Assembly (NCBI RefSeq): GCF_000165425.1
Contig: NW_001799411.1
Span: 385,769-449,768, forward strand
DNA: 64,000 bases
From: Paramecium tetraurelia
Taxonomy: Eukaryota; Ciliophora; Oligohymenophorea; Peniculida; Parameciidae
Direction of reading: 5' to 3'
The notes under the pieces are model-generated. The model was not told the origin of the DNA. It did not search any database and saw nothing but the letters and a program-made list of their open reading frames with translations. Position 1 is the first letter of the stretch. Each line of letters opens with the position of its first letter. Shown here one piece after another: positions 1 to 64,000 of the stretch. The translations under genes and the position numbers were made by a program.

Positions 1-3000
1 CTTCGTTTACATCACTTCTAGAATTGCAGTTGTCTATAATCCATTGAACAATCAACAGAAGTTCTACGAAGGACACAGATTCAAAATCACTTGTCTAGCC
101 ATTCATCCATTAAAGTGTTTTGTGGCCACAGGTGAAAGTGCTCCTAGACCTTGCATTCACGTTTGGAATGTGTTCAACACTGAACCAGTCAAAATCATCA
201 GAACTAATCATAAGAATGGTATCTACGACTTGGTGTTCTCCAGAGATTCCTTATTTATAGTCAGTATAGGCATAGATGAAACCTATTCAGTCTAAGTGAC
301 ATCTTGGAAGAATGAAACTATTATAGCATTTCGAAATTCAGGGACATTCCCAATCTGCTGTGTTATGTTCAACCCATACAATCGATATGAGTTTGCTACT
401 TGTGGATACTAGAATATCACCATATGGTCATTACAAGGGAGAAACCTGATTAGAAGTCAAGTCATATTATCAGATGAAGTCAAGTATTCTAATGGTTGTT
501 TCATCACCTGCTTAAAGTTACATCTCCTATCTCTTAAGTGATAAAGTAGAAAGTGACATCATTGTGGGCAAATAACTTTGGAGATCTGGCTTTGGTTTCC
601 TGTGGCAAATACATAGTCGTGAAAGAGAGGTAATTATTATACTAATATTTGTTTAGAGCACATCAAAAGATGATCAATTGTTTGAAGATATCCTAAATAT
701 TGGGAGATAAGGTTGTTATCATAACTTGTGGAGAAGATGAGTACATCAAAATATGGGATACCAAATTTAATTTGATTAATGAGTTCAACATCCGTAAGAC
801 TGGATTCTTTCAGGATGGTACTCCAGCAATTAGGGTATGAATATATACATATCTCCTATTTAGAATCTATCGGCGTAATCAATCGATATCTTTTCATGTA
901 AGGTACCCAAGAGATAACTTAATGAGGAGGAAGTGGAAGAACCCCACAATTTATCTGTGATGTTGGTTGGAACTAGAAATGGTGACATCTTGGAAGCAGC
1001 ATTCTAGGTAGAGTCTTAAGGCTTAAAGTTACAACAAATTAGAAAATAGGAAAGTCATTCTGAGGATGAGCAGGACAACTCCAATGATTCTAGTGTATCT
1101 GAACAATAGCAGAGACAACATTATACAACAACAGAAACTTTGAAATTCAACTATTCCATTTACATGAGATCACATCAATCATAAATATTTGATAGTAAAT
1201 AACAAATAGATTTCTTTAATAAGAAGATGTTCATCACTCTCCATCCCACCTAACCTATTATGGTATCGATGGGAGAAGATCAGAAATTAATACTCTGGGA
1301 TACTGAGAATAATTCATTGCTATTAGTCAAGAATATGGGTATGACTCCGACTGCCATCCGATTATCACCAGATGGAGATCTGCTAGTCATTGGGTTCCAG
1401 AATTCAATGGTTGTGATTATGGACTCCAAGATTCAAAAGAACACAATGGGAAAAGTGAGTGAACGTTACTTGTTGCCATCCTTGGACATCATCATGAATA
1501 TCAAGGATAAGGATAATAAGACACCCGTTTTGAATATAGAGTTTTCACATAAGGGGGACATGCTTGCCATCTCATATGATAATGCTCGTAGTTAGAAGGA
1601 TGTATTCGACTCTAAGTTGGAAAAGGAGGGTTCTTTCATTTCCGTGTGGGTTAATAGAGGTTCTCATCGTACATCCAAGTATAGAGCAACAGACAAGAAT
1701 CTATATTTGAAATACACTGACATTCGTTGTCCTTCACTTTATGAATCTTATTAGACTGACAATGACACTTATGGAGTGGCTGCTTACTTCATGACATTCA
1801 GTTAGGATGGCAATTATCTGTTAATTTATTATCAATTGATAAACAATCAGTAAACAAGAATCAACAATGATCCTCAGGGAGTGTACATCATCTGGGATCT
1901 GAATTCAAATACATCAGTCAAAAATTGGGAGACCATCAAGAACATATAGTGGAAGAAGTTGAATTTCCCAAATAGTTTGCATTCCTAATACCAGTTTTAT
2001 GATTCTTTGATAGGAAATCCGAAGTAGAAGTAAGAACAAGAGACCAATTTGGCAAATGAAATACTCAAGACTCCAGTGATGTCAGTGATGGTTGACATAT
2101 CTCCATTTCTAATATGTGGAAGCACCAATGGAGATTTACATCTGGTCAAATCCTCTTGTCTTTACTATGATAAAGATTTTATCACTGAAATCAGTAAAAA
2201 ATAGAAGTGTTTGGCTAAGTCATATTCTGCTCATGTTTCATTTGTGAATCAAATAGAGACTCATCAGAATGCTCAATATCTTTATACTACTGGTATATTG
2301 GATGAATGCATTATGAAATGGAAATTGACAGAAGAACAATAGAATTGGGATTTGGATTATTTGATTTATGATAAGAAACAAGCAGATCTGTTTTAGGAAG
2401 TGTAAGAAAAGGAGAAATTCAAAAGTTTGTTCTCCGAGTTACTACCCTTACGTTAGGGGATATCAGATAAAGTGAAGAATGTGGATGACACCAAACAACC
2501 TGAAGTGGAACTCAAATTGGAAAGTATAATTGGAAGAAGAGCATTCACAAGGAGGAACAATCTATTTTATGACTATGATGAAAGACTGATTTATGTGGCA
2601 GGTTGCAATTTGGTGATTGCTAGTTTGGATGATGAAGATGAATAGGATGACAAGATTACATCGTAATTTAAGAAATACAATGGAGGACAATTGCAATCAG
2701 AGAGCAATTCAGTGTTCCAATAATTCATTAAGTTAGATCAATCAGATACATCATCATCACCTGAGATCTCATGTATTACGTTGAGTCAAGACAAGAAATT
2801 ATTGTGTGCTGGTACTATTGAATTGAATGCTAAATTATTGATTTGGGATATATGTTCAAGAACGTGTGTTAAGAATATTGTCATCAATAATGCAGTCATG
2901 ATTATGAATATCAAATTTGCTTATGACAATAGACATCTTATTTGTAATGCAATCACTCAGGAGTATAGATAAGAAATACTGTTGATTGACTCTGAAAACC

Positions 3001-4612
3001 ATTAGGTTTTGGGAGTAGTCACATATACATACTCAATACCATATAAGATTAAGGATTTGGAATTCTACCCTAACAGTGTCTTTAGATTTGTAACATGTGG
3101 AGTGTAGCATATGTCTTGTTGGTAATTTGCAGGAGGATCATTGACATTCTAAGCAATGGAAATTGAAAATCCAAAGGATTTAGTGGAGTTGGTGGAGAAT
3201 CAGAATGACGAATAAGAAGGAGTCTAAGATAATGAGTAGGAACAAGATGCTTTAAGAATCACATTTTTGACTGTGATATTTGTATAAGATGCAATAATTA
3301 CAGCAGGTGAAGATGGATTCATATACGTTTGGGATGACAAAAAGATCAATAAGAAATAAAAGGCTCATCCAGATCAACCCATCTTCTGTTTATACACAAG
3401 CAAAGATTCTTCGATGTTCGTATCTGGAGGAATGGATGGAAGAGTCATTCTGTGGTCTTTGAGTAAATCTGAGTATTCCTATGTTGTGGAAAAGATATAC
3501 GAATATAGTATTGCTAATGAATAATTACAGAAGGTAGGATTGAATCCAAATCTACATGTTTAATCAGTCTGCATTGGATAGAACTACATTTTGGCAGGAA
3601 CACGAAGTGGTGATATCTATGAATTAGTTAGACCCAATGAATCCGATTTGAAATGTAAACATTTTGATTAAATTTAGCTTTGACTAAGATTCAGAAGGAT
3701 ATGGTTAAATTAAGAATCAATTGCACTGATCATGATCAACCAAAAGTTGTAGCTTTTTCTGGTAATGCTCAGAAATTGTATTCCATAACTCAAAAGGGAC
3801 TGTTTGCTGTATGGAATTTGAGGAAACTGAAACGAACGTATTCTTTCGCATTTGAAAAGGCCACACTGAATTTAATAGTGTGCAAATTGTCACCTAAAAT
3901 TATTATAGCTTTTGAACAAGAGGTGATTGTTTTGAATGATCATGATTACAGTGTTAATTCTAATTATTCTCTAAAATAGAAATCAGCAATCTCAGATATG
4001 AAATTGAGTGTTGATGAGAAGATGCTTGCTTTGGCCCTCTCAAGAAATCAAGAACAAAATGCTAAAATTGAAATATACGATGTTGAAAACGAAGAAAATA
4101 ACTTTAGATTACTTTGTAGCATTGACAATCTAAACACAAGTGTCGAGTACTTGGATTTCTCCACAGACAATTTCTATCTATTCTATAAAGATGTTTCAGA
4201 TGAGACTGCCCTAATCGATCTGGATCAACAGAAACGAATCAACAGTATGCACATGGAATTCGATTTGGAATGGTGTAGTGATGGAATCAAATTAGCTGAA
4301 AAAGCCAAGGGAGTGCACTCTTGTTATACTGACGAAAATAGAATCCACAAAATCACGTTGATCGGAGAAAAGTCCATGGCAGTATTTAATACATCTTATT
4401 CAAGGTTACTGATGATATGGGAACCATAAGGATCTTCAATTATCCCTGTACTTCTGGCACAAGGATACATGCGCATATATACTGATCATATGATGTACAT
4501 CAATCAATGTGTGGCCAGTCCAGATAAGGAAACTTTGGTTACGACCTCAGAACAAGACAAATGCATCATGGTGTGGAAGATACAGAAGGTTGATGTCAAT
4601 AATACATAATGA
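1..4612 (+). CDS. EMAP-like (EML-type) WD40 repeat protein, 5' end outside the window
   Basis: Partial gene, open at the left edge. With four introns removed (495-517, 630-656, 835-863, 3655-3677; 23-29 nt, GT...AG) a single frame of about 1,500 codons runs to TGA at 4610-4612, with many in-frame TAA/TAG read as Gln. The visible start reads RIAVVYNP then FYEGHRFKITCLAIHP, the pattern just after a HELP motif in echinoderm microtubule-associated-protein-like proteins. WD repeat endings follow throughout (IHVWN, IKIWD, LILWD, LLIWD, FAVWN, CIMVW). The number of repeats suggests a tandem EML5/EML6-like layout, probably microtubule- or cilium-associated (inference). The intron model is supported because each frame change is exactly accounted for. 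Another WD40 ciliary protein cannot be excluded. Confidence 0.85.
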
Positions 4613-4619
4613 TATTTAA

Positions 4620-5516
4620 TCATTTGAACTACACTTTAGGCAGTCCAGCCAAATTGAAGATGTGCTTATTTTTCTTTAAGAAATTGTCTGTTGTCGTTCT
4701 CAACACTTCCAACTCTGTCTCTATGTTTTATTACTTTCTAAATTTAACAACATTCCTTACGCCAACATATTGTTCTTCTCTTAATTTGCACTTTGAGCAT
4801 CTTAATATGCCAATCTGCGTTCATGTTCCAGAAAGTCACTCTTCAATTTCAATTAATAAATCTAGAAGTTACATTTATACAATCTATACCATCTTCGCAT
4901 CTTTATTCTACTACTCTATATTATCACTAAGAATCCTATTTTACTTCGTCTTTATATCATCCAATTCATGTAACAATGACTCACATTCTGCCACTTAATC
5001 GTCCAATTCCTACTGTTTCCTCTCCAATTCCCCTTATTTAACTGCTAAATCAAATTAAGACTTTTGCAATTGATTTGTTAGATCATCCACTTAATTCTAT
5101 AGTCCTTTCAATTCATCCATTAGTTCTGCAACACTGCTCTTACCCACACTTCTAAGATTCTCTATGATCTCTTCTGCATCTACCACTCGTTACTTATAAT
5201 AATTCAAATCATGTTCCATCACCTTGCAATGATCAATCAATTTAACATGACTCTTTTCAAGACCACCAAAATTAGAAGTCATCTTTCTTATAAAATCTTT
5301 CAATTGCTTGTCGATATTCTTCTATTCAAAAAATTGTTGAGTAACAACTATTTTCTCGATCTTCTAATATTTGTCTGATGCAATTTGATTCATCTGATTC
5401 ACATAATCCGCATTCAATTATCTTAACTTCTCATTCTCCTACCTCAATTACCTAATCTGAGTCTCCTAAGCTATTAAATCTAATTGAACTATCTACTCTT
5501 TAATGTCTAAGTGCAT
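4620..5516 (-). CDS. Coiled-coil protein, about 281 residues
   Basis: Minus-strand frame with TGA at 4620-4622 and two introns (4738-4760, 23 nt; 4862-4889, 28 nt). The product is almost entirely heptad-like and rich in Q, E, K and L, for example QIRQLRQENEKLRQLN and KQGELERKQQELDDQ. No catalytic motif is seen and the family is not recognised; a structural cytoskeletal role is the simplest guess. Its stop lies only 7 bp from the stop of the convergent WD40 gene. The start is uncertain. ATG at 5514-5516 opens the coiled-coil frame, but an upstream ATG at 5633-5635 opens an acidic, protein-like stretch in another frame. No GT...AG pair of normal Paramecium length joins the two, so either the upstream part is not coding or there is a one-base shift near 5520-5550. 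Confidence 0.65.
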
Positions 5517-6186
5517 AATTTCAATTTAGTCTTCAAATAATCTACCTAAGATTCAACTTGATCAGGTAAAGCAGAAGATGCTTCACTTTCATCACTTTGA
5601 TTGGCCCTACTGAAAACAACGACATTATTATTCATTTTATTAATTATATAATCTTTGTATTTCTAAAAAATCAAATTATATTTAGAGTTATAACTTGATG
5701 AATACTATTTGAGTATGAATTATTATAGGCATAGGCAATATTAAGAACAACCTATTATAATGTATTTAGTATTAATTATTCTATCCAGGTTTTTATATAC
5801 CATATTCTGAAGATTGGCTCATGTCATAAAAGTGGAGTATCGACTAATTGTTTATAGTTAAATTTCTCACTCATTATTATAATTAATAAAATCATTAGTA
5901 ACTGAATCTCATTTTTAAATAGAAGTGTAAAGGGACTGAAATTTAACTATCAGTTCTCAAAAGAACTATAGTATAGGATCAAATTTAACAACTAGTAAAA
6001 TCGAAAAAAATTTATAGTATTTTTAATTATATTGAGGTTTATAAAATTTAAATTAGTATTATAAGAAACAAGTTAAAATTATATAATATAAAAATATGTA
6101 AAATAAAACTTCAGATATGTGTTATAGAATAATTTGATGAATTGTTGCCAATTATGTAATGCGTAAAAATTAGACATAAAATTGTT
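5517..6186. other. Mostly non-coding AT-rich spacer
   Basis: Holds the acidic 5' extension discussed for the preceding coiled-coil gene (up to 5635). From about 5640 it is low-complexity AT-rich sequence with short open stretches only. No gene, RNA or repeat that I can support. Confidence 0.4.
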
Positions 6187-6850
6187 TCAACTATTTAGAT
6201 CTTATGTTATAAAAAAACTAAAAAGAATTGCAATTAAGAGAAATAATAATTACATAATTTCATAATTAAGATATCTTAATAAACAATATATGATTACTTT
6301 ATAAATAAATATTTTATTATTCTAAAGTTCTGTTGGAGTTAATGATGTCAAATCTTTTTTCCTATATATAAACACCTATAATTTTTGATATCCTCTATAC
6401 ATCCCAACTTGTATAAGAAACTCAGCTGAAATTAAGAAGCCAAAAACAATTTCATTTTGAATGCAATCTTTATCTTAACTTATCTTATTTTCAATCAATA
6501 AATTAGATAATATTATATAGAAATATCTTCAATCAAAACGGAATCCATTTTATTACATATTTTTGACATGTAAAGTAATTAACAGAATGAATGATGCTTT
6601 ATTCTTGAATTATGTCTCAATTTTTTCCACTCTTCTTGCTCTAACCCTTACTTTGGGAGCTTGATTAAATGCTATAGATATCACACAAGTATAACACTAA
6701 AAAATAATTATGCCTGCTACTAAAATCTTTATTTTTCATTGTGTTATTGCAAAGTGACATCAACCTTTTGATTAACTTTGAAATGATAAATGGGCTTCCT
6801 AGATTAGATATAGCCATATATTGATTTAATGTTTAATAAAGTACTCATAT
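6187..6850 (-). CDS. Tentative small multi-pass membrane protein gene (exon structure unresolved)
   Basis: A minus-strand frame contains a hydrophobic segment (KILVAGIIIFQCYTCVISIA), then a basic stretch (PKVRVRARRVEKIE). After an in-frame 30-nt GT...AG segment carrying the only TGA, it continues with VFGFLISAEFLIQVGMYRGY and ends in KKDLTSLTPTEL, stopping formally at TGA 6187-6189. This composition is unlike the flanking AT-rich DNA and looks coding. No clean start could be joined: a plausible ATG near 6810 opens another frame and needs an intron I could not place. It may be a short membrane protein, a decaying gene, or two fragments. The last 40 or so residues before the TGA look like read-through into spacer. 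Confidence 0.35.
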
Positions 6851-6872
6851 ATTACAATATATTATGTTTATA

Positions 6873-7259
6873 TCATCCAAAAACTATCAGTTTTCTGTGA
6901 CTATCTACTTTCTTCAAAATTTCATCTATCAATTCTGTCGGTTTATTCATATCAGTTAATATGCATTTTAGATGATGTAAGAATCGGTCGAATTATTAAT
7001 TAGTAATATTCAGATTCTTATGAACCTCAATCAAATCTCTTTTATTTGATATTCAAAATTACTTTCCAGTATATTTGGTGTGAGGGCAGCCAAACATTTA
7101 AGCAAAAAATGTTTTTTATTAAAGTCTCACTCTTGTCATATCAGATTTTAAAAATTTTCCCCTTAAAGATTAATCAAACAAGACCTTATAATAAAACTAA
7201 TCTATGAGATCTGAAATTTAGCCATCCCCTCCGAAGGAATCAAATACATTTTAATCCAT
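6873..7259 (-). CDS. Truncated haemoglobin, group I (TrHbN-like)
   Basis: ATG at 7257-7259, one 24-nt intron (7039-7062), TGA at 6873-6875; 120 residues, close to the 116-120 usual for ciliate truncated haemoglobins. The layout matches the 2-on-2 globin fold: an N-terminal FDSFGG box, DLIDQFYYKVL with the B10-type Tyr, GKFL with the CD1-type Phe, a QQK stretch in helix E supplying the distal Gln candidates, TKYTGK before helix F, and DLIEVHKNLNI carrying the proximal His in the same place as in Paramecium caudatum haemoglobin. Known ciliate proteins of this class bind haem and O2/NO in the cytosol. Its tail-to-head neighbour is a coiled-coil gene with no evident link. Confidence 0.93.
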
Positions 7260-7313
7260 TTTTATAATAAAAAATTTATTAATTAGACATCTCAAATCTT
7301 AAACTTATAACTA

Positions 7314-8524
7314 TCATTTTCCCTTTTTAACCTTGTAATAATTTGGGCAATTTTTCTTGACGTACTCCTCTTCATTGAATTCTCTACAAGATGATTCCAT
7401 TTCTAGATATTATTCCTGAAGATTTTTCACATTTTAAGTCATTTAATTATATTTCTCTTCCAATTGAAGTATTTCATTCTAAGAATTAGGTTAAATCTAT
7501 ATAAGATACATGTAAACTGTTAATGTTATGTTGATGTTCTTCCCTTATTTATTCTAAATGCCTTAACTTAATTTGATTGGAGCAAATAGATTCATCATAA
7601 AGGTCCAAGAACTCTTTCTTACTCTTTTATTTGCCCTTCACATTGCCCTTCTTCATATGTTATGGCAATGCACTAATTAACTAATTCAATTTTTCTCGTA
7701 TTTATATATTTTCTTAGGCAAGGACTGTGTTTTCATCTTTCAGTTTCTAGTAAATGTGTTCGCTCTTTTGTGATTTTTATATTTTGCCTGAGATGATACT
7801 CATATTATTTTGTAACACCTGTATTCTTTATGCCTTTGCAGTTAATTCATAATTAATACTCTTTTTTATAGCTCTTCCCACTGCTTCTAAATTATCTTTT
7901 CTAATTCATTTTGTCTCTTGTCTCCCATTGCATTGGCTTGGAGTTGATTTCTAACTTCAGCCTAAACAGCCTTAACTTTTTCGCTATCTTATAAATACTT
8001 TTCATTTTGCTTAATATTACAAAAGCCATTATACTTCCTATAATTGTTTCTCAACTTAAAGTTTAATTTATTCAGCTCTTTGTATTTTATTTTGATAATC
8101 ATCTATTTTTTAGGTGGTTTCCTCAATCCTTTATTATAAATCAGCTTCTGATTCTTTAGACTATTCAATGCTGCTTCTCATTTGTATGATTTCATTTTGA
8201 ATAGCTTCAAGATGCATGTACTAAATTTAAATTTCATGATTTTACTAATTGACTTTTCAAATTATTTTCTTCTTTTATTTGCATATCAGATTCCTTCTTC
8301 TCTTCTAATTTCTATCGACACTTTTGTTCAATTTCTTGGAAGGCAAATTCATCATCAGAAGACTCTCCTGAGTTCATTTCCAATTAATCTTCTTCCTCTT
8401 AAATTAATTGTTTCAAATGCTCATTCTCATCTTAGACTGTCTCTCTCTTTTCTTGCAGACTCGATATGTTCTTAAACAACTCACTAAATTTCAATGTCAA
8501 ACTCTCCAACAGAACCTCATCCAT
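7314..8524 (-). CDS. Coiled-coil protein, 367 residues
   Basis: ATG at 8522-8524 and TGA at 7314-7316, with four introns (8221-8245, 8010-8034, 7834-7859, 7479-7509; 25-31 nt), each needed to keep the frame open. The product begins MDEVLLESLTLKFSEL and is a long Glu/Lys/Gln-rich coiled coil, with an acidic NSGESSDDEFAF patch near residue 60 and a basic MKKGNVKGKQKSKKE patch about two thirds along. It ends in NYYKVKKGK. No recognisable domain. The five-exon structure agrees in phase throughout, so the gene looks intact; function unknown, probably cytoskeletal. Confidence 0.75.
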
Positions 8525-8646
8525 TTTTAATAACTGAATAAATTGAATTGTCTATTTATAAAAATAAATAGTTATCTCTATCTATAATATTTTTATAAAA
8601 ATTCATATATAGAAATGATTTAACAATAAATAAAAAGGTATTTTAT

Positions 8647-9844
8647 TCAATTTTATTCTTTTTCAGATTGTTAATTTTAATTTTGAATTTCGATCTCAAT
8701 CTCATTATCAATTTCATGATCACGATCATTCTCATTTTCTTCATCTCTTGAGTCACTGTTCTATTGTGGTTCGCTGTCCTCAGCAATTACCTTATTAAAA
8801 ATTTGTCTCCCATCCACCTCTTCATATTCCTTCCTTAACTATTCGTTGTTATTGGGAGTTGTGGGTTTGTTGGTGAAGATACTTTGCAATTGGGTAACTT
8901 GAGGACCTGAAAGATTGGGATTCTTGAGAGCCTGGAGAGGCAGAGGTTTTGGGAAGAAATTTTATTAAGGAACTTTGCTATCAGTCTTGTTCGACAAAGA
9001 GGATTTGAGGTCAAAGCGTTTGGAAGTGGAGAGCAATTGTCCATAGCCTGCACTTTCATTCATCTTCGGGAGTTGTTGCTATTGCTACACCTTCAACTTC
9101 TCTTTGTCCTTTTTCATCTTAATCCAATCGTAGGTCGAAATACCTTTGTACCTTGATTTAGATTGATGGCTTACTTGAAGAATAGGTGCATTCCCAATAA
9201 ATAAGAAAGAACAAAAAGGATTGGAGGATCAAGAATGATGCTGATAAGAGCAAGAATTTAGAAGGCGTAGTTCAGTAAGAGGAGGATGTCCTGAATAATC
9301 CTCAAACATTTGAAAATGACAAGCAAGACCACCAAGATGAAAAAGTAGTTGTAGTTCTTGATGCCTATGCAATTGTTCAACCAAATACAATGATGATCAA
9401 ATACTTCAACACACCTTATTATTTAATATGTTACTTATTACAACTAAAACAATGCTTTGACTTTTCCATCACGTGTGCCTGACACACTAAACAATAAGTC
9501 TTGAGGTCAGTCTTGAATTCCAATCTAAAAATAACATAATCATGCACCCTTTCGATTTAAAGTTTTGCTCCTTCAAGACAACACTGTCGGTAGGGTCTAT
9601 GAGTGTAGCTCTTAAGCACGTGTAGACGATGCCCATCGTAAGAATTGTCAGCACTATCAGCATGAATTCCTAAGAATTAGTCATAGACTACCTTGACTCC
9701 ATCATCCATTAAGAATGCAATCATAAAGGACATTATCATGTCGAAAACCGTGTATATCCAACTCACTGCCTAATACAGTTGTATATCGCTACACCCATGT
9801 CGTCGAATGGGTCTCAATCGCTCCTTTTCTATATCTGCATTCAT
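8647..9844 (-). CDS. DHHC-type palmitoyltransferase
   Basis: Start ATG 9842-9844, TGA 8647-8649, four introns (9670-9691, 9525-9547, 9415-9434, 9152-9174; the third is only 20 nt); 369 residues. Two N-terminal hydrophobic segments are followed by the cysteine-rich DHHC domain ([17 protein letters not shown], then [14 protein letters not shown]). Two further membrane segments ([31 protein letters not shown]) follow, then GISTYDWI at the place of the TTxE motif. The cysteine of DHHC is the acyl carrier that transfers palmitate to protein cysteines. The cytosolic tail is long, Ser/Asn-rich, then acidic. The domain is only continuous after removing the 20-nt intron, which supports the model. Confidence 0.95.
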
Positions 9845-9889
9845 AATTATGATTATAAAGTATTTTGAGATATATAATTATATGTACAA

Positions 9890-10551
9890 TCATTTTTCTT
9901 TGAATACAAATTATAACAAATTATTAAGTTCTTTGATTTGAGTAAAGTCAACAATGTGAACAAATATACGGTTTCCATCATAGATTGTTTGAATCATCCT
10001 CTGGATTTCCTTTTCTTTTCCAGATATTTTCATATCCAATCTATCATTGCCGATTAGATGTATGGGAACTTTCCCTGTCATTTTGTTTTCATTACATATC
10101 TTTTAAACTTACGCAATTCTCCTCTTAAACAACGAAACATCAAATTATTCAAAAATTATCATTATACAGTTAAAAGTATCATTCATTCTATTCTCTAAAT
10201 CTAACAAACCTCCTTCACTTGAATCGAATTCCTTACACAATTAACCCAACAAAATACCCAAAATTGAATTTTTTATTGTTAATACAACATGCATTTAACA
10301 TCTAACCCAATTGTTTAAGGCAAGTTACTGACCATCGGAGTTTAATTTATGAGACTACAGATAAAGGCTGTTTTTCCAACTGCTGTATTCATACCCAAGA
10401 CAGCTATCTTATAGCATGAACCGAGTTTGATCGAGTCTTACGAAGAGACCGACCTACAAATTGTGAGATTTTCGTTCGTCGATCTTACATCGATTGATTT
10501 TTAGTAACGGAGTGAGATTTTTTTCTAAGTGATCCCTTAAGTTGCACCCAT
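9890..10551 (-). CDS. Divergent Ras-like small GTPase with N-myristoylation-type start
   Basis: ATG 10549-10551, one 26-nt intron (10232-10257), TGA 9890-9892; 211 residues. After a 45-residue extension beginning MGATQG (Gly-2 suits N-myristoylation), the core reads CYKIAVLGMNTAVGKTAF, a complete P-loop, then PQTIGLDV with the switch I Thr. The G3 motif, normally WDTAG, reads WEFDSSEGG with Glu in place of the Asp. The G4 motif, normally NKxD, reads GNDRLD. The fold and order are those of the Ras/Rab superfamily, but guanine specificity and hydrolysis are doubtful. It is divergent to the THUMP gene with 16 bp between the two start codons. Confidence 0.82.
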
Positions 10552-10567
10552 TTATATTTAATAATAA
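10552..10567. promoter_or_regulatory. 16-bp divergent start-codon spacer
   Basis: The start codons of the Ras-like GTPase (minus) and the THUMP protein (plus) are separated by 16 bp of AT-rich DNA. Both genes must share this spacer as 5' leader, with any promoter elements overlapping the neighbouring coding region. No specific motif recognised. Confidence 0.35.
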
Positions 10568-11452
10568 ATGCAATAACAAAAAAACAAAAAAAAGAAATTC
10601 TAAAAGCACCAAAGATCTGGACAACAACAAGCCCAATCAGATTTTCTCTACAGCGGCTTCCTAATTACCTGCGATAAAAATCGAGAGAGAGAAGCAGTCA
10701 AAGAAGGCTATTAAATCATTGAACAATATGTCGAATAAATCTATCCTCAGGAATCACAAAAACATGAAAAATTGCTTGAGCAGAACACAAATACTAAGGG
10801 CGTTGTCAAGATGCTTTATAATTTTGACACTAAGGTGAAGTGCGTCATCTTCATCAGAATCAATACTCAAGAATTCCCCACCATTGATGTCGATGAATTG
10901 AGTCGAATAATCTTAAGCGATGTCTATGACAAGTCCCAACAAGTGGCCAGATACATCTACAGAATGATACCCATTTAATATGTATTCAGAGCCACTTTGG
11001 AAGAATTTAAAAAGCATGCCGAATTCCTCGTGAATAAACACTTCCAATTAGATAGACCACACCCGTGGTTTTTGATATTTAAGACTAGATACACAGATAA
11101 AATTAATAAATAATAGGTGCTATCGATTTTACAAGGGTTGATTGAACCTCTGCATTATTAGGATTGGTAAGAGCCTGAATTTGTTTTCTTTGTAGAAGTG
11201 AATGGAGCCATCATGTATATCAACATCCTGCCAAAATATCACGTATTTAGAGAATACTCAATTCGAAAGGGAGGATAACCTGTCTTGGATACTGATATTC
11301 CTGAGAGAAAAAATAATTTTGTAGACAAAGTAGTGAAGAAGGTAAGATGTCAGAATGAGCAAGAAGTGAAGAATGCCATTAGCATTTAAGATCCAAATTC
11401 AGACTTCTAGAAAAAGGAATTCTTTGAAGAATAGGATGTAGATCTATTGTGA
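10568..11452 (+). CDS. TAN1: THUMP-domain protein, Tan1/THUMPD1 type
   Basis: Intronless, ATG 10568-10570 to TGA 11450-11452; 294 residues. A short basic/Gln-rich head is followed by SGFLITCDKNREREAVKEGY, the characteristic start of THUMPD1/Tan1 proteins. The THUMP domain follows, with RYIYRMIPIQYVFRATLEE and HPWFLIFKTRY, then a domain ending FVEVNGAIMYINILPKYHVF. In yeast Tan1 and human THUMPD1 bind tRNA and help the NAT10/Kre33 acetyltransferase make N4-acetylcytidine in tRNA-Ser and tRNA-Leu. The length matches yeast Tan1. The acidic C-terminal tail is unremarkable. Start chosen as the first ATG in frame; codons after it fit. Confidence 0.9.
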
Positions 11453-11489
11453 TTTATGTATTATGGTAAAAATATAATAAGAGTCTTTC

Positions 11490-12144
11490 TCAGTTTTTGT
11501 TCTGGCTTTGCTGTTTTCTACACTCCTATATTTGCTTTTGAAAATCCTACTGAGCCTCTTTATCTTGCATCTGAACAGATAGCTTTTCCCCTTATTGAAA
11601 ATATTGCCTGAATACACACAAATATTTACACAGCAAGTGTATATTTTTTATTGCTGCTAAGGAATTTGCCATATTTCAAATAAGCCTTAATGTTGGTCTT
11701 GTCAACATATATAATAAAATCTAATAACTCTTTAGTAGCAGGTGACTTCAAAAACTCCAAACAGATTTGAATGTTGTGAATAAGAGAAACACCTAACTCT
11801 CTCCACAGTTTGCTATCATTCAATGCGAGCACAGACTAGTAATACTCATTCAGAGCCTTCTCATATTATTATTTTTTATCAAATTGTTTTCCCTGAGTTT
11901 TGTGGTATTTAATCCACTCCGATCTATCTCCATAAGTTGAACCCTAACCAATAGTTTTATGTTTTACTTCTATTAACTTTACTATTCTTTAATCCTACTC
12001 AATTCTGCTTTTCTCAACATCAGGACTTAATTAGTTAGAACAAATTACTTACAGTTTCTGATCACTCCCTTAGAGCTCCAATTGCATTAATTTCTATCTT
12101 ATCAAATTTGTAATTCCCTCTAACTTTATCTTCTCCAACTCCAT
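11490..12144 (-). CDS. TPR-like helical-repeat protein, 201 residues
   Basis: ATG 12142-12144, introns 12026-12052 (27 nt) and 11608-11629 (22 nt), TGA 11490-11492. An N-terminal coiled coil (MELEKIKLEGITNLIRQKL) is followed by TPR-like helices: EWIKYHKTQGKQFDKKQQYE, KALNEYYQSVLAL, and TNIKAYLKYGKFL followed by KYTLAVQYFQQGEKL. It ends in a Gln/Lys-rich tail. TPR units of this kind usually bind chaperones or assembly partners; the specific family is not recognised. Its stop is 38 bp from the convergent THUMP gene. Confidence 0.75.
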
Positions 12145-12344
12145 ATATATTAATTAATACTTATATTTTTAAGAGTATTTAATATAAAAAATCTCTTTAG
12201 AAATTCTATAATTCGAATGATTCGGTTCAATTGTTTTTGATAGCTTTATTCCATTTATTGACTTTGAATCTGTTTGGACTGATTAATAATCTAAATTTCC
12301 TTTCGATTATAAATAATTTAAATTCAAATTTGTCAGAGTAGAAT

Positions 12345-13547
12345 ATGAAATCAATTAGGTAAAGGTTGACTCCAACGAAACTCAAGGTGAAAGATGAGAC
12401 AAACATAAGCAGAATTTGCTGTGTGAATCATTCAAATAAGAGTGCCAAGTATTATGTGGCCAAGGACAACTCCGTCTACTTATGTTCGAAATGCGCAGTC
12501 TAAATGATGGGCAAAGGATAAAAGGTTGAAGAAATGCCTGGTCTTGAAGAAGAATATAGAAGGAAACAAATTAACCAATTCATCAATTAAGTAAATAACA
12601 ACATCCCCCACATTGATAAAATGATGAATGCCTTAATTACAAAAAGAGATGACATTTCAAAATACTATGAATAACAGAAAGAGAAAATTGAAAAGTTTCA
12701 TACTCAGATTATCCAATACTTAGAAGAAGAAAAAATGAAAAAGTTACAATAGTTGCATACCAATTTTAAGAATGTATCAAAATAATATGATGAAAGTATT
12801 TAAAGCTTATAGCAATCAAAATCTGAAACCATGTGTATGAAAAAGGATATAGAATGTAACCTAAATCAAATAATCAAGTAAATTTAAAATGAACCATTTA
12901 ATGAAATTATGGCTAGTTATCATAAAAATCTTCAAATATTTGTTGGCAAGACGGATCTTATAGCCAAAACTCCCATCGAAGTTCTAAAAGTTACATTAAA
13001 TGAACCAATTAATTTGAGTCATTTAATTTTAATCCAACAATTAAAAACTTGTTTAATCAAGAAAAACGTTTAAGATTAAAATTCTAAGCAAGAAGTTAAT
13101 GATAGTGTGTATTAAAGTCTGGAAAAGAAGGAGTACTGTACATAACCAAAAGTAAGTCGAATGGCTTTATCCTCAGTAAAAACTCCTAAATAAGATTACA
13201 GCATCAAAAATGTGGCTTCGTTTGAGATAACAAGTGAGGATTGCTATGAGGAAGGACATTCTTAAATGATAGAAAGAGATGATATAGAGAATTCATATTA
13301 GATGATGCTACTAGACACAAATTCAGATCAAGAAGATAAGAAACCTGATTAAGATATATTAGGATCCTTTGGACCAATTCAAATAACTAATGCTAATGCT
13401 AAAACTAACAATAATAATATTTTATAACCAAATAATAATAAAGTATTGGTTTCAAAAATTATTGAAAGAAATAACTAAAAAAATGATAGAAACATTGAAA
13501 AGAATTATATGTTTAAAGCCACGAATACATCCCTAAAATATGTATGA
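12345..13547 (+). CDS. B-box-like zinc-finger and coiled-coil protein, 400 residues
   Basis: Intronless from ATG 12345-12347 to TGA 13545-13547. Near the N-terminus ICCVNHSNKSAKYYVAKDN and VYLCSKCAVQ give a C-x2-H ... C-x2-C arrangement like a shortened B-box. A long coiled coil follows (KQINQFINQVNNNIPHIDKM; REKI-type heptads), then a Ser/Asn/Gln-rich, acidic C-terminal third. This B-box plus coiled coil architecture is common in ciliates and resembles a TRIM protein lacking a RING. No RING was found upstream. Function unknown. The poorly conserved tail suggests rapid evolution. Confidence 0.75.
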
Positions 13548-13880
13548 TTTCTATAAAACACTTATTCATTTAGTTATATTGTTAATCCAAATCAAATTAA
13601 AAAATTTTAAAACTAAAATTTTATTTCAATATTGCTTTGTAATTTCTGTAATAAATTAAAAGAATATTTGAATTCCATTTCTATTGATATCATATTTTAA
13701 ACATTCTTTTTTCAATTTAACAGAATAGTCCTATTTTTTATAACTTGATTGTATTATTTAGTTTAAATTAATTTTTATAATAGAACTATGGAGATGAGCT
13801 ATGCTAACTATGGTAGCTAATCTACTCATCAATTTAAGAAGTTGTCTTCTTCAATTAGAATAAATATAATAAAAATAATA
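13548..13880. other. AT-rich spacer between convergent genes
   Basis: Low-complexity AT-rich DNA between two convergent stops. Nothing coding or structured that I can support. Confidence 0.5.
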
Positions 13881-15836
13881 TCAAGTAGACACTTATAAAA
13901 TAAAATTTAATCCAGAAGTTCCAATCAATCCTAACGTACTTATGCAAACCTATAAAAGTAATTCGTAGGTCATAGCTATGCCCATTACTGTGTACGGTTA
14001 AGATTTCTCTTGGTGACCTAAATCATCATACTAAAATTATAGAGAACATGCAATTACCACATTTTAGATTGAATGAATGCAAAACAAGGAGTAATTCAGA
14101 AATTAGTCATCCTAAACTACACTGCTAGTGGTAGCATTTTCAAGTACTTTTTGGAAAGCCTATTGTAATTAAAATAGAGTTACACTAAAAACTGGATCTT
14201 CAGATTTGAAGGTATAATCCAGAGATTTGAAGATTTGATAAGACAATTATTGAATAAGGAATAGGTTTTTACGTAATAATCCTCTATGAATACACCAGTG
14301 AGCATTAATTCTGGCACCTTGTAATACGAGGGCAATTGAAATCGATGCAATGACCAAAAAATCAACAGTCTATTAGAGTATGCTGTTGATGGTAATAAAT
14401 TCCAAGTAGAAGAGGAATGTCATTATAACCATCATGATGGCATTGAGCAGCATTATAAAGGAAAGCATGAAGGACTATCTCCTTGTGTACTACAACCCAT
14501 AATCTAGAATCATCTTTCTCAGATTGACCCAAGAGTATAAGGATACACAGCACAATAGATTGAGGGTGGGGAACATTTTAGATTCCTAATACACCTCTAC
14601 TTTCTCAGCTGAAATTAGATGAGATAGTTGAGTCATGGCAAATACCTTTCTTCTTAAATCTCTATATGTGATCATCATCAAACCAGTTATAAGGTAAAAG
14701 TACATAAATTAGAAAATGCACATTTGCACAACAATTACGTAATCCTTAACAGATTCGCTGCAGAAGTTCATTATAAAAATATAGGCAATTACTCTCCCTA
14801 ATGCAATTAGGATTGAGAATTTGTTTATGAACATAAGATGACATTTCTTATTGTATTCCTCCACAATTTCTTTGGCTATTGAAATACAATGGGCTGCTAA
14901 ATCCTCATATAACTTATGCCCCCCATTATTAGTATATCCAACTTGAATTCTTTTTTTTCTTTCTGGATTAGGTGCCACCATAAAATAAAAGTGAAAGGAA
15001 GTTGGTTCAATCTGATGTCTCTTCATTGATTATTCAAACTCCTTGGTTATCATTGAAGGTATTTGTTATGCCCAATGATATGGGTTAATGCTCTGTTCAC
15101 ATAAATCCCCTATAACGCTCATATCAAATCTTTCTATGAGGTTCAACTTCGAAGGATGGAAGAATGCATACTTAATCGCATAAGTGACATTCTCAGTTAA
15201 ATAGAGGATACAAAAGAATCCAATTTCGTAATGCGTCTTCTTCTATCCTTCGTTTCCTCCATAGTAAACACAGGATAAGACTATAGTGTAATTTGTGATC
15301 CAACGAAAATAGTTGAATGCTGTTCCTTTAGTGCAACCGTAAATCCTGAAATTGCGCATAAAGTTCATCCATTCTTTGTCGCAGAGTCCGTAGACCAGCA
15401 CAAATGGACCAATTATCGAGAAGAGGATTCTAAGGGCGAGATACTTGATAAAGATTTTGATTCTGAAGTGGACTTCGTGTGGTTGAGTCTGGAGATATTA
15501 TCATAGTAATTATACCCTATATTTAATTGAGGTTGGATCGAAATCACTCATCCTAGATCTTCCTAAATCCTCCCGAAAAAAGAGTGAGGAGCCATGTTTG
15601 GATTTACAGAATGACTCTCTTTCACTTCTCCCTGGGGTTATTCCGATATTGGTTTCGTGTTTATCTTCGAATTCCGATTGGCTCATCTAGGATTGTAGTC
15701 AAAATATTAGTGTTACTTGATTTACAGATACAATCTTATTTTGAATCATAGAAACCCAAGATCTTTGAGGGAACTTCACTTTAACTTGATTTTTCTCTAA
15801 ATCATCTAACTCATTAGCTACTTAATCGTCTGACAT
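13881..15836 (-). CDS. Multi-pass membrane protein, about 623 residues
   Basis: ATG 15834-15836, introns 15687-15716 (30 nt) and 15489-15515 (27 nt), and a probable in-frame intron at 14031-14057 (27 nt); TGA 13881-13883. A cytosolic N-terminus of about 110 residues (acidic, Ser-rich) precedes at least seven hydrophobic segments, for example IKYLALRILFSIIGPFVLVY, FSILIALGRVIAYIFIM, FMLSFIMLLNAIMMVIMTFL and a last pair near YTVMGIAMTYELLLQVCIS. A conserved-looking loop contains VAPNPERKKRIQVGY. The family is not recognised; transporter or channel are both possible. A spliceable antisense frame exists at the 3' end but was judged a shadow (see rejected list). Confidence 0.75.
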
Positions 15837-15905
15837 TCTTCGATTATTTTATTGTTGATATATTTATTATAAAATATACTGTATAAAAATGATTTAATAT
15901 ATAAT

Positions 15906-16665
15906 TCAAATATCACTTTTATTTGACAATTTATTCAAGTTCTGAAAATTACTACTATTTTCACATCCAATTATAAATAAAACTACATTCGCATTCGTGG
16001 ATTCCATCTCATTCGATTCCACATGTTCAATCTCTGGGAAGATCTTCAAACAAAAATTGTACACATTTTTGCAATCCACACACTTGCACTCAGAATTACA
16101 ATATTTGCCATCTTGATGACAACTACAAAAATTGTTCTGACATTTAGATTTTCCACAAGTACACCCTTTTAAGTATCTTGGTGTCCTTTATTTAATTCTC
16201 TTTTGCTTAACAAGTCTCTTCTAAATTTTCCCCAATTTCTTATTCATTTACATGTTCTAGCAATTTTGGCAACCACAGTGTTTCCCACATGTCTTGCCTC
16301 TTGCAAAACACTCGCAATAACTCTGCTGACACTAAGATTTGCTACATTGACATTTAATTTAAGGTTTTGGAGACATCACTTCACTAGGTTCTATCTCAGA
16401 GCATCTTAAATCATCTAGATCTTCTCCTATTTCGCTTTTGTGGTCTTTCAAGTGGACTGAAGAGCATTGCGTTGAAAATTACACAGAGTTTGGGGCACTG
16501 ATCTATTCAAATTAATCATCAATTGATTAAGCTCTAAATAATGAGTTTAGTCAATTACATGCCAATTTGACTGTCCTCATCTAAGAAGCCTCTGAATGAT
16601 TGACAAATTGACTGATTAATTGCTTCGCATTCTGATTCACTATAGTAGTACATTTATGGATTCAT
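15906..16665 (-). CDS. CXC (tesmin/TSO1/LIN54-type) DNA-binding protein
   Basis: ATG 16663-16665, one 25-nt intron (16534-16558), TGA 15906-15908; 244 residues. An acidic N-terminal half leads to two cysteine-rich CXC units: IKCQCSKSQCQQSYCECF with GKTCGKHCGCQNC, then a basic linker, then KGCTCGKSKCQNNFCSCHQD with YCNSECKCVDCKN. This is the tandem CRC domain of tesmin/TSO1/LIN54 proteins, which binds zinc and contacts DNA through a tyrosine in each unit. Here the expected tyrosine positions read SQCQQSY and SKCQNNF, so the second unit has Phe. A nuclear transcription or chromatin role is likely. The protein is short, ending soon after the second unit. Confidence 0.9.
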
Positions 16666-16855
16666 CCTTGTTCAAAATAAATATTTCTCAAGTTTTTGTC
16701 TGGGCAATACAGCTTATATACTTGGAATTCTAGGATAACTCACAAGATACAAGAACAAATAGCTGAGTTTTTTTTGGGCCTAAATTTTGAACAGAATTTA
16801 TTACATAAAGAAATAATTGAAATTCTCTAATGTAATATAATCATCATATATTATT

Positions 16856-17835
16856 ATGTTTTTTAATGAGACTGCGAGTTAATAATAAATCGCTCTTACT
16901 CCGGATTCTAAATTTACTGAGAGAATGAAAATTCCTCAAACTCAAACCAAACAATAGATCATTGAACACCATTAAGGCATTAATAAATTACTTGACAAAA
17001 TGAATGAAACCATCGGCAGAATCTTTAAAACCAAAGAGGATGAATTAAAAGGCAATATCAAATAATAAATTGATGAAGCATAAGCATAAGTAATATAATT
17101 GACTAATGAAACCACAGAAGATCAAGTGCAACGTAAATTGAAAGAGAAAAGACAAGAAATTGAAGAAGAAAGACAAAAAATATTATAATCATCCATGGAA
17201 TTCTCAAACAAATGTATTGAATACAAGAACAGTCTTAGCAAAGTGATGACTACAACTAAAGATCTCATCTCGGAGATCCAATTTCTCGACACTCAATTGA
17301 TGAGTGCCAAAATTACTAACTCATAATTAAAGAAGTAATTAGAAAGCATCTAAACCAACACTGTAAATCAAGACTATTTCAGTCATGAGTCAACCTTCAG
17401 ATAACCAGAAATAACAGGAATGGACATCGAAGGAGTCAATGAACAATATTAAAAGGCTGAATAAGAATTGATTAAAACCAAAAAGATCTATGAGAACATC
17501 GAATAAGTTAAATAGGATTCAGCATTTGAAGAAAATCAGATAGAAAAAATATTCCTAGTAATCTATTCAATTTAACTCTATAGGAGTGTGTCTAAAAAGT
17601 CAAGCAACACAAACTCAATACTGACATCCAAAAAGTGTAATAACAGAGCAAAAACCCCAGACAATTACTTAAACCTATTCAATCAATGAAGCAATTTCAC
17701 AAACAAACAGAAGCATTAAACCAATAAGACTTCATATTTTCAGACATAGAATTCAATGATATTCATAAGAAAATGATTTTCGATGAATTCTTATCAAGAA
17801 ACGAAATCAAAGCTCTGATTTACAATTTGCTTTGA
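16856..17835 (+). CDS. Coiled-coil protein, 317 residues
   Basis: Frame from ATG 16856-16858 (a second in-frame ATG is at 16925) with one 26-nt intron (17558-17583), TGA 17833-17835. The upstream ATG is preferred because the added residues (FFNETASQQQIALTPDSKFT) look coding and the frame is open. The body is coiled coil (KEKRQEIEEERQKI, KNSLSKVMTTTKDLISEIQ) and the last 25 residues form a separate box beginning FDEFLSRNEIKALIYNLL. No recognised family. The gene is divergent from the CXC gene. Confidence 0.7.
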
Positions 17836-17916
17836 TATATTACATTTTTAACGCAGTTCCTAAATTCGGCATTAAATATTAAAACAATACTTATTCGATA
17901 TCATATACACATAATG

Positions 17917-18456
17917 TCACCTTTTACTCTTTTTTTATTGCTGCTTTTTAACAGGTTAGTTATTTTACAATTTATTGACAGGTTATTTGTTTTACAATTT
18001 ATTGGTCAATTCTTCCAGTTTTATTTAAACTTATCTTTCTATTTCTTTTTTCTATTCTTGACGCAGAGTTTCCTCTATTCTTTTTAAGTCCTATAGTCGT
18101 TGCATTTCCATTCTGTGAAACTCAATTTGTTATTAAGTGACAACTTGCTTTGGTTCATCCTATTTCTTCTTCACCTCCTCTTACTTCTTTTCTTATAAAC
18201 TTTTCAGAGCCTTTTCCTATTTTTTTTGCTTACTTGATTTATTCTTTTTGGTTTTATCATTCTCCTTTTTCCCTTGATTAGAGTTTGAGACAATAAATGA
18301 ATTTTGTACTTCTTATTGCTATAACTAATTTTATTATTGAGGGGTGTCATCTTCCCATTTTACAATGCCAAAACACTTTAAGAAGAGCATTATAAAATAG
18401 TAGAAGATCTTAAGCAGCACAAAGAGTCCGAATATAGCTTATATTGTTTATAACAT
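17917..18456 (-). CDS. Single-pass membrane-anchored Lys/Gln-rich coiled-coil protein, 179 residues
   Basis: ATG 18454-18456 to TGA 17917-17919, intronless. Residues 5-27 form a hydrophobic anchor (AIFGLFVLLKIFYYFIMLFL) followed by CFGIVKWEDD. The remainder is highly charged and Gln-rich (KKNKSSKQKKQEKALKSLQE; RQEQKKEIERQVQIKLEEL). Near the C-terminus a 9-residue unit is repeated twice (NKLQNKQPV and NKLQNNQPV), reflecting a 27-bp tandem duplication. Probably a type II or III membrane protein with a cytosolic coiled coil; function unknown. Confidence 0.7.
17951..18004 (-). repeat. Two 27-bp tandem repeats inside a coding region
   Basis: The motif beginning acaggtta recurs at 17951 and 17978, exactly 27 bp apart, with only a few differences. 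Being a multiple of three it keeps the frame and duplicates nine residues (NKLQN-QPV). Confidence 0.85.
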
Positions 18457-18818
18457 TAATTTATTTTATAATTAAAACACATGTAAATTAAACATATATT
18501 GAAATTAATAAATCGAACATTAATATATGAAACGTTCTTGAATATTTAATTCATCATCATTTTAGTATTAATTACAATGTAAATTCTGATTATATATAGA
18601 TATTAGGATTATTATTAATATTTGAGATTATTTTTATATTTGAGTTATTGTTACATAACTTTAGAATTTCATCTTAATTGATGATTTCTTTTCTCTCTTG
18701 TAATATAAAATCTTTTGAATGAATCAAATTTATAGCATTTTTACAATGTCAAAAATAGGATATATTATATTTTAATTTGATAAATAAAATCCTTTAGATT
18801 CTAAAAATTAAACATAAA
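18457..18818. other. AT-rich spacer
   Basis: Very AT-rich, with homopolymer A/T runs. No frame with coding character seen on either strand. Confidence 0.5.
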
Positions 18819-20074
18819 TCAATAAAATTAAAATATTTTAGTGTTATTGACACTACTTTTTTTAGATTTTATTCTGAATTGTGACTAATTCTCTTAATAT
18901 GAATATCCTTGAAACAAATGCTGATTTTCTCTTATCAAATGCTAATGCAATCTAATTATTTAGTTGTTTTCTTCGTCTTCATAATATATCTGTGATTAAT
19001 CGAAATTATCTGCAGTTTTAGGAATGAACGGTGCTTTCAACTTTTTCTAAAGAAGCAACTCAAATGGGAAATTCTTGAACCATTTATGCTATCTGGGATT
19101 GATCAATCTGTTTTGTGGTTTCCTCTGCAATAGCAAATTAATGAAGTCAATAGACTCATTTGACCATCCCTCAGTAGAAGTTTGGATCTAGACTTATTTA
19201 GCAAGGATCTACTCTCTGATTTCCCTTCTATTGCCATAATAGGGTCTTCTTCCTGTCATGAATTCATAGCAGATTACTCCCAAGGCGAAGAAGTCAACAG
19301 CTGCACCATGATCTTATCTGAATATGACTTCAGGTGCCATATATCCAGGTGTGCCACTGGTTTCGAAATTCTAACCAGTTTTTTTAATGGCCACACCAAG
19401 ATCAGTAATACGAACATATCCTTGACTATCCAAGATCAAATTTTCTGGTTTGATGTCTCTGTGTATGATATTATTCTCATGCAAATACTCCAATCCAACG
19501 ATAATACAAGCAGCAAAGAATTCTAGTATATATAAAAATAGATTGTATTACTTGTTTACTCTTCTGTGAATTTTCTCAATTTTCCTAGATGGAATCTCAG
19601 ATCACCACCTCCCAAATAATCTAAGACCAAATAGAGATTATTATTGTCTTGAAATGCAGAAAAAGCATTGATTAAGAAATTGTGTCTCAATTCAGTTAAA
19701 AATTATAATTCGCTCATTATACTTTGGACACTTTATTTCAGAAGCACCAAAGCCTTACTGATTTCTTTCATAGCAAAAACCTGTTGTTTATAACTAACTT
19801 TCCACACTTTTCCAAATCCGCCTACTCCAATAATGCATTAAAGTAGAAAATGATGCTTATTTAAGGGGTTGTCTACTTCCATTGAAGTATCCTTTGAACT
19901 TTGTCTCGTATTAAAACTGTTCTTTTGCGATGTCTTATTATTAATATCAGACACCCTCCTACGATTTAACACGTTAATATTTTGAAACAGACAATTGAAA
20001 GAAATGTCATTCTGACTGTGTTTGTAAGGGGAGGAGTATCTTCGCAAGGCAATTTTTAACTTTGTTTCTGTCAT
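18819..20074 (-). CDS. AGC/YANK-like serine/threonine protein kinase
   Basis: ATG 20072-20074, one 29-nt intron (19523-19551), TGA 18819-18821; 408 residues. After an 80-residue basic/Ser-rich head the kinase core shows [13 protein letters not shown] (Gly loop), [10 protein letters not shown] (ATP-anchoring Lys), SIMSELQFL (helix C Glu), [18 protein letters not shown] (catalytic loop), [11 protein letters not shown] and [13 protein letters not shown] replaces DFG, a conservative change compatible with activity. The [10 protein letters not shown] style and short activation segment resemble STK32/YANK-type AGC kinases. The tail after the core is about 70 residues and Gln/Asn-rich, without an obvious hydrophobic motif. 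Confidence 0.92.
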
Positions 20075-20509
20075 TGGATGACGCAAGCAAATTAATTTTA
20101 ATTAATAAACAGCAGAAATAATATATTATAATGTGTCAATCTTACTTATTTCATATTTTAATGCAATTTATTTATTTATTGTAGACAATCCATTAGATCT
20201 CATTATTTATCATAATAATGAGTCAATTATTTATATAAATTGAAATGCAATCATAGACTAAATTAAAGAATCTATAAAAATTATTTACTAAAACTGCATA
20301 CTCTGATAGATTTTTAGCAGAAGTAAATATTTTCTGTTTTATTGTAGACTCGTAAATAAATTTTAATTGTTCAAAATAACATAAGTAGCATCACTTAATT
20401 TTCTTGCTCTTTTTATTGCCAAATAGGTGTCTGGTTCATTTTAAAAGTATACTGCACTCAATTACTAATCTCAATTTTTTGAAAAAAACCTAAAAACTCA
20501 TGGTGAGAT
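20075..20509. other. AT-rich intergenic region between divergent genes
   Basis: AT-rich sequence separating the kinase start from the next plus-strand gene. No open frame with coding character and no repeat seen. Confidence 0.5.
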
Positions 20510-21058
20510 ATGGATATGGTTAGAATGAGTAAACGTTAACAAAAACCATATGATTTTTAATAAAACCTAAAAAAAAGTTTTTAATTACCTACAAAAATCT
20601 GTGGTATGTGTTAAAGAGAAAATCAATCAAGGACTGTATGATCATAGCTTAGTAAAAAGTTATCTAAAAAGAAAAAGAGAGGATGTTTTTCGGAGGATAT
20701 AGCTTAAACAGAAAAGACAATAAATTAGCGACTATTAAAACTAGTCATGCCTACAATATAACACAGTTTTAATTCTCTAGTTGAAATGGAAAAAACTCTC
20801 TAAATAACTAAGATACAATAAGTAAAAAATTGGTGGCTACTTAGGTATTGAGACCTAAAACTCATAAATAAGTATCTACACCTGACGTAGAAGATGAAAT
20901 CTCAATAATTAGAGAAGGGAGACTTAAAATAAGAAATCATAACGGTGGTTACCTGAAAATCGATTTAAGAATTTGAATACTCTTTAGAGTTCTAAACGAA
21001 AGTTAAAGGATGTCAAGTTGAATCAGATTAGATCAAAATAAGATTTCTTGGTTGTTGA
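20510..21058 (+). CDS. Small basic protein with a CxxC pair, 159 residues
   Basis: Model: ATG 20510-20512, introns 20636-20659 (24 nt), 20822-20844 (23 nt) and 20948-20969 (22 nt), TGA 21056-21058. The first exon is basic (MVRMSKRQQKPYDFQQNLKK) and carries KICGMCQREN, one CxxC pair. The last exon reads [20 protein letters not shown]. All three introns remove a frame change or a TGA, which supports the model, although the first may be 17 nt instead of 24. No partner cysteines make a full zinc site. Family unknown. Confidence 0.55.
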
Positions 21059-21231
21059 GAATTTTACTCCATGATTATTTCTGATATTTTCATTTATTTA
21101 GTATTTTGAATTAAGTTAAATCTAAATTTAATGAGTTAAATATAATCTAATGCATTGAATCCTAATAATATATTAAGGAATATTTAAATTACATCACTTA
21201 TAGTAGGTATTTTATAATAATTTTTATTTTA

Positions 21232-21858
21232 ATGCTTGACTGCTGTTCCTTGTGTGAAAAACATAGGGGAAAGATTAAGAAAGGACTATTCTTATTTCCA
21301 GCTGAATTCAAACAATAATATTAGAATTGTTACATTTCATAGATTGTGTTGAAATTGATTGCTTTGAACAACAACCAACCAATTCATTAGGATAGTTTTG
21401 TGGTTATAGACAATGACCTAGTTATCTGTGAATTGTGTTGGTAACTGATGTAATATGGGTTCACATGTTAGAAGTGTAAAACTCTTAATTTTATATAAAA
21501 TGACAATTAAAGGAGATGTCAATTTTGTAACACTAATTTATGCCTAAGTTGTGGGAAGCAATTGGATCTGTTCAGAAACAACCGATTGAATTGTTATTCA
21601 TGTCAGAGACAAGAAATAATTTCATATAAGATTGCCTATATTGTGATGATAATTGTAGTGGGATTACTGCTACCTTATTTGGCTCTCACCTACCTTTTAA
21701 CAAAGTTCTTTGACCCTATTCATTAATACGAGTTTTGTAGGAAAAGTGCCATGAGAACGTTATTGTTATTTGTTATTTTGTTTCCAATAATGTTCCCATA
21801 TGCTTTAATCGAAATTGTTGTTGCTGGCTTCAAAGCAATGATAAGAAATTTAAGGTGA
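21232..21858 (+). CDS. Zinc-ribbon protein with two C-terminal membrane segments, 208 residues
   Basis: Intronless ATG 21232-21234 to TGA 21856-21858. Several cysteine pairs occur in order (CCSLC, ICELC, FTCQKC, RRCQFC, LCLSCGKQ, CYSCQR), followed by two hydrophobic spans (KIAYIVMIIVVGLLLPYLAL and MRTLLLFVILFPIMFPYALI). The Cys arrangement resembles zinc ribbons or the IBR part of RBR ubiquitin ligases, but no RING is recognisable. Likely a membrane protein with the zinc module in the cytosol. Not assigned to a known family. Confidence 0.75.
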
Positions 21859-21970
21859 ATTTAAAATAATCATAATACTACGATAATTAATTAATTAATT
21901 ATTATTATGGGGCACCCTTACATAATTTAAATGGAGGGAATATTTGAATTAAATATTAATTTTAATAATT

Positions 21971-22528
21971 ATGGCAAACGTGTTCTTTGACATCTCATTT
22001 GGTGGAGCAGCTCCAAGCAGAATCGTTTTCAAGCTCTATGATGACGTCGTTCCCAAGACAGCTAAAAATTTCAGAGAACTTGCCCTTGCAGGTACATGAA
22101 ACTCTATAATTTAGAGCACGGAAAAGGATACAAGGGATCCCCCTTCCACAGAGTCATCACTGATTTCATGGCTCAAGGAGGTGATTTCACAAAACAAAAT
22201 GGAACAGGAGGAAAGTCAATCTACGGTGAGAAATTCCCAGTAAATATCATTTCAATGATTAGGATGAAAATTTCAAACTTAAACACAACAAACCAGCACT
22301 TTTGTCAATGGCCAATGCTGGTCCAAACACAAACGGATCATAATTCTTTATCACCTTTGTTCCATGCCCATGGTTAGATAATAAGCATGTAGTATTTGGT
22401 GAAGTTGTAGATGGATTCCCCACCTTAGAATTATTAAAGAAATGTAATATTTAATATCATATGTAGATTCCTCACCATAAGGTAACCCAAAAATAAACAT
22501 CTAAGTCGTTAATTCAGGAACATTATGA
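21971..22528 (+). CDS. Cyclophilin-type peptidyl-prolyl cis-trans isomerase
   Basis: ATG 21971-21973, three 23-nt introns (22092-22114, 22240-22262, 22444-22466), TGA 22526-22528; 162 residues, the size of a single-domain cyclophilin A. Begins [20 protein letters not shown]. Active-site motifs are intact: [17 protein letters not shown] (the His-Arg and Phe-Gln pair), [16 protein letters not shown], and [14 protein letters not shown] with the Trp that confers cyclosporin sensitivity and the catalytic-site His. No signal peptide, so cytosolic. Catalyses proline isomerisation during protein folding. Confidence 0.97.
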
Positions 22529-23202
22529 AAATAAATATACATTCATCATACAAATCAATTCCATTTACATTTAATAAAGTATCTAAATTTAAATTATATA
22601 TATATATATATATATATAATTATGTTTATAATCTCTTTCTTTTCTAATGTTGTGCTCATTTATAATTTATTACTCATAACCCAAACAATATTAAGATATT
22701 TAATTGAAATAATATTATTAGTTGATATCACAAGATAAATATTGTGGAATATTAAATATTAAAGTCTTTTGTAAAAAATTGGTATGAAATACCTTTGAAT
22801 ATCTGTTCAAAATATCAATTGGTTATTCACACGTTAAGGATCATTTTGTTGGAAAAGTTAAGAGGAATCTAAGATTTGGAGATTTTGATTAGAGTTTTAC
22901 ACTATTTGCATTGATTTTCGAATGGGAATATGTGATAAAAATGTAACCATGACTACCTTTCAATTTCTAATTTAACATCCTTGATTATTATACCTTATTC
23001 TTTCTTAAATGATCACAACACATTAATTGTATAATAATATCCTTTTTTATAGTGTTCCCAATACTTGCTTTTTTAATTTTTAATGATTAAAGTAACTTAT
23101 TGAATTAATGTAGAGTTTCATAATATTATAATAATCTCTAAATATCTATTCCCATACAAATTATAATGATATACTAATTAAATTATAATTTTGGTCAATT
23201 TT
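22529..23202. other. Intergenic region with a (TA)n tract and a possible gene relic
   Basis: Contains a (TA)12 microsatellite. Around 22795-22955 one plus frame reads protein-like (SIGYSHVKDHFVGKVKRNL) but has no start, is bounded by TGA, and has no exon to join. It may be a relic. The rest is AT-rich spacer. Confidence 0.4.
22595..22618. repeat. (TA)12 microsatellite
   Basis: Twelve uninterrupted TA dinucleotides about 67 bp after the cyclophilin stop codon. Confidence 0.97.
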
Positions 23203-23905
23203 ATGTATAAATTTTCAACGCTAAGGAAACCTTTTGTGTATTTTATTTTAGGAGGTACAAATCAAATTAGATCAAAGGGCCTGGCTCTGGAAAAGGTACT
23301 TAATGTGAATTGTTAAGTAAAAATTTAAAATGCGTGCACTTATCTGCTGGACAATTGTTGAGAAATGCTGTAAGTATTGGATGTATGTGATTAGATTAGC
23401 AATGATTCAGAGCACAAAAGTACGATTGAAAATTGCATAAATAGTGGAAGAATAGTTCCTGTAATATATGTTATTTGATGTTTCTAAGAGTCATGTGACA
23501 ATCAATTTATTGGACAAGGCCATTTTTGAAGAGTAAAGTTCTGAGACATTTTTGATAGATGGATTCCCTCGAAATTATGAGAACATGGAAAATTGGATAG
23601 CATTGATGGATCACAAAATCACATTTAAGAGTGTCATCCACATTCTGTGTTCAAGAGTATGACTGCATTTGTATATACAGGCCACCATGATTTAGAGAAT
23701 AACAGAGAGATCCAAAACAAGTGGGAGGTCAGATGACAACATCTAAACTTTGGAAAAGAGATTCATCACATATTAAAATGACACTTACAAAATAATAGAG
23801 CATTATCGAAATCGAAAGCAATTGATTGAAATTAATGGAGACAACTCAATAGAAACAGTACAAGGAGAAATATTGGAATCACTTAAAAAGCATCACAGTT
23901 AGTGA
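23203..23905 (+). CDS. CMPK1: UMP-CMP kinase
   Basis: ATG 23203-23205, four introns (23255-23277, 23370-23394, 23461-23488, 23657-23680; 23-28 nt), TGA 23903-23905; 200 residues, as in eukaryotic UMP/CMP kinases. After splicing: FILGGPGSGKGTQCELL (P-loop), CVHLSAGQLLRNA (NMP site), SGRIVPSHVTINLL, TFLIDGFPRNYENMENW (NMP-binding Arg), and ITERSKTSGRSDDN (lid Arg residues). The first intron splits the P-loop glycine codon, so the motif only appears after splicing. It phosphorylates UMP and CMP with ATP in pyrimidine nucleotide synthesis; no targeting peptide is seen. Confidence 0.95.
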
Positions 23906-24330
23906 ACTTTGATATTCCGTATTTGTTTTATAAATAGTTATAAAACAAATAAAAATTTATAATGTAACCATACGATGGAGTTCAAAGAGCTAATTAATGC
24001 TCTCCGAGGCTGGAGTATGATCTTAATTTTCATCGTATTCCTATCCTAGGCTGATATCAATATCATCTAAGTACACATACGATGCTTAATTAGTTTTATT
24101 CTTAATATTATTATTATTGTTTGATATGAATATTATTATGGGATTCATTTTTTCTCATTCCCAATCTAAATACCAAATGCTCTTGTTTACTCACCTTAAG
24201 TCTGAGTATTATTAAAGACTTCCATGAATGATCTATCTAATTCAATTCACAACTGAATGGAGTTCGAATTTACGTATTTAAGTTATATTAAAAATGTTTA
24301 ATATTAAATATAAAATTAACGATTTTCGAT
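23906..24330. other. Spacer with one possible micro-protein gene
   Basis: AT-rich spacer between two plus-strand genes. It contains the small membrane-protein frame at 23975-24124 listed separately; otherwise nothing. Confidence 0.45.
23975..24124 (+). CDS. Possible 49-residue single-span membrane micro-protein
   Basis: ATG 23975-23977 to TGA 24122-24124. Begins EFKELINALRGWSMILIFIV, an amphipathic helix running into a hydrophobic span. A 23-nt GT...AG segment near 24067-24089 could be spliced, giving a 43-residue variant. The first 30 residues have coding character; the tail is AT-driven. No homology recognised, so low confidence. Confidence 0.3.
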
Positions 24331-26406
24331 ATGGATCAATAACACTCATAGCATTTCCAAACTTTAGAATGCGTTGTTTCTGAGAGACTAACAACCAGAG
24401 GCAGATCCTAAACCAAGGATACCATTTAGATCGTATCACCTAAACAAAATATTGTTTATGTCCAGAGACAAGCTTAACAAATCATTACCACAACTCAAGC
24501 TCCAATCAGAACAGAAACTTTTGTCAAACCCATCATCTAATAAGTGCAAAAGGTGCAAGTAGTTGATCACAGAGAAGAAGTGGAATTTTATAAGAGCAAA
24601 TGTCTCATCTATGAAAAGCAAATCAGTGAACTCAACATTGAAGTTACGAGATTGAGATCCAATCCTACAGTCTAAGAGAAAATCACTTATGTTGAAGATT
24701 CCCATAAGGTGGCTGAATTGGAAAGATAACTACATATCTACCAAACTGAAATTCATAAAGTAACTGCCTTATTGAAAGAAACCAACATTGAAGTAGACAC
24801 TCTCAAGATTAAGAATTCTCAAATCACTTCCTAATTGGTGTACTACCAATAACAAAGCAGTGATTTTGATAAATTAAAGAAAACCTAAATTGAGGGTGAT
24901 CAATTTTATTAAAATGAAATACAAAGATTAAATGTCCTTGTTCAATAGAGTCAAACCCAATTGCAATCCTTATAAGCCACTTTAATAGATTCGAAGAAAT
25001 ACGAATAACTTTACATCCAACTCCAATCCACTTAAGCCACCTTAACAAATGAATTAGAAAGATGCACTCAAGTATTAAAGATCAAACAAGAAGAATTTGA
25101 AACCACCAAATTATAATTGATAAAAGATCTAGAAATACAATCAATAAGATTGAAGGATTTCGATAGAGAAAATAAGGATCTTAAACAAAAAGAATACTCA
25201 CTCCAATAACAATTAGAAAGGTTGAACAAGGAATATTAAGATCTAAGTGATCGATACAATACTGATATCAGATCCAAAAACGACGAAATCACCAGATTAA
25301 CTACAGTGACTCAAACATTACAATTGACATTCTAGGATACTTCCAAATTCCAAGAATATGAGCACAGATCAAAATTATAGAGTGAAGAAATTCAATTGCT
25401 CAACTAAAAGATCAGATCGAAATAGGATGAAGTAGACAAATGCAAATTGCAATTACATTAATACAATCTTCAACTATAGGAATACTCCAAATACGCTGAT
25501 TTTGAATCTAAGTATAGGAGTATCTAATAAGAATATGAAAGGATTCATAATACTTTGAGATTGAAGATTGAAGAAAATGATAATCTAAGATCCTGCATCT
25601 CCAAATTATAATTAACTATAAGTGACAAGTATAAATCAAATGATTATGAGAACAAAATTGCATTATTGAGTTAAGAAATAGAGAGACTACATTAAAGTTT
25701 AAAGAGTAGACAAGATGAAAATGATAAACTCAGACAAGAACTCTATTCATTACAAACATCATTCCCAGATTAATAAATAGAAATAGATAGACTAAATGCT
25801 CAAATTAAAGTAAGAAATGAAGAATTAGAAAAACATAGATCTAGTTAGATCTCAAATAACGAATCCCTAAGACTTAAAGACTTAGAACAGAAAAATCTAG
25901 TCTATTCAAATGAAATAGATAGACTGAGCAATCTTGTCAGAGTCAAAATCAATGAATCAGAATAATATAAATAGGAATTAGTGAAATTAAGAGATTCATC
26001 TACCAAATTCACTTAAATGTACAACGATAATGAAAAATTAACATCTCTAATCAGAACCTTACAGGATGAACTAGATCAAACTAAAAGAAAATAGAAACTT
26101 GATGAATCGCATCTATATAATGAAAGAATGTAGGTTTTAGTTTAGGAGTTGGATTCTTGGAAGACCTAGTTTATCACTTAAAACAGAGAGTTTCATAAAA
26201 ATTAAGAATTACTTATTTTAGCATAAGCAGAACTAGATTCTTTGAAAAATAAAAGAACTACAACTTTGAAAGTATCAAATCATATAAATAATTCTTAGAG
26301 TGAATAAGTTGTTGACTCCCTTAAAGAAAACAAAGTAGAATTTAAGAAGAATCACACTTCGCAATCCACTTATATCCTGGGAATGTTAAATAATAAACCA
26401 GTTTGA
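24331..26406 (+). CDS. Long coiled-coil cytoskeletal protein, 691 residues
   Basis: An uninterrupted 2,076-bp frame with no intron and dozens of TAA/TAG read as Gln, ATG 24331-24333 to TGA 26404-26406. The first 90 residues are non-helical and Thr/Val/Gln-rich (KDTIQIVSPKQNIVYVQRQA; TTTQAPIRTETFVKPII). The next 550 residues are continuous heptad coiled coil, and a short Ser/Thr/Asn tail closes it. The shape is that of a filament or basal-body/cortical scaffold protein, but no diagnostic motif is present. Absence of introns over 2 kb contrasts with neighbours. Confidence 0.8.
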
Positions 26407-26730
26407 AAATTATATAAAACTTTAGTTATAGAATAATATCTAATAATATATATGGGAATTATGGTATTTCATCATTTACTAGTCTATTGAATTAATTATT
26501 ATATTTTTCTATTCATTTATCTTTAGTTGACGTTAGCTCTTAATTATGTTCAACATATTGAGCTTCTTTCTTAGTTAAGATATCAAAATGGATTAAATTC
26601 TAAATGAAAAAGAAATTTCAATGATGTTGGAGAACTTGAAAAACATTTAAAGTTAATAAAAATCAGTGTTTGTTTCAGGTGAAATAAATAATTAACTATT
26701 AGTTTTAAATTATTAATTTATATTTAATGT
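26407..26730. other. AT-rich spacer between convergent genes
   Basis: Contains a 71-codon plus-strand frame (26588-26803) whose first 30 residues look coding-like (DQILNEKEISMMLENLKNIQ) but which then runs antisense into the surface-antigen gene. Possibly a fragment; otherwise empty. Confidence 0.4.
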
Positions 26731-29700
26731 TCATAATATAAGATGGTCTATTACGATGATTCCAATTATTCTTAAAATTAAATTTGAAGATGTAGTTTCT
26801 TGATTTTCATCTGGGTTATCACTGTTAGAGTCAGTTTGATTAGTGTTATTATCTACTTTTACTTCTGTACAAACCTAACATCTTGAGGTTTCAGTGTTCC
26901 AGGTATATGTGTATTCAGAGACCTTGAAACAATCACTTTACGAAAGTGTACTAGGATTTTTTAAACTACATTTTCCTTCAGTTAGAGAGCACTGTTATTT
27001 GGTGTTTTTATCCCAATTATAAAATCTAGTGCAATACCCAGTTTGTTTATAATTTGTATCACAAGTCAGTGTAGAACATGAACTTCGAGTATTTGAACCA
27101 TTAATTTTCTCTGCTGGTTTCCAATAACATCTATCTTTTGCAGCCTAACATGCATTCTAATCATTATTAGCTGTGCTACATTCCGTCATTAAAGTACAAG
27201 TTCCAATTCCAAGAATAGCATCTTAGCCACTTTGCTATTCAAAAACACAAATTTGGTTTGAGATTCCTCCAGAATTACAAGCTGTCTTAGAGGTATACGT
27301 AGAACAATTTGCTTTTGGAATACAAATATTATTATCTAGAACACAAGAGAGCGATGAGGTTAAACACTCGTTGGTTTATTAGATTTAAATATCCTGACAT
27401 GTGAATACTCTACATGAGGCTTTATAATTGTTATTTATTGATTCTATTTCCCAAATGCAATTACCATTGGAACCAACTGCTTCCTCACAAGTTTCCTTAT
27501 CTGTATATGAAGAACATTAATTTTTTAGTATGCAAGCTTTTCCATTTGTGGTGCAGGCTGATAGAAAGTTAGAGCATTCTTGATGAGTGGTTCCATAGTA
27601 ATCGGAACAAACTTAATTTCTACAAATATCCGAATCCCAAGTGCATAGTCCAGTTGATGTCAAACCATCAGTTGCAATTTGAGGTCCATTTTTATTTTTA
27701 ACACATGCAGCTTTGGAATTATATGATGAACATTCTCCTAATTATATACAACCAGTTAATCCATTTGTTGTACAACCACTATTAGCTCTTTGACATTCTT
27801 CATGAGTTAAGTAGAAGGCATCTACACAAGCTACAAATATTTTACAAATCTCTGGATCTACAGATTGAAAGGCTCGTACTGATTGCATACAAATACCATC
27901 ATAACCAGTGACGCAACCTCCATTAGTATTTGTTTCTGAACATGAAGTAATAGCCACACACTTTGACCCATCAGTTGTACATTTATCACTTATTTATTTA
28001 CATTATTAATCACTAGTCCACTTTAAACTCTAGCAAGAAGTGTATGAGAAACAGGCTCCTTGAGAACCATCCTAATTTATATATTATTCAATCCACAGAC
28101 ATTGTCCATTCAATCCATTTATGCAAGCAGCTCTAACAGTAGTCTATTCACAATTTTGTATCTTAGCACATTTTCCATGAACTCCTGCAGTGCAATCTAA
28201 CCTTCTGGCTTGACATGAAGAATGAAGTGATCCCTCTAAATCTTAACATTCTTAAACTCTGCATATGTGTTTAATGCCATCCCAAGCACAAATCTAACCA
28301 TTTAATGAAGTTGTGCAAGCACTTTCAACATTAGCGGCTTAACATGTTGATTTTTTAACACATCCTCCTCCTTTTTTTGTGGTGCAAATAGGTAAATACT
28401 CTTTGCATAACTATTCAGTTAACAAAGTACTTGGTGCCGTGGAACAAGTTTTTATGGTACAATACCATTAGTCATCTTCAGTATCAAAAACCCACTCACA
28501 TTAATCTCCTGTTGAAGAAGTAACACATCCAGCTTTATCTAAAGCCTATAAGCATGATCCTCTTGTAACACAAATAATTCCGTTTGTTGTGCATTTTGAA
28601 ATAGCTTGTTTGCATGTATCATCTGTGGCATAGGCAAAATCTTCACAAACCTTAGTTTTGCATTTGACACTATCTAAAGTACAACCAGTAAAGTAAGTAT
28701 TGCAATCATCTGCAGTAGCTGTTGCATCTGGAGCATTTTCGCATTATTTAGTAATGCAAGCTGTTCCTGTCCAATAGCATGGATCTCCAGCCTTATTATA
28801 ATAACATTGCTTCTATGTCATTGTTTCACAAGTTGCAGGAATATCTACGCATCCTTATCCAGAATCTGAGACTGTGCATTTATTAGTGATGTAGCCTCTA
28901 CATTTGGTATCATCATCATAATCTGATGTTGCAGGAGCAGTTTTGCAAGACTTATCTGCACAATCTATACCATTCCATCCACATGGATCTCCATTAGCGT
29001 TGATTTAACACTATTCTTTATCCATATACGTTTGACATGCAGCAGTCTATTAACATCCTCCTAAAGTTCGATCACCGCTGTTAATGTTTTGAATTGCAAC
29101 AGTGCATTTTACTGTTGGTGTATTGTAGTAAGCATAGCATTCATTATGGGTTGATAAGTCAGTAGGAGCATGTGAACAAGACATATCTTGGCAAACAGGA
29201 AAAAATACAGTGGCATCAGTATTCCAAAAACAAGCACCACCATTTGCATCTGTTTTGCATTGCTCTTCGACAATATATAAGCTACACCGGCTTCTTTCTA
29301 CACAACCTGGAACTGCAACACCATTTGATTATTTGACTGTGCAAGCAAGCGATGAATCCACAGCAACACATTTGTTATGAGTATCGAATAAAGAAGTGGC
29401 TTCAATATTGCTGCAAGTCAAATCAACGCAAGTCTTATAGGTTGGATTCCAGAAGCATTTTGCGCCACTTGAACTCAACTTACATTAGATTTAAGATTTG
29501 TAAGAAGCACAAGCTTTTCTCACTTGACAACCTCCTGATCGAGCAACTGTACATGATTGTAAGTAAGATGAACATTCAGTATCAGTATCATAATTAATAT
29601 CAGCAGGTGCAGTATCACAAGTCCTTCGTACACATGATGATCCCACTATTTCACATTCTCCTTCAACAGAGTAAAGGCAAGAAGATTAAGTTTAATCTGC

Positions 29701-32700
29701 ACATCTAAATGCCATTTGCAAGCATCCAGTATTTCCAGAATTTACAGTACAAATATTAATCCAATTATTGCAATTTGCATGATTGAATGTTATATCGACA
29801 GCATTTGCACAGGTTTTTGCTACACATCCAGTTGTTCCATTATTTGTACATCCGGCTTTGATTTCATTACAATTTGCACTACTGTAATTTCCAGATCCTA
29901 ATTCTATAGCCTCACAAGTTGCAGCTGATGATGCTGCAACACAAGTAGCACCACCATTCTTAGTTATGCATAGCCCAGCCGCTGATTTATAACAACTATT
30001 AAGTTCTGTGTATCCATAACATTGAGCTTATTGTAATACACATGCATTCCTTGATCTATTTACGCTGCATCCTGGGTTATAAGACTAGCAAATTTCATAA
30101 GTTATAGCTCCAGCAGCACCAAATATTTTAGAACAATGAGTTGTGGCATCTGAAATTGTGATACAAGTTGAGCCAACTAAATAACATTTTTAGGTAAAAC
30201 TTTTTGTACATTCTAACAATGTACCTGGATATTATTCGCAAGTTTATTTAAAGTCTTAACATCTGGTTCCATCAGCAATGGATGTACAACTTAGACTATA
30301 AGCTTGACATTAAGCATGATCAAGCCCACTTCCTGTTATTGCACCACAATTTACACCTGAGATAGGATAGCAAGAGTTATCAATCCAAATACAAGAACGA
30401 GAATCATTTGTTTATATAGTGCATTTGTTAAATGTTGTGTAGTCCTAGCATTTATATTTAGCTTCTTAGCAAGCAGTACCATCTTTTAGACTAATACACC
30501 CTGAATTATACATAGAACAGATCTAATCGGTTAATCTAATTTCAGTGATGAATTCACAATCTGTAGTGGCATTTGTAACAGAAATACAACTTGTTCCATT
30601 CCAAACACAAAGGCTTGAAAAAGATTATGAGCAGGTTGAATAATCAGCATATTCATTACAAATAGATATTTTTTTCTGACATGCTGTTCTGGCTTTATTC
30701 ACTGTACATTCTACATTATATTAAGCACATATTGCATCTGAAAGTCGAGTTTCAGTAACATATGCACAATGTATATCAACAACTGTAACTCTAAGGCATG
30801 CTGTTCCACTCCATACGCATTTATCTGCTGTTGCTGCAGCTTTTGATGTTGAGCATGTAGCTTCAGTGAAGTATAAGTCACAAGTAGCCTTTTGTTCTTG
30901 GCATGCTGTTCCTGCACGATTAGCTGTACAATCTGCATTATAAGCAGCACATATAGTATCTGTCAATCCAGTTCCAGTAACATATGCGCAGTGAGTAGCA
31001 ATATTTGCTGTTACTATTGCAAGACAAGCAGTTCCGCTCCAAGCGCATTTATCTGCTATTGCTGCAGCCTTTGATGTTGAGCAGGAAAGCCAGGTTACGT
31101 ATAATTCACAATCAGACATTTGTTCCTGACATGCTGTTCCTGCACGATTAGCTGTACAATCTGGATTATATGAAGCACATATTGCATCTGTTAGTCCAGT
31201 TCCAATAACATACCCACAATCTGTTGCAATATATGCTGTTCTTACTGCCCTGCAATCTGTTCCACTCCAAGCACATGTATCTGCTGTTGCTGTAGCTTTT
31301 GATGTTGAGCATGTAGCTTCTGTTGTGTATACGTCACAAGTAGCCTTTTGTTCTTGACATGCTGTTCCAGCTCGATTAGCTGTACAATCTACATTATAAG
31401 CAGCACATGTAGTATCTGTCAATCCAGTTCCAGTAACATATGCACAGTGAGTAGCAATATTTGCTGTTACTATAGCAAGACAAGCTGTTCCACTCCAAGC
31501 GCATTTATCTGCTGTTGCTGCAGCTGCTGAAGTAGAACAAGACTTCTGAGTTAAATATAGATCGCAAGTTGCTAACTTTTCCTAACAAGCTGTTCCATCT
31601 ACATTTGCTATACAACCTGCATCATAAGTTGCACAAATAGTAGTTGTTAATCCTGTTCCAGTAATTGAAGCACAATTAGAAAAACGCATACAATCTGTTC
31701 CATCAAAGTAACATTTACCCTATCCAGAAGTAGCACAATTGTTTGTTGCTGACATAACCAGAACAAGTTGTCTTATACTCCTAACATCCAGTGCCATCTT
31801 TTAAGGCTGTGCACTGAAGAGTGATAAAGCTAACACTTAGTGTGATCCAAATTAATTAATCCCGTTACAAAACTACATTCGGAGGGTTAATTCACTTAGC
31901 TACAATATGAATAATCGGTCCATGCACAATAATTTGTTCTTGATTTAAAACAATGTAATCTTTCGACATAAGCACTACAAGAATTTTAGATATTTATACA
32001 AGCAAAACCATCAATTCTAACTGAGCATGTAGAATCATATGCTTAACAATCTTACAAAGTCAAACTTACTCCATATATTAAAGTACAATCTAAAAAGCAA
32101 GCAACTGAGGATGTTGCAAAAAAAGTGTTTGTACATCCTTCTTTATATTACTGACACATAAACATTGTACCCTTGAATGATGAGCATGTTCCAGTAGCAA
32201 AAGTGGATATTGCATAGCATCTATCAACGATCCACTTACAATCATCATTAGCTGTTAAATTTGTGATAGTTTTGTGGCATTAACTCATTGTCATATAATC
32301 TGAGCAATTTGCTGATTTTGGTACGCATCCTTAACCTCCAGTTTTGTAAATAACTGTGCATGTTTCACTTGGTGTTGGGTAATTAAAGCATTCTTAATCA
32401 GTATCATAAAAGCCATAATCCGGAGCATCAGCACAATTAGCATTTCTACAAGAAAATCCAGTCCAAACGCATCTTCTGAATGTTGATGTAATTTTACAAT
32501 TTTCTTCTATTACATAAGATGCACAACTACTTGCTAGTTATTGACAAGCAGTTCTTCCAGAATTTACAGTGCATTAAACAAATGCAACTTAACAACCGCT
32601 ATGTGTGGTTTGAGTAATATTTTCACAAGTTCTATCAACACAGCTGCTGCCATTCCAATAACAATCTCCATTTGCTCTAGATCCTATTAAACAATTAGAT

Positions 32701-34829
32701 GGCACTAATGATGAACAACTAGATGGTTTAGCTATGCATCCATCACCTGTATTATTTAAAATACAAGTATAGAGATATGCTTGACAAGCAAAATGACTTA
32801 ATCCTCCTGCTGATAATGCTCCAGTTGTTTCATCATTGGTAGCAGTTGCACAAGATTTTTCAATGCACGAAGAAGTTGAGGCGACCCAAAGACACATTGG
32901 GAATCCAACTCTTTAAATTTCACAATTTTCAGTTGATTTTCTAGCAGCGCATGTAGTTGGTAAATCTTAACATCCTTAAATTGTCAAAGTACCATTAATA
33001 TTTACAGGATTATTAACCACACAAATTGGTAGATGTTCTTAACATTATACAGTAGTTGTGAATGTTTTAGAGGCAGTAGAACAAGCTTTCTTAATACATT
33101 AAGATCCGTTCCATCCGCATGGTTTCTTATTTGCTTTCATTTTGCAAGCAGCTTCAAGAGTTATGGCTTCACATCTAAGTGGAAGTAGAACACAACCTGA
33201 GCCTGAATTACTCAAAGTACAAGATGAGTGATACATTTAACAATCAGCATGAGTAGTAGTATTAGATGAAGCCAACACACATTGTTTCTTATAGCATTTT
33301 GGTTTCCAAATGCATGCTTTATTATTTATATCTTTATCACAAGCATCTAATACTAATGAATTTTCACATGTTTTTTCTATGCATCCAGCACTAGTTGAAT
33401 TTACTGTACATGTATTTAAGAAAGCTTAACATAGATCATGAGTAGTGTTAGTTTTTGGAGCATTCGCACATGTTTTATCTTTACAACTTGAACTTGCAGT
33501 ATCCCAGAAACAAGATGATCCAGTAGAATTCTAAACACAGGCAGCTTCTATTGTTATAGCAGCACAAGTAGTATTTGTAACACATCCACCTCCTGTTTTT
33601 GTTATACAATTATTTGCTGTTAAATAAGCTTCACATGCATCATTTGTTGTCAATGTTGTTGGAGCATTAGCACATGATCTATTTTAACATCCACCTCCTG
33701 ATTTAACAGTACAAGTAGATAAATAAGAAGTACATAAATCATGAGTGTTATTGGTTGTTGGGGCATTGGCGCATGTCTTCTCTTTACAAGTTGTATCCCA
33801 AATACAATCAAAATTACTTGAGTTTTTAACACAGGCTGCTTAAACATTAGCAACAGAACAAGATCCATTAGCAACACATCCACCTCCTGATTTAGTGATA
33901 CATCCTGTAACAAATCCTGCACATGCTGAATTAGTTGTCATTGTAACTGGTGCATTTGCACATGTCTTATCTACACAAGCAGTACCTGTCCAATAACAGT
34001 CACCACCTGAACTATTCTTAATACATGAGGCTTCAATAGCTGCAGCAGCACAAGTAGTTCTAGTTACACATCCTCCATTGGCTTTAGTTGTGCATGTTCC
34101 ATCAGTTCTAAATGTTTTACAGGCATCATCAGTATTCATACTTGTTGGTGCATTATCACAAATTCTATCTTTGCATTTATCTCCATCCCAATAACAAGCA
34201 ATTTATTTTAATTTATCCCAAACACATTAAATCTCTAATGTTTAATCACTGCATTTATTTTAACTATCAACACATCCACCTCCTATTTTTGTTGTACAAG
34301 TTGAAATCACATCTCTGCAATCTTTATCTGTTATAAATGTTGTTGGTAATTTATCACAAGTATTAGCATCAACACATGTATTATTTTTTGTATCCCAATA
34401 GCACAAGCTTCCTGCAGTATTTTTCACACATGGGAGTTGTTTTTTATAAGTACTACAAGCATCAATTTCAACACAATGAGTTCCATCTGTAATACATCTA
34501 TTGCTTATTGCTTAGCATTCAGAATCAAGTATTTTAGTAAAAGGTGTGCATCCTGTGAAAAATGTACATTTCAATTCAACCCAAGCACAACCAAAAGTTT
34601 TAGGACAAATCGCTTCATCATAAGAACTACAGTATTGAGAATATTTTATTGGTACATTGCTGGGAGTTGATTTTTAACAAAAAGGTGTATTTTTTACATT
34701 CCAAGTACACATTGCCGTGATGCAATCATCTTCTGATAGCAATTGAGAGCATTCACATATTGTTTTGCTATAATTTTAGGATTCAATTAATAGAAGCATT
34801 ATAGCAAGAATCAAGATTTTTTTAATCAT
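26731..34829 (-). CDS. Paramecium-type surface (immobilisation) antigen, cysteine-periodic and GPI-anchored, with two apparent frameshifts
   Basis: Spans 8.1 kb from ATG 34827-34829 to TGA 26731-26733; about 2,700 residues if read through. A signal peptide (IKKILILAIMLLLIESQ) leads to dozens of cysteine-rich units of the Paramecium surface antigen family (for example ANRAGTACQEQ, ADKCAWSGTAC). The end is a Thr/Asn/Asp-rich stretch and a hydrophobic GPI-signal-like tail (SSNLILRIIGIIVIDHLIL). Such antigens coat the cell and cilia and are expressed one at a time. Two successive +1 shifts at about 31812-31833 and 31740-31757 break the frame. Unrepaired, the N-terminal frame ends at TGA 31419-31421. 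A 23-nt GT...AG segment there could restore the frame but would replace a normal Cys unit by a Cys-free one. A silent copy or assembly error are alternatives. Confidence 0.9.
30720..31530 (-). repeat. 228-bp tandem repeats in the surface-antigen gene
   Basis: The string gatgttgagc recurs at 30845, 31073 and 31301, exactly 228 bp apart, inside three near-identical units of 76 residues each with eight cysteines (units include CTANRAGTACQEQ, ATADKC, WSGTACL, HCAYVTGTG). Central near-perfect repeats are typical of this antigen family and are hot spots for unequal exchange. Divergence is low compared with the flanking units. Confidence 0.92.
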
Positions 34830-35882
34830 TATTCTTAATATTGACTTTTAATATGAATAATATGACAAAATTAATCCTATTTTTATGAAAAACATTTTAG
34901 TTACTTTTGTTTTATGACTTCAAATAGATTTTACTTTAAAGAAAAATTTACTTTTTTACATATTTTTTAAGAAAGATGGAAATAAATCGAAGAAATAGAA
35001 TTGGATTGACCTCAGAAGTAACCATTTGTTTGGCTCAATAATAATTTGGAATTTTGATTCAAAAGGGATATCTCTAACCTAAATAGAATTATCTATTTTT
35101 TTTATATTTAAAAATTATTTTCTAATAATAATCATGTTCTTACATTGATTACATATCCTTAACTTAGAATGCAAATATTTGAACTTGTTTTAGATAGATA
35201 CAGTAATGTAATTACTCTTACAGTTTCATTTTCATTTTTATAAGAGTATTAATATTATCAGTTATTATCAAAAACAAACAATGCGCAATTTTATTTTATC
35301 ATTATAAGTTGCTATATTATATAAAAGAGTGTTGCCAAAAGTAGATGTATTTAGTTAAACTGATAATTCTATTTTTTATCTTACTATGGCTTTCATATTG
35401 AAAAAATTACATAATTTTAAGTTCCATTTAATAATCATCAAGTTTTAACGAATATGAGATAGAATAGAACTATTTAGATAAAATAAAATTTAGAAAATAA
35501 TTAATAAATTTAATATTAATTAACATTGTATCTAAATCAAAAATTAAAATTTTAATTCTTTTTCAAAAATTTATAAATTAATTCTGTTTCTTTCGTATTT
35601 AGCTTGGATCATAATCCATTAATTTCATTATAAGAACCAACGTGCAATCAAATAAGAAGCAAAACAATTTATTTAACTTTACTTTTTAAATATAGTTTTT
35701 TATTATTATTTTCTTTGATAGTAGAATTTTACTCGCAAATCTATACCTTAGGTCAATTTAATCGAATTATTTCTTTCATACAATTATATCATATATTTAA
35801 CATTTCCTATAATATTTAATAGTCTATTATCCTTTATTTTCAGAATATCTAAGCAACAAAAAAGTAAAAAAAAAGTACGAGA
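34830..35882. other. AT-rich gene-poor region upstream of the surface antigen
   Basis: About 1 kb of very AT-rich DNA preceding the antigen start on the minus strand. It would hold the antigen promoter, but no motif is recognised. A protein-like fragment begins near 35860 (see next entry). Confidence 0.45.
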
Positions 35883-36512
35883 ATGAGGAAACAACTCTTC
35901 AATATTCCACTAATCTATATGAAGGAACAAATAATGACTACCTATAAGAATATTAGAATAAAGTGGAACTTTTAGGATAATATATTTAAGATGAGTAGAT
36001 TTAGCAATTATATGATAACTATTAAATTAGAATAGAAAAAAATAGTATTTAATAATTCTAGACTAAAGATAAAATAAATTAATGAATAGAATATTGAAAA
36101 ATTAAGTATTTAACACTCAATCAACCAAAAACAAACAAACTTCTTAAATTTGTTTAATTTTGTGCATATAGTAAAATATAGAAGATTTGAAGTAAATATT
36201 TCAGTCAATTCTTTATTAAAAAATAAGACAACAGATTTAATTTAGTATTTAACTAGGATGTGCGTAATACAATAGTTCCATTATATGTAGGTATTTAACT
36301 AAAAAGAGTACTGTAAGTTTATAAATAAAATAAAAGAAAGAATAATTTTACTTGAAAATAGTTTAAATTTAATTTAGAATACAACCACAATGAATTTAAC
36401 GTTTACTTCTATATTAAGAGATCAATTAAGTTGTAATATAATAATGAACTTGGATATCATTACAAATTATCGACATAATATCATTTAGGCCTTTAAATTT
36501 TAGGCTCTATGA
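35883..36512 (+). CDS. Doubtful 209-codon open frame
   Basis: ATG 35883-35885 to TGA 36510-36512 with no stop. Composition is dominated by Ile, Asn, Lys and Phe, as expected from AT-rich DNA, and its end overlaps the convergent membrane-protein gene by 32 bp. A second frame over 35860-36080 also looks coding (YENEETTLQYSTNLYEG, then YLQEYQNKVELLGQYIQ) and ends in TGA. Two half-convincing frames in one stretch suggest a decayed gene rather than a working one. Confidence 0.25.
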
Positions 36513-38309
36513 TTGATTCATCTATTCTTGATCTAAACAAGGGATCCAAGGGACTTAGGTTACCATGCCGTTATTGTGAGATTTATATCTATTCAAAAAA
36601 CTAGATTATATTCCTATCAATCATAGATAATAGTTTATCATCAACACTGCTTCTTCCCTTATCTTATTATAATGAAGAGAAAGAACAATAATAATCTTTA
36701 AGATTCTTAGATTGGAATTTCTTATTATTAATAGCTCTAAAGCTTTTTTGAACCCCAGCTTCAGACGCCAAATCATTACTCATATCTTCCATTTGAAGTT
36801 TTTCATCTTAGAGAATAGGTTTAGGTAATAGATCAAACAATTTATACTATTCATCATTCAATAATATGAATTTGAGCAGATCAATTTCATGTAATTTTTG
36901 TATGATCTTAACCACATCCATTTAAGCGAGAATCTATTGTTTCACTTAACCAAACAATTCTCTTTTCTTTTTATGACAACCTAAGAGTATCAGAAGAGAT
37001 TCATATATTCCATTTGAAAGGTTTTCATCTAGATTTGCTTCTCTGGACCGTCGAATTGATTCATTGACATCAACAACTTAGTCACTTTATTATAGATTGA
37101 TTATCTCCATATTTTATTGTTTTTAAGAATTAGGAAATCGATATAATTCATTCGCTATTGAAATAGTCATCAGATTATTTATTAGAGGATTTAAAATTAA
37201 GGCAGCAATAATCACAAACAATTACCAAATTCCTCCAATTTTACTCAATATTGTCTGAATCTTAATGTAGGATCTGCGATAGACAGTTTCCTTGTAATCT
37301 AGTTATATATAATGGTAGACAAGATAATCATCATTATATAACTCAGTATATTCTCTTCTGTCTTATTTTCTTAAATTTAACTCTACATCATCTGTAGAAA
37401 ACAGTAATCCATCGTCAGTATGAATTTCAGATATTCTGTATGTCCATTATAACATTTTAGAAGTTGATATGGAGAAACTATTAATATCTAAATTTATGAA
37501 TTATGAGTAGGGTTTGCCAGGATGATTTAATTGCATCAAATAATCGCTTGCATACACAGAATAGTGTCCTGCTGATAATACCTTCTTAATTTCTTCGATT
37601 GGAGCACAACCTTAATAATCTGTATTATTTTTGCATATGCTCAATTCAATTACCAAGTATTAGTACTTGTATCCAGAGATTTGGCCTTACAGAACCTTGA
37701 ATTAAGATGCGAATAATACAGGGGGATTATTTCTGAGCCGGGTTCGATTTATACATTGGACAACACCTAATCTAGTATTTTTGAAAAAATCTTTTTATAA
37801 TTCATTATCAAAGTCTTCGGTTTTACAAGGTGCGATTGGCAAATCAGAACAGCTAAATACTATTTATATTTACTTTAATTTCACCTAAACCTTTCCTGTT
37901 GCTTCATCCAACAATCTTTCTCTGATGCAATGACTCATTGTCAAGTTATAATATTTCAGTTGCCCCAATATGGGTTCTGAATTTTTAGTAGCTATTGTGA
38001 CTGCAAGAGTGAAGTTATCGTTATAAAGTGGGAAAGACTGTAATTATGATTGATAATTACTGTTGAGTCAAATATCTGCAACTCAGATGTAACAACATTA
38101 GGTTCAGCCTTCTGTAAAAGAGTTGTTATTTCAGTCACTAAATAAATTAAGGTAGCTGTTCCAATTATAAAGGTCATACAACAACCTACGATAGAAGTGT
38201 ATTTATTTTTTTCAAGGACTCTGAAGTTTGGCAGTTAACCAAAGATATCGAAAGTATCTATGGTTGAATTGCCAATCCTGTATAAAATATTCTTCGATTG
38301 CTCCAACAT
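36481..38309 (-). CDS. Ciliate-type two-span membrane protein, 601 residues
   Basis: ATG 38307-38309, one 23-nt intron (38038-38060), TGA 36481-36483. N-terminal EQSKNILYRIGNSTIDTFDI and LEKNKYTSIVGCCMTFIIG lead into a first membrane span (residues about 45-65). A large extracytosolic region follows with N-glycosylation-type sites and paired cysteines (SHCIRERL, SCSDLPIAPC, GVVQCINR). A second span (LFVIIAALILNPLINNLMTI) is near residue 395, followed by a 200-residue cytosolic tail. This layout is a large lineage-specific ciliate family that I recall only as putative transmembrane proteins; function unknown. Confidence 0.82.
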
Positions 38310-39037
38310 TGAAAAATTAAATCTTAATAATTAATAAATAGATAGAAGACCTCTATTAAATATCAATAATAGCATATATTTTTAAAGGTAGTTATTATTT
38401 TACCACTGGGGATAGATTAATAATAAGCTTTATATTAAAATTCATTTATAATCATTATTTTTTTCTTTTATTGGTTTCACCTCGTATTAAAATTAGGAAT
38501 TTATATAAAAAGTAATAGTGTTTAAGAATAGAGTTTCAATTAATTTAAAAATGTTTTGTTCATTATTTTGTCATATCATCTCAATAAAATGGTTGCTTTT
38601 AGTTTTATTCAATTTATAGTTAGCGGCTTATATTCCAGATTTATTTAAAATTATAGTAAGAAGATATCTTTTTAGATATAAATTTAATTAATTGAGAATT
38701 ATTGCAAAATTCTAATTCTATAAGTCATTCATCTTATAAATAAATTGATGAGCATAATATAAAATGGGTTGAAATATATAATAATCTAATTTATAATTAA
38801 ACTTATTTTAATAACCAAAATTTACGCATTACTTTCTCTAAACTCAAAATAAACTTGGTATCCTAAGATATTGAACAATTGTTTATTCTTAGTTATCCAA
38901 TTAAAACTCTACCATTGTAAGTTATATTTTGATTGAAAAATTACGACGATTTTAACAGATCTTATTAACTAACTAATGAATTAAGAAAAAAGAATTAAAA
39001 AGTATTAAAAAAGCCAATATTGTATAAATATTTCAGA
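38310..39037. other. AT-rich region containing a pseudogene-like fragment
   Basis: AT-rich spacer upstream of the 601-residue membrane protein gene; the only structured content is the fragment at 38551-38940. Confidence 0.45.
38551..38940 (+). pseudogene. Fragment of a secreted or membrane protein gene with a frameshift
   Basis: ATG at 38551 opens a signal-peptide-like frame (FCSLFCHIISIKWLLLVLFN then LQLAAYIPDLFK) that runs to a TGA near 38748. From about 38705 another frame has good coding character (SSYKQIDEHNIKWVEIYNNL then RITFSKLKINLVSQDIEQLF) up to about 38935. A one-base shift near 38690-38700 separates them and no GT...AG segment of normal length repairs it. The 3' end is missing. 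Best read as a truncated, frameshifted relic. Confidence 0.4.
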
Positions 39038-42034
39038 TCAAAAGTCAAAATCATCTAATAAGTCCCCTTTCTCAGCCTTTTAAGCCAATTCTTTTTACTA
39101 ATATAATATTGTAAACTATGATACCTTATCTATTTTTTATTGATTTCCTACTCCTCTTCTATTTCCTCCACCACCAAATCCAGGTTCATAGGTTTCATTA
39201 TCCTCCTTAGGAACTTCAAATTTTCTTCTTTGTTGATTGGGTCTATACTCTTCCTATTGCTTTTGACCTCCTAAAATTTCATCCAGAGTCATTTCTCTCT
39301 CTTCTTTATGTTGAACTTCTGGGACTTATTTTACATCTTTAATTTCTTATATTTCTTCTATATTCTCCTTCTAAACTGGCTAATCTTCCCATATATTTAA
39401 TTTATTATTGCCCCTATTTCTTCTTCCTTATAGTTTTGCTGGTTCTTGTCTTGGTTGAAATTCATACGCGGGTTCTTCAGTTTTAGGAGCTTCAGGCTAC
39501 TTTTCATCAGCAAATAGTTTAATTCTACGCTATTTATTACTATCATCAGTTGGTTGATATGTTTATTGAGAAGATATAGATTATTATTATGAGGAAATTG
39601 ACTATTATTATGATTATTATTAGCTATTATTCTATTCTAACTATTCCTCTTAGCCACCTCTATTTCTTCTTCTAGTAGGATATTCTAATTATTATGTTTG
39701 TTCTTATTTTTAATTAATTAATATTGGTTGTTCTACTGTTTATTAAGTTTATTAAGTTGATTATGATGGTTATTGTTGTTATTATTATTCTATTGAATTA
39801 TAATCCAATCCTCTGGGTCTGTTGGATACTCTTCTCGTTGGAAAAGTAGGTTGATAATCCTCAACAGGTTTTGGTTATTCAGGTTGTATGGGTTATTCAA
39901 TAGGTTTATTGTTTTATTCATTTATTTCTTTGTGATGATCTCGTGGTTGCTCAACCGGTTTAGAAGCATGAATTATGAATTGTGTAGTTTCTTCTGATTT
40001 ATTTTATTATGGTTTTTTCATTCTCATCATTCTAGAAGGACCTGTATATTCTGTTTAAACATCGCTAGTATTACTTTATTAATTGCTTACATTGCTTTAA
40101 CCTAAATCAAGAGAAGGTTATTAATCAACTGATTTTCTTAGATTACTAAAAGGTTTTGAATTTAATTTATTTTATTGATTAGGAGATTAAAATTATTATT
40201 ATTATTACTATTATTATTACTATTATTGTTATTGTTATTATTATTGTTATTATTACTATTGTTATTATTTTATAACTTATACTTCTTATTTTAATGGAGT
40301 AGAATTTGAGATTGGAATTTATTTTTTCTCTTCTTACTTTATTTGCTATTATTATTCAGTTTCATCTTCACATATAATTTCTTCTTCTACTTCATTCTTT
40401 GATGTTAATTATTATGACTTTTAATCTTATTTAACAGGTAATTTTAATTCTTTATTATGATTTTATTCCTGCTTAGACATAGGGGGTTTAGCACTCTACA
40501 ATTTTCTTTGACTTTCTATTTGCATTCTTTCATATTATAATTCATCAGAAATATTTTCTTAAGTCATGATAGCAGGCATATCTTTTAACTAATCTGTTGG
40601 TATTTTTTCTTTTAATTCTGCCTTTATTTTTCTCTAATCAATTAACATCATTTCATTTGTATTAATTTATTGGTTAAAGAATTCTTTTTCTTTTTTCAAT
40701 TCTTTGATTTCCTTCTCTATCATTTCCAATTATTTATCCTTCTTTTCCATAATTAGATTATGTTTCAACAAATTGTCCTTTTGAGCCAATAGCATAAGGT
40801 ATTGTTCTTTTTATTTACTGAACGGTTTATGTCCACTAATGTCAATCCTATACTTTTCAGCTTCTTCTTCCAAAAGCCTTAGTTCCTTATTGATTTTAGG
40901 GAGTTCAACTTCTTGTGTGTTTTTGATTGTTTCCTTCTGTTTATTGTATTACTCCTATTGTTCCTTAATTTTCTTCCTAATATTGGCAATCTCTTGATTT
41001 AGATTGTTCCTTTCTTTATTCAACTTGTCAAATCCATCTTGATTCTCATACTTATCAAGATCTTTGCCTCGTTGTTTCTGTTACAAATATTCTTACTTTT
41101 TTCTTTGTTCTAACTTCTTCATTTCATCTTCAAATTTCTTAATCTCCTCATCCAACTTCATGATGTAGTTCACCTATTATATTTGTTGCAATCTGGTAGT
41201 TAATTTATTAATCTCCTCTTCCTATTACTCTAACTTTTTTTGATTAATTTCAATCTCCTTATCAATTACAGAAACGCCCGAGAGTTAAGATTGTGCTGTT
41301 TTCTATCTCTTAATTTATGGCTACGGTTATGGTAGTGATGATACACGTTAAGCATTCAGCTCGACTAATTTAGTCACTTCTTCAGAGATTTCTTTAAGCT
41401 TCTATCTGAGTAACTTGTTTTCCTCATGCAACTGTTTTGGTTTCCAATTAGAGTAATCTTAAGGAGCCATTAGCTCTGCATATTTCTCTTAATAGGTGGG
41501 TTTCTATTTAATAGGTTAGATAGGCAGAGGAGGTCTCTTCTTTTTCTTTGGAGGTTCTAAAAGAGGAGCCGATTTATCAGATTAAGCATTTTTATTATCT
41601 TTAACTTCTTTGTTCTATTTGTTATTATTAGGATTTTCCTGCTCGAATTCATCGTAATTCTCTTCATAGTCATTTTATTCATAATCTTCATCATATTGTT
41701 CTTCTTCATTTTCTTCCTCGTTATATTATTCATTATCTTCAGGAACTTCTTCATAGACTTCTTCTTCTTATACATTTTCTTCGTTGTCATTATGCTAAGC
41801 TAAATCCTCACTCTAATCTTCATATTAATAGACTTCGCCCTCTTCTTCCTCCTCAGGTGGGTAAGGAGTGTGAGTTCTTTGATTTGAAATTGGATTTTTG
41901 TTCTAATCATTTTTTGGTTATTAATTATTGGGCATCTATTGGTCATCATCTCCTCCCATTAGATCTTCCTCATAATTGAATTCTTCCAGGCTCAATTCCT
42001 CATTATCAATTTCTCCAAATTCCTCTTAATCCAT
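39038..42034 (-). CDS. Acidic, coiled-coil and Q-rich protein, 998 residues
   Basis: A single intronless frame of 999 codons, ATG 42032-42034 to TGA 39038-39040. Residues 1-180 are very acidic (EEEEEGEVYQYEDQSED). A proline/lysine patch (LEPPKKKKRPPLP) and PQDYSNWKPKQLHEENKLLR introduce a coiled coil of about 300 residues. A 25-Gln tract lies near residue 610, then Q/N-rich low-complexity sequence. The C-terminal part has RGG-like basic patches (PTRRRNRGGQEEQ; FGGGGNRRGVG) and ends GDLLDDFDF. It looks like a scaffold or RNA-associated protein, but I do not recognise the family. It shares a 13-bp start spacer with the glycosyltransferase gene. Confidence 0.82.
40193..40267 (-). repeat. Polyglutamine tract of 25 codons, mostly TAA/TAG
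   Basis: Read on the minus strand in the frame of the 998-residue gene, 25 consecutive codons are TAA (18), TAG (3) and CAA (4), all glutamine in Paramecium. On the plus strand it appears as an imperfect ATT/ATG trinucleotide microsatellite. Confidence 0.93.
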
Positions 42035-42047
42035 TAAAATAATTAAA
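42035..42047. promoter_or_regulatory. 13-bp divergent start-codon spacer
   Basis: Only 13 bp separate the start codons of the 998-residue protein (minus) and the glycosyltransferase (plus). Transcription of each must begin in or across the other gene's 5' end; no motif can be assigned. Confidence 0.35.
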
Positions 42048-43502
42048 ATGAATTTCTGCTACTTTTCATAGCTTTGGCCCAAACAATCCTTCTCAGCAGC
42101 TCATGAACGGACATTTGGAATAATCGAACGCTTTATCCACAATAATATCAAGACATTCTACATCACTCCTCAAGATAAAAAAAAAGCAGAGGATATACGC
42201 TAATATATTGATCTGAAATGCCAACAAGCCGACCCTTCAAACACAAGTAGAGTCAACCATGTGTTGAGTCGCATCCAAACCCCTACAGTAAGTGTTTTCG
42301 ACACTCATGTATCAGAATGCTTGTACAGTCATTATGTACATTAAGTATTCTCAAATTGTGCTAAAGTGCTGGACTTGTAAGACTTACACAGTTTAAGATT
42401 GAAGAGGGAAACCTTGCTCACTGGGGAATTGATGAATAAGGAAGTATTAAAGGCAAAGCCAGAATTAGGAGATGAACTCACTGATAAGGAGATGGCTTCA
42501 ATTATAAGAAGCGATCTCATAATAGCATGTTCTGATTACGAAATGGAATTAATAAAACATCTAAATAAAAAGGTTCAATTGGTCACCTTCTTTTATCCTA
42601 CCACAAGACGATTGGATGAAGAAGACAAGCAAGCCATAGAACTCAAGCAACATCATTACAAGAGAAGACACTTTGTATTTCTTGGTAATATGTCGCATCG
42701 ACCGAATTATGATGCAGTCAAAAGATTAAAAGATCGAATCTGGCCAATAATCGTCAAAGCACTTCCATAAGCTCAGTTACATATTTATGGTAGTAATTTC
42801 CCTGCAGAATTCAAAACAGATGAGTACAATGGTTTCATTTGCAAGGGACTAATGAAAGAAATTGACATCCTTGGAAAGTATAGAGTCATGCTAGCACCCT
42901 TGCGTTTCGGTGCTGGAGTTAAAGGAAAAATCACAGATGCTTGGAGAGAAATGTTACCTGTCATTACAACACCTATTGGTGCTGAGGGTTTATTCTTAGA
43001 ATCAAGTTAAGCACTAAAATATGAATGTGTCAATCAAATTCAATCCAAATTCTATTCTGACATGGAAGCCGATCGTCTCAATCCACAAGTAAGGTAACAG
43101 AGTCTGGAGGAAGAAAATTTCATGAGGGAATACTACTCCTATGATAATAACACTGAAGAAATGGCTAAGAAATTAACATTTGGAGGTAGCTTTAATAATT
43201 GGACTGATGAGCAATTCGCTGAAGAAGCCATTAAAATGTATGAAGATGAATAATTGTGGCTTAATGCCATTGAAAATTCATAGAAAATCTTAAAAAGAAG
43301 AATGGATACAATTGTTAATGAAAAGTTGTTGATGAAAGCCATCTCAGAAACTTAAACTAATTTAGCTTCGATGAGAAGACAGGATATTTTATAGAAGTTG
43401 ACTTGGAGTGAAACCCTTCGTTCCAATTATCATTTTGCCAAATATCTTGACGAGAAACGTAAGAATTTAGAATTAACTGGTAAATTAAAGTAATCGAATT
43501 GA
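42048..43502 (+). CDS. GT4-like glycosyltransferase, 484 residues
   Basis: Intronless ATG 42048-42050 to TGA 43500-43502. The second Rossmann-type half shows the group 1 glycosyltransferase pattern: [54 protein letters not shown] sequence, [38 protein letters not shown]. The Lys and Glu positions expected to hold the nucleotide-sugar donor are at GVKGKI and GAEG. The N-terminal half ([36 protein letters not shown]) is the acceptor domain. No signal peptide or membrane span. A C-terminal extension of about 130 residues is coiled-coil-like. Sugar specificity cannot be told. Confidence 0.85.
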
Positions 43503-43564
43503 AAATCGCTTATATATATATGTGTATATAAAAAATAATCATTTCCTTAATTTTATTCTGAGCA

Positions 43565-46500
43565 TCATCTCCCCTTTATTACTATTCTTGCCTTTCTTAT
43601 ATTAATAGTATCCTAATCAAGATCAGATTACAAATCTATTGTCATTAATGTTATATCGTTATCCATGATTTGAATCTGTAATTCTTGTGGTTGTTCACCT
43701 TCCAAAGTAGAAACGAGGATGTATGGAATCAATGTGGAAGGCAAATTACCACATTCTATCAATTTGTGTTTGTCCATACTCCATTAGCAATTCTGACATT
43801 CTAATCCTCCAAGTAGATAAGATCCATCATTTAATTACTGCTATTGTACATGGTTTATTTCAGTACATTTCGAAATATCAGTATAAATATTGAGATTCCA
43901 AGGATTGAGACCATTCTTACGACTAAATTGCAATTTGAAGTATTCCAATAATGCCTTAGGAATAAATAGGTAGCTTAAATCAAAGTACTTTCGATTTTAT
44001 TAATCTCTCAATAATTTTAATTGATACACATTTGAATTCACCATTTCTATTAAATTGTGAGTGAGCAAATTAGATTTTGGTTTGTACCACAAATATTAAT
44101 ATAGCTCATGTGGACATGGCATAGCATATATATCTGGATTGTTCCTGATATATTCCTTCAACTCTTCTATCAATACATTATACTTCTAGATCTAAATATT
44201 GATATATTGATCAACAGCATCTGTGTATGAAATATTTTGTTTATTTTTGTTTATGATATTAAGTGCTGTTTTTCGATAATATTAAGAAAAGGGTTTTGAG
44301 TCATTTTTTTGAAAAGAGTACTTTCTTGTTAATTTCTATTCTAATTTAATTAAATTAAGTGGCTCAACTAATTTAAGCTATGCTTTATTCTGACTTTAAA
44401 CTACAGTATTATTGCTATTAGTTAATAGTTAGAATTATTGAATTATCTATTAATTTAACTAATTATAAATTGCAAAGTTGTAATGTCCGTAGCCAATACT
44501 ATAGGTATCATTTGTATCTGGAATTCGATTAATCATCTCATCTAACCATACATCACTGCCTATTGGAAGTGTTTGAAAATGCAAATATTAATAATTCTCA
44601 GTATTTACTTACTAATTGCAGTGCTTATAAATAATACTTTCTATAGTTATTTGATCTTCAGGAGGGACATTGTATATTCCATCAGTTATTAGTTTAAACA
44701 TACTATTGATGTTGGTATTGATGAAGTAGGGCAAGTTAAATTTTAGGATTAGATTTAAATCTGACACCGTATAGGTCTCAGAAGTCTAATTTAATAGTAG
44801 ATTCCTCTAGATGATGAAAAAGTGCATATAACATAAACTGTAAGTGAACTTTTTCATTTCACTTGTATTGCCATCCACTTTAGGTATGTATTTTTTGATG
44901 TTCTAACGTATTTATTCATCATATTGTAGAAAAGACTTCTAGCAATTCAATAATGTTTTATCTAGTAAAAGATCTTCTTCAAAATTCTCTAGAATGCAAT
45001 GAGGATATTTGCTTTGAATTATTTGTTCCTGCAATTCCAATGGATAATGTGACAAATTAATGAATAAATATTGCTGATTGAGTTCTTGCTGTCCTTTATA
45101 AATGGGAATGTTGATTTCTTCTACAAATTTTCTTAATTAGGATTAGACATATATGATTTGCTTTTCTGATGTCTAATAAATCTTGTTGGTTTTGATTTAA
45201 GTGGAGTGTCTCGTTGATCTGTCCTTGATGTACTCATAAATGAATCTTCTCAAATATTTGGGTTTGAAAGCCTTTATTAGAATGAGCTTCTCAAATATTT
45301 ACAATTTTTCATCATATTCACTCGGAATGGACAAGGCGTCATCCAACCATTTTTACCATTCCTTGGGATATCTTGAGATCTGAGTATGTAAATCATCAAA
45401 TGATGGTGATAAACTCATAATGTATCTGATTTCATCCCACTGATCTTATTTGATGAATGAAACACTTAAGGATTTTGGATATTTACTCAAGTCCTTCTGT
45501 ACTTGTTGACCAATAACATATTAGAACTGATCCTAAGAGATGGTTCTATTCCTCAGATCTATTTGAGTAAATAAAATGAACTTCACCAACAAATGATGTT
45601 CTAATCTAAATTGATTTTCTATCATATGCATTGTCTACAATGTGAAATGATTACTTATGATCCAATATCGTTCTGAGCTGTCTCCCTTGATTTAATCCAT
45701 CACTTGAATCAGTTTGTCTAATAATTGTTGCATTGTGATATAATAACGACGATCAAAAACAATAGATTGTTGCAGACTCTTATAAACCAATAAGAATCTC
45801 ACCATCAAAGGGTGATAAATTTCAAAATTGAATTGTGTATTGTATTATTTCTATTATTCCTATTGATCAATAAGTTCTTGAATTTGAGTAATAACATCTA
45901 GGTTAATTATGCTGTTAAACTAAGAGGATATCAAGAGACTCAGTTATTGTTCATAAAGGGGATCCATAATTGGATGATCGTCATCCAAGAGAGATCCTAA
46001 ATTTATGAGTGATAGATTCTCCTCGTCATATTATTGTACCAATTTATCAAATATCTCAGGATTTTCCTTTTGTAGTATGTTTAACAATGCATATGACTCA
46101 ATTTCTTTATCTTATTTCTTAAAATAAATAGTTCGCAAAAGCGATTAGGCTATACTTTCATGTCTTATTTAATAGGAAATAAAGTATATCTTACTCTCTT
46201 GTTATTACTGAAATTGCAATATAAATGATCTCCATCGTTATGATTTCATTAATTCATCTATTATCACATCATTTATGATTAGGCATTACTGGGTTTAATA
46301 GTTGCTTTTGATTTCATTTATATTGTTGATATTGAATGAACTCACATATGCAGTTGGGTAGAATTATTATAGATATTCTTGAGACAGGTTTTCAGGGTCA
46401 ATGATTAGTAAAATATTCTTTTGATTTTAAAATTTCAAATTGAGTAGTAATTACATATTCTCGTAATCTAATTTACATTGTAAATTCAAATTATCAATTA

Positions 46501-49500
46501 ATTTCTACTTTATTTATTAATTATAACTTTGACAAATACTTTGTACAAAATTGATATCAACCAATTGGATTTATTGTTATTATAAATTAAATATATTCTA
46601 TTGCCATTGGACTTGATATTTATTCAAATGCTGAAGACACTTTCTTGTTGCTTCAAATATCTTGGTGATCTTTTCCAATTAATCAGTTAAAATACGTGAT
46701 TTAGATTGATAGATATTGATTTATTGTTCTTATTATTGTATCATACCAGTTCGCAATTCTTGTTTGTTCTTCATCTCTTCAACTGCCACTTTGTCATTGT
46801 GTAGATTGTTTTAGAGTTGTATTAAGGTTTGTTGATAATTACAAATGTTGATGGCAATCTAATAGATAGTTTAAATTTATTATGAAGATTATGGGTACTT
46901 CAAAGTAATCTGATCAATCTGATATTGTTCCAATTATGGCAAATCAACTAAATGCACCAATTCCATAGATAATGGTTACAAGAAGGGAAACTCTTAGATG
47001 ATGTGAAATAGTTGCAATCTTTACTTATTATATTATTGGAATTGCTGATTTAATTACAATTGCTGTTTATTGATTTTCTACTCACTTTTGTTGATATTAT
47101 CATTCAATTTATTGATTTATTGACTGATATCTCCCAATTCTAATTTATCCTTAGAAATCTCATTATTTATAATATTCATTTGATTAATAACCTCCTAAGA
47201 TTCTTAATTGTACTTGTTGTACTAAGTTGTGATGGTACTGAATTCAGTGTTTGCCTCCTCTATTTTATTGAGTACCTTCTAGTAAATGATAATTAATCTC
47301 TAATTCTCAGATTTGGATTGTTAATACTATTTTTGGAATAAATAGAGTTGATCTAGGAATTATTGAATGTATCCTTACGATTATTCAAAGACCTTGCAAA
47401 ATAGATTAGTATCAATGGACCTGTCATTAAGAATCTAAGTAGCAACATCCTATTAGAATACCTTTGGCCATCCAAATAGTCTGACAACTTAGCATTTATA
47501 GAGTATTCTCTTATAATCATCCAATTGATTCATGTTCTCGATCAATATACATATGTGCAAAGATGAAATGGAATCAATTTTGGACAAACATAAATTGTTA
47601 CAATACAAAATGGGATATGAGATGAATTGATAGATATTATCATTGATGTTGGTAACATACGTGATATGACTCTGCTAATCCCAATTCTACAAAAGATCAT
47701 TGAGTCCAAGATCCTGATATTTCTATTCATATTACATTATCAACTGAGCCAATCGAATAAACGAATTCCGACCACTCCCAATCCTTCCTTGAATTATGAC
47801 ATGTTGATCATATTGCCATCCTCTCATTATACATATGATCTTCTCCAAGTGACTTTCATGCAAAAACAAATTAGACACATTCTCCTTTTTGATTTCATCA
47901 TACATCTACTTAGTCTATTGCACAGAAATCTCTATAGGGTAATCTCCAAAATTGAGTTCCTTTATACACTTATCCAAATTGTCCATATCTATTATATCCA
48001 TGGAACCGCCTATCACTCTCATGATATTTTGATAGAATTGATTTACAAACTGTTGTGGATCATTGTGTACGATCAGGGGATTTAAGATTCTGTACCAAAT
48101 AGCATTATTATCGAATAGATAACGATAACACCATTGTTTTTCCCAATGCTATTTGAATTTATGTGATAATTTCAATATTCCATCGTTGATATAACCCAAC
48201 TCCAAGTATTGCTTAACTTTCTCTTTGACTGCCATTTCTATGATTATCTGAGTGTAGATGTTCTGAATCAATGGAGATCTGCTGGTGTTGATGAATACGA
48301 AATGCTTGAATTAGTTGTATTTTTCGATTAACTGTTCCTGTGAAGTACCCAACAAATAGAAGTTGCTGATGTGTTTCAACTGACAATTGTTCTTCTTATC
48401 AAACATGTAATTGTATTCGTTCAATTGCTTAATGAAGATACGACATTAACTGGATACATTGATATCTTCCACTATGAAATGCTTAATTTATCCAAATGGG
48501 GGTGACAAGTACAATTACTTATCCTTCCTGTATGTCATCAGCTTCTTATCTATAAATTCCTGCAATTCAATTGATTTGGTTCGACTACTAAAGTACAAGC
48601 AACATGATGATTTCAACTTGGCCAAGATGCTCTTATTGCATGTGATGTCACCATAGAATAGAATGTGACTCTGCAACTCTTGAATGGCATACAGTTCTTA
48701 CTGATTAAAGTAATATTGCAAAGTTGTGTTATTATACGAAGACTTTTGGTTGAACAATTGATCCAATTTTCTTTCTTGTATCACCATTAAAATCTAATCG
48801 ACAACACGAGACTTGTTCTCCTGATCCAAAATCAAACAGAATAATGTGTAAGTCGCATAGGTGCTTATGTTTTCAACATCCAGTTGTGTAAACTTGCTGT
48901 ATTGTTGTTCGTTGTAGTAAATGCTTAAGACTTTGGCAGAACAACGCAACACGTATTATAATGAATACGGGAAGTTTAACAATAGTTGGTAATACTACTC
49001 GATTTGATGAATCAAATTACGAGCCAATAAGGTTTGTAATTCTATATTATTGATGTACTTCAATTCTTGAACAAGAAATTGCTGATTGGAAATGTTATTA
49101 TTGTAGTAGAAGAGTGTGAAATTGGTCAAAGAAGCAGGGTCTTGTTTTGATATATCATTGCTTTCAAAGATTGCATTCCTATTAGAGTACACTAGACTAT
49201 TAAACAATACAAAGTTCTCCAAATTAAAATAGATTTGCTTTTATCTGAAATTGATCATAAAATGATAAAATCTGAAGGATTGAGAATTTTATAAAATACT
49301 GAACAAATCTTCATCATCATAAGCATCTAATTCAAGAGAGAGAATGCTGTTTTGTTTTGTGGATTACAACAGAGTATTATCATTTTAATTAGTGTTCTCC
49401 TATTCAAATTTAAATTGAAACAGTTCTTAAATTAATTTGCTCTTACCATTGTTGGGTTGACCATACATTAGAATGAGATTGTTTTCATTGAGCAAAGAAT

Positions 49501-52500
49501 TCAATTTTTCCATTTCATATCGATTCTCTTCCCTGTTTGGAAAGTATTCATTCACTATTGAATTAAATAGCTATTTGTCTGCATTGTTCAAGTGATGCTG
49601 CAACACATCCAAGAGATCATTCAATTTGATGGTCCTCAAGGTCTTGACTACTTGATTAAAGCAGTTGAATCTAGCAAGATTAAACAAATCAGCACCTAAG
49701 ACACTGTTTAATGTTTGTATCAATTTCATCAATATTTCAACAACTTCCTAATTGTATATCATTTGAATGAGTGCCTACCATAAAATCATGATATCAGGTT
49801 GGTAGACATGAATGTTCTTAAATGATAGGATGGGATGATGGACATCTGATATCAGAGTGAGAAAATGCTTGTTTTATAATTTCACTTGTCTCCCTTCCTA
49901 ATCCATTATCTAAAGTTATTACCATAGAGCACTGCAAATTTAATTGAATATTGTTTGCAGGATCAGCCTATCATCTTATAGAAGATATTAGTATCCCGTG
50001 ATGATGAACAAGGAATTCGATTGTATTGATCCATATATGCATTGCAATAAATAGGTGAAATCATAATCCCCACTTGTAATCTACACCTACTTGTAATAGC
50101 GTCCCAGCATTTGTGAATATTGGGTGATAATGTAATACTTACTGTAATGGCCAATCAAATGGGGTAATCGATTGATTTAGAAGGCTTGATTCATAAGCAA
50201 AATACACTATTCAGACTACTTCCATGAATGATAATTGAATTCATCCCCAAAGAACTCAAATTAGTATTGAATTTTGTTATTCAAGAAATTAACTAATATG
50301 TTTTCATCATCATAGTAATATTTCATCTATTTCAAATAGAAGTAATCTTTATCACTATTGATTTTGAATTGATTTAACTCCTATATTAGATTTTTTTGAT
50401 TATTCATTATCATAATGATTGCAATCTATCGCAATTATTGTTTAACTGACTATTTCTCAGAATGCAATAGTTTGATCTGCTCGTGTATTTCATATTATTT
50501 GAATTCCGCTAATTCATTCCAATCCTTCTCATCATTTTACAGAATATCATCCAACATCATTGTATAAGTAATAGTCATACAAATATATATAATCTAAATG
50601 GGATACTACACAATCTGCTGATAGTTATCAGCATGCTTTAATGCATTCTTGATGATTTGTCTCAATCCTTACTTCATGCCTTCCTCCACAGTTTTGAACC
50701 AATCTTCAATCTCGCCCTTCATTGGACAATACTTAACTGCTATTTAGTCATTTTCTTTGGAATAGAGAGATGTGACTGCCTCCTTGTTTTGGTCATAATC
50801 AAATTAATGGATATTTTGGAAAAACAGACTTAGATATTGTTACATGGCTGCAGGGTGTTTGACTTCAGAAACAACCTTGTTAAATTGGGAATTGGTAAGG
50901 AAATTGAATCTTGGAAACAAATACTTCTTCTTATCGAATTGTTCATTCAATTATTGAATGATACTCTTACAATTCTGATTGTCTTGTTGAATCTGTTTCA
51001 AGAACTTCTTCTCATACTCATCCTTAATCCAGACTTCCAAACTCTTCTATTGCTAGATGAATCTTATCAATTGCTTCCACTACTTTTCCTAATGCTAATA
51101 CATCTTCATCTCCTTACTCTGGTTCTTCTGATTGATCTGAGTTGATAACACATTAGTTAAATAGTATTGAGTATCTTACAGGAGAGTCAACTAATTGATG
51201 TACTCCTACAGATACACGATGTTCTTCAATTGCATATCAATTCTATTTCTTAGATCATCGATATTAGGTTGACCCAGAATGTTATTGATAATCAGAATGT
51301 TCTCATCCAATTATTCATTCAAATAACTTAAATTAATGATTGAGTATTGATCCTTCGTTCCTTTAATCTTCTGAATGAGCAACTTATGATTCTTCCAGAA
51401 CTCCTCTAATTTAAGAAGCGAGTTCATCGTTTGATTCTCATATTAAATGATGATCAATAGTTACTACAAATTATCTTGTTGTTCATTGATGTCTGACTGA
51501 TACAAATATTATGTAGTGAATACTGGATGCTATGGATTGTTACAAATTTACAATATCAATTATAACAAGTTCTTATCCTATTACTTATCCTTCTTGCACA
51601 CTTAAGCCACGATATTGTGATCATAATCTTTAATCTGCAATATGATCTCTATCACATTATAGAGTTTCAATTCATTCATCAATTGAGTCTTGATCTAGAC
51701 TAATTAACCCTACCCAAATATCTTGCAATCCTCAATCTAATGCAGTAATTTCTAATATGTAGTCTTAATGATAGACAGATTCAGATCCAAAAAGTGTTCT
51801 CTCATCCATTCCTACTGAAAGTTCTTGATCTTATGAATTTCTATTTACAATTACTTAAATTAGACATATTTATTCTTTATCTCGTGCAACTGTTCATTAT
51901 GATATTGTTCGATTTACAAGGAATATGAATACTACTTCAAATCCTCATATTCTAATTCCAAAGTAATCAATTAGCCTTGCAATTGTGAAATTGAATTGAT
52001 GTCATCTATGTCCTTGTTGTTTTCGAATTACTCACAAAACTATAACACTTTCTGATGAAAAAAAGGAGTCAACCTTCTGAACTCCTTCTCGAACTTATCT
52101 TACACCAATCCATATTGATTTTGCAAATCGTAAAACTTATATTAGAATAATTAATATTAACTAACTATCTTGTCCCAAATATCCTTAATGGGAATTGTCT
52201 GCTCCTCGTTATTATAAATTCTGTTGTAAACATGCAACTCTTCTATTTATTAATCAATGGCCTCGTAATGAGATTTAATCAACAAGTAATTCTCCTGATG
52301 TATCACGTATTGTTTCAGAGTCACTGGTTTCAATTTCAACTTCTCCAACCAATCTTGAATTTTCTCCTAGATTATCTTACACTTCCCTCTAAGTTCCAAA
52401 TCCACCTTCTGATTAATCACCTAAATCTTATTCTTAAAGAAGGTCTGCGTCTGCAATTTAAACAGCTGGATGTTCAATCTCAAAAACCCAATGTCCACAA

Positions 52501-54017
52501 TGTTCTCTATGATCTCTATCTCAGATTGCATTTCAGAAATTAATTAGAATTACTGCCTCAACACTTCTGCATTCAACAACTGATCCTCACTCTTTGCAAA
52601 TTCATCCAATAACACCTAAATCTTCAACATATAGTGTTCTATCTGCTTATAACTAAATTGCAACTCTTCTCCCAATTCCTAAATATAATCATAAGATTTC
52701 AAATTTATCCGTCCATACTCCCTCAAATCTTATCTCAGATCTGTTGAGCTCGAACCCACTCCATAAGTCTGTAATTCCTATTGCTTCCTCGTTGATGAAA
52801 TGCTCTGTTCTATTATGTCTATAGCCTTTTCCATTGTTTAAACAAATATATCCTACATACCTCTCAACGATGGCTCAAACACTATGGCTCCCTCTTACAA
52901 ATGGATCTCTACAACTACCCAACTAAACTAGGTTGTTCTATTGAATAAGAGTATTAATTACCCAACTTTGAGATGTTTATTGGCATTCTTAATTACCTTT
53001 AAGAAATTAACAATAGAATTGTACATCAATATTATCATGCTCTCAAGTTGAATGTAATCAATCATCCTCGTGAATTTGATTAGCTTCTACTGAAATTACC
53101 TCAGATTTGATTCCATTGTGAATTGCATTGACTGTGTAGAATTATCCTATTTATAAGAAGGGCATTAATACACCAATAATAAGAGGCTTTTGCTCCATTT
53201 GAGAATTCCGTATCAACTCCAAATTCTACCTGTAACCTTGGTCTTCTTTAAAAATACTAAAGGAATATTGACATGCATCCACAACTATTTTCAATATCAA
53301 ATTGATGTTCTTAGCCAGTTCTTTTTAGAAATCATTTAGAGATCTTTACAATTTTTGAATGAACTTCGCCTGATTCACAGGACTCATTTGAGTAGGCACA
53401 AAAAACACCAAACCCTTTATCCTTTGAGTGTACTTGTGAATTTCCTCAATGGGTCTCTTGAGGGAGGGATCTAAGAGTAAATAACAAGTAGTCAGTTCCT
53501 TAGATATTGATTGAGCTTTATTCTTGATACTTAACTTCTTCCACCTAGTGAATGTTTTTTGTTGCAGATAATTTCGAAAGAACTCTATCTTTTGTAATCT
53601 GTGAAACAATTTTCGATCTTTTTCAAATTGCTTAATGGACACAAACTCCTCAAAATTGCTGTGGTGTATTATGATTCCCCTTCCACTTATGGTCATATAA
53701 TAATCTAAGTTTCTATCATCATAATTGACAACCTTCCATTCGTAAGGATTGCCATAATTGTTTAAATAACAAAATTCCTATCCTAAATTTTAATCCATCT
53801 GCAACAAACGAACAAAATCATTAGGCCCCAAGAATCCCATTGAATATTCTCTAAAACTTTCAGATTTCCCTCTTTGACGAAGTGGCGTTATCTGACTCAA
53901 TTAACTCAATTAAGGTTAAACTATTTGCGGCAATTAAAAGCGCTATGGACTAAATGCTTTTATATAGCGTTTTCGGTTAGTTTCAATGAATTGCGATTGC
54001 TCGTTTTTTGTAGACAT
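43565..54017 (-). CDS. Highly divergent axonemal-type dynein heavy chain with degenerate AAA1 site
   Basis: ATG 54015-54017 to TGA 43565-43567, about 3,450 residues. An intron at 52938-52961 is clear and at least one more frame-changing intron lies upstream of about 50400; from about 50150 to the stop the frame is constant. The N-terminal tail shows YYMTISGRGI, FEKDRKLFHRLQ and FFRNYLQQKTFTRWKKL, as in axonemal heavy chains. AAA1: MKYYYDDENILVNFLNN aligns with the sequence before the catalytic P-loop, but where GPAGTGKTE is expected it reads LIGHYSKYY. The Walker B DEFNR is LFIITGYQYL, and NPGYAGR is lost. AAA2 has GQPNNGKS, AAA3 GDITCNKS and a VEDIN Walker B, AAA4 GRIGSGRNS, AAA5 LLIIDPENLS. 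The C-terminal domain ends soon after GSYLLGGLECQNCQW. The stalk is approximately 46300-47100. Confidence 0.88.
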
Positions 54018-54180
54018 TATTTTCGGAACAAGGGGAGTATCGGTAGTTGTTCTGATCTTCAATTTCTTCCTTAAATACTATTAATTCATTATAAATTTAA
54101 GAAATAAATTAAATTGCTTTTTTTACAAAATTTCAATTTGAGTAATAAATATAGATATCAAATGAAGCAGAGTACTATGG

Positions 54181-55484
54181 TCATTACTAGAATGTAGAAT
54201 TAGCAACCATAGAAATATCTAATGCTAAATAAATGTTATACTCTTAACAGTGTTTGCTGTACTTCGAAGCGATAACTAAACTAACCCAGTTAGCAACTTG
54301 CAGAACCTATCTCCCCAAACTCTTGTCTAACAGATTTATGGCTAAAACAGTCATCAAGGGAAGACCAACTAATGCCAACCAAATGAGGAGATCTCTAATC
54401 TCACATTTCAATTCCAATTAATGTGCTATCAACTTTTTATATTGCAATATTTATCTCTACAAAATAAAATAAATTAAGATTATTTAAGGCAAATTCCAGT
54501 TATCAAATATTATAAAATTTAGATTTAAAATAATTATTAAAATTACTGCTTTTATTATTTTTTACCATGTAATTTTCTGCTCCTTTTTCTTCTCATCATA
54601 CCCAAAATCATCTAATTGAATTGCTCCTCTTAATGTATCATCCACATACTAATTGTACTCTGCTTAACTCTCATATAAGATTTACATCCTGGGCTAATTC
54701 GTTTTTTCAACAGTGGACAGCAACTTAGTAAGTGGCCTATCACTTTGAAATATGCATTCCACTTCCCTTCCCAACTAATCATATGCAACTGACTTAAGAG
54801 TTTTAAGGATCCCAAATTTGATCTCTCCGAAGTCATCCTAAAATTTGATCACATTCAAATTTGCTATTAAAGATTATACATCTAAATTTATTACGCTAAA
54901 TCTAAGCAACACTCTATTGACGAGTTATCAAAACACTAGGCCCAGTATTTTTGAATTGTATCGATGGCCTCTTGTTATCGCCCAAATAATTCAAACCCTA
55001 CTCCTATTTAGCATTTTATTAATCATTTTTTTCTCCAGAAAAGTTACTCTACAATCTATTATTATCATTTGCAGGAGGGTTCTAACTCTTATTGATGCTC
55101 GAGTTGCTCTCATGAATCGAAGGAATTACAGGCAGTTGCTAAGGCAATTCTATCTCCTAATCCACCTTATTATTCCTCTCCGAAAGTTCCGTATTTATCA
55201 CCTAGATCTGAGGCACTACAGTCTTCTCCTTCTTCAACTCCTTAAAAGAAAATAAAATCATAAGAATGCCAGAAATTGCTATTAAAACATCTAATTTTCG
55301 ATTATGTATAATTACAATTTGATTCTCCTATTTGCTTTATTTCCAATAAAAATATACTAAGGTTAGATAGAGAAAATAGCAATTTAATAATCTTTATATT
55401 ACCTTCCCACTCTTTGAAAATAAACAGAGCAATCACAGACCCAAATAATAAGGCAGCTTCTACAATCAATAGCTAAGTATTCAT
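54181..55484 (-). CDS. Membrane protein with three N-terminal spans, about 415 residues (3' end uncertain)
   Basis: ATG 55482-55484, introns 55291-55315 (25 nt) and 54882-54912 (31 nt). Three hydrophobic spans at the start (LLIVEAALLFGSVIALFIF; IKLLFSLSNLSIFLL; VLIAISGILMILFSF) precede a Ser/Asn/Gln-rich cytosolic stretch (SIHESNSSINKSQNPPANDN) and a charged domain (REVECIFQSDRPLTKLLSTV; YVDDTLRGAIQLDDFGYDEK). The frame stays open to TGA 54181-54183 through more hydrophobic sequence (LLIWLALVGLPLMTVLAINL). An alternative 20-nt intron near 54540-54560 would end it at about 54498. A plus-strand frame overlaps the 3' part (see rejected list). Unknown family. Confidence 0.55.
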
Positions 55485-56225
55485 CACTTTAAATAATTAT
55501 TAATGAGAATGAAAATAATTAAAATCTGAAATCCAAGAGAAGAACTTCATAAATCTTTTTAATTAATCAAATCATGAATAAATATGTGATAAAATTTATA
55601 TAAAATTCAATTATGTTGTTATTTCATTTAATCAATACAAATATGTAATTTATATATATAAATAATGAATATATATTTAAAATCCCCTTATTAAATACTC
55701 CTCCTGTAAATATTATTATCCTATTTTGCTGAAAAGTTAATTGATGTGGTAGCCATCATTTTACCCTTTCAATATTCACTGCGATTATTAAGGACCCATA
55801 ATGATCAAAAGAAATAATTAAAACCAGATAAATATTTATCAAATATCCAATAATGGATTACTTTTCTTTTGATTTATTACATCAATGAATACTACTCAAA
55901 CCACATAATTAAATATGCAATTTGGTTTATTTTTTATTAAAAAAAGGTGTTGAAATATTGGCAATCAAATTTCCTAAAGTATTAAAATAAACTCACAAAA
56001 ATTGATTGATTTATACATATTCTAATATTTATGTACTTTTTATTTATTTGAAACAATTATCTAATGGTATTATCTTAACATAAAGTCATAAATTAATTAA
56101 AATCTTTATCTCACTTATTCTTAATACTTTAATCTTTAATTGGTAGATGTATATTATAGAATTTGAAATAATTAAGCATGAAAATGATAAGAATTATAGA
56201 TATATTATAATTAATATTAATTTAT
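55485..56225. other. AT-rich intergenic region
   Basis: About 740 bp between divergent genes, very AT-rich, with no frame of coding character on either strand and no repeat noted. Confidence 0.5.
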
Positions 56226-57415
56226 ATGTAAGGTATTGACTATGATGTGATCGAATATTTCCAATATGAAAATTCTGGATAGCTCTTTTGGGAACATAAT
56301 TTAAACCAAATAGGCACTATGGAATATATACCTAATGAAAAATGGATTAAATACACAATAAATTTGAGGAATTGTTTTCGCTTAAGGGATTTAATGTTTT
56401 GGATTGTAATTATATACTATATTCTAATCAGTAAAAAGGACTGGTACTAATGTCAATAGAATAGATCTTGAGATTATGCAGCCATTTGCTTACTAAAGTT
56501 GCCGAGTTAAAATAAAATGAATTAAATCATTTTTATTTAACATCTGATAGAATATGGTTAATACTTCGATAAAAAAGCCAACTACTCACTATTACTTTTG
56601 TTGACATTTAATATGATATTGCATTTACAGGGTTTCAGTGCCCAATTTTTCAATCTGAATCATAAAAGTAGGATGCTTCTATTTCTATTTTAACTATAAT
56701 CAATTAATTAATTCAACACTTTTAGACTTCTTTGAAAGTATCAAAAGAAACTTAATAATTTTATAGCCATATTTTTAAATCTTTGGGTTAGCATAAAGAT
56801 TTTGTCTAAGCAAGGTCTGAGATTGACGAATTATTAAAATATTATTCAAGATTTCCAAATTATGACACTTATTGTTAGGAATTTTCATAACAATATAATT
56901 AAAGAGGAATACATGCATGTGACGTAGGAAATTATTTATTTGAAATTGTATCTCTTTCTGATCCATACGAGTGTTTTATTAAGGAAGATTGTATTTTTGG
57001 AATGATCTCACTAATTGGCATCAGCATAAGGGAGAATCATTTAAAAGCATTAAAGGATCAACGACATTAGATATTGCTATAAGACTAAAAAAAATATTGG
57101 GAAGAATTTATAAGAATATCATTGTAAAATAATATACTTAATTAAATACGAGAAATATTTGAATAACTTTCATAGTATGCTAAACTTGAAATCTCAAAAG
57201 AAGATGAACAAATGATGATCGATCAAATTCTTTCAGAAATAAAAAATACTTGTATCTTAAAATATTTTTTTAATTCTTATTGGGTTAGACATGCTGAAAA
57301 GTATAAAGAGTAGTTTATAAAAAATCTTTTTCCGATATAGAAATAGATTACGAATTTGAGAGTGAAGTTATGGATTTAAGAAATGAGTTTACAATTTGTA
57401 AATTAATTGATTTGA
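56226..57415 (+). CDS. Uncharacterised 387-residue protein, possibly a pseudokinase
   Basis: ATG 56226-56228, one 26-nt intron (56406-56431), TGA 57413-57415. The intron removal is needed to avoid a TGA and the frame is then continuous, so the gene looks intact. From residue about 75 the pattern SIEQILRLCSHLLTKVAELK, NELNHFYLTSDRIWLI, ITFVDIQYDI resembles kinase helix E, catalytic loop and the DFG strand, but HRDxKPEN reads NHFYLTSDRIW and DFG reads VDIQYD. If it is a kinase fold it is inactive; this is only a shape-based guess. The C-terminal half is helical and charged (DEQMMIDQILSEIKNTCIL). Confidence 0.6.
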
Positions 57416-57770
57416 TTTTTTAGAAAAACCATATTATTTGAATGAACTAATTAATTAATTTTATACTATAGATTGACAATTATTGACTTCTAAATCAAAA
57501 TGAATATAAATATTCTCTTCCTTGGATTTATATTATTATATTTTATGATATACACTCCACTACTCGTGGGATCTCAAATACAATAATTTAACACATGAAT
57601 ATCTGCCTTAATAAACACTCAAGATTAAGGTAATTATTAGTTAAGTTAGGATTAGTTTCAATAGTTGTCTCTATTCAGAAATAAATAAAATTTTTTTAGT
57701 TGTATTAATATCAGATTCACAGTAAGATCAAGCCTTAGTATTGAATATTTAATTAATTATAATTTAATTT
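57416..57770. other. Spacer with a 32-codon signal-peptide-like frame
   Basis: AT-rich. A short frame 57500-57598 reads NINILFLGFILLYFMIYTPL and stops at TGA; it could be the start of a lost secreted-protein gene. The frame of the next gene is open upstream of its chosen ATG, so a little 5' coding sequence could also lie near 57710-57770. Confidence 0.4.
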
Positions 57771-58976
57771 ATGTATAGAATTGACAACTTAAATTTAGAG
57801 AATTTTGAGAAGATTGTGATCTAATTTCCTAGTAATTAATTACAGGAAGCTTAAACTGTATGGCGATAACTAAGCCAAAAATACCCAAATAAGTAATTCA
57901 TCATTTCTGCTGATCCCTTACATTCATCCTGTTGTGTGAATGTAATTGGAGCACGTCACATCAAGCATGATCTGATAATACATTTTGGAGAAACATGCTT
58001 CTCAGAGGCTCACTAAGAAAATATCATGTATGTGTTGCCCTATTTTGAATATGATTCAGCTGAATTAATTAAATCTATAGATTCGATTGAATAATCATCT
58101 TGGGTATTATTCGATTAAAAGTATGATCATATTTTGATTGGTGAAAGCAAACACATATTTCTCTCATTCTAAGGGAAATTGAATCAATAACAAACTCAAC
58201 ATATCGCTTGTGGTTATCATGCAGCTGAGTTAAGAAAATAACTCATATTTATAGGATCTGAAGACAGTGAATTGCTATAAAGATTTATTTTACATTTCGA
58301 ATATGGAAAGATTGAAAAATGTTATATCATAGATCCTACCACTTGTTAACTTTAAATATTGTAAATCAATTAGATGCCTTTAATTATAAAAAGAACTAAA
58401 CAAGTTGAAGAGGCATCTGAATGCAAATGTTTTGGCATTCTAATTAATAATTCTACCGCTAAGTATACTAAAAATGCATACAAGGCATGCAAATAGATCT
58501 TAAAAAATAATTAGAAAAAATACTTTACATTTTCAATGAACAGTCTCAATGAAGCTAAGTTAGGAAACTTTCCTGAAATCGAAGCCTATATTATCATAAG
58601 TTGTTACAGAAATTCAATTATTGATACCAAAAAGTATTACAAATTGATCATCACTCCCTTTCAATTGCTTTAAGCATTTTCAGATGTTAAATACATAGTC
58701 GAAAGTGATTTAAGTTTACTTGCATAAGAGTAACAGCTAGAAGGGAATCAAGAAGTTTAGAATGAATAGATAAATAAATAAGAAGAGTCTACTGCTCTGT
58801 TAGCTTAAAATAATGAAAATTAATTGATTGCGTTAGACAAAATATTTTAAACCTTAGACTTCTACAAGAATAGACAATATTAAGGATTATAAATTAGAGA
58901 AAATCTTGAACCTGCTCAATTAGAAATAGGATTAACTGGGATAGCAAGTTGTTATGAAAAAGAAGGGAATAAATGA
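57771..58976 (+). CDS. DPH2: Diphthamide biosynthesis protein 2
   Basis: Intronless ATG 57771-57773 to TGA 58974-58976; 401 residues. Signature strings of the DPH1/DPH2 radical SAM-like family appear in order: NFEKIVIQFPSNQLQEA, ADPLHSSCCVNVIGARHIKH (first Fe-S cysteine region), DLIIHFGETC, then in the C-terminal domain ISCYRNSIIDTKKYYKLIIT with TPFQL, and a closing NRQYQGLQI. Family knowledge: Dph1-Dph2 binds a 4Fe-4S cluster and transfers the 3-amino-3-carboxypropyl group of S-adenosylmethionine to a histidine of translation factor eEF2. Dph2 supports the cluster rather than catalysing. The reading as DPH2 rather than DPH1 rests on the LHSSCC and CYRNS forms. Confidence 0.88.
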
Positions 58977-59273
58977 TGTTTTTAGTGGAATATATATATC
59001 TATATATCACTTAAATATAATATCTAATTTGGTTGGCATTAGATAATATGTGATGTTATGTTGTATTTCTCCCCAAGGAATATATGAAAAGAACTATAAT
59101 GTTAATGTTTAGCTGTTTATTTAAAATTAGCAATTTCCTTATCAAATTAAATAACACTACATATAACTCATCATAATTGATTTTTGGATTTGAACAATTG
59201 ATTTCAATTTTATTAAATGCCATACATCCTTTCTATATACAAGGATTTTCTTTTTATTTTATATTAATTATTT

Positions 59274-60802
59274 TCAAAGCATCGGATTCATTTTCAATTT
59301 AGAAGTGAAATTTTTCAGAAAGAATGAAAATTAGTAGTCACTATTTATAATTAAGGAACTTTTGCAATTAGATTTTTCTATAGGGAATGAAATTTAATCT
59401 ATTTGAGTAGTTCGAAATTTCAGTCTTCCTGATTCTTAAAGTTTCATCATACCTTTTAATTGTGGTCTCTTAACTCATCTGTCTTCTTAAGTTTAAACTA
59501 CTATTTTCTCTTAATTTTTCATCACAATGTATTTAATTGGTTTATATAGATAATTAACATACTTTGTAAATCTATTTAAGTTTTGAGTTTAATCCTAAAC
59601 CAAGTATCTCTCAATTATTTCATCATGATTTTATTCATCTTCATCTAAGTTCTCACCAATCAGAAAATTCACATTACTCTTATCATATATCATATTTCTG
59701 AGAGTAAATTAAATTTTTTGTTCCATACTCTTAAGTAGTAATTATTCTTCAACCCTTTATTGGCGATATGTCCATTATTAAAAAAATGAAACTTCCAATA
59801 TTTCAGTCAAATAATTTGCTATGTAGAGCCCAGAAGGTTTGATACTTGATTCATCCTTAAGTTCATTTAGATTAATCCCTTTTGCATATCCTAAATAGAT
59901 ATTTGAATGCAATTTTGTCTGGCATCGTTTTTAAAGGTAATACCAATAAATCCATCCTTTGTTAATTCAATACTATTCTCCATTATTATATCTGTAATCT
60001 ATCTTTTACGTTCTTCATCTGGGAAGAAATCAGTGTTCAATTTTACTAGATTTTTAAACTAATATTTATATTGTTGAAACTCTTAGTTTATAATATCTTA
60101 TAAATATATACCATTTTATCAAAATTAATTTATTATAATTTATTCGCAATTACTTTTATTCTAAACAACAATGTTTCATTTCAATATTTGATATTTTTGT
60201 TGTATTAGGAGAATCTTTTGTTGTTGAAATTTAACGAATCTCAGATAATAAATTTTAATGTCTTTAACATCTTTGTCTCACGAATTTCATCCTTGTTTTT
60301 CATCTAAAATTTAACTATCTCAGAAACATTATCCAAGAATTGATAAATCTTATTATTGCTAATCAAAATGAAATAAGAAATAGAAGTACTTCATTACTCA
60401 GTTTTAACAATTATAATCCTTTTAATACTCCTGATCTCCTTTTACTAGTTCATTTAACAGCTACTCTAGTTATCCTTAAGTTTATAATCTTGGCTAGTCA
60501 GCTTATTACTAATATCTTAATTGCTATAAGACTGGACCATTAATTAAAGAAAGTAACAATTCTCCTTTGTCATTTACTCCACAAGTAGATCCAAATTTAG
60601 CATATCTAGTCAACTTAACAGTCAATTCTTTGGTTGATACTTATTGCTTTCTATTGAGGACCTCAATGATCTCCATCTTTCTTAAATACTCTTTCGCTTC
60701 AAACATATCCTACTACCTAATAATTTTAAGCCTCAGATGATATATTTAATAATTCTTTTGTTTGATCAAAAATAACTACTAATCAATGCTGTTAATGGTC
60801 AT
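59274..60802 (-). pseudogene. Degenerate or mis-spliced coiled-coil/charged protein gene
   Basis: Runs from ATG 60800-60802 (or ATG near 60690) to TGA 59274-59276. Convincing coding blocks appear in order: EYLRKMEIIEVLNRKQQVST, LTRYAKFGSTCGVNDKGELL, NNKIYQFLDNVSEIVKFQMK, ENSIELTKDGFIGITFKNDA, INLNELKDESSIKPSGLYIA, DKSNVNFLIGENLDEDEQNH, QLKGMMKLQESGRLKFRTTQ. A 20-nt intron and a 30-nt in-frame intron explain two joins. Two others would need GT...AG segments of 40 and 53 nt, longer than any other intron in this window, or else represent frameshifts. So either a recently decayed gene or one with unusually long introns. No family recognised. Confidence 0.5.
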
Positions 60803-60849
60803 TGTAGGTTCATCTAACTTGGTAGGTCAGAAACTCTATCTGCATAGTA

Positions 60850-61457
60850 AGTAAGTGTATAAGAATAGGGGAAATGCTGCAAATCTAACTTTATAAGTGT
60901 ATAAAAATAAGACCAAGATTTTTTAGCAGATTATCAAGGCAGAATAAAGAAGTAAAATAAGTTCTCGCTTGTCCATCAATTATCCTTTCAACAACCAAAA
61001 GTCCCATAGCAATGAGAAGAAACATAAAAACATAAGTTGGTGCTTTCCCAAAAAGAAGTGGATTTTGGTCTTTTTTGTTACAACTTCAAATGCTTTAAGT
61101 AATAAATAAAGAACTATGCAGAGTCTTAAAATTTAGAGAATAACTTAAACAAAATTAGTCAAAATGAAATTACCTAAATTTCACATCAGTATAAAGCTTC
61201 TATAATATTTTATGTAGCATTTGACAATATGTTCACAATTACCAAGAGAAGGCCGACAGGTAATAGTAGAGCTAAAGATACTGTTTATCCAGAGGCTCCT
61301 TTATGAAGCAATAGTCAAGGTATTCCTAAGTTTAACATAATATAGCGCTGATTTTATAGTCCAGCATACATAATTTTATATTCCTTTATGAGAGCCTAAA
61401 TAACATTTTGTGTATGCTGTTTTCAGATGGATTTATCAAAGCATCAGTTTTTTCCAT
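60850..61457 (-). pseudogene. Probable degenerate membrane-protein gene
   Basis: ATG at 61455-61457 opens EKTDALINPSENSIHKMLFR; a 22-nt intron extends this to about 61260. After that, membrane-like blocks alternate between frames (SLALLLPVGLLLVIVNIL; APTYVFMFLLIAMGLLVVER; and in another frame LMFLCFFSLLWDFWLLKGQL) with TGA codons between them. No single set of short introns joins them. The start lies 22 bp from the divergent RING gene, which supports a former gene. Reading frames compete, so exact limits are approximate. Confidence 0.35.
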
Positions 61458-61479
61458 TTTAATTATTTTATTATATTGC

Positions 61480-62473
61480 ATGAGAAATGAATCAAACCCC
61501 TTTTGGAATTAAGACATTATGGTCAATTTTGGAGCAGACAACTTGTATTTGGACTAAACATTCATCATTAACGAAAACCCCATACCCATGTTGCCTAGAG
61601 CAATTAGGGAAGGACGTACACTCTGTTGGATTTAATGCATCTATTATCTCATCAAACTCTTCGTTACTCTATCCTATTATCAAGAAATAGCGGAACCTAC
61701 TTTCAGTTTACTTATTTTAGTTATGGGCTTACACGATGTGATTAACATTCTTCACTATCTAATAATAGGGTATGTGCATCTCCATAATACTAGAATTTTG
61801 ACCTAGTATATTAGTACTATTGACGTAGAGAACTTCAATAGGTAATTCAATTTACTCTCTCTTAACTCTTCCATAACCTAAATGATCATTCAAGAATTTT
61901 TAAGTTATTATCGTCCATTGAATGGACTTCTCATTATAGATATCATTGAAAAAAAATCCTTCTATTTTAATTGTATTTCCATTAAATTATTACACTACTT
62001 CATCTCCATATATACTCTAGTCACTATACTATTCATTTTCACCGAAATCCCGTTACTTGTTCAACTATATATTGTACTCTTAGTTATTTATTGGTTTATT
62101 CCTATTCTTATGTGCTTTGTTTGGCCATTTTTGATGCTTTGGTTTATTGTATTGAGACAAGAATTAAATTATTAATAAAATAGGAGCATGATAATTAGTT
62201 TCTATGATTAATTACAAAACATTAAATTTAGAATTCTAAAGGAAAAACGTCCTTCAATGTAATAAAATGATTGGTATTTATATATACTAATGTAGCCCCA
62301 TTTGTTACTAGCAAATTAATGAATCCCACAGTGTTATTCAATTGCCTTGCCATCAAGAACACTACTTTCATGCAGAATGTTGCAGATAATGGTTAGGAAG
62401 AGATCCACGTTGTCCATTATGTAGACATGGATTAGAGTAACCAAAGGAGATGGTACCACTTGAGTTCATTTGA
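61480..62473 (+). CDS. Multi-pass membrane RING-H2-type E3 ubiquitin ligase, 323 residues
   Basis: ATG 61480-61482, one 22-nt intron (62274-62295), TGA 62471-62473. Several membrane spans (YYLIKLFVTLSYYQ; SLLILVMGLHDVINILHYLI; YTLVTILFIFTEIPLLVQLY; VIYWFIPILMCFVWPFLMLW) are followed by a cytosolic C-terminal RING. It reads CPICYQQI, then QLPCHQEHYFHAECCRQWL, then RCPLCRHGLE, with Cys/His spacing of a RING-H2 finger. The intron falls just before the first RING cysteine, so the finger is complete only after splicing. Such proteins ubiquitylate membrane substrates; target unknown. Confidence 0.9.
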
Positions 62474-62502
62474 ATATATTTACTAATTAATAATTTATTA
62501 AA

Positions 62503-63098
62503 ATGTAGGATGCTTAAGACAAGTTAGAATTACATTCAAAACTCTTGAAATACCCTCCATTCTACACGTAAATTAACACTATAAAGTACTTAGCTTATAA
62601 GATCATAAAGAGACTAGAAAGAAGCAGATAACTTAATGGAGTGAGATTGTACATCTCTACTTTCAATCACATAAAATTTTGGAATCCTCTATTAGCGAAA
62701 TTCTTAATTTTCCCATATTTTAAGATTCATCATCTGGAATAATTAAGAAATTAGATTCTTCAGAAATTAAAGAAATACTTAATTAAATGGCACAATTAGG
62801 ATCTATAGAATGGAAAAATGATTAAAATTTCACTGTGAATTTAGTCAGTCCATTCGAGTTGGCTGATGCAATCTATGCTTGGGCTAAGGAGAAAAAATTG
62901 ATTGGCTACACTGAGACATTAAGAGGAATTACTGAGGGAAGCCAGACTGATGAATCTAAAAGTAAAATTGGTTATCAATATATAGAATTTTATAATTTAC
63001 CTTAAGAGTAGATTCTCAAGGCATGCTTAATTCTAGAAGAAACAGGAAGATGTTAGGTTTATGAATTTGATGGCTTGTATAGTATCAAATTTATATGA
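62503..63098 (+). CDS. VPS25: ESCRT-II subunit VPS25
   Basis: ATG 62503-62505, introns 62568-62593 (26 nt) and 62962-62985 (24 nt), TGA 63096-63098; 181 residues versus about 176 in human VPS25. The N-terminal KYPPFYTLQDHKETRKKQIT matches the PPFFTLQ-NxxTRxKQL box that contacts VPS22/VPS36. It is followed by WSEIVHLYFQSHKI and the two winged-helix domains (SSEIKEILNQMAQLGSIEW; DAIYAWAKEKKLIGYTETL; ILKACLILEETGRCQVYEF). ESCRT-II recruits ESCRT-III on endosomes in multivesicular-body sorting. The tandem neighbour upstream is a RING ubiquitin ligase, 30 bp away; ubiquitin-linked membrane sorting is a shared theme but co-regulation is not shown. Confidence 0.95.
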
Positions 63099-63370
63099 TT
63101 ATCTTATTTTATATGAAATTTTTACACAAACTCATATATAATCAAAGGAATAATTTATAATAATTCAAATCGTGCAATTATGACTTTTTATAATTTATTT
63201 ATCCGTGTAACTTGATTATGATTAATCATTTTATATAAAGTAGTTGGTCATTCAATCAACCAGAACTGATATAATATCTATACATATAGTGCGTCTCTAG
63301 AATTAATTATAAATTTATCAATTATGAGTAAATTTATATTTATTAATTCAATTAGAGAATACTATTTCTA

Positions 63371-63851
63371 TCAAAACTACTATTAGATTTTTATCTTAAT
63401 TCCCTAAGATTAAATGTAAGAATTTACTTTCTTGAATTCTTAAAGATTCTTGATATTAATGTATTTAAATATAATTACTTAAGAGGAAAAATCATTTTTA
63501 TTATATGATTCATAGACACCTTGTAAAATTTAATACAGGTTTTGTTTAGTTAGCTATTTTTAATAAATCTGGATCCTTTTTAAATTAAATAATAATTGCT
63601 CTTATAACAGTTACACAATTAATTCCAAATTCATTGCGGTACATTTAGGGTATTTTGAAAGAATTCTTGCATCATGTAATAAAACTTGAAGCATTTCTAT
63701 TTTTGTATTAAGAATTACAAGAATTTGTACAAAAATTAATTATAAGTTGATTATTAATAATTTTTACTATTCCTCTATTGAATTAATATCTCTAAAAGAA
63801 ACAAAATAATGACATTTATGAAAGCTGATCAAAATAAAATTTTTACTACAT
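63371..63851 (-). CDS. Uncharacterised helical protein, 152 residues
   Basis: ATG 63849-63851, one 22-nt intron (63792-63813), TGA 63371-63373. The product (starting QQKFYFDQLSQIDINSIEEQ) is predicted mostly helical with no membrane span, containing LQVLLHDARILSKYPKCTAM and EQLLFNLKRIQIYQKQLTKQ. Coding character is good down to about 63510; the last 40 residues (IIFKYINIKNLQEFKK) are more AT-driven. No domain recognised. Confidence 0.55.
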
Positions 63852-64000
63852 GATAAGAAATAAAAATGAGAAAAAAAAATGATCCTTACATATTGTTAGT
63901 GCTTCAACTCTAGCATCATTGATTATATATAAAACAAGCAACTCGAATAACGAAAGATATTGACTTGGTGTTAAAATACTTTAATATAATTTTGATAAGA

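Follow-up and report, generated by a model that had tools for sequence, protein, structure and literature searches.

Dynein heavy chains with non-consensus AAA sites

AAA1 is described as catalytically complete across all dynein isoforms in the excerpted text of one review. Dynein-2 combines non-consensus AAA3 and AAA4 sites with a consensus AAA1, and AAA2 of both dynein-1 and dynein-2 is thought to bind ATP without hydrolysing it (PMC6103457, in excerpt). The human orphan DNHD1 is an atypical heavy chain gene and has been named a ghost gene (PMC8754002, in excerpt).

A dynein heavy chain gene in the window, the 64,000-nucleotide stretch of Paramecium tetraurelia DNA analysed here, is an apparent exception to the rule of a complete AAA1, as a duplicated and selected heavy chain from which the AAA1 motifs have been erased. 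Like dynein-2, it tolerates non-consensus AAA3 and AAA4 sites; unlike in dynein-2, its AAA1 is also non-consensus. By description alone, it resembles DNHD1 in being dynein-like but atypical and in falling outside the standard heavy chain set. Among the titles and abstract openings listed by literature searches, none describes a ciliate heavy chain with a dead AAA1. A natural one would offer a way to ask whether inner-arm heads do more than make force.

Gene structure and domain organization

The gene spans 43565..54089 on the (-) strand, as do all features given below, and encodes 3499 residues under the ciliate nuclear code (table 6), which corrects the approximately 3,450 residues of the first-pass annotation. 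Translation is predicted to start at ATG 54089, the first of the open stretch, and ends at the stop codon 43565-43567. The reading frame places a single putative 25-nt intron (GTA..TAG) at 53147..53171. All of the strings quoted earlier for this gene lie within this one frame: QMKYYYDDENILVNF at residue 1246, LIGHYSKYY at 1303, NSLFIITGYQYL at 1350, LISDVHHPILS at 1404, YGQPNNGKS at 1534, GRIGSGRNS at 2093 and LLIIDPENLS at 2552.

Pfam recognises the DHC_N2 linker (50642..51889, E 2.5e-47), AAA3 (AAA_7, 48341..48673, E 6.8e-7), AAA4 (AAA_8, 47720..47863, E 8.7e-7) and the C-terminal domain (Dynein_C, 43745..44017, E 1.8e-7), the last three in the order expected after the linker. These three exceed the cut-offs when the protein is scanned as six segments; the full-length scan returns no dynein model besides DHC_N2 and no microtubule-binding domain match. 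The AAA1 position (residues 1267-1510, 49535..50266) is shortened and lacks a Pfam dynein match, even in the six-segment scan.

The stalk is also reduced. AAA4 and AAA5 are separated by 459 residues in the gene and 460 in its paralogue; in two further heavy chains from the genome the distance is 525 and 620. This distance points to a shortened stalk tip of about 62 residues at the position of the microtubule-binding domain (46811..46996), and microtubule binding may therefore be lost.

Erosion of the AAA1 motifs

The gene has a paralogue in the same genome, 78% identical, and the AAA1 losses are common to both copies. At Walker A (50135..50158), LIGHYSKY takes the place of GPAGTGKT, with LIGDNSKY in the paralogue. 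The earlier claim that this motif was lost holds for its glycines and threonine; the lysine is retained. Walker B (49985..50008) reads FIITGYQY for ACFDEFNR, and its reported loss is borne out, with both acids replaced (Asp by Thr, or by Ser in the paralogue, and Glu by Gly). In the sensor-I region (49823..49855), LISDVHHPILS is found against ITMNPGYAGR and is followed by a shortening (paralogue LVSDVHFP). The two alignments used here are offset by two residues at this loop, which leaves the loss of NPG as the one firm point there. NPG is missing from both copies and from every frame of 49301-50500, in agreement with the reported loss of the NPGYAGR loop. The alignments also disagree at the sensor-II column, where MAFFT places Gln and the profile alignment Ala with an adjoining Arg.

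The comparison set consists of the best 30 of 67 AAA_6 matches in the genome, five of them partial, and is therefore biased to ordinary dyneins. Within it, all 30 loci have intact Walker A and Walker B motifs and 29/30 have the NP-G pattern, the lone exception (L044) having a longer variant loop. Profile-profile alignment (hhalign) of gene and paralogue with these 30 AAA1 sequences matches query 22-297 to positions 1-327 of 327 (E 5e-5, probability 67.6%). MAFFT, with 27 of the 30 loci and a further degraded chain, C174, pairs the same residues at Walker A and Walker B. Genome-wide, an AAA_6 match adjoins DHC_N2 at 43 of at least 45 loci, as counted from two lists; among these at least 45 loci, it is absent even at E<=10 only in the gene and its paralogue.

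As first proposed, the segment occupies the AAA1 position, matching ordinary AAA1 domains end to end and lying upstream of the AAA2 P-loop. A misreading of AAA2 as AAA1 is ruled out by the same arrangement, in which AAA1 is followed by the intact AAA2 P-loop and then by AAA3 and AAA4. An intron restoring GxxGxGKT had been named in advance as the counter-case. A hidden intron or frameshift that rescues AAA1 is likewise ruled out, because G-x4-GK[ST] occurs in the six frames of 49301-50500 only as AAA2's own GQPNNGKS. Two intron-like GTA..TAG stretches (25 and 31 nt) lie on the gene strand in this interval, and removing them, singly or together, would break the constrained frame.

Structure prediction of AAA1 with AF2 gives a pLDDT of 34 from the rows of gene and paralogue alone. 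Addition of ordinary dynein rows, which bias the model, raises it to 60.9, and the 50 PDB matches listed for this biased model are dynein motor entries or long axonemal-doublet chains.

The remaining nucleotide sites

Both copies combine an intact AAA2 Walker A with altered Walker A motifs in AAA3 and AAA4 and a short stalk. AAA2 and AAA4 had been called recognisable. The AAA2 P-loop, GQPNNGKS (49439..49462; GNPNNGKT in the paralogue), is intact, but the Walker A lysine of AAA4 is an arginine in both copies (GRIGSGRNS, 47762..47788). In AAA3, Walker A reads GDITCNKS (48629..48652), with Asn replacing the Gly before Lys in both copies. The AAA3 Walker B position, located by visual comparison with FVDDVNMP in L050, reads FIVEDINV (48455..48478) and keeps an acidic pair, ED.

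These remnants bear on whether nucleotide cycling has moved elsewhere, to AAA2 and/or AAA3 or to a non-canonical AAA1 acting through its lysine, which would make the protein a slow regulatory ATP sensor. The retained lysine, in a column invariant across the 30 rows of the MAFFT alignment, may permit weak or non-canonical nucleotide binding at AAA1, and the intact AAA2 Walker A and the AAA3 acidic pair of both copies also speak for nucleotide cycling. Such a sensor is nonetheless unlikely, if still credible, given the altered Walker A motifs of AAA3 and AAA4 in both copies and the ATP binding without hydrolysis ascribed to AAA2 of dynein-1 and dynein-2 in the excerpt cited above.

Possible affinity with the DNAH6 class

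The N-terminal tail stretch (residues 111-219, 53433..53759) resembles DNAH6-class tails: its best match is 9e5c_6d (E 6.9e-11), followed by DNAH6 (8j07_g5, E 2.4e-7). The nearest relatives in a search of the genome are DNAH6-class inner-arm chains. Gene and paralogue are also sister to these chains in the tree (71/87, on a long branch of odd composition), and the same grouping is recovered after removal of C174 (86/91). For both trees, 10 of 51 rows were dropped as second loci of the same genes. In contrast to the tail, the long ORF through the linker finds DNAH7, DNAH12 and DNAH1 as its best matches in a PDB search. Tail, genome matches and tree thus lend modest support to a resemblance to single-headed inner-arm dyneins of the DNAH6 class. 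The domain order, tail stretch and linker are shared with this class. The gene is about 650-740 residues shorter than four solved members (4144-4242 aa) and differs from the class in its missing AAA1 motifs, altered AAA3 and AAA4 Walker A and short stalk.

On balance, the gene probably encodes a dynein heavy chain that is catalytically dead, is maintained by selection and arose from a single-headed inner-arm dynein, with DNAH6 as the nearest class. Erasure of AAA1 while the rest of the protein is under selection suggests that its role is probably structural or regulatory, not motor. AAA1 would be unable to hydrolyse ATP, and there would consequently be no ATP-driven ring closure or linker swing. 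The ring would then be fixed in a single shape, perhaps with nucleotide at AAA2. The tail may dock the chain in the axoneme in inner-arm fashion, a location suggested by class only, where it would not produce force but would act as a fixed linkage, a spacer or a brake. The short stalk, with its possible loss of microtubule binding, would also suit a non-axonemal job in assembly, at the basal body or in cytoplasmic anchoring, for which only the dynein scaffold was kept. This is improbable in view of the conserved DNAH6-like tail stretch and of closest relatives that are inner-arm chains.

Selection on the two copies

Over 3465 codons, whole-gene dN/dS against the paralogue is 0.082 (bootstrap 0.070-0.094); AAA1 gives 0.092 (bootstrap 0.052-0.153), both at a dS near saturation. 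Substitutions between the copies in AAA1 fall at codon positions 1, 2 and 3 in numbers of 49, 26 and 89. With the paralogue compared from residue 31 on, only four codons are gapped (59-61 and 1946). Ordinary AAA1 pairs at comparable dS have about the same ratio (L025-L029: dN 0.100, dS 1.27, ratio 0.079). Seven close ordinary pairs (dS 0.09-0.88) have far lower ratios, 0.000-0.020; if the duplication were of similar age to theirs, the gene would be less constrained.

A one-base length difference breaks the paralogue's frame directly after AAA1 and may be an assembly error, a recent lesion or recoding. Together with the very long stem branch of the two copies (2.47 changes per column in the mixture-model tree), it could suggest a pseudogene or assembly artefact. 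This reading is very improbable and largely contradicted by 3499 open codons, by dN/dS of 0.085 before and 0.077 after the frame difference, and by a 25-nt GTA..TAG stretch at the equivalent place in the paralogue. Judged by these ratios, both copies evolve under purifying selection, and the view of the first-pass annotation that the gene is not decayed is supported; the full-length frame and the losses shared with the paralogue agree. That the gene is the ciliate counterpart of DNHD1, both descending from a shared ancient orphan class, draws on the atypical orphan character of that gene (PMC8754002, in excerpt) and is highly implausible against sequence evidence favouring a DNAH6-class origin.

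A further heavy chain with a degraded AAA1

AAA1 is also degraded in another heavy chain of the genome, G000:C174 (L047), with YGNSGKIE and FALTKCSE at the aligned motifs and LIGGTKNT placed by eye. Unlike the gene, C174 is nearest to the DNAH1 class (phmmer), and its AAA2 and AAA3 Walker A motifs appear intact by eye. FastTree, drawn without support values, groups the two. The mixture-model tree does not uphold this grouping, and the AU test does not reject a single clade (p 0.222). It is a long shot that Paramecium keeps two separate motor-dead inner-arm lines, one derived from DNAH6 (the gene and its duplicate) and the other from DNAH1 (C174). We take the DNAH6 class to be dynein g and the DNAH1 class to be dynein d. 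Dyneins d and g are located together at radial spoke 3 (PMC12399478, in excerpt). If both lines were real, spoke 3 in a subset of cilia or doublets could bear two passive heads instead of a motor pair, which would set stiffness or waveform. C99 and C185 also give weak AAA_6 matches; they were rejected as dyneins, their translations reading as midasin-type multi-AAA proteins.

Gene Model and Identity of AAA1

The dynein heavy chain gene runs from 54089 down to 43565 on the minus strand and, in ciliate code 6, forms a 3499-residue frame (about 3,450 residues had been estimated), interrupted solely by a 25-nt intron (GTA..TAG, 53171-53147, minus strand). DHC_N2 is the only dynein model matched in a full-length Pfam scan (E 2.5e-47). 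When the gene is cut into six pieces, AAA_7 (AAA3), AAA_8 (AAA4) and Dynein_C rise above their cut-offs, and no dynein model is hit in the pieces that contain AAA1, AAA2 and AAA5. With the linker, AAA3, AAA4 and Dynein_C matches in place, the domains follow one another as in a dynein heavy chain; AAA1 thus falls after the linker and ahead of the AAA2 P-loop, which is intact.

The first-pass annotation had taken this segment for AAA1, and a profile alignment bears this out: the segment aligns over its full length with 30 AAA1 domains from its own genome (231 contigs, 69.07 Mb), at E 5e-5 and a probability of 67.6%. These loci were the best 30 among 67 Pfam matches; five of them are incomplete, one with an internal TGA. 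Walker A and Walker B occur in all 30, and the NP-G pattern in 29. A MAFFT alignment of 30 rows (27 ordinary loci, the gene, its paralogue on contig C186, and a third chain with a degraded AAA1, C174) agrees with the profile alignment in setting LIGHYSKY opposite GPAGTGKT at Walker A and FIITGYQY opposite ACFDEFNR at Walker B. NPG is absent from the sensor-I loop of both gene and paralogue, where the two alignments lie 2 residues apart. Of the claimed loss of all three motifs, the absence of Walker B and NPG stands; Walker A is degenerate and keeps its lysine, in a column invariant across 30/30 MAFFT rows. Loss of the sensor-II arginine is uncertain, as MAFFT places Gln opposite it and the profile alignment Ala with an adjacent Arg. 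An AAA_6 match adjoins 43 of the 45 DHC_N2 loci listed (counted by eye), the two exceptions being the gene and its paralogue; those of C174 are weak (54.1 and 16.4 bits).

AlphaFold2 gave a pLDDT of 34 for AAA1 from the gene and paralogue rows alone, and 60.9 (pTM 0.47; block means 80-89 at residues 71-150) once C174 and the 27 ordinary loci were included. Foldseek gave 947 matches at E<=10; each of the 50 listed is either a dynein motor entry or a long axonemal doublet chain, the best among them at E 1.2e-9 and TM about 0.4. Because the added rows bias the prediction, the model shows no more than that this sequence can be fitted to AAA1.

Other Nucleotide Sites and Stalk

In both gene and paralogue, the AAA2 Walker A is intact, AAA3 has Asn for Gly in Walker A with its acidic pair kept, and AAA4 has Arg for Lys. 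AAA2 is thus recognisable as proposed; AAA4 is too, through AAA_8, with its lysine replaced. AAA2 of dynein-1 and -2 is thought, in one account, to bind ATP without hydrolysing it (PMC6103457). AAA4 and AAA5 lie 459 residues apart in the gene and 460 in the paralogue; the distance is 525 for C174 and 620 for an ordinary chain, which suggests, from these two comparators, a shortened stalk and tip.

Paralogue and Selection

The paralogue likely arose by whole-genome or segmental duplication, since it shares the place of its 25-nt intron and has, judged by eye, a matching 3′ neighbour (MDQYEYGEI.. vs MDQEEFGEI..). Over 3465 codons the two are 78.4% identical, with dN 0.118, dS 1.445 (near saturation, and not computable in 2 of 9 segments) and dN/dS 0.082 (bootstrap 0.070-0.094). 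Within AAA1, dN/dS is 0.092 (0.052-0.153), with 49/26/89 substitutions at codon positions 1/2/3. Among 14 ordinary AAA1 pairs, the seven close ones (dS 0.09-0.88) give 0.000-0.020 and the other seven (dS 0.71-2.23) 0.076-0.105. At like dS, the dead AAA1 is therefore constrained about as much as living ones, and less than recent pairs. These ratios and the long frame uphold the earlier statement that this is not a decayed gene. In the paralogue, a one-base length difference directly after AAA1 (~4467 of its locus) breaks the frame; dN/dS is 0.085 upstream vs 0.077 downstream, both sides being equally constrained, so the break could reflect a lesion of recent date, an error in the assembly or recoding at this site.

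Descent and Relation to C174

Gene and paralogue aside, the best three relatives by E-value in the genome are L004, L005 and L006. L005 is of DNAH6 class (Chlamydomonas chain 8glv_Fm, 2.1e-125; DNAH6, 7.5e-112); it clusters with L004 and the C128 chain (L006/L031) at 100/96. In the PDB, the tail is matched best by 9e5c, a T. brucei chain, and by DNAH6; for the long ORF, the best matches cover the linker and come from DNAH7, DNAH12 and DNAH1. In a linker tree of 41 rows, gene and paralogue join the DNAH6-class chains L004, L005 and C128 (71/87, or 86/91 without C174), a placement of limited trust given unusual composition and a long stem (2.47 changes per column; tips 0.06 and 0.17). The data do not reject grouping with C174 in a single clade (p 0.222), so AAA1 may have been lost once or twice.

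The C174 chain itself (273000-282500) reads YGNSGKIE, FALTKCSE and LIGGTKNT in AAA1, is nearest the DNAH1 class by phmmer, and by eye has intact AAA2 and AAA3 P-loops. The DNAH6-class L031 on C128 has slightly changed AAA1 motifs (GPSATGKT and RNPGYDGR), its close relative L035 being standard. L044, a heavy chain on C230, has a longer sensor-I loop (NPAGKNYGGR vs NPGYAGR).

Functional Implications

AAA1 is described as the sole site strictly required for motility, with all catalytic residues in all isoforms (PMC4879348). With the Walker B acids and sensor-I loop missing, ATP hydrolysis at this AAA1 appears very unlikely. Retention of tail, linker and ring under selection suggests that the product may be a docked, non-cycling head. 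We take DNAH6 to be dynein g and DNAH1 dynein d. Single-headed inner arms are reported to be paired at radial spokes, with RS3 carrying d and g (PMC12399478).

A dynein gene described as an orphan or ghost, DNHD1 (PMC8754002), shows that atypical heavy chains were already known; the present gene may be comparable to it as an atypical chain. The portion available of a survey that puts the number of heavy chains at 25 for Tetrahymena and at 19 for Ichthyophthirius mentions no dead AAA1 sites (PMC3341644), and the titles and opening lines of abstracts in the literature searched report no AAA1-dead heavy chain of this kind.

Other Genes of the Window

A glycosyl transferase gene (41883-43499, plus strand) lies between the heavy chain gene and its 3′ neighbour. 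It was gained here or lost at C186, where the gap next to the paralogue leaves no room for it. At 26734-32010 (minus strand) lies a Paramecium surface antigen gene (PF01508, E 1.4e-172), overlapped by a frame at 31419-34919 with more cysteine-rich repeats of similar look. Along with the genome itself, the genetic code and the intron length, this antigen gene is indicative of a Paramecium-type ciliate. An EML-like beta-propeller gene lies at 783-4609 (plus strand) in two overlapping frames.
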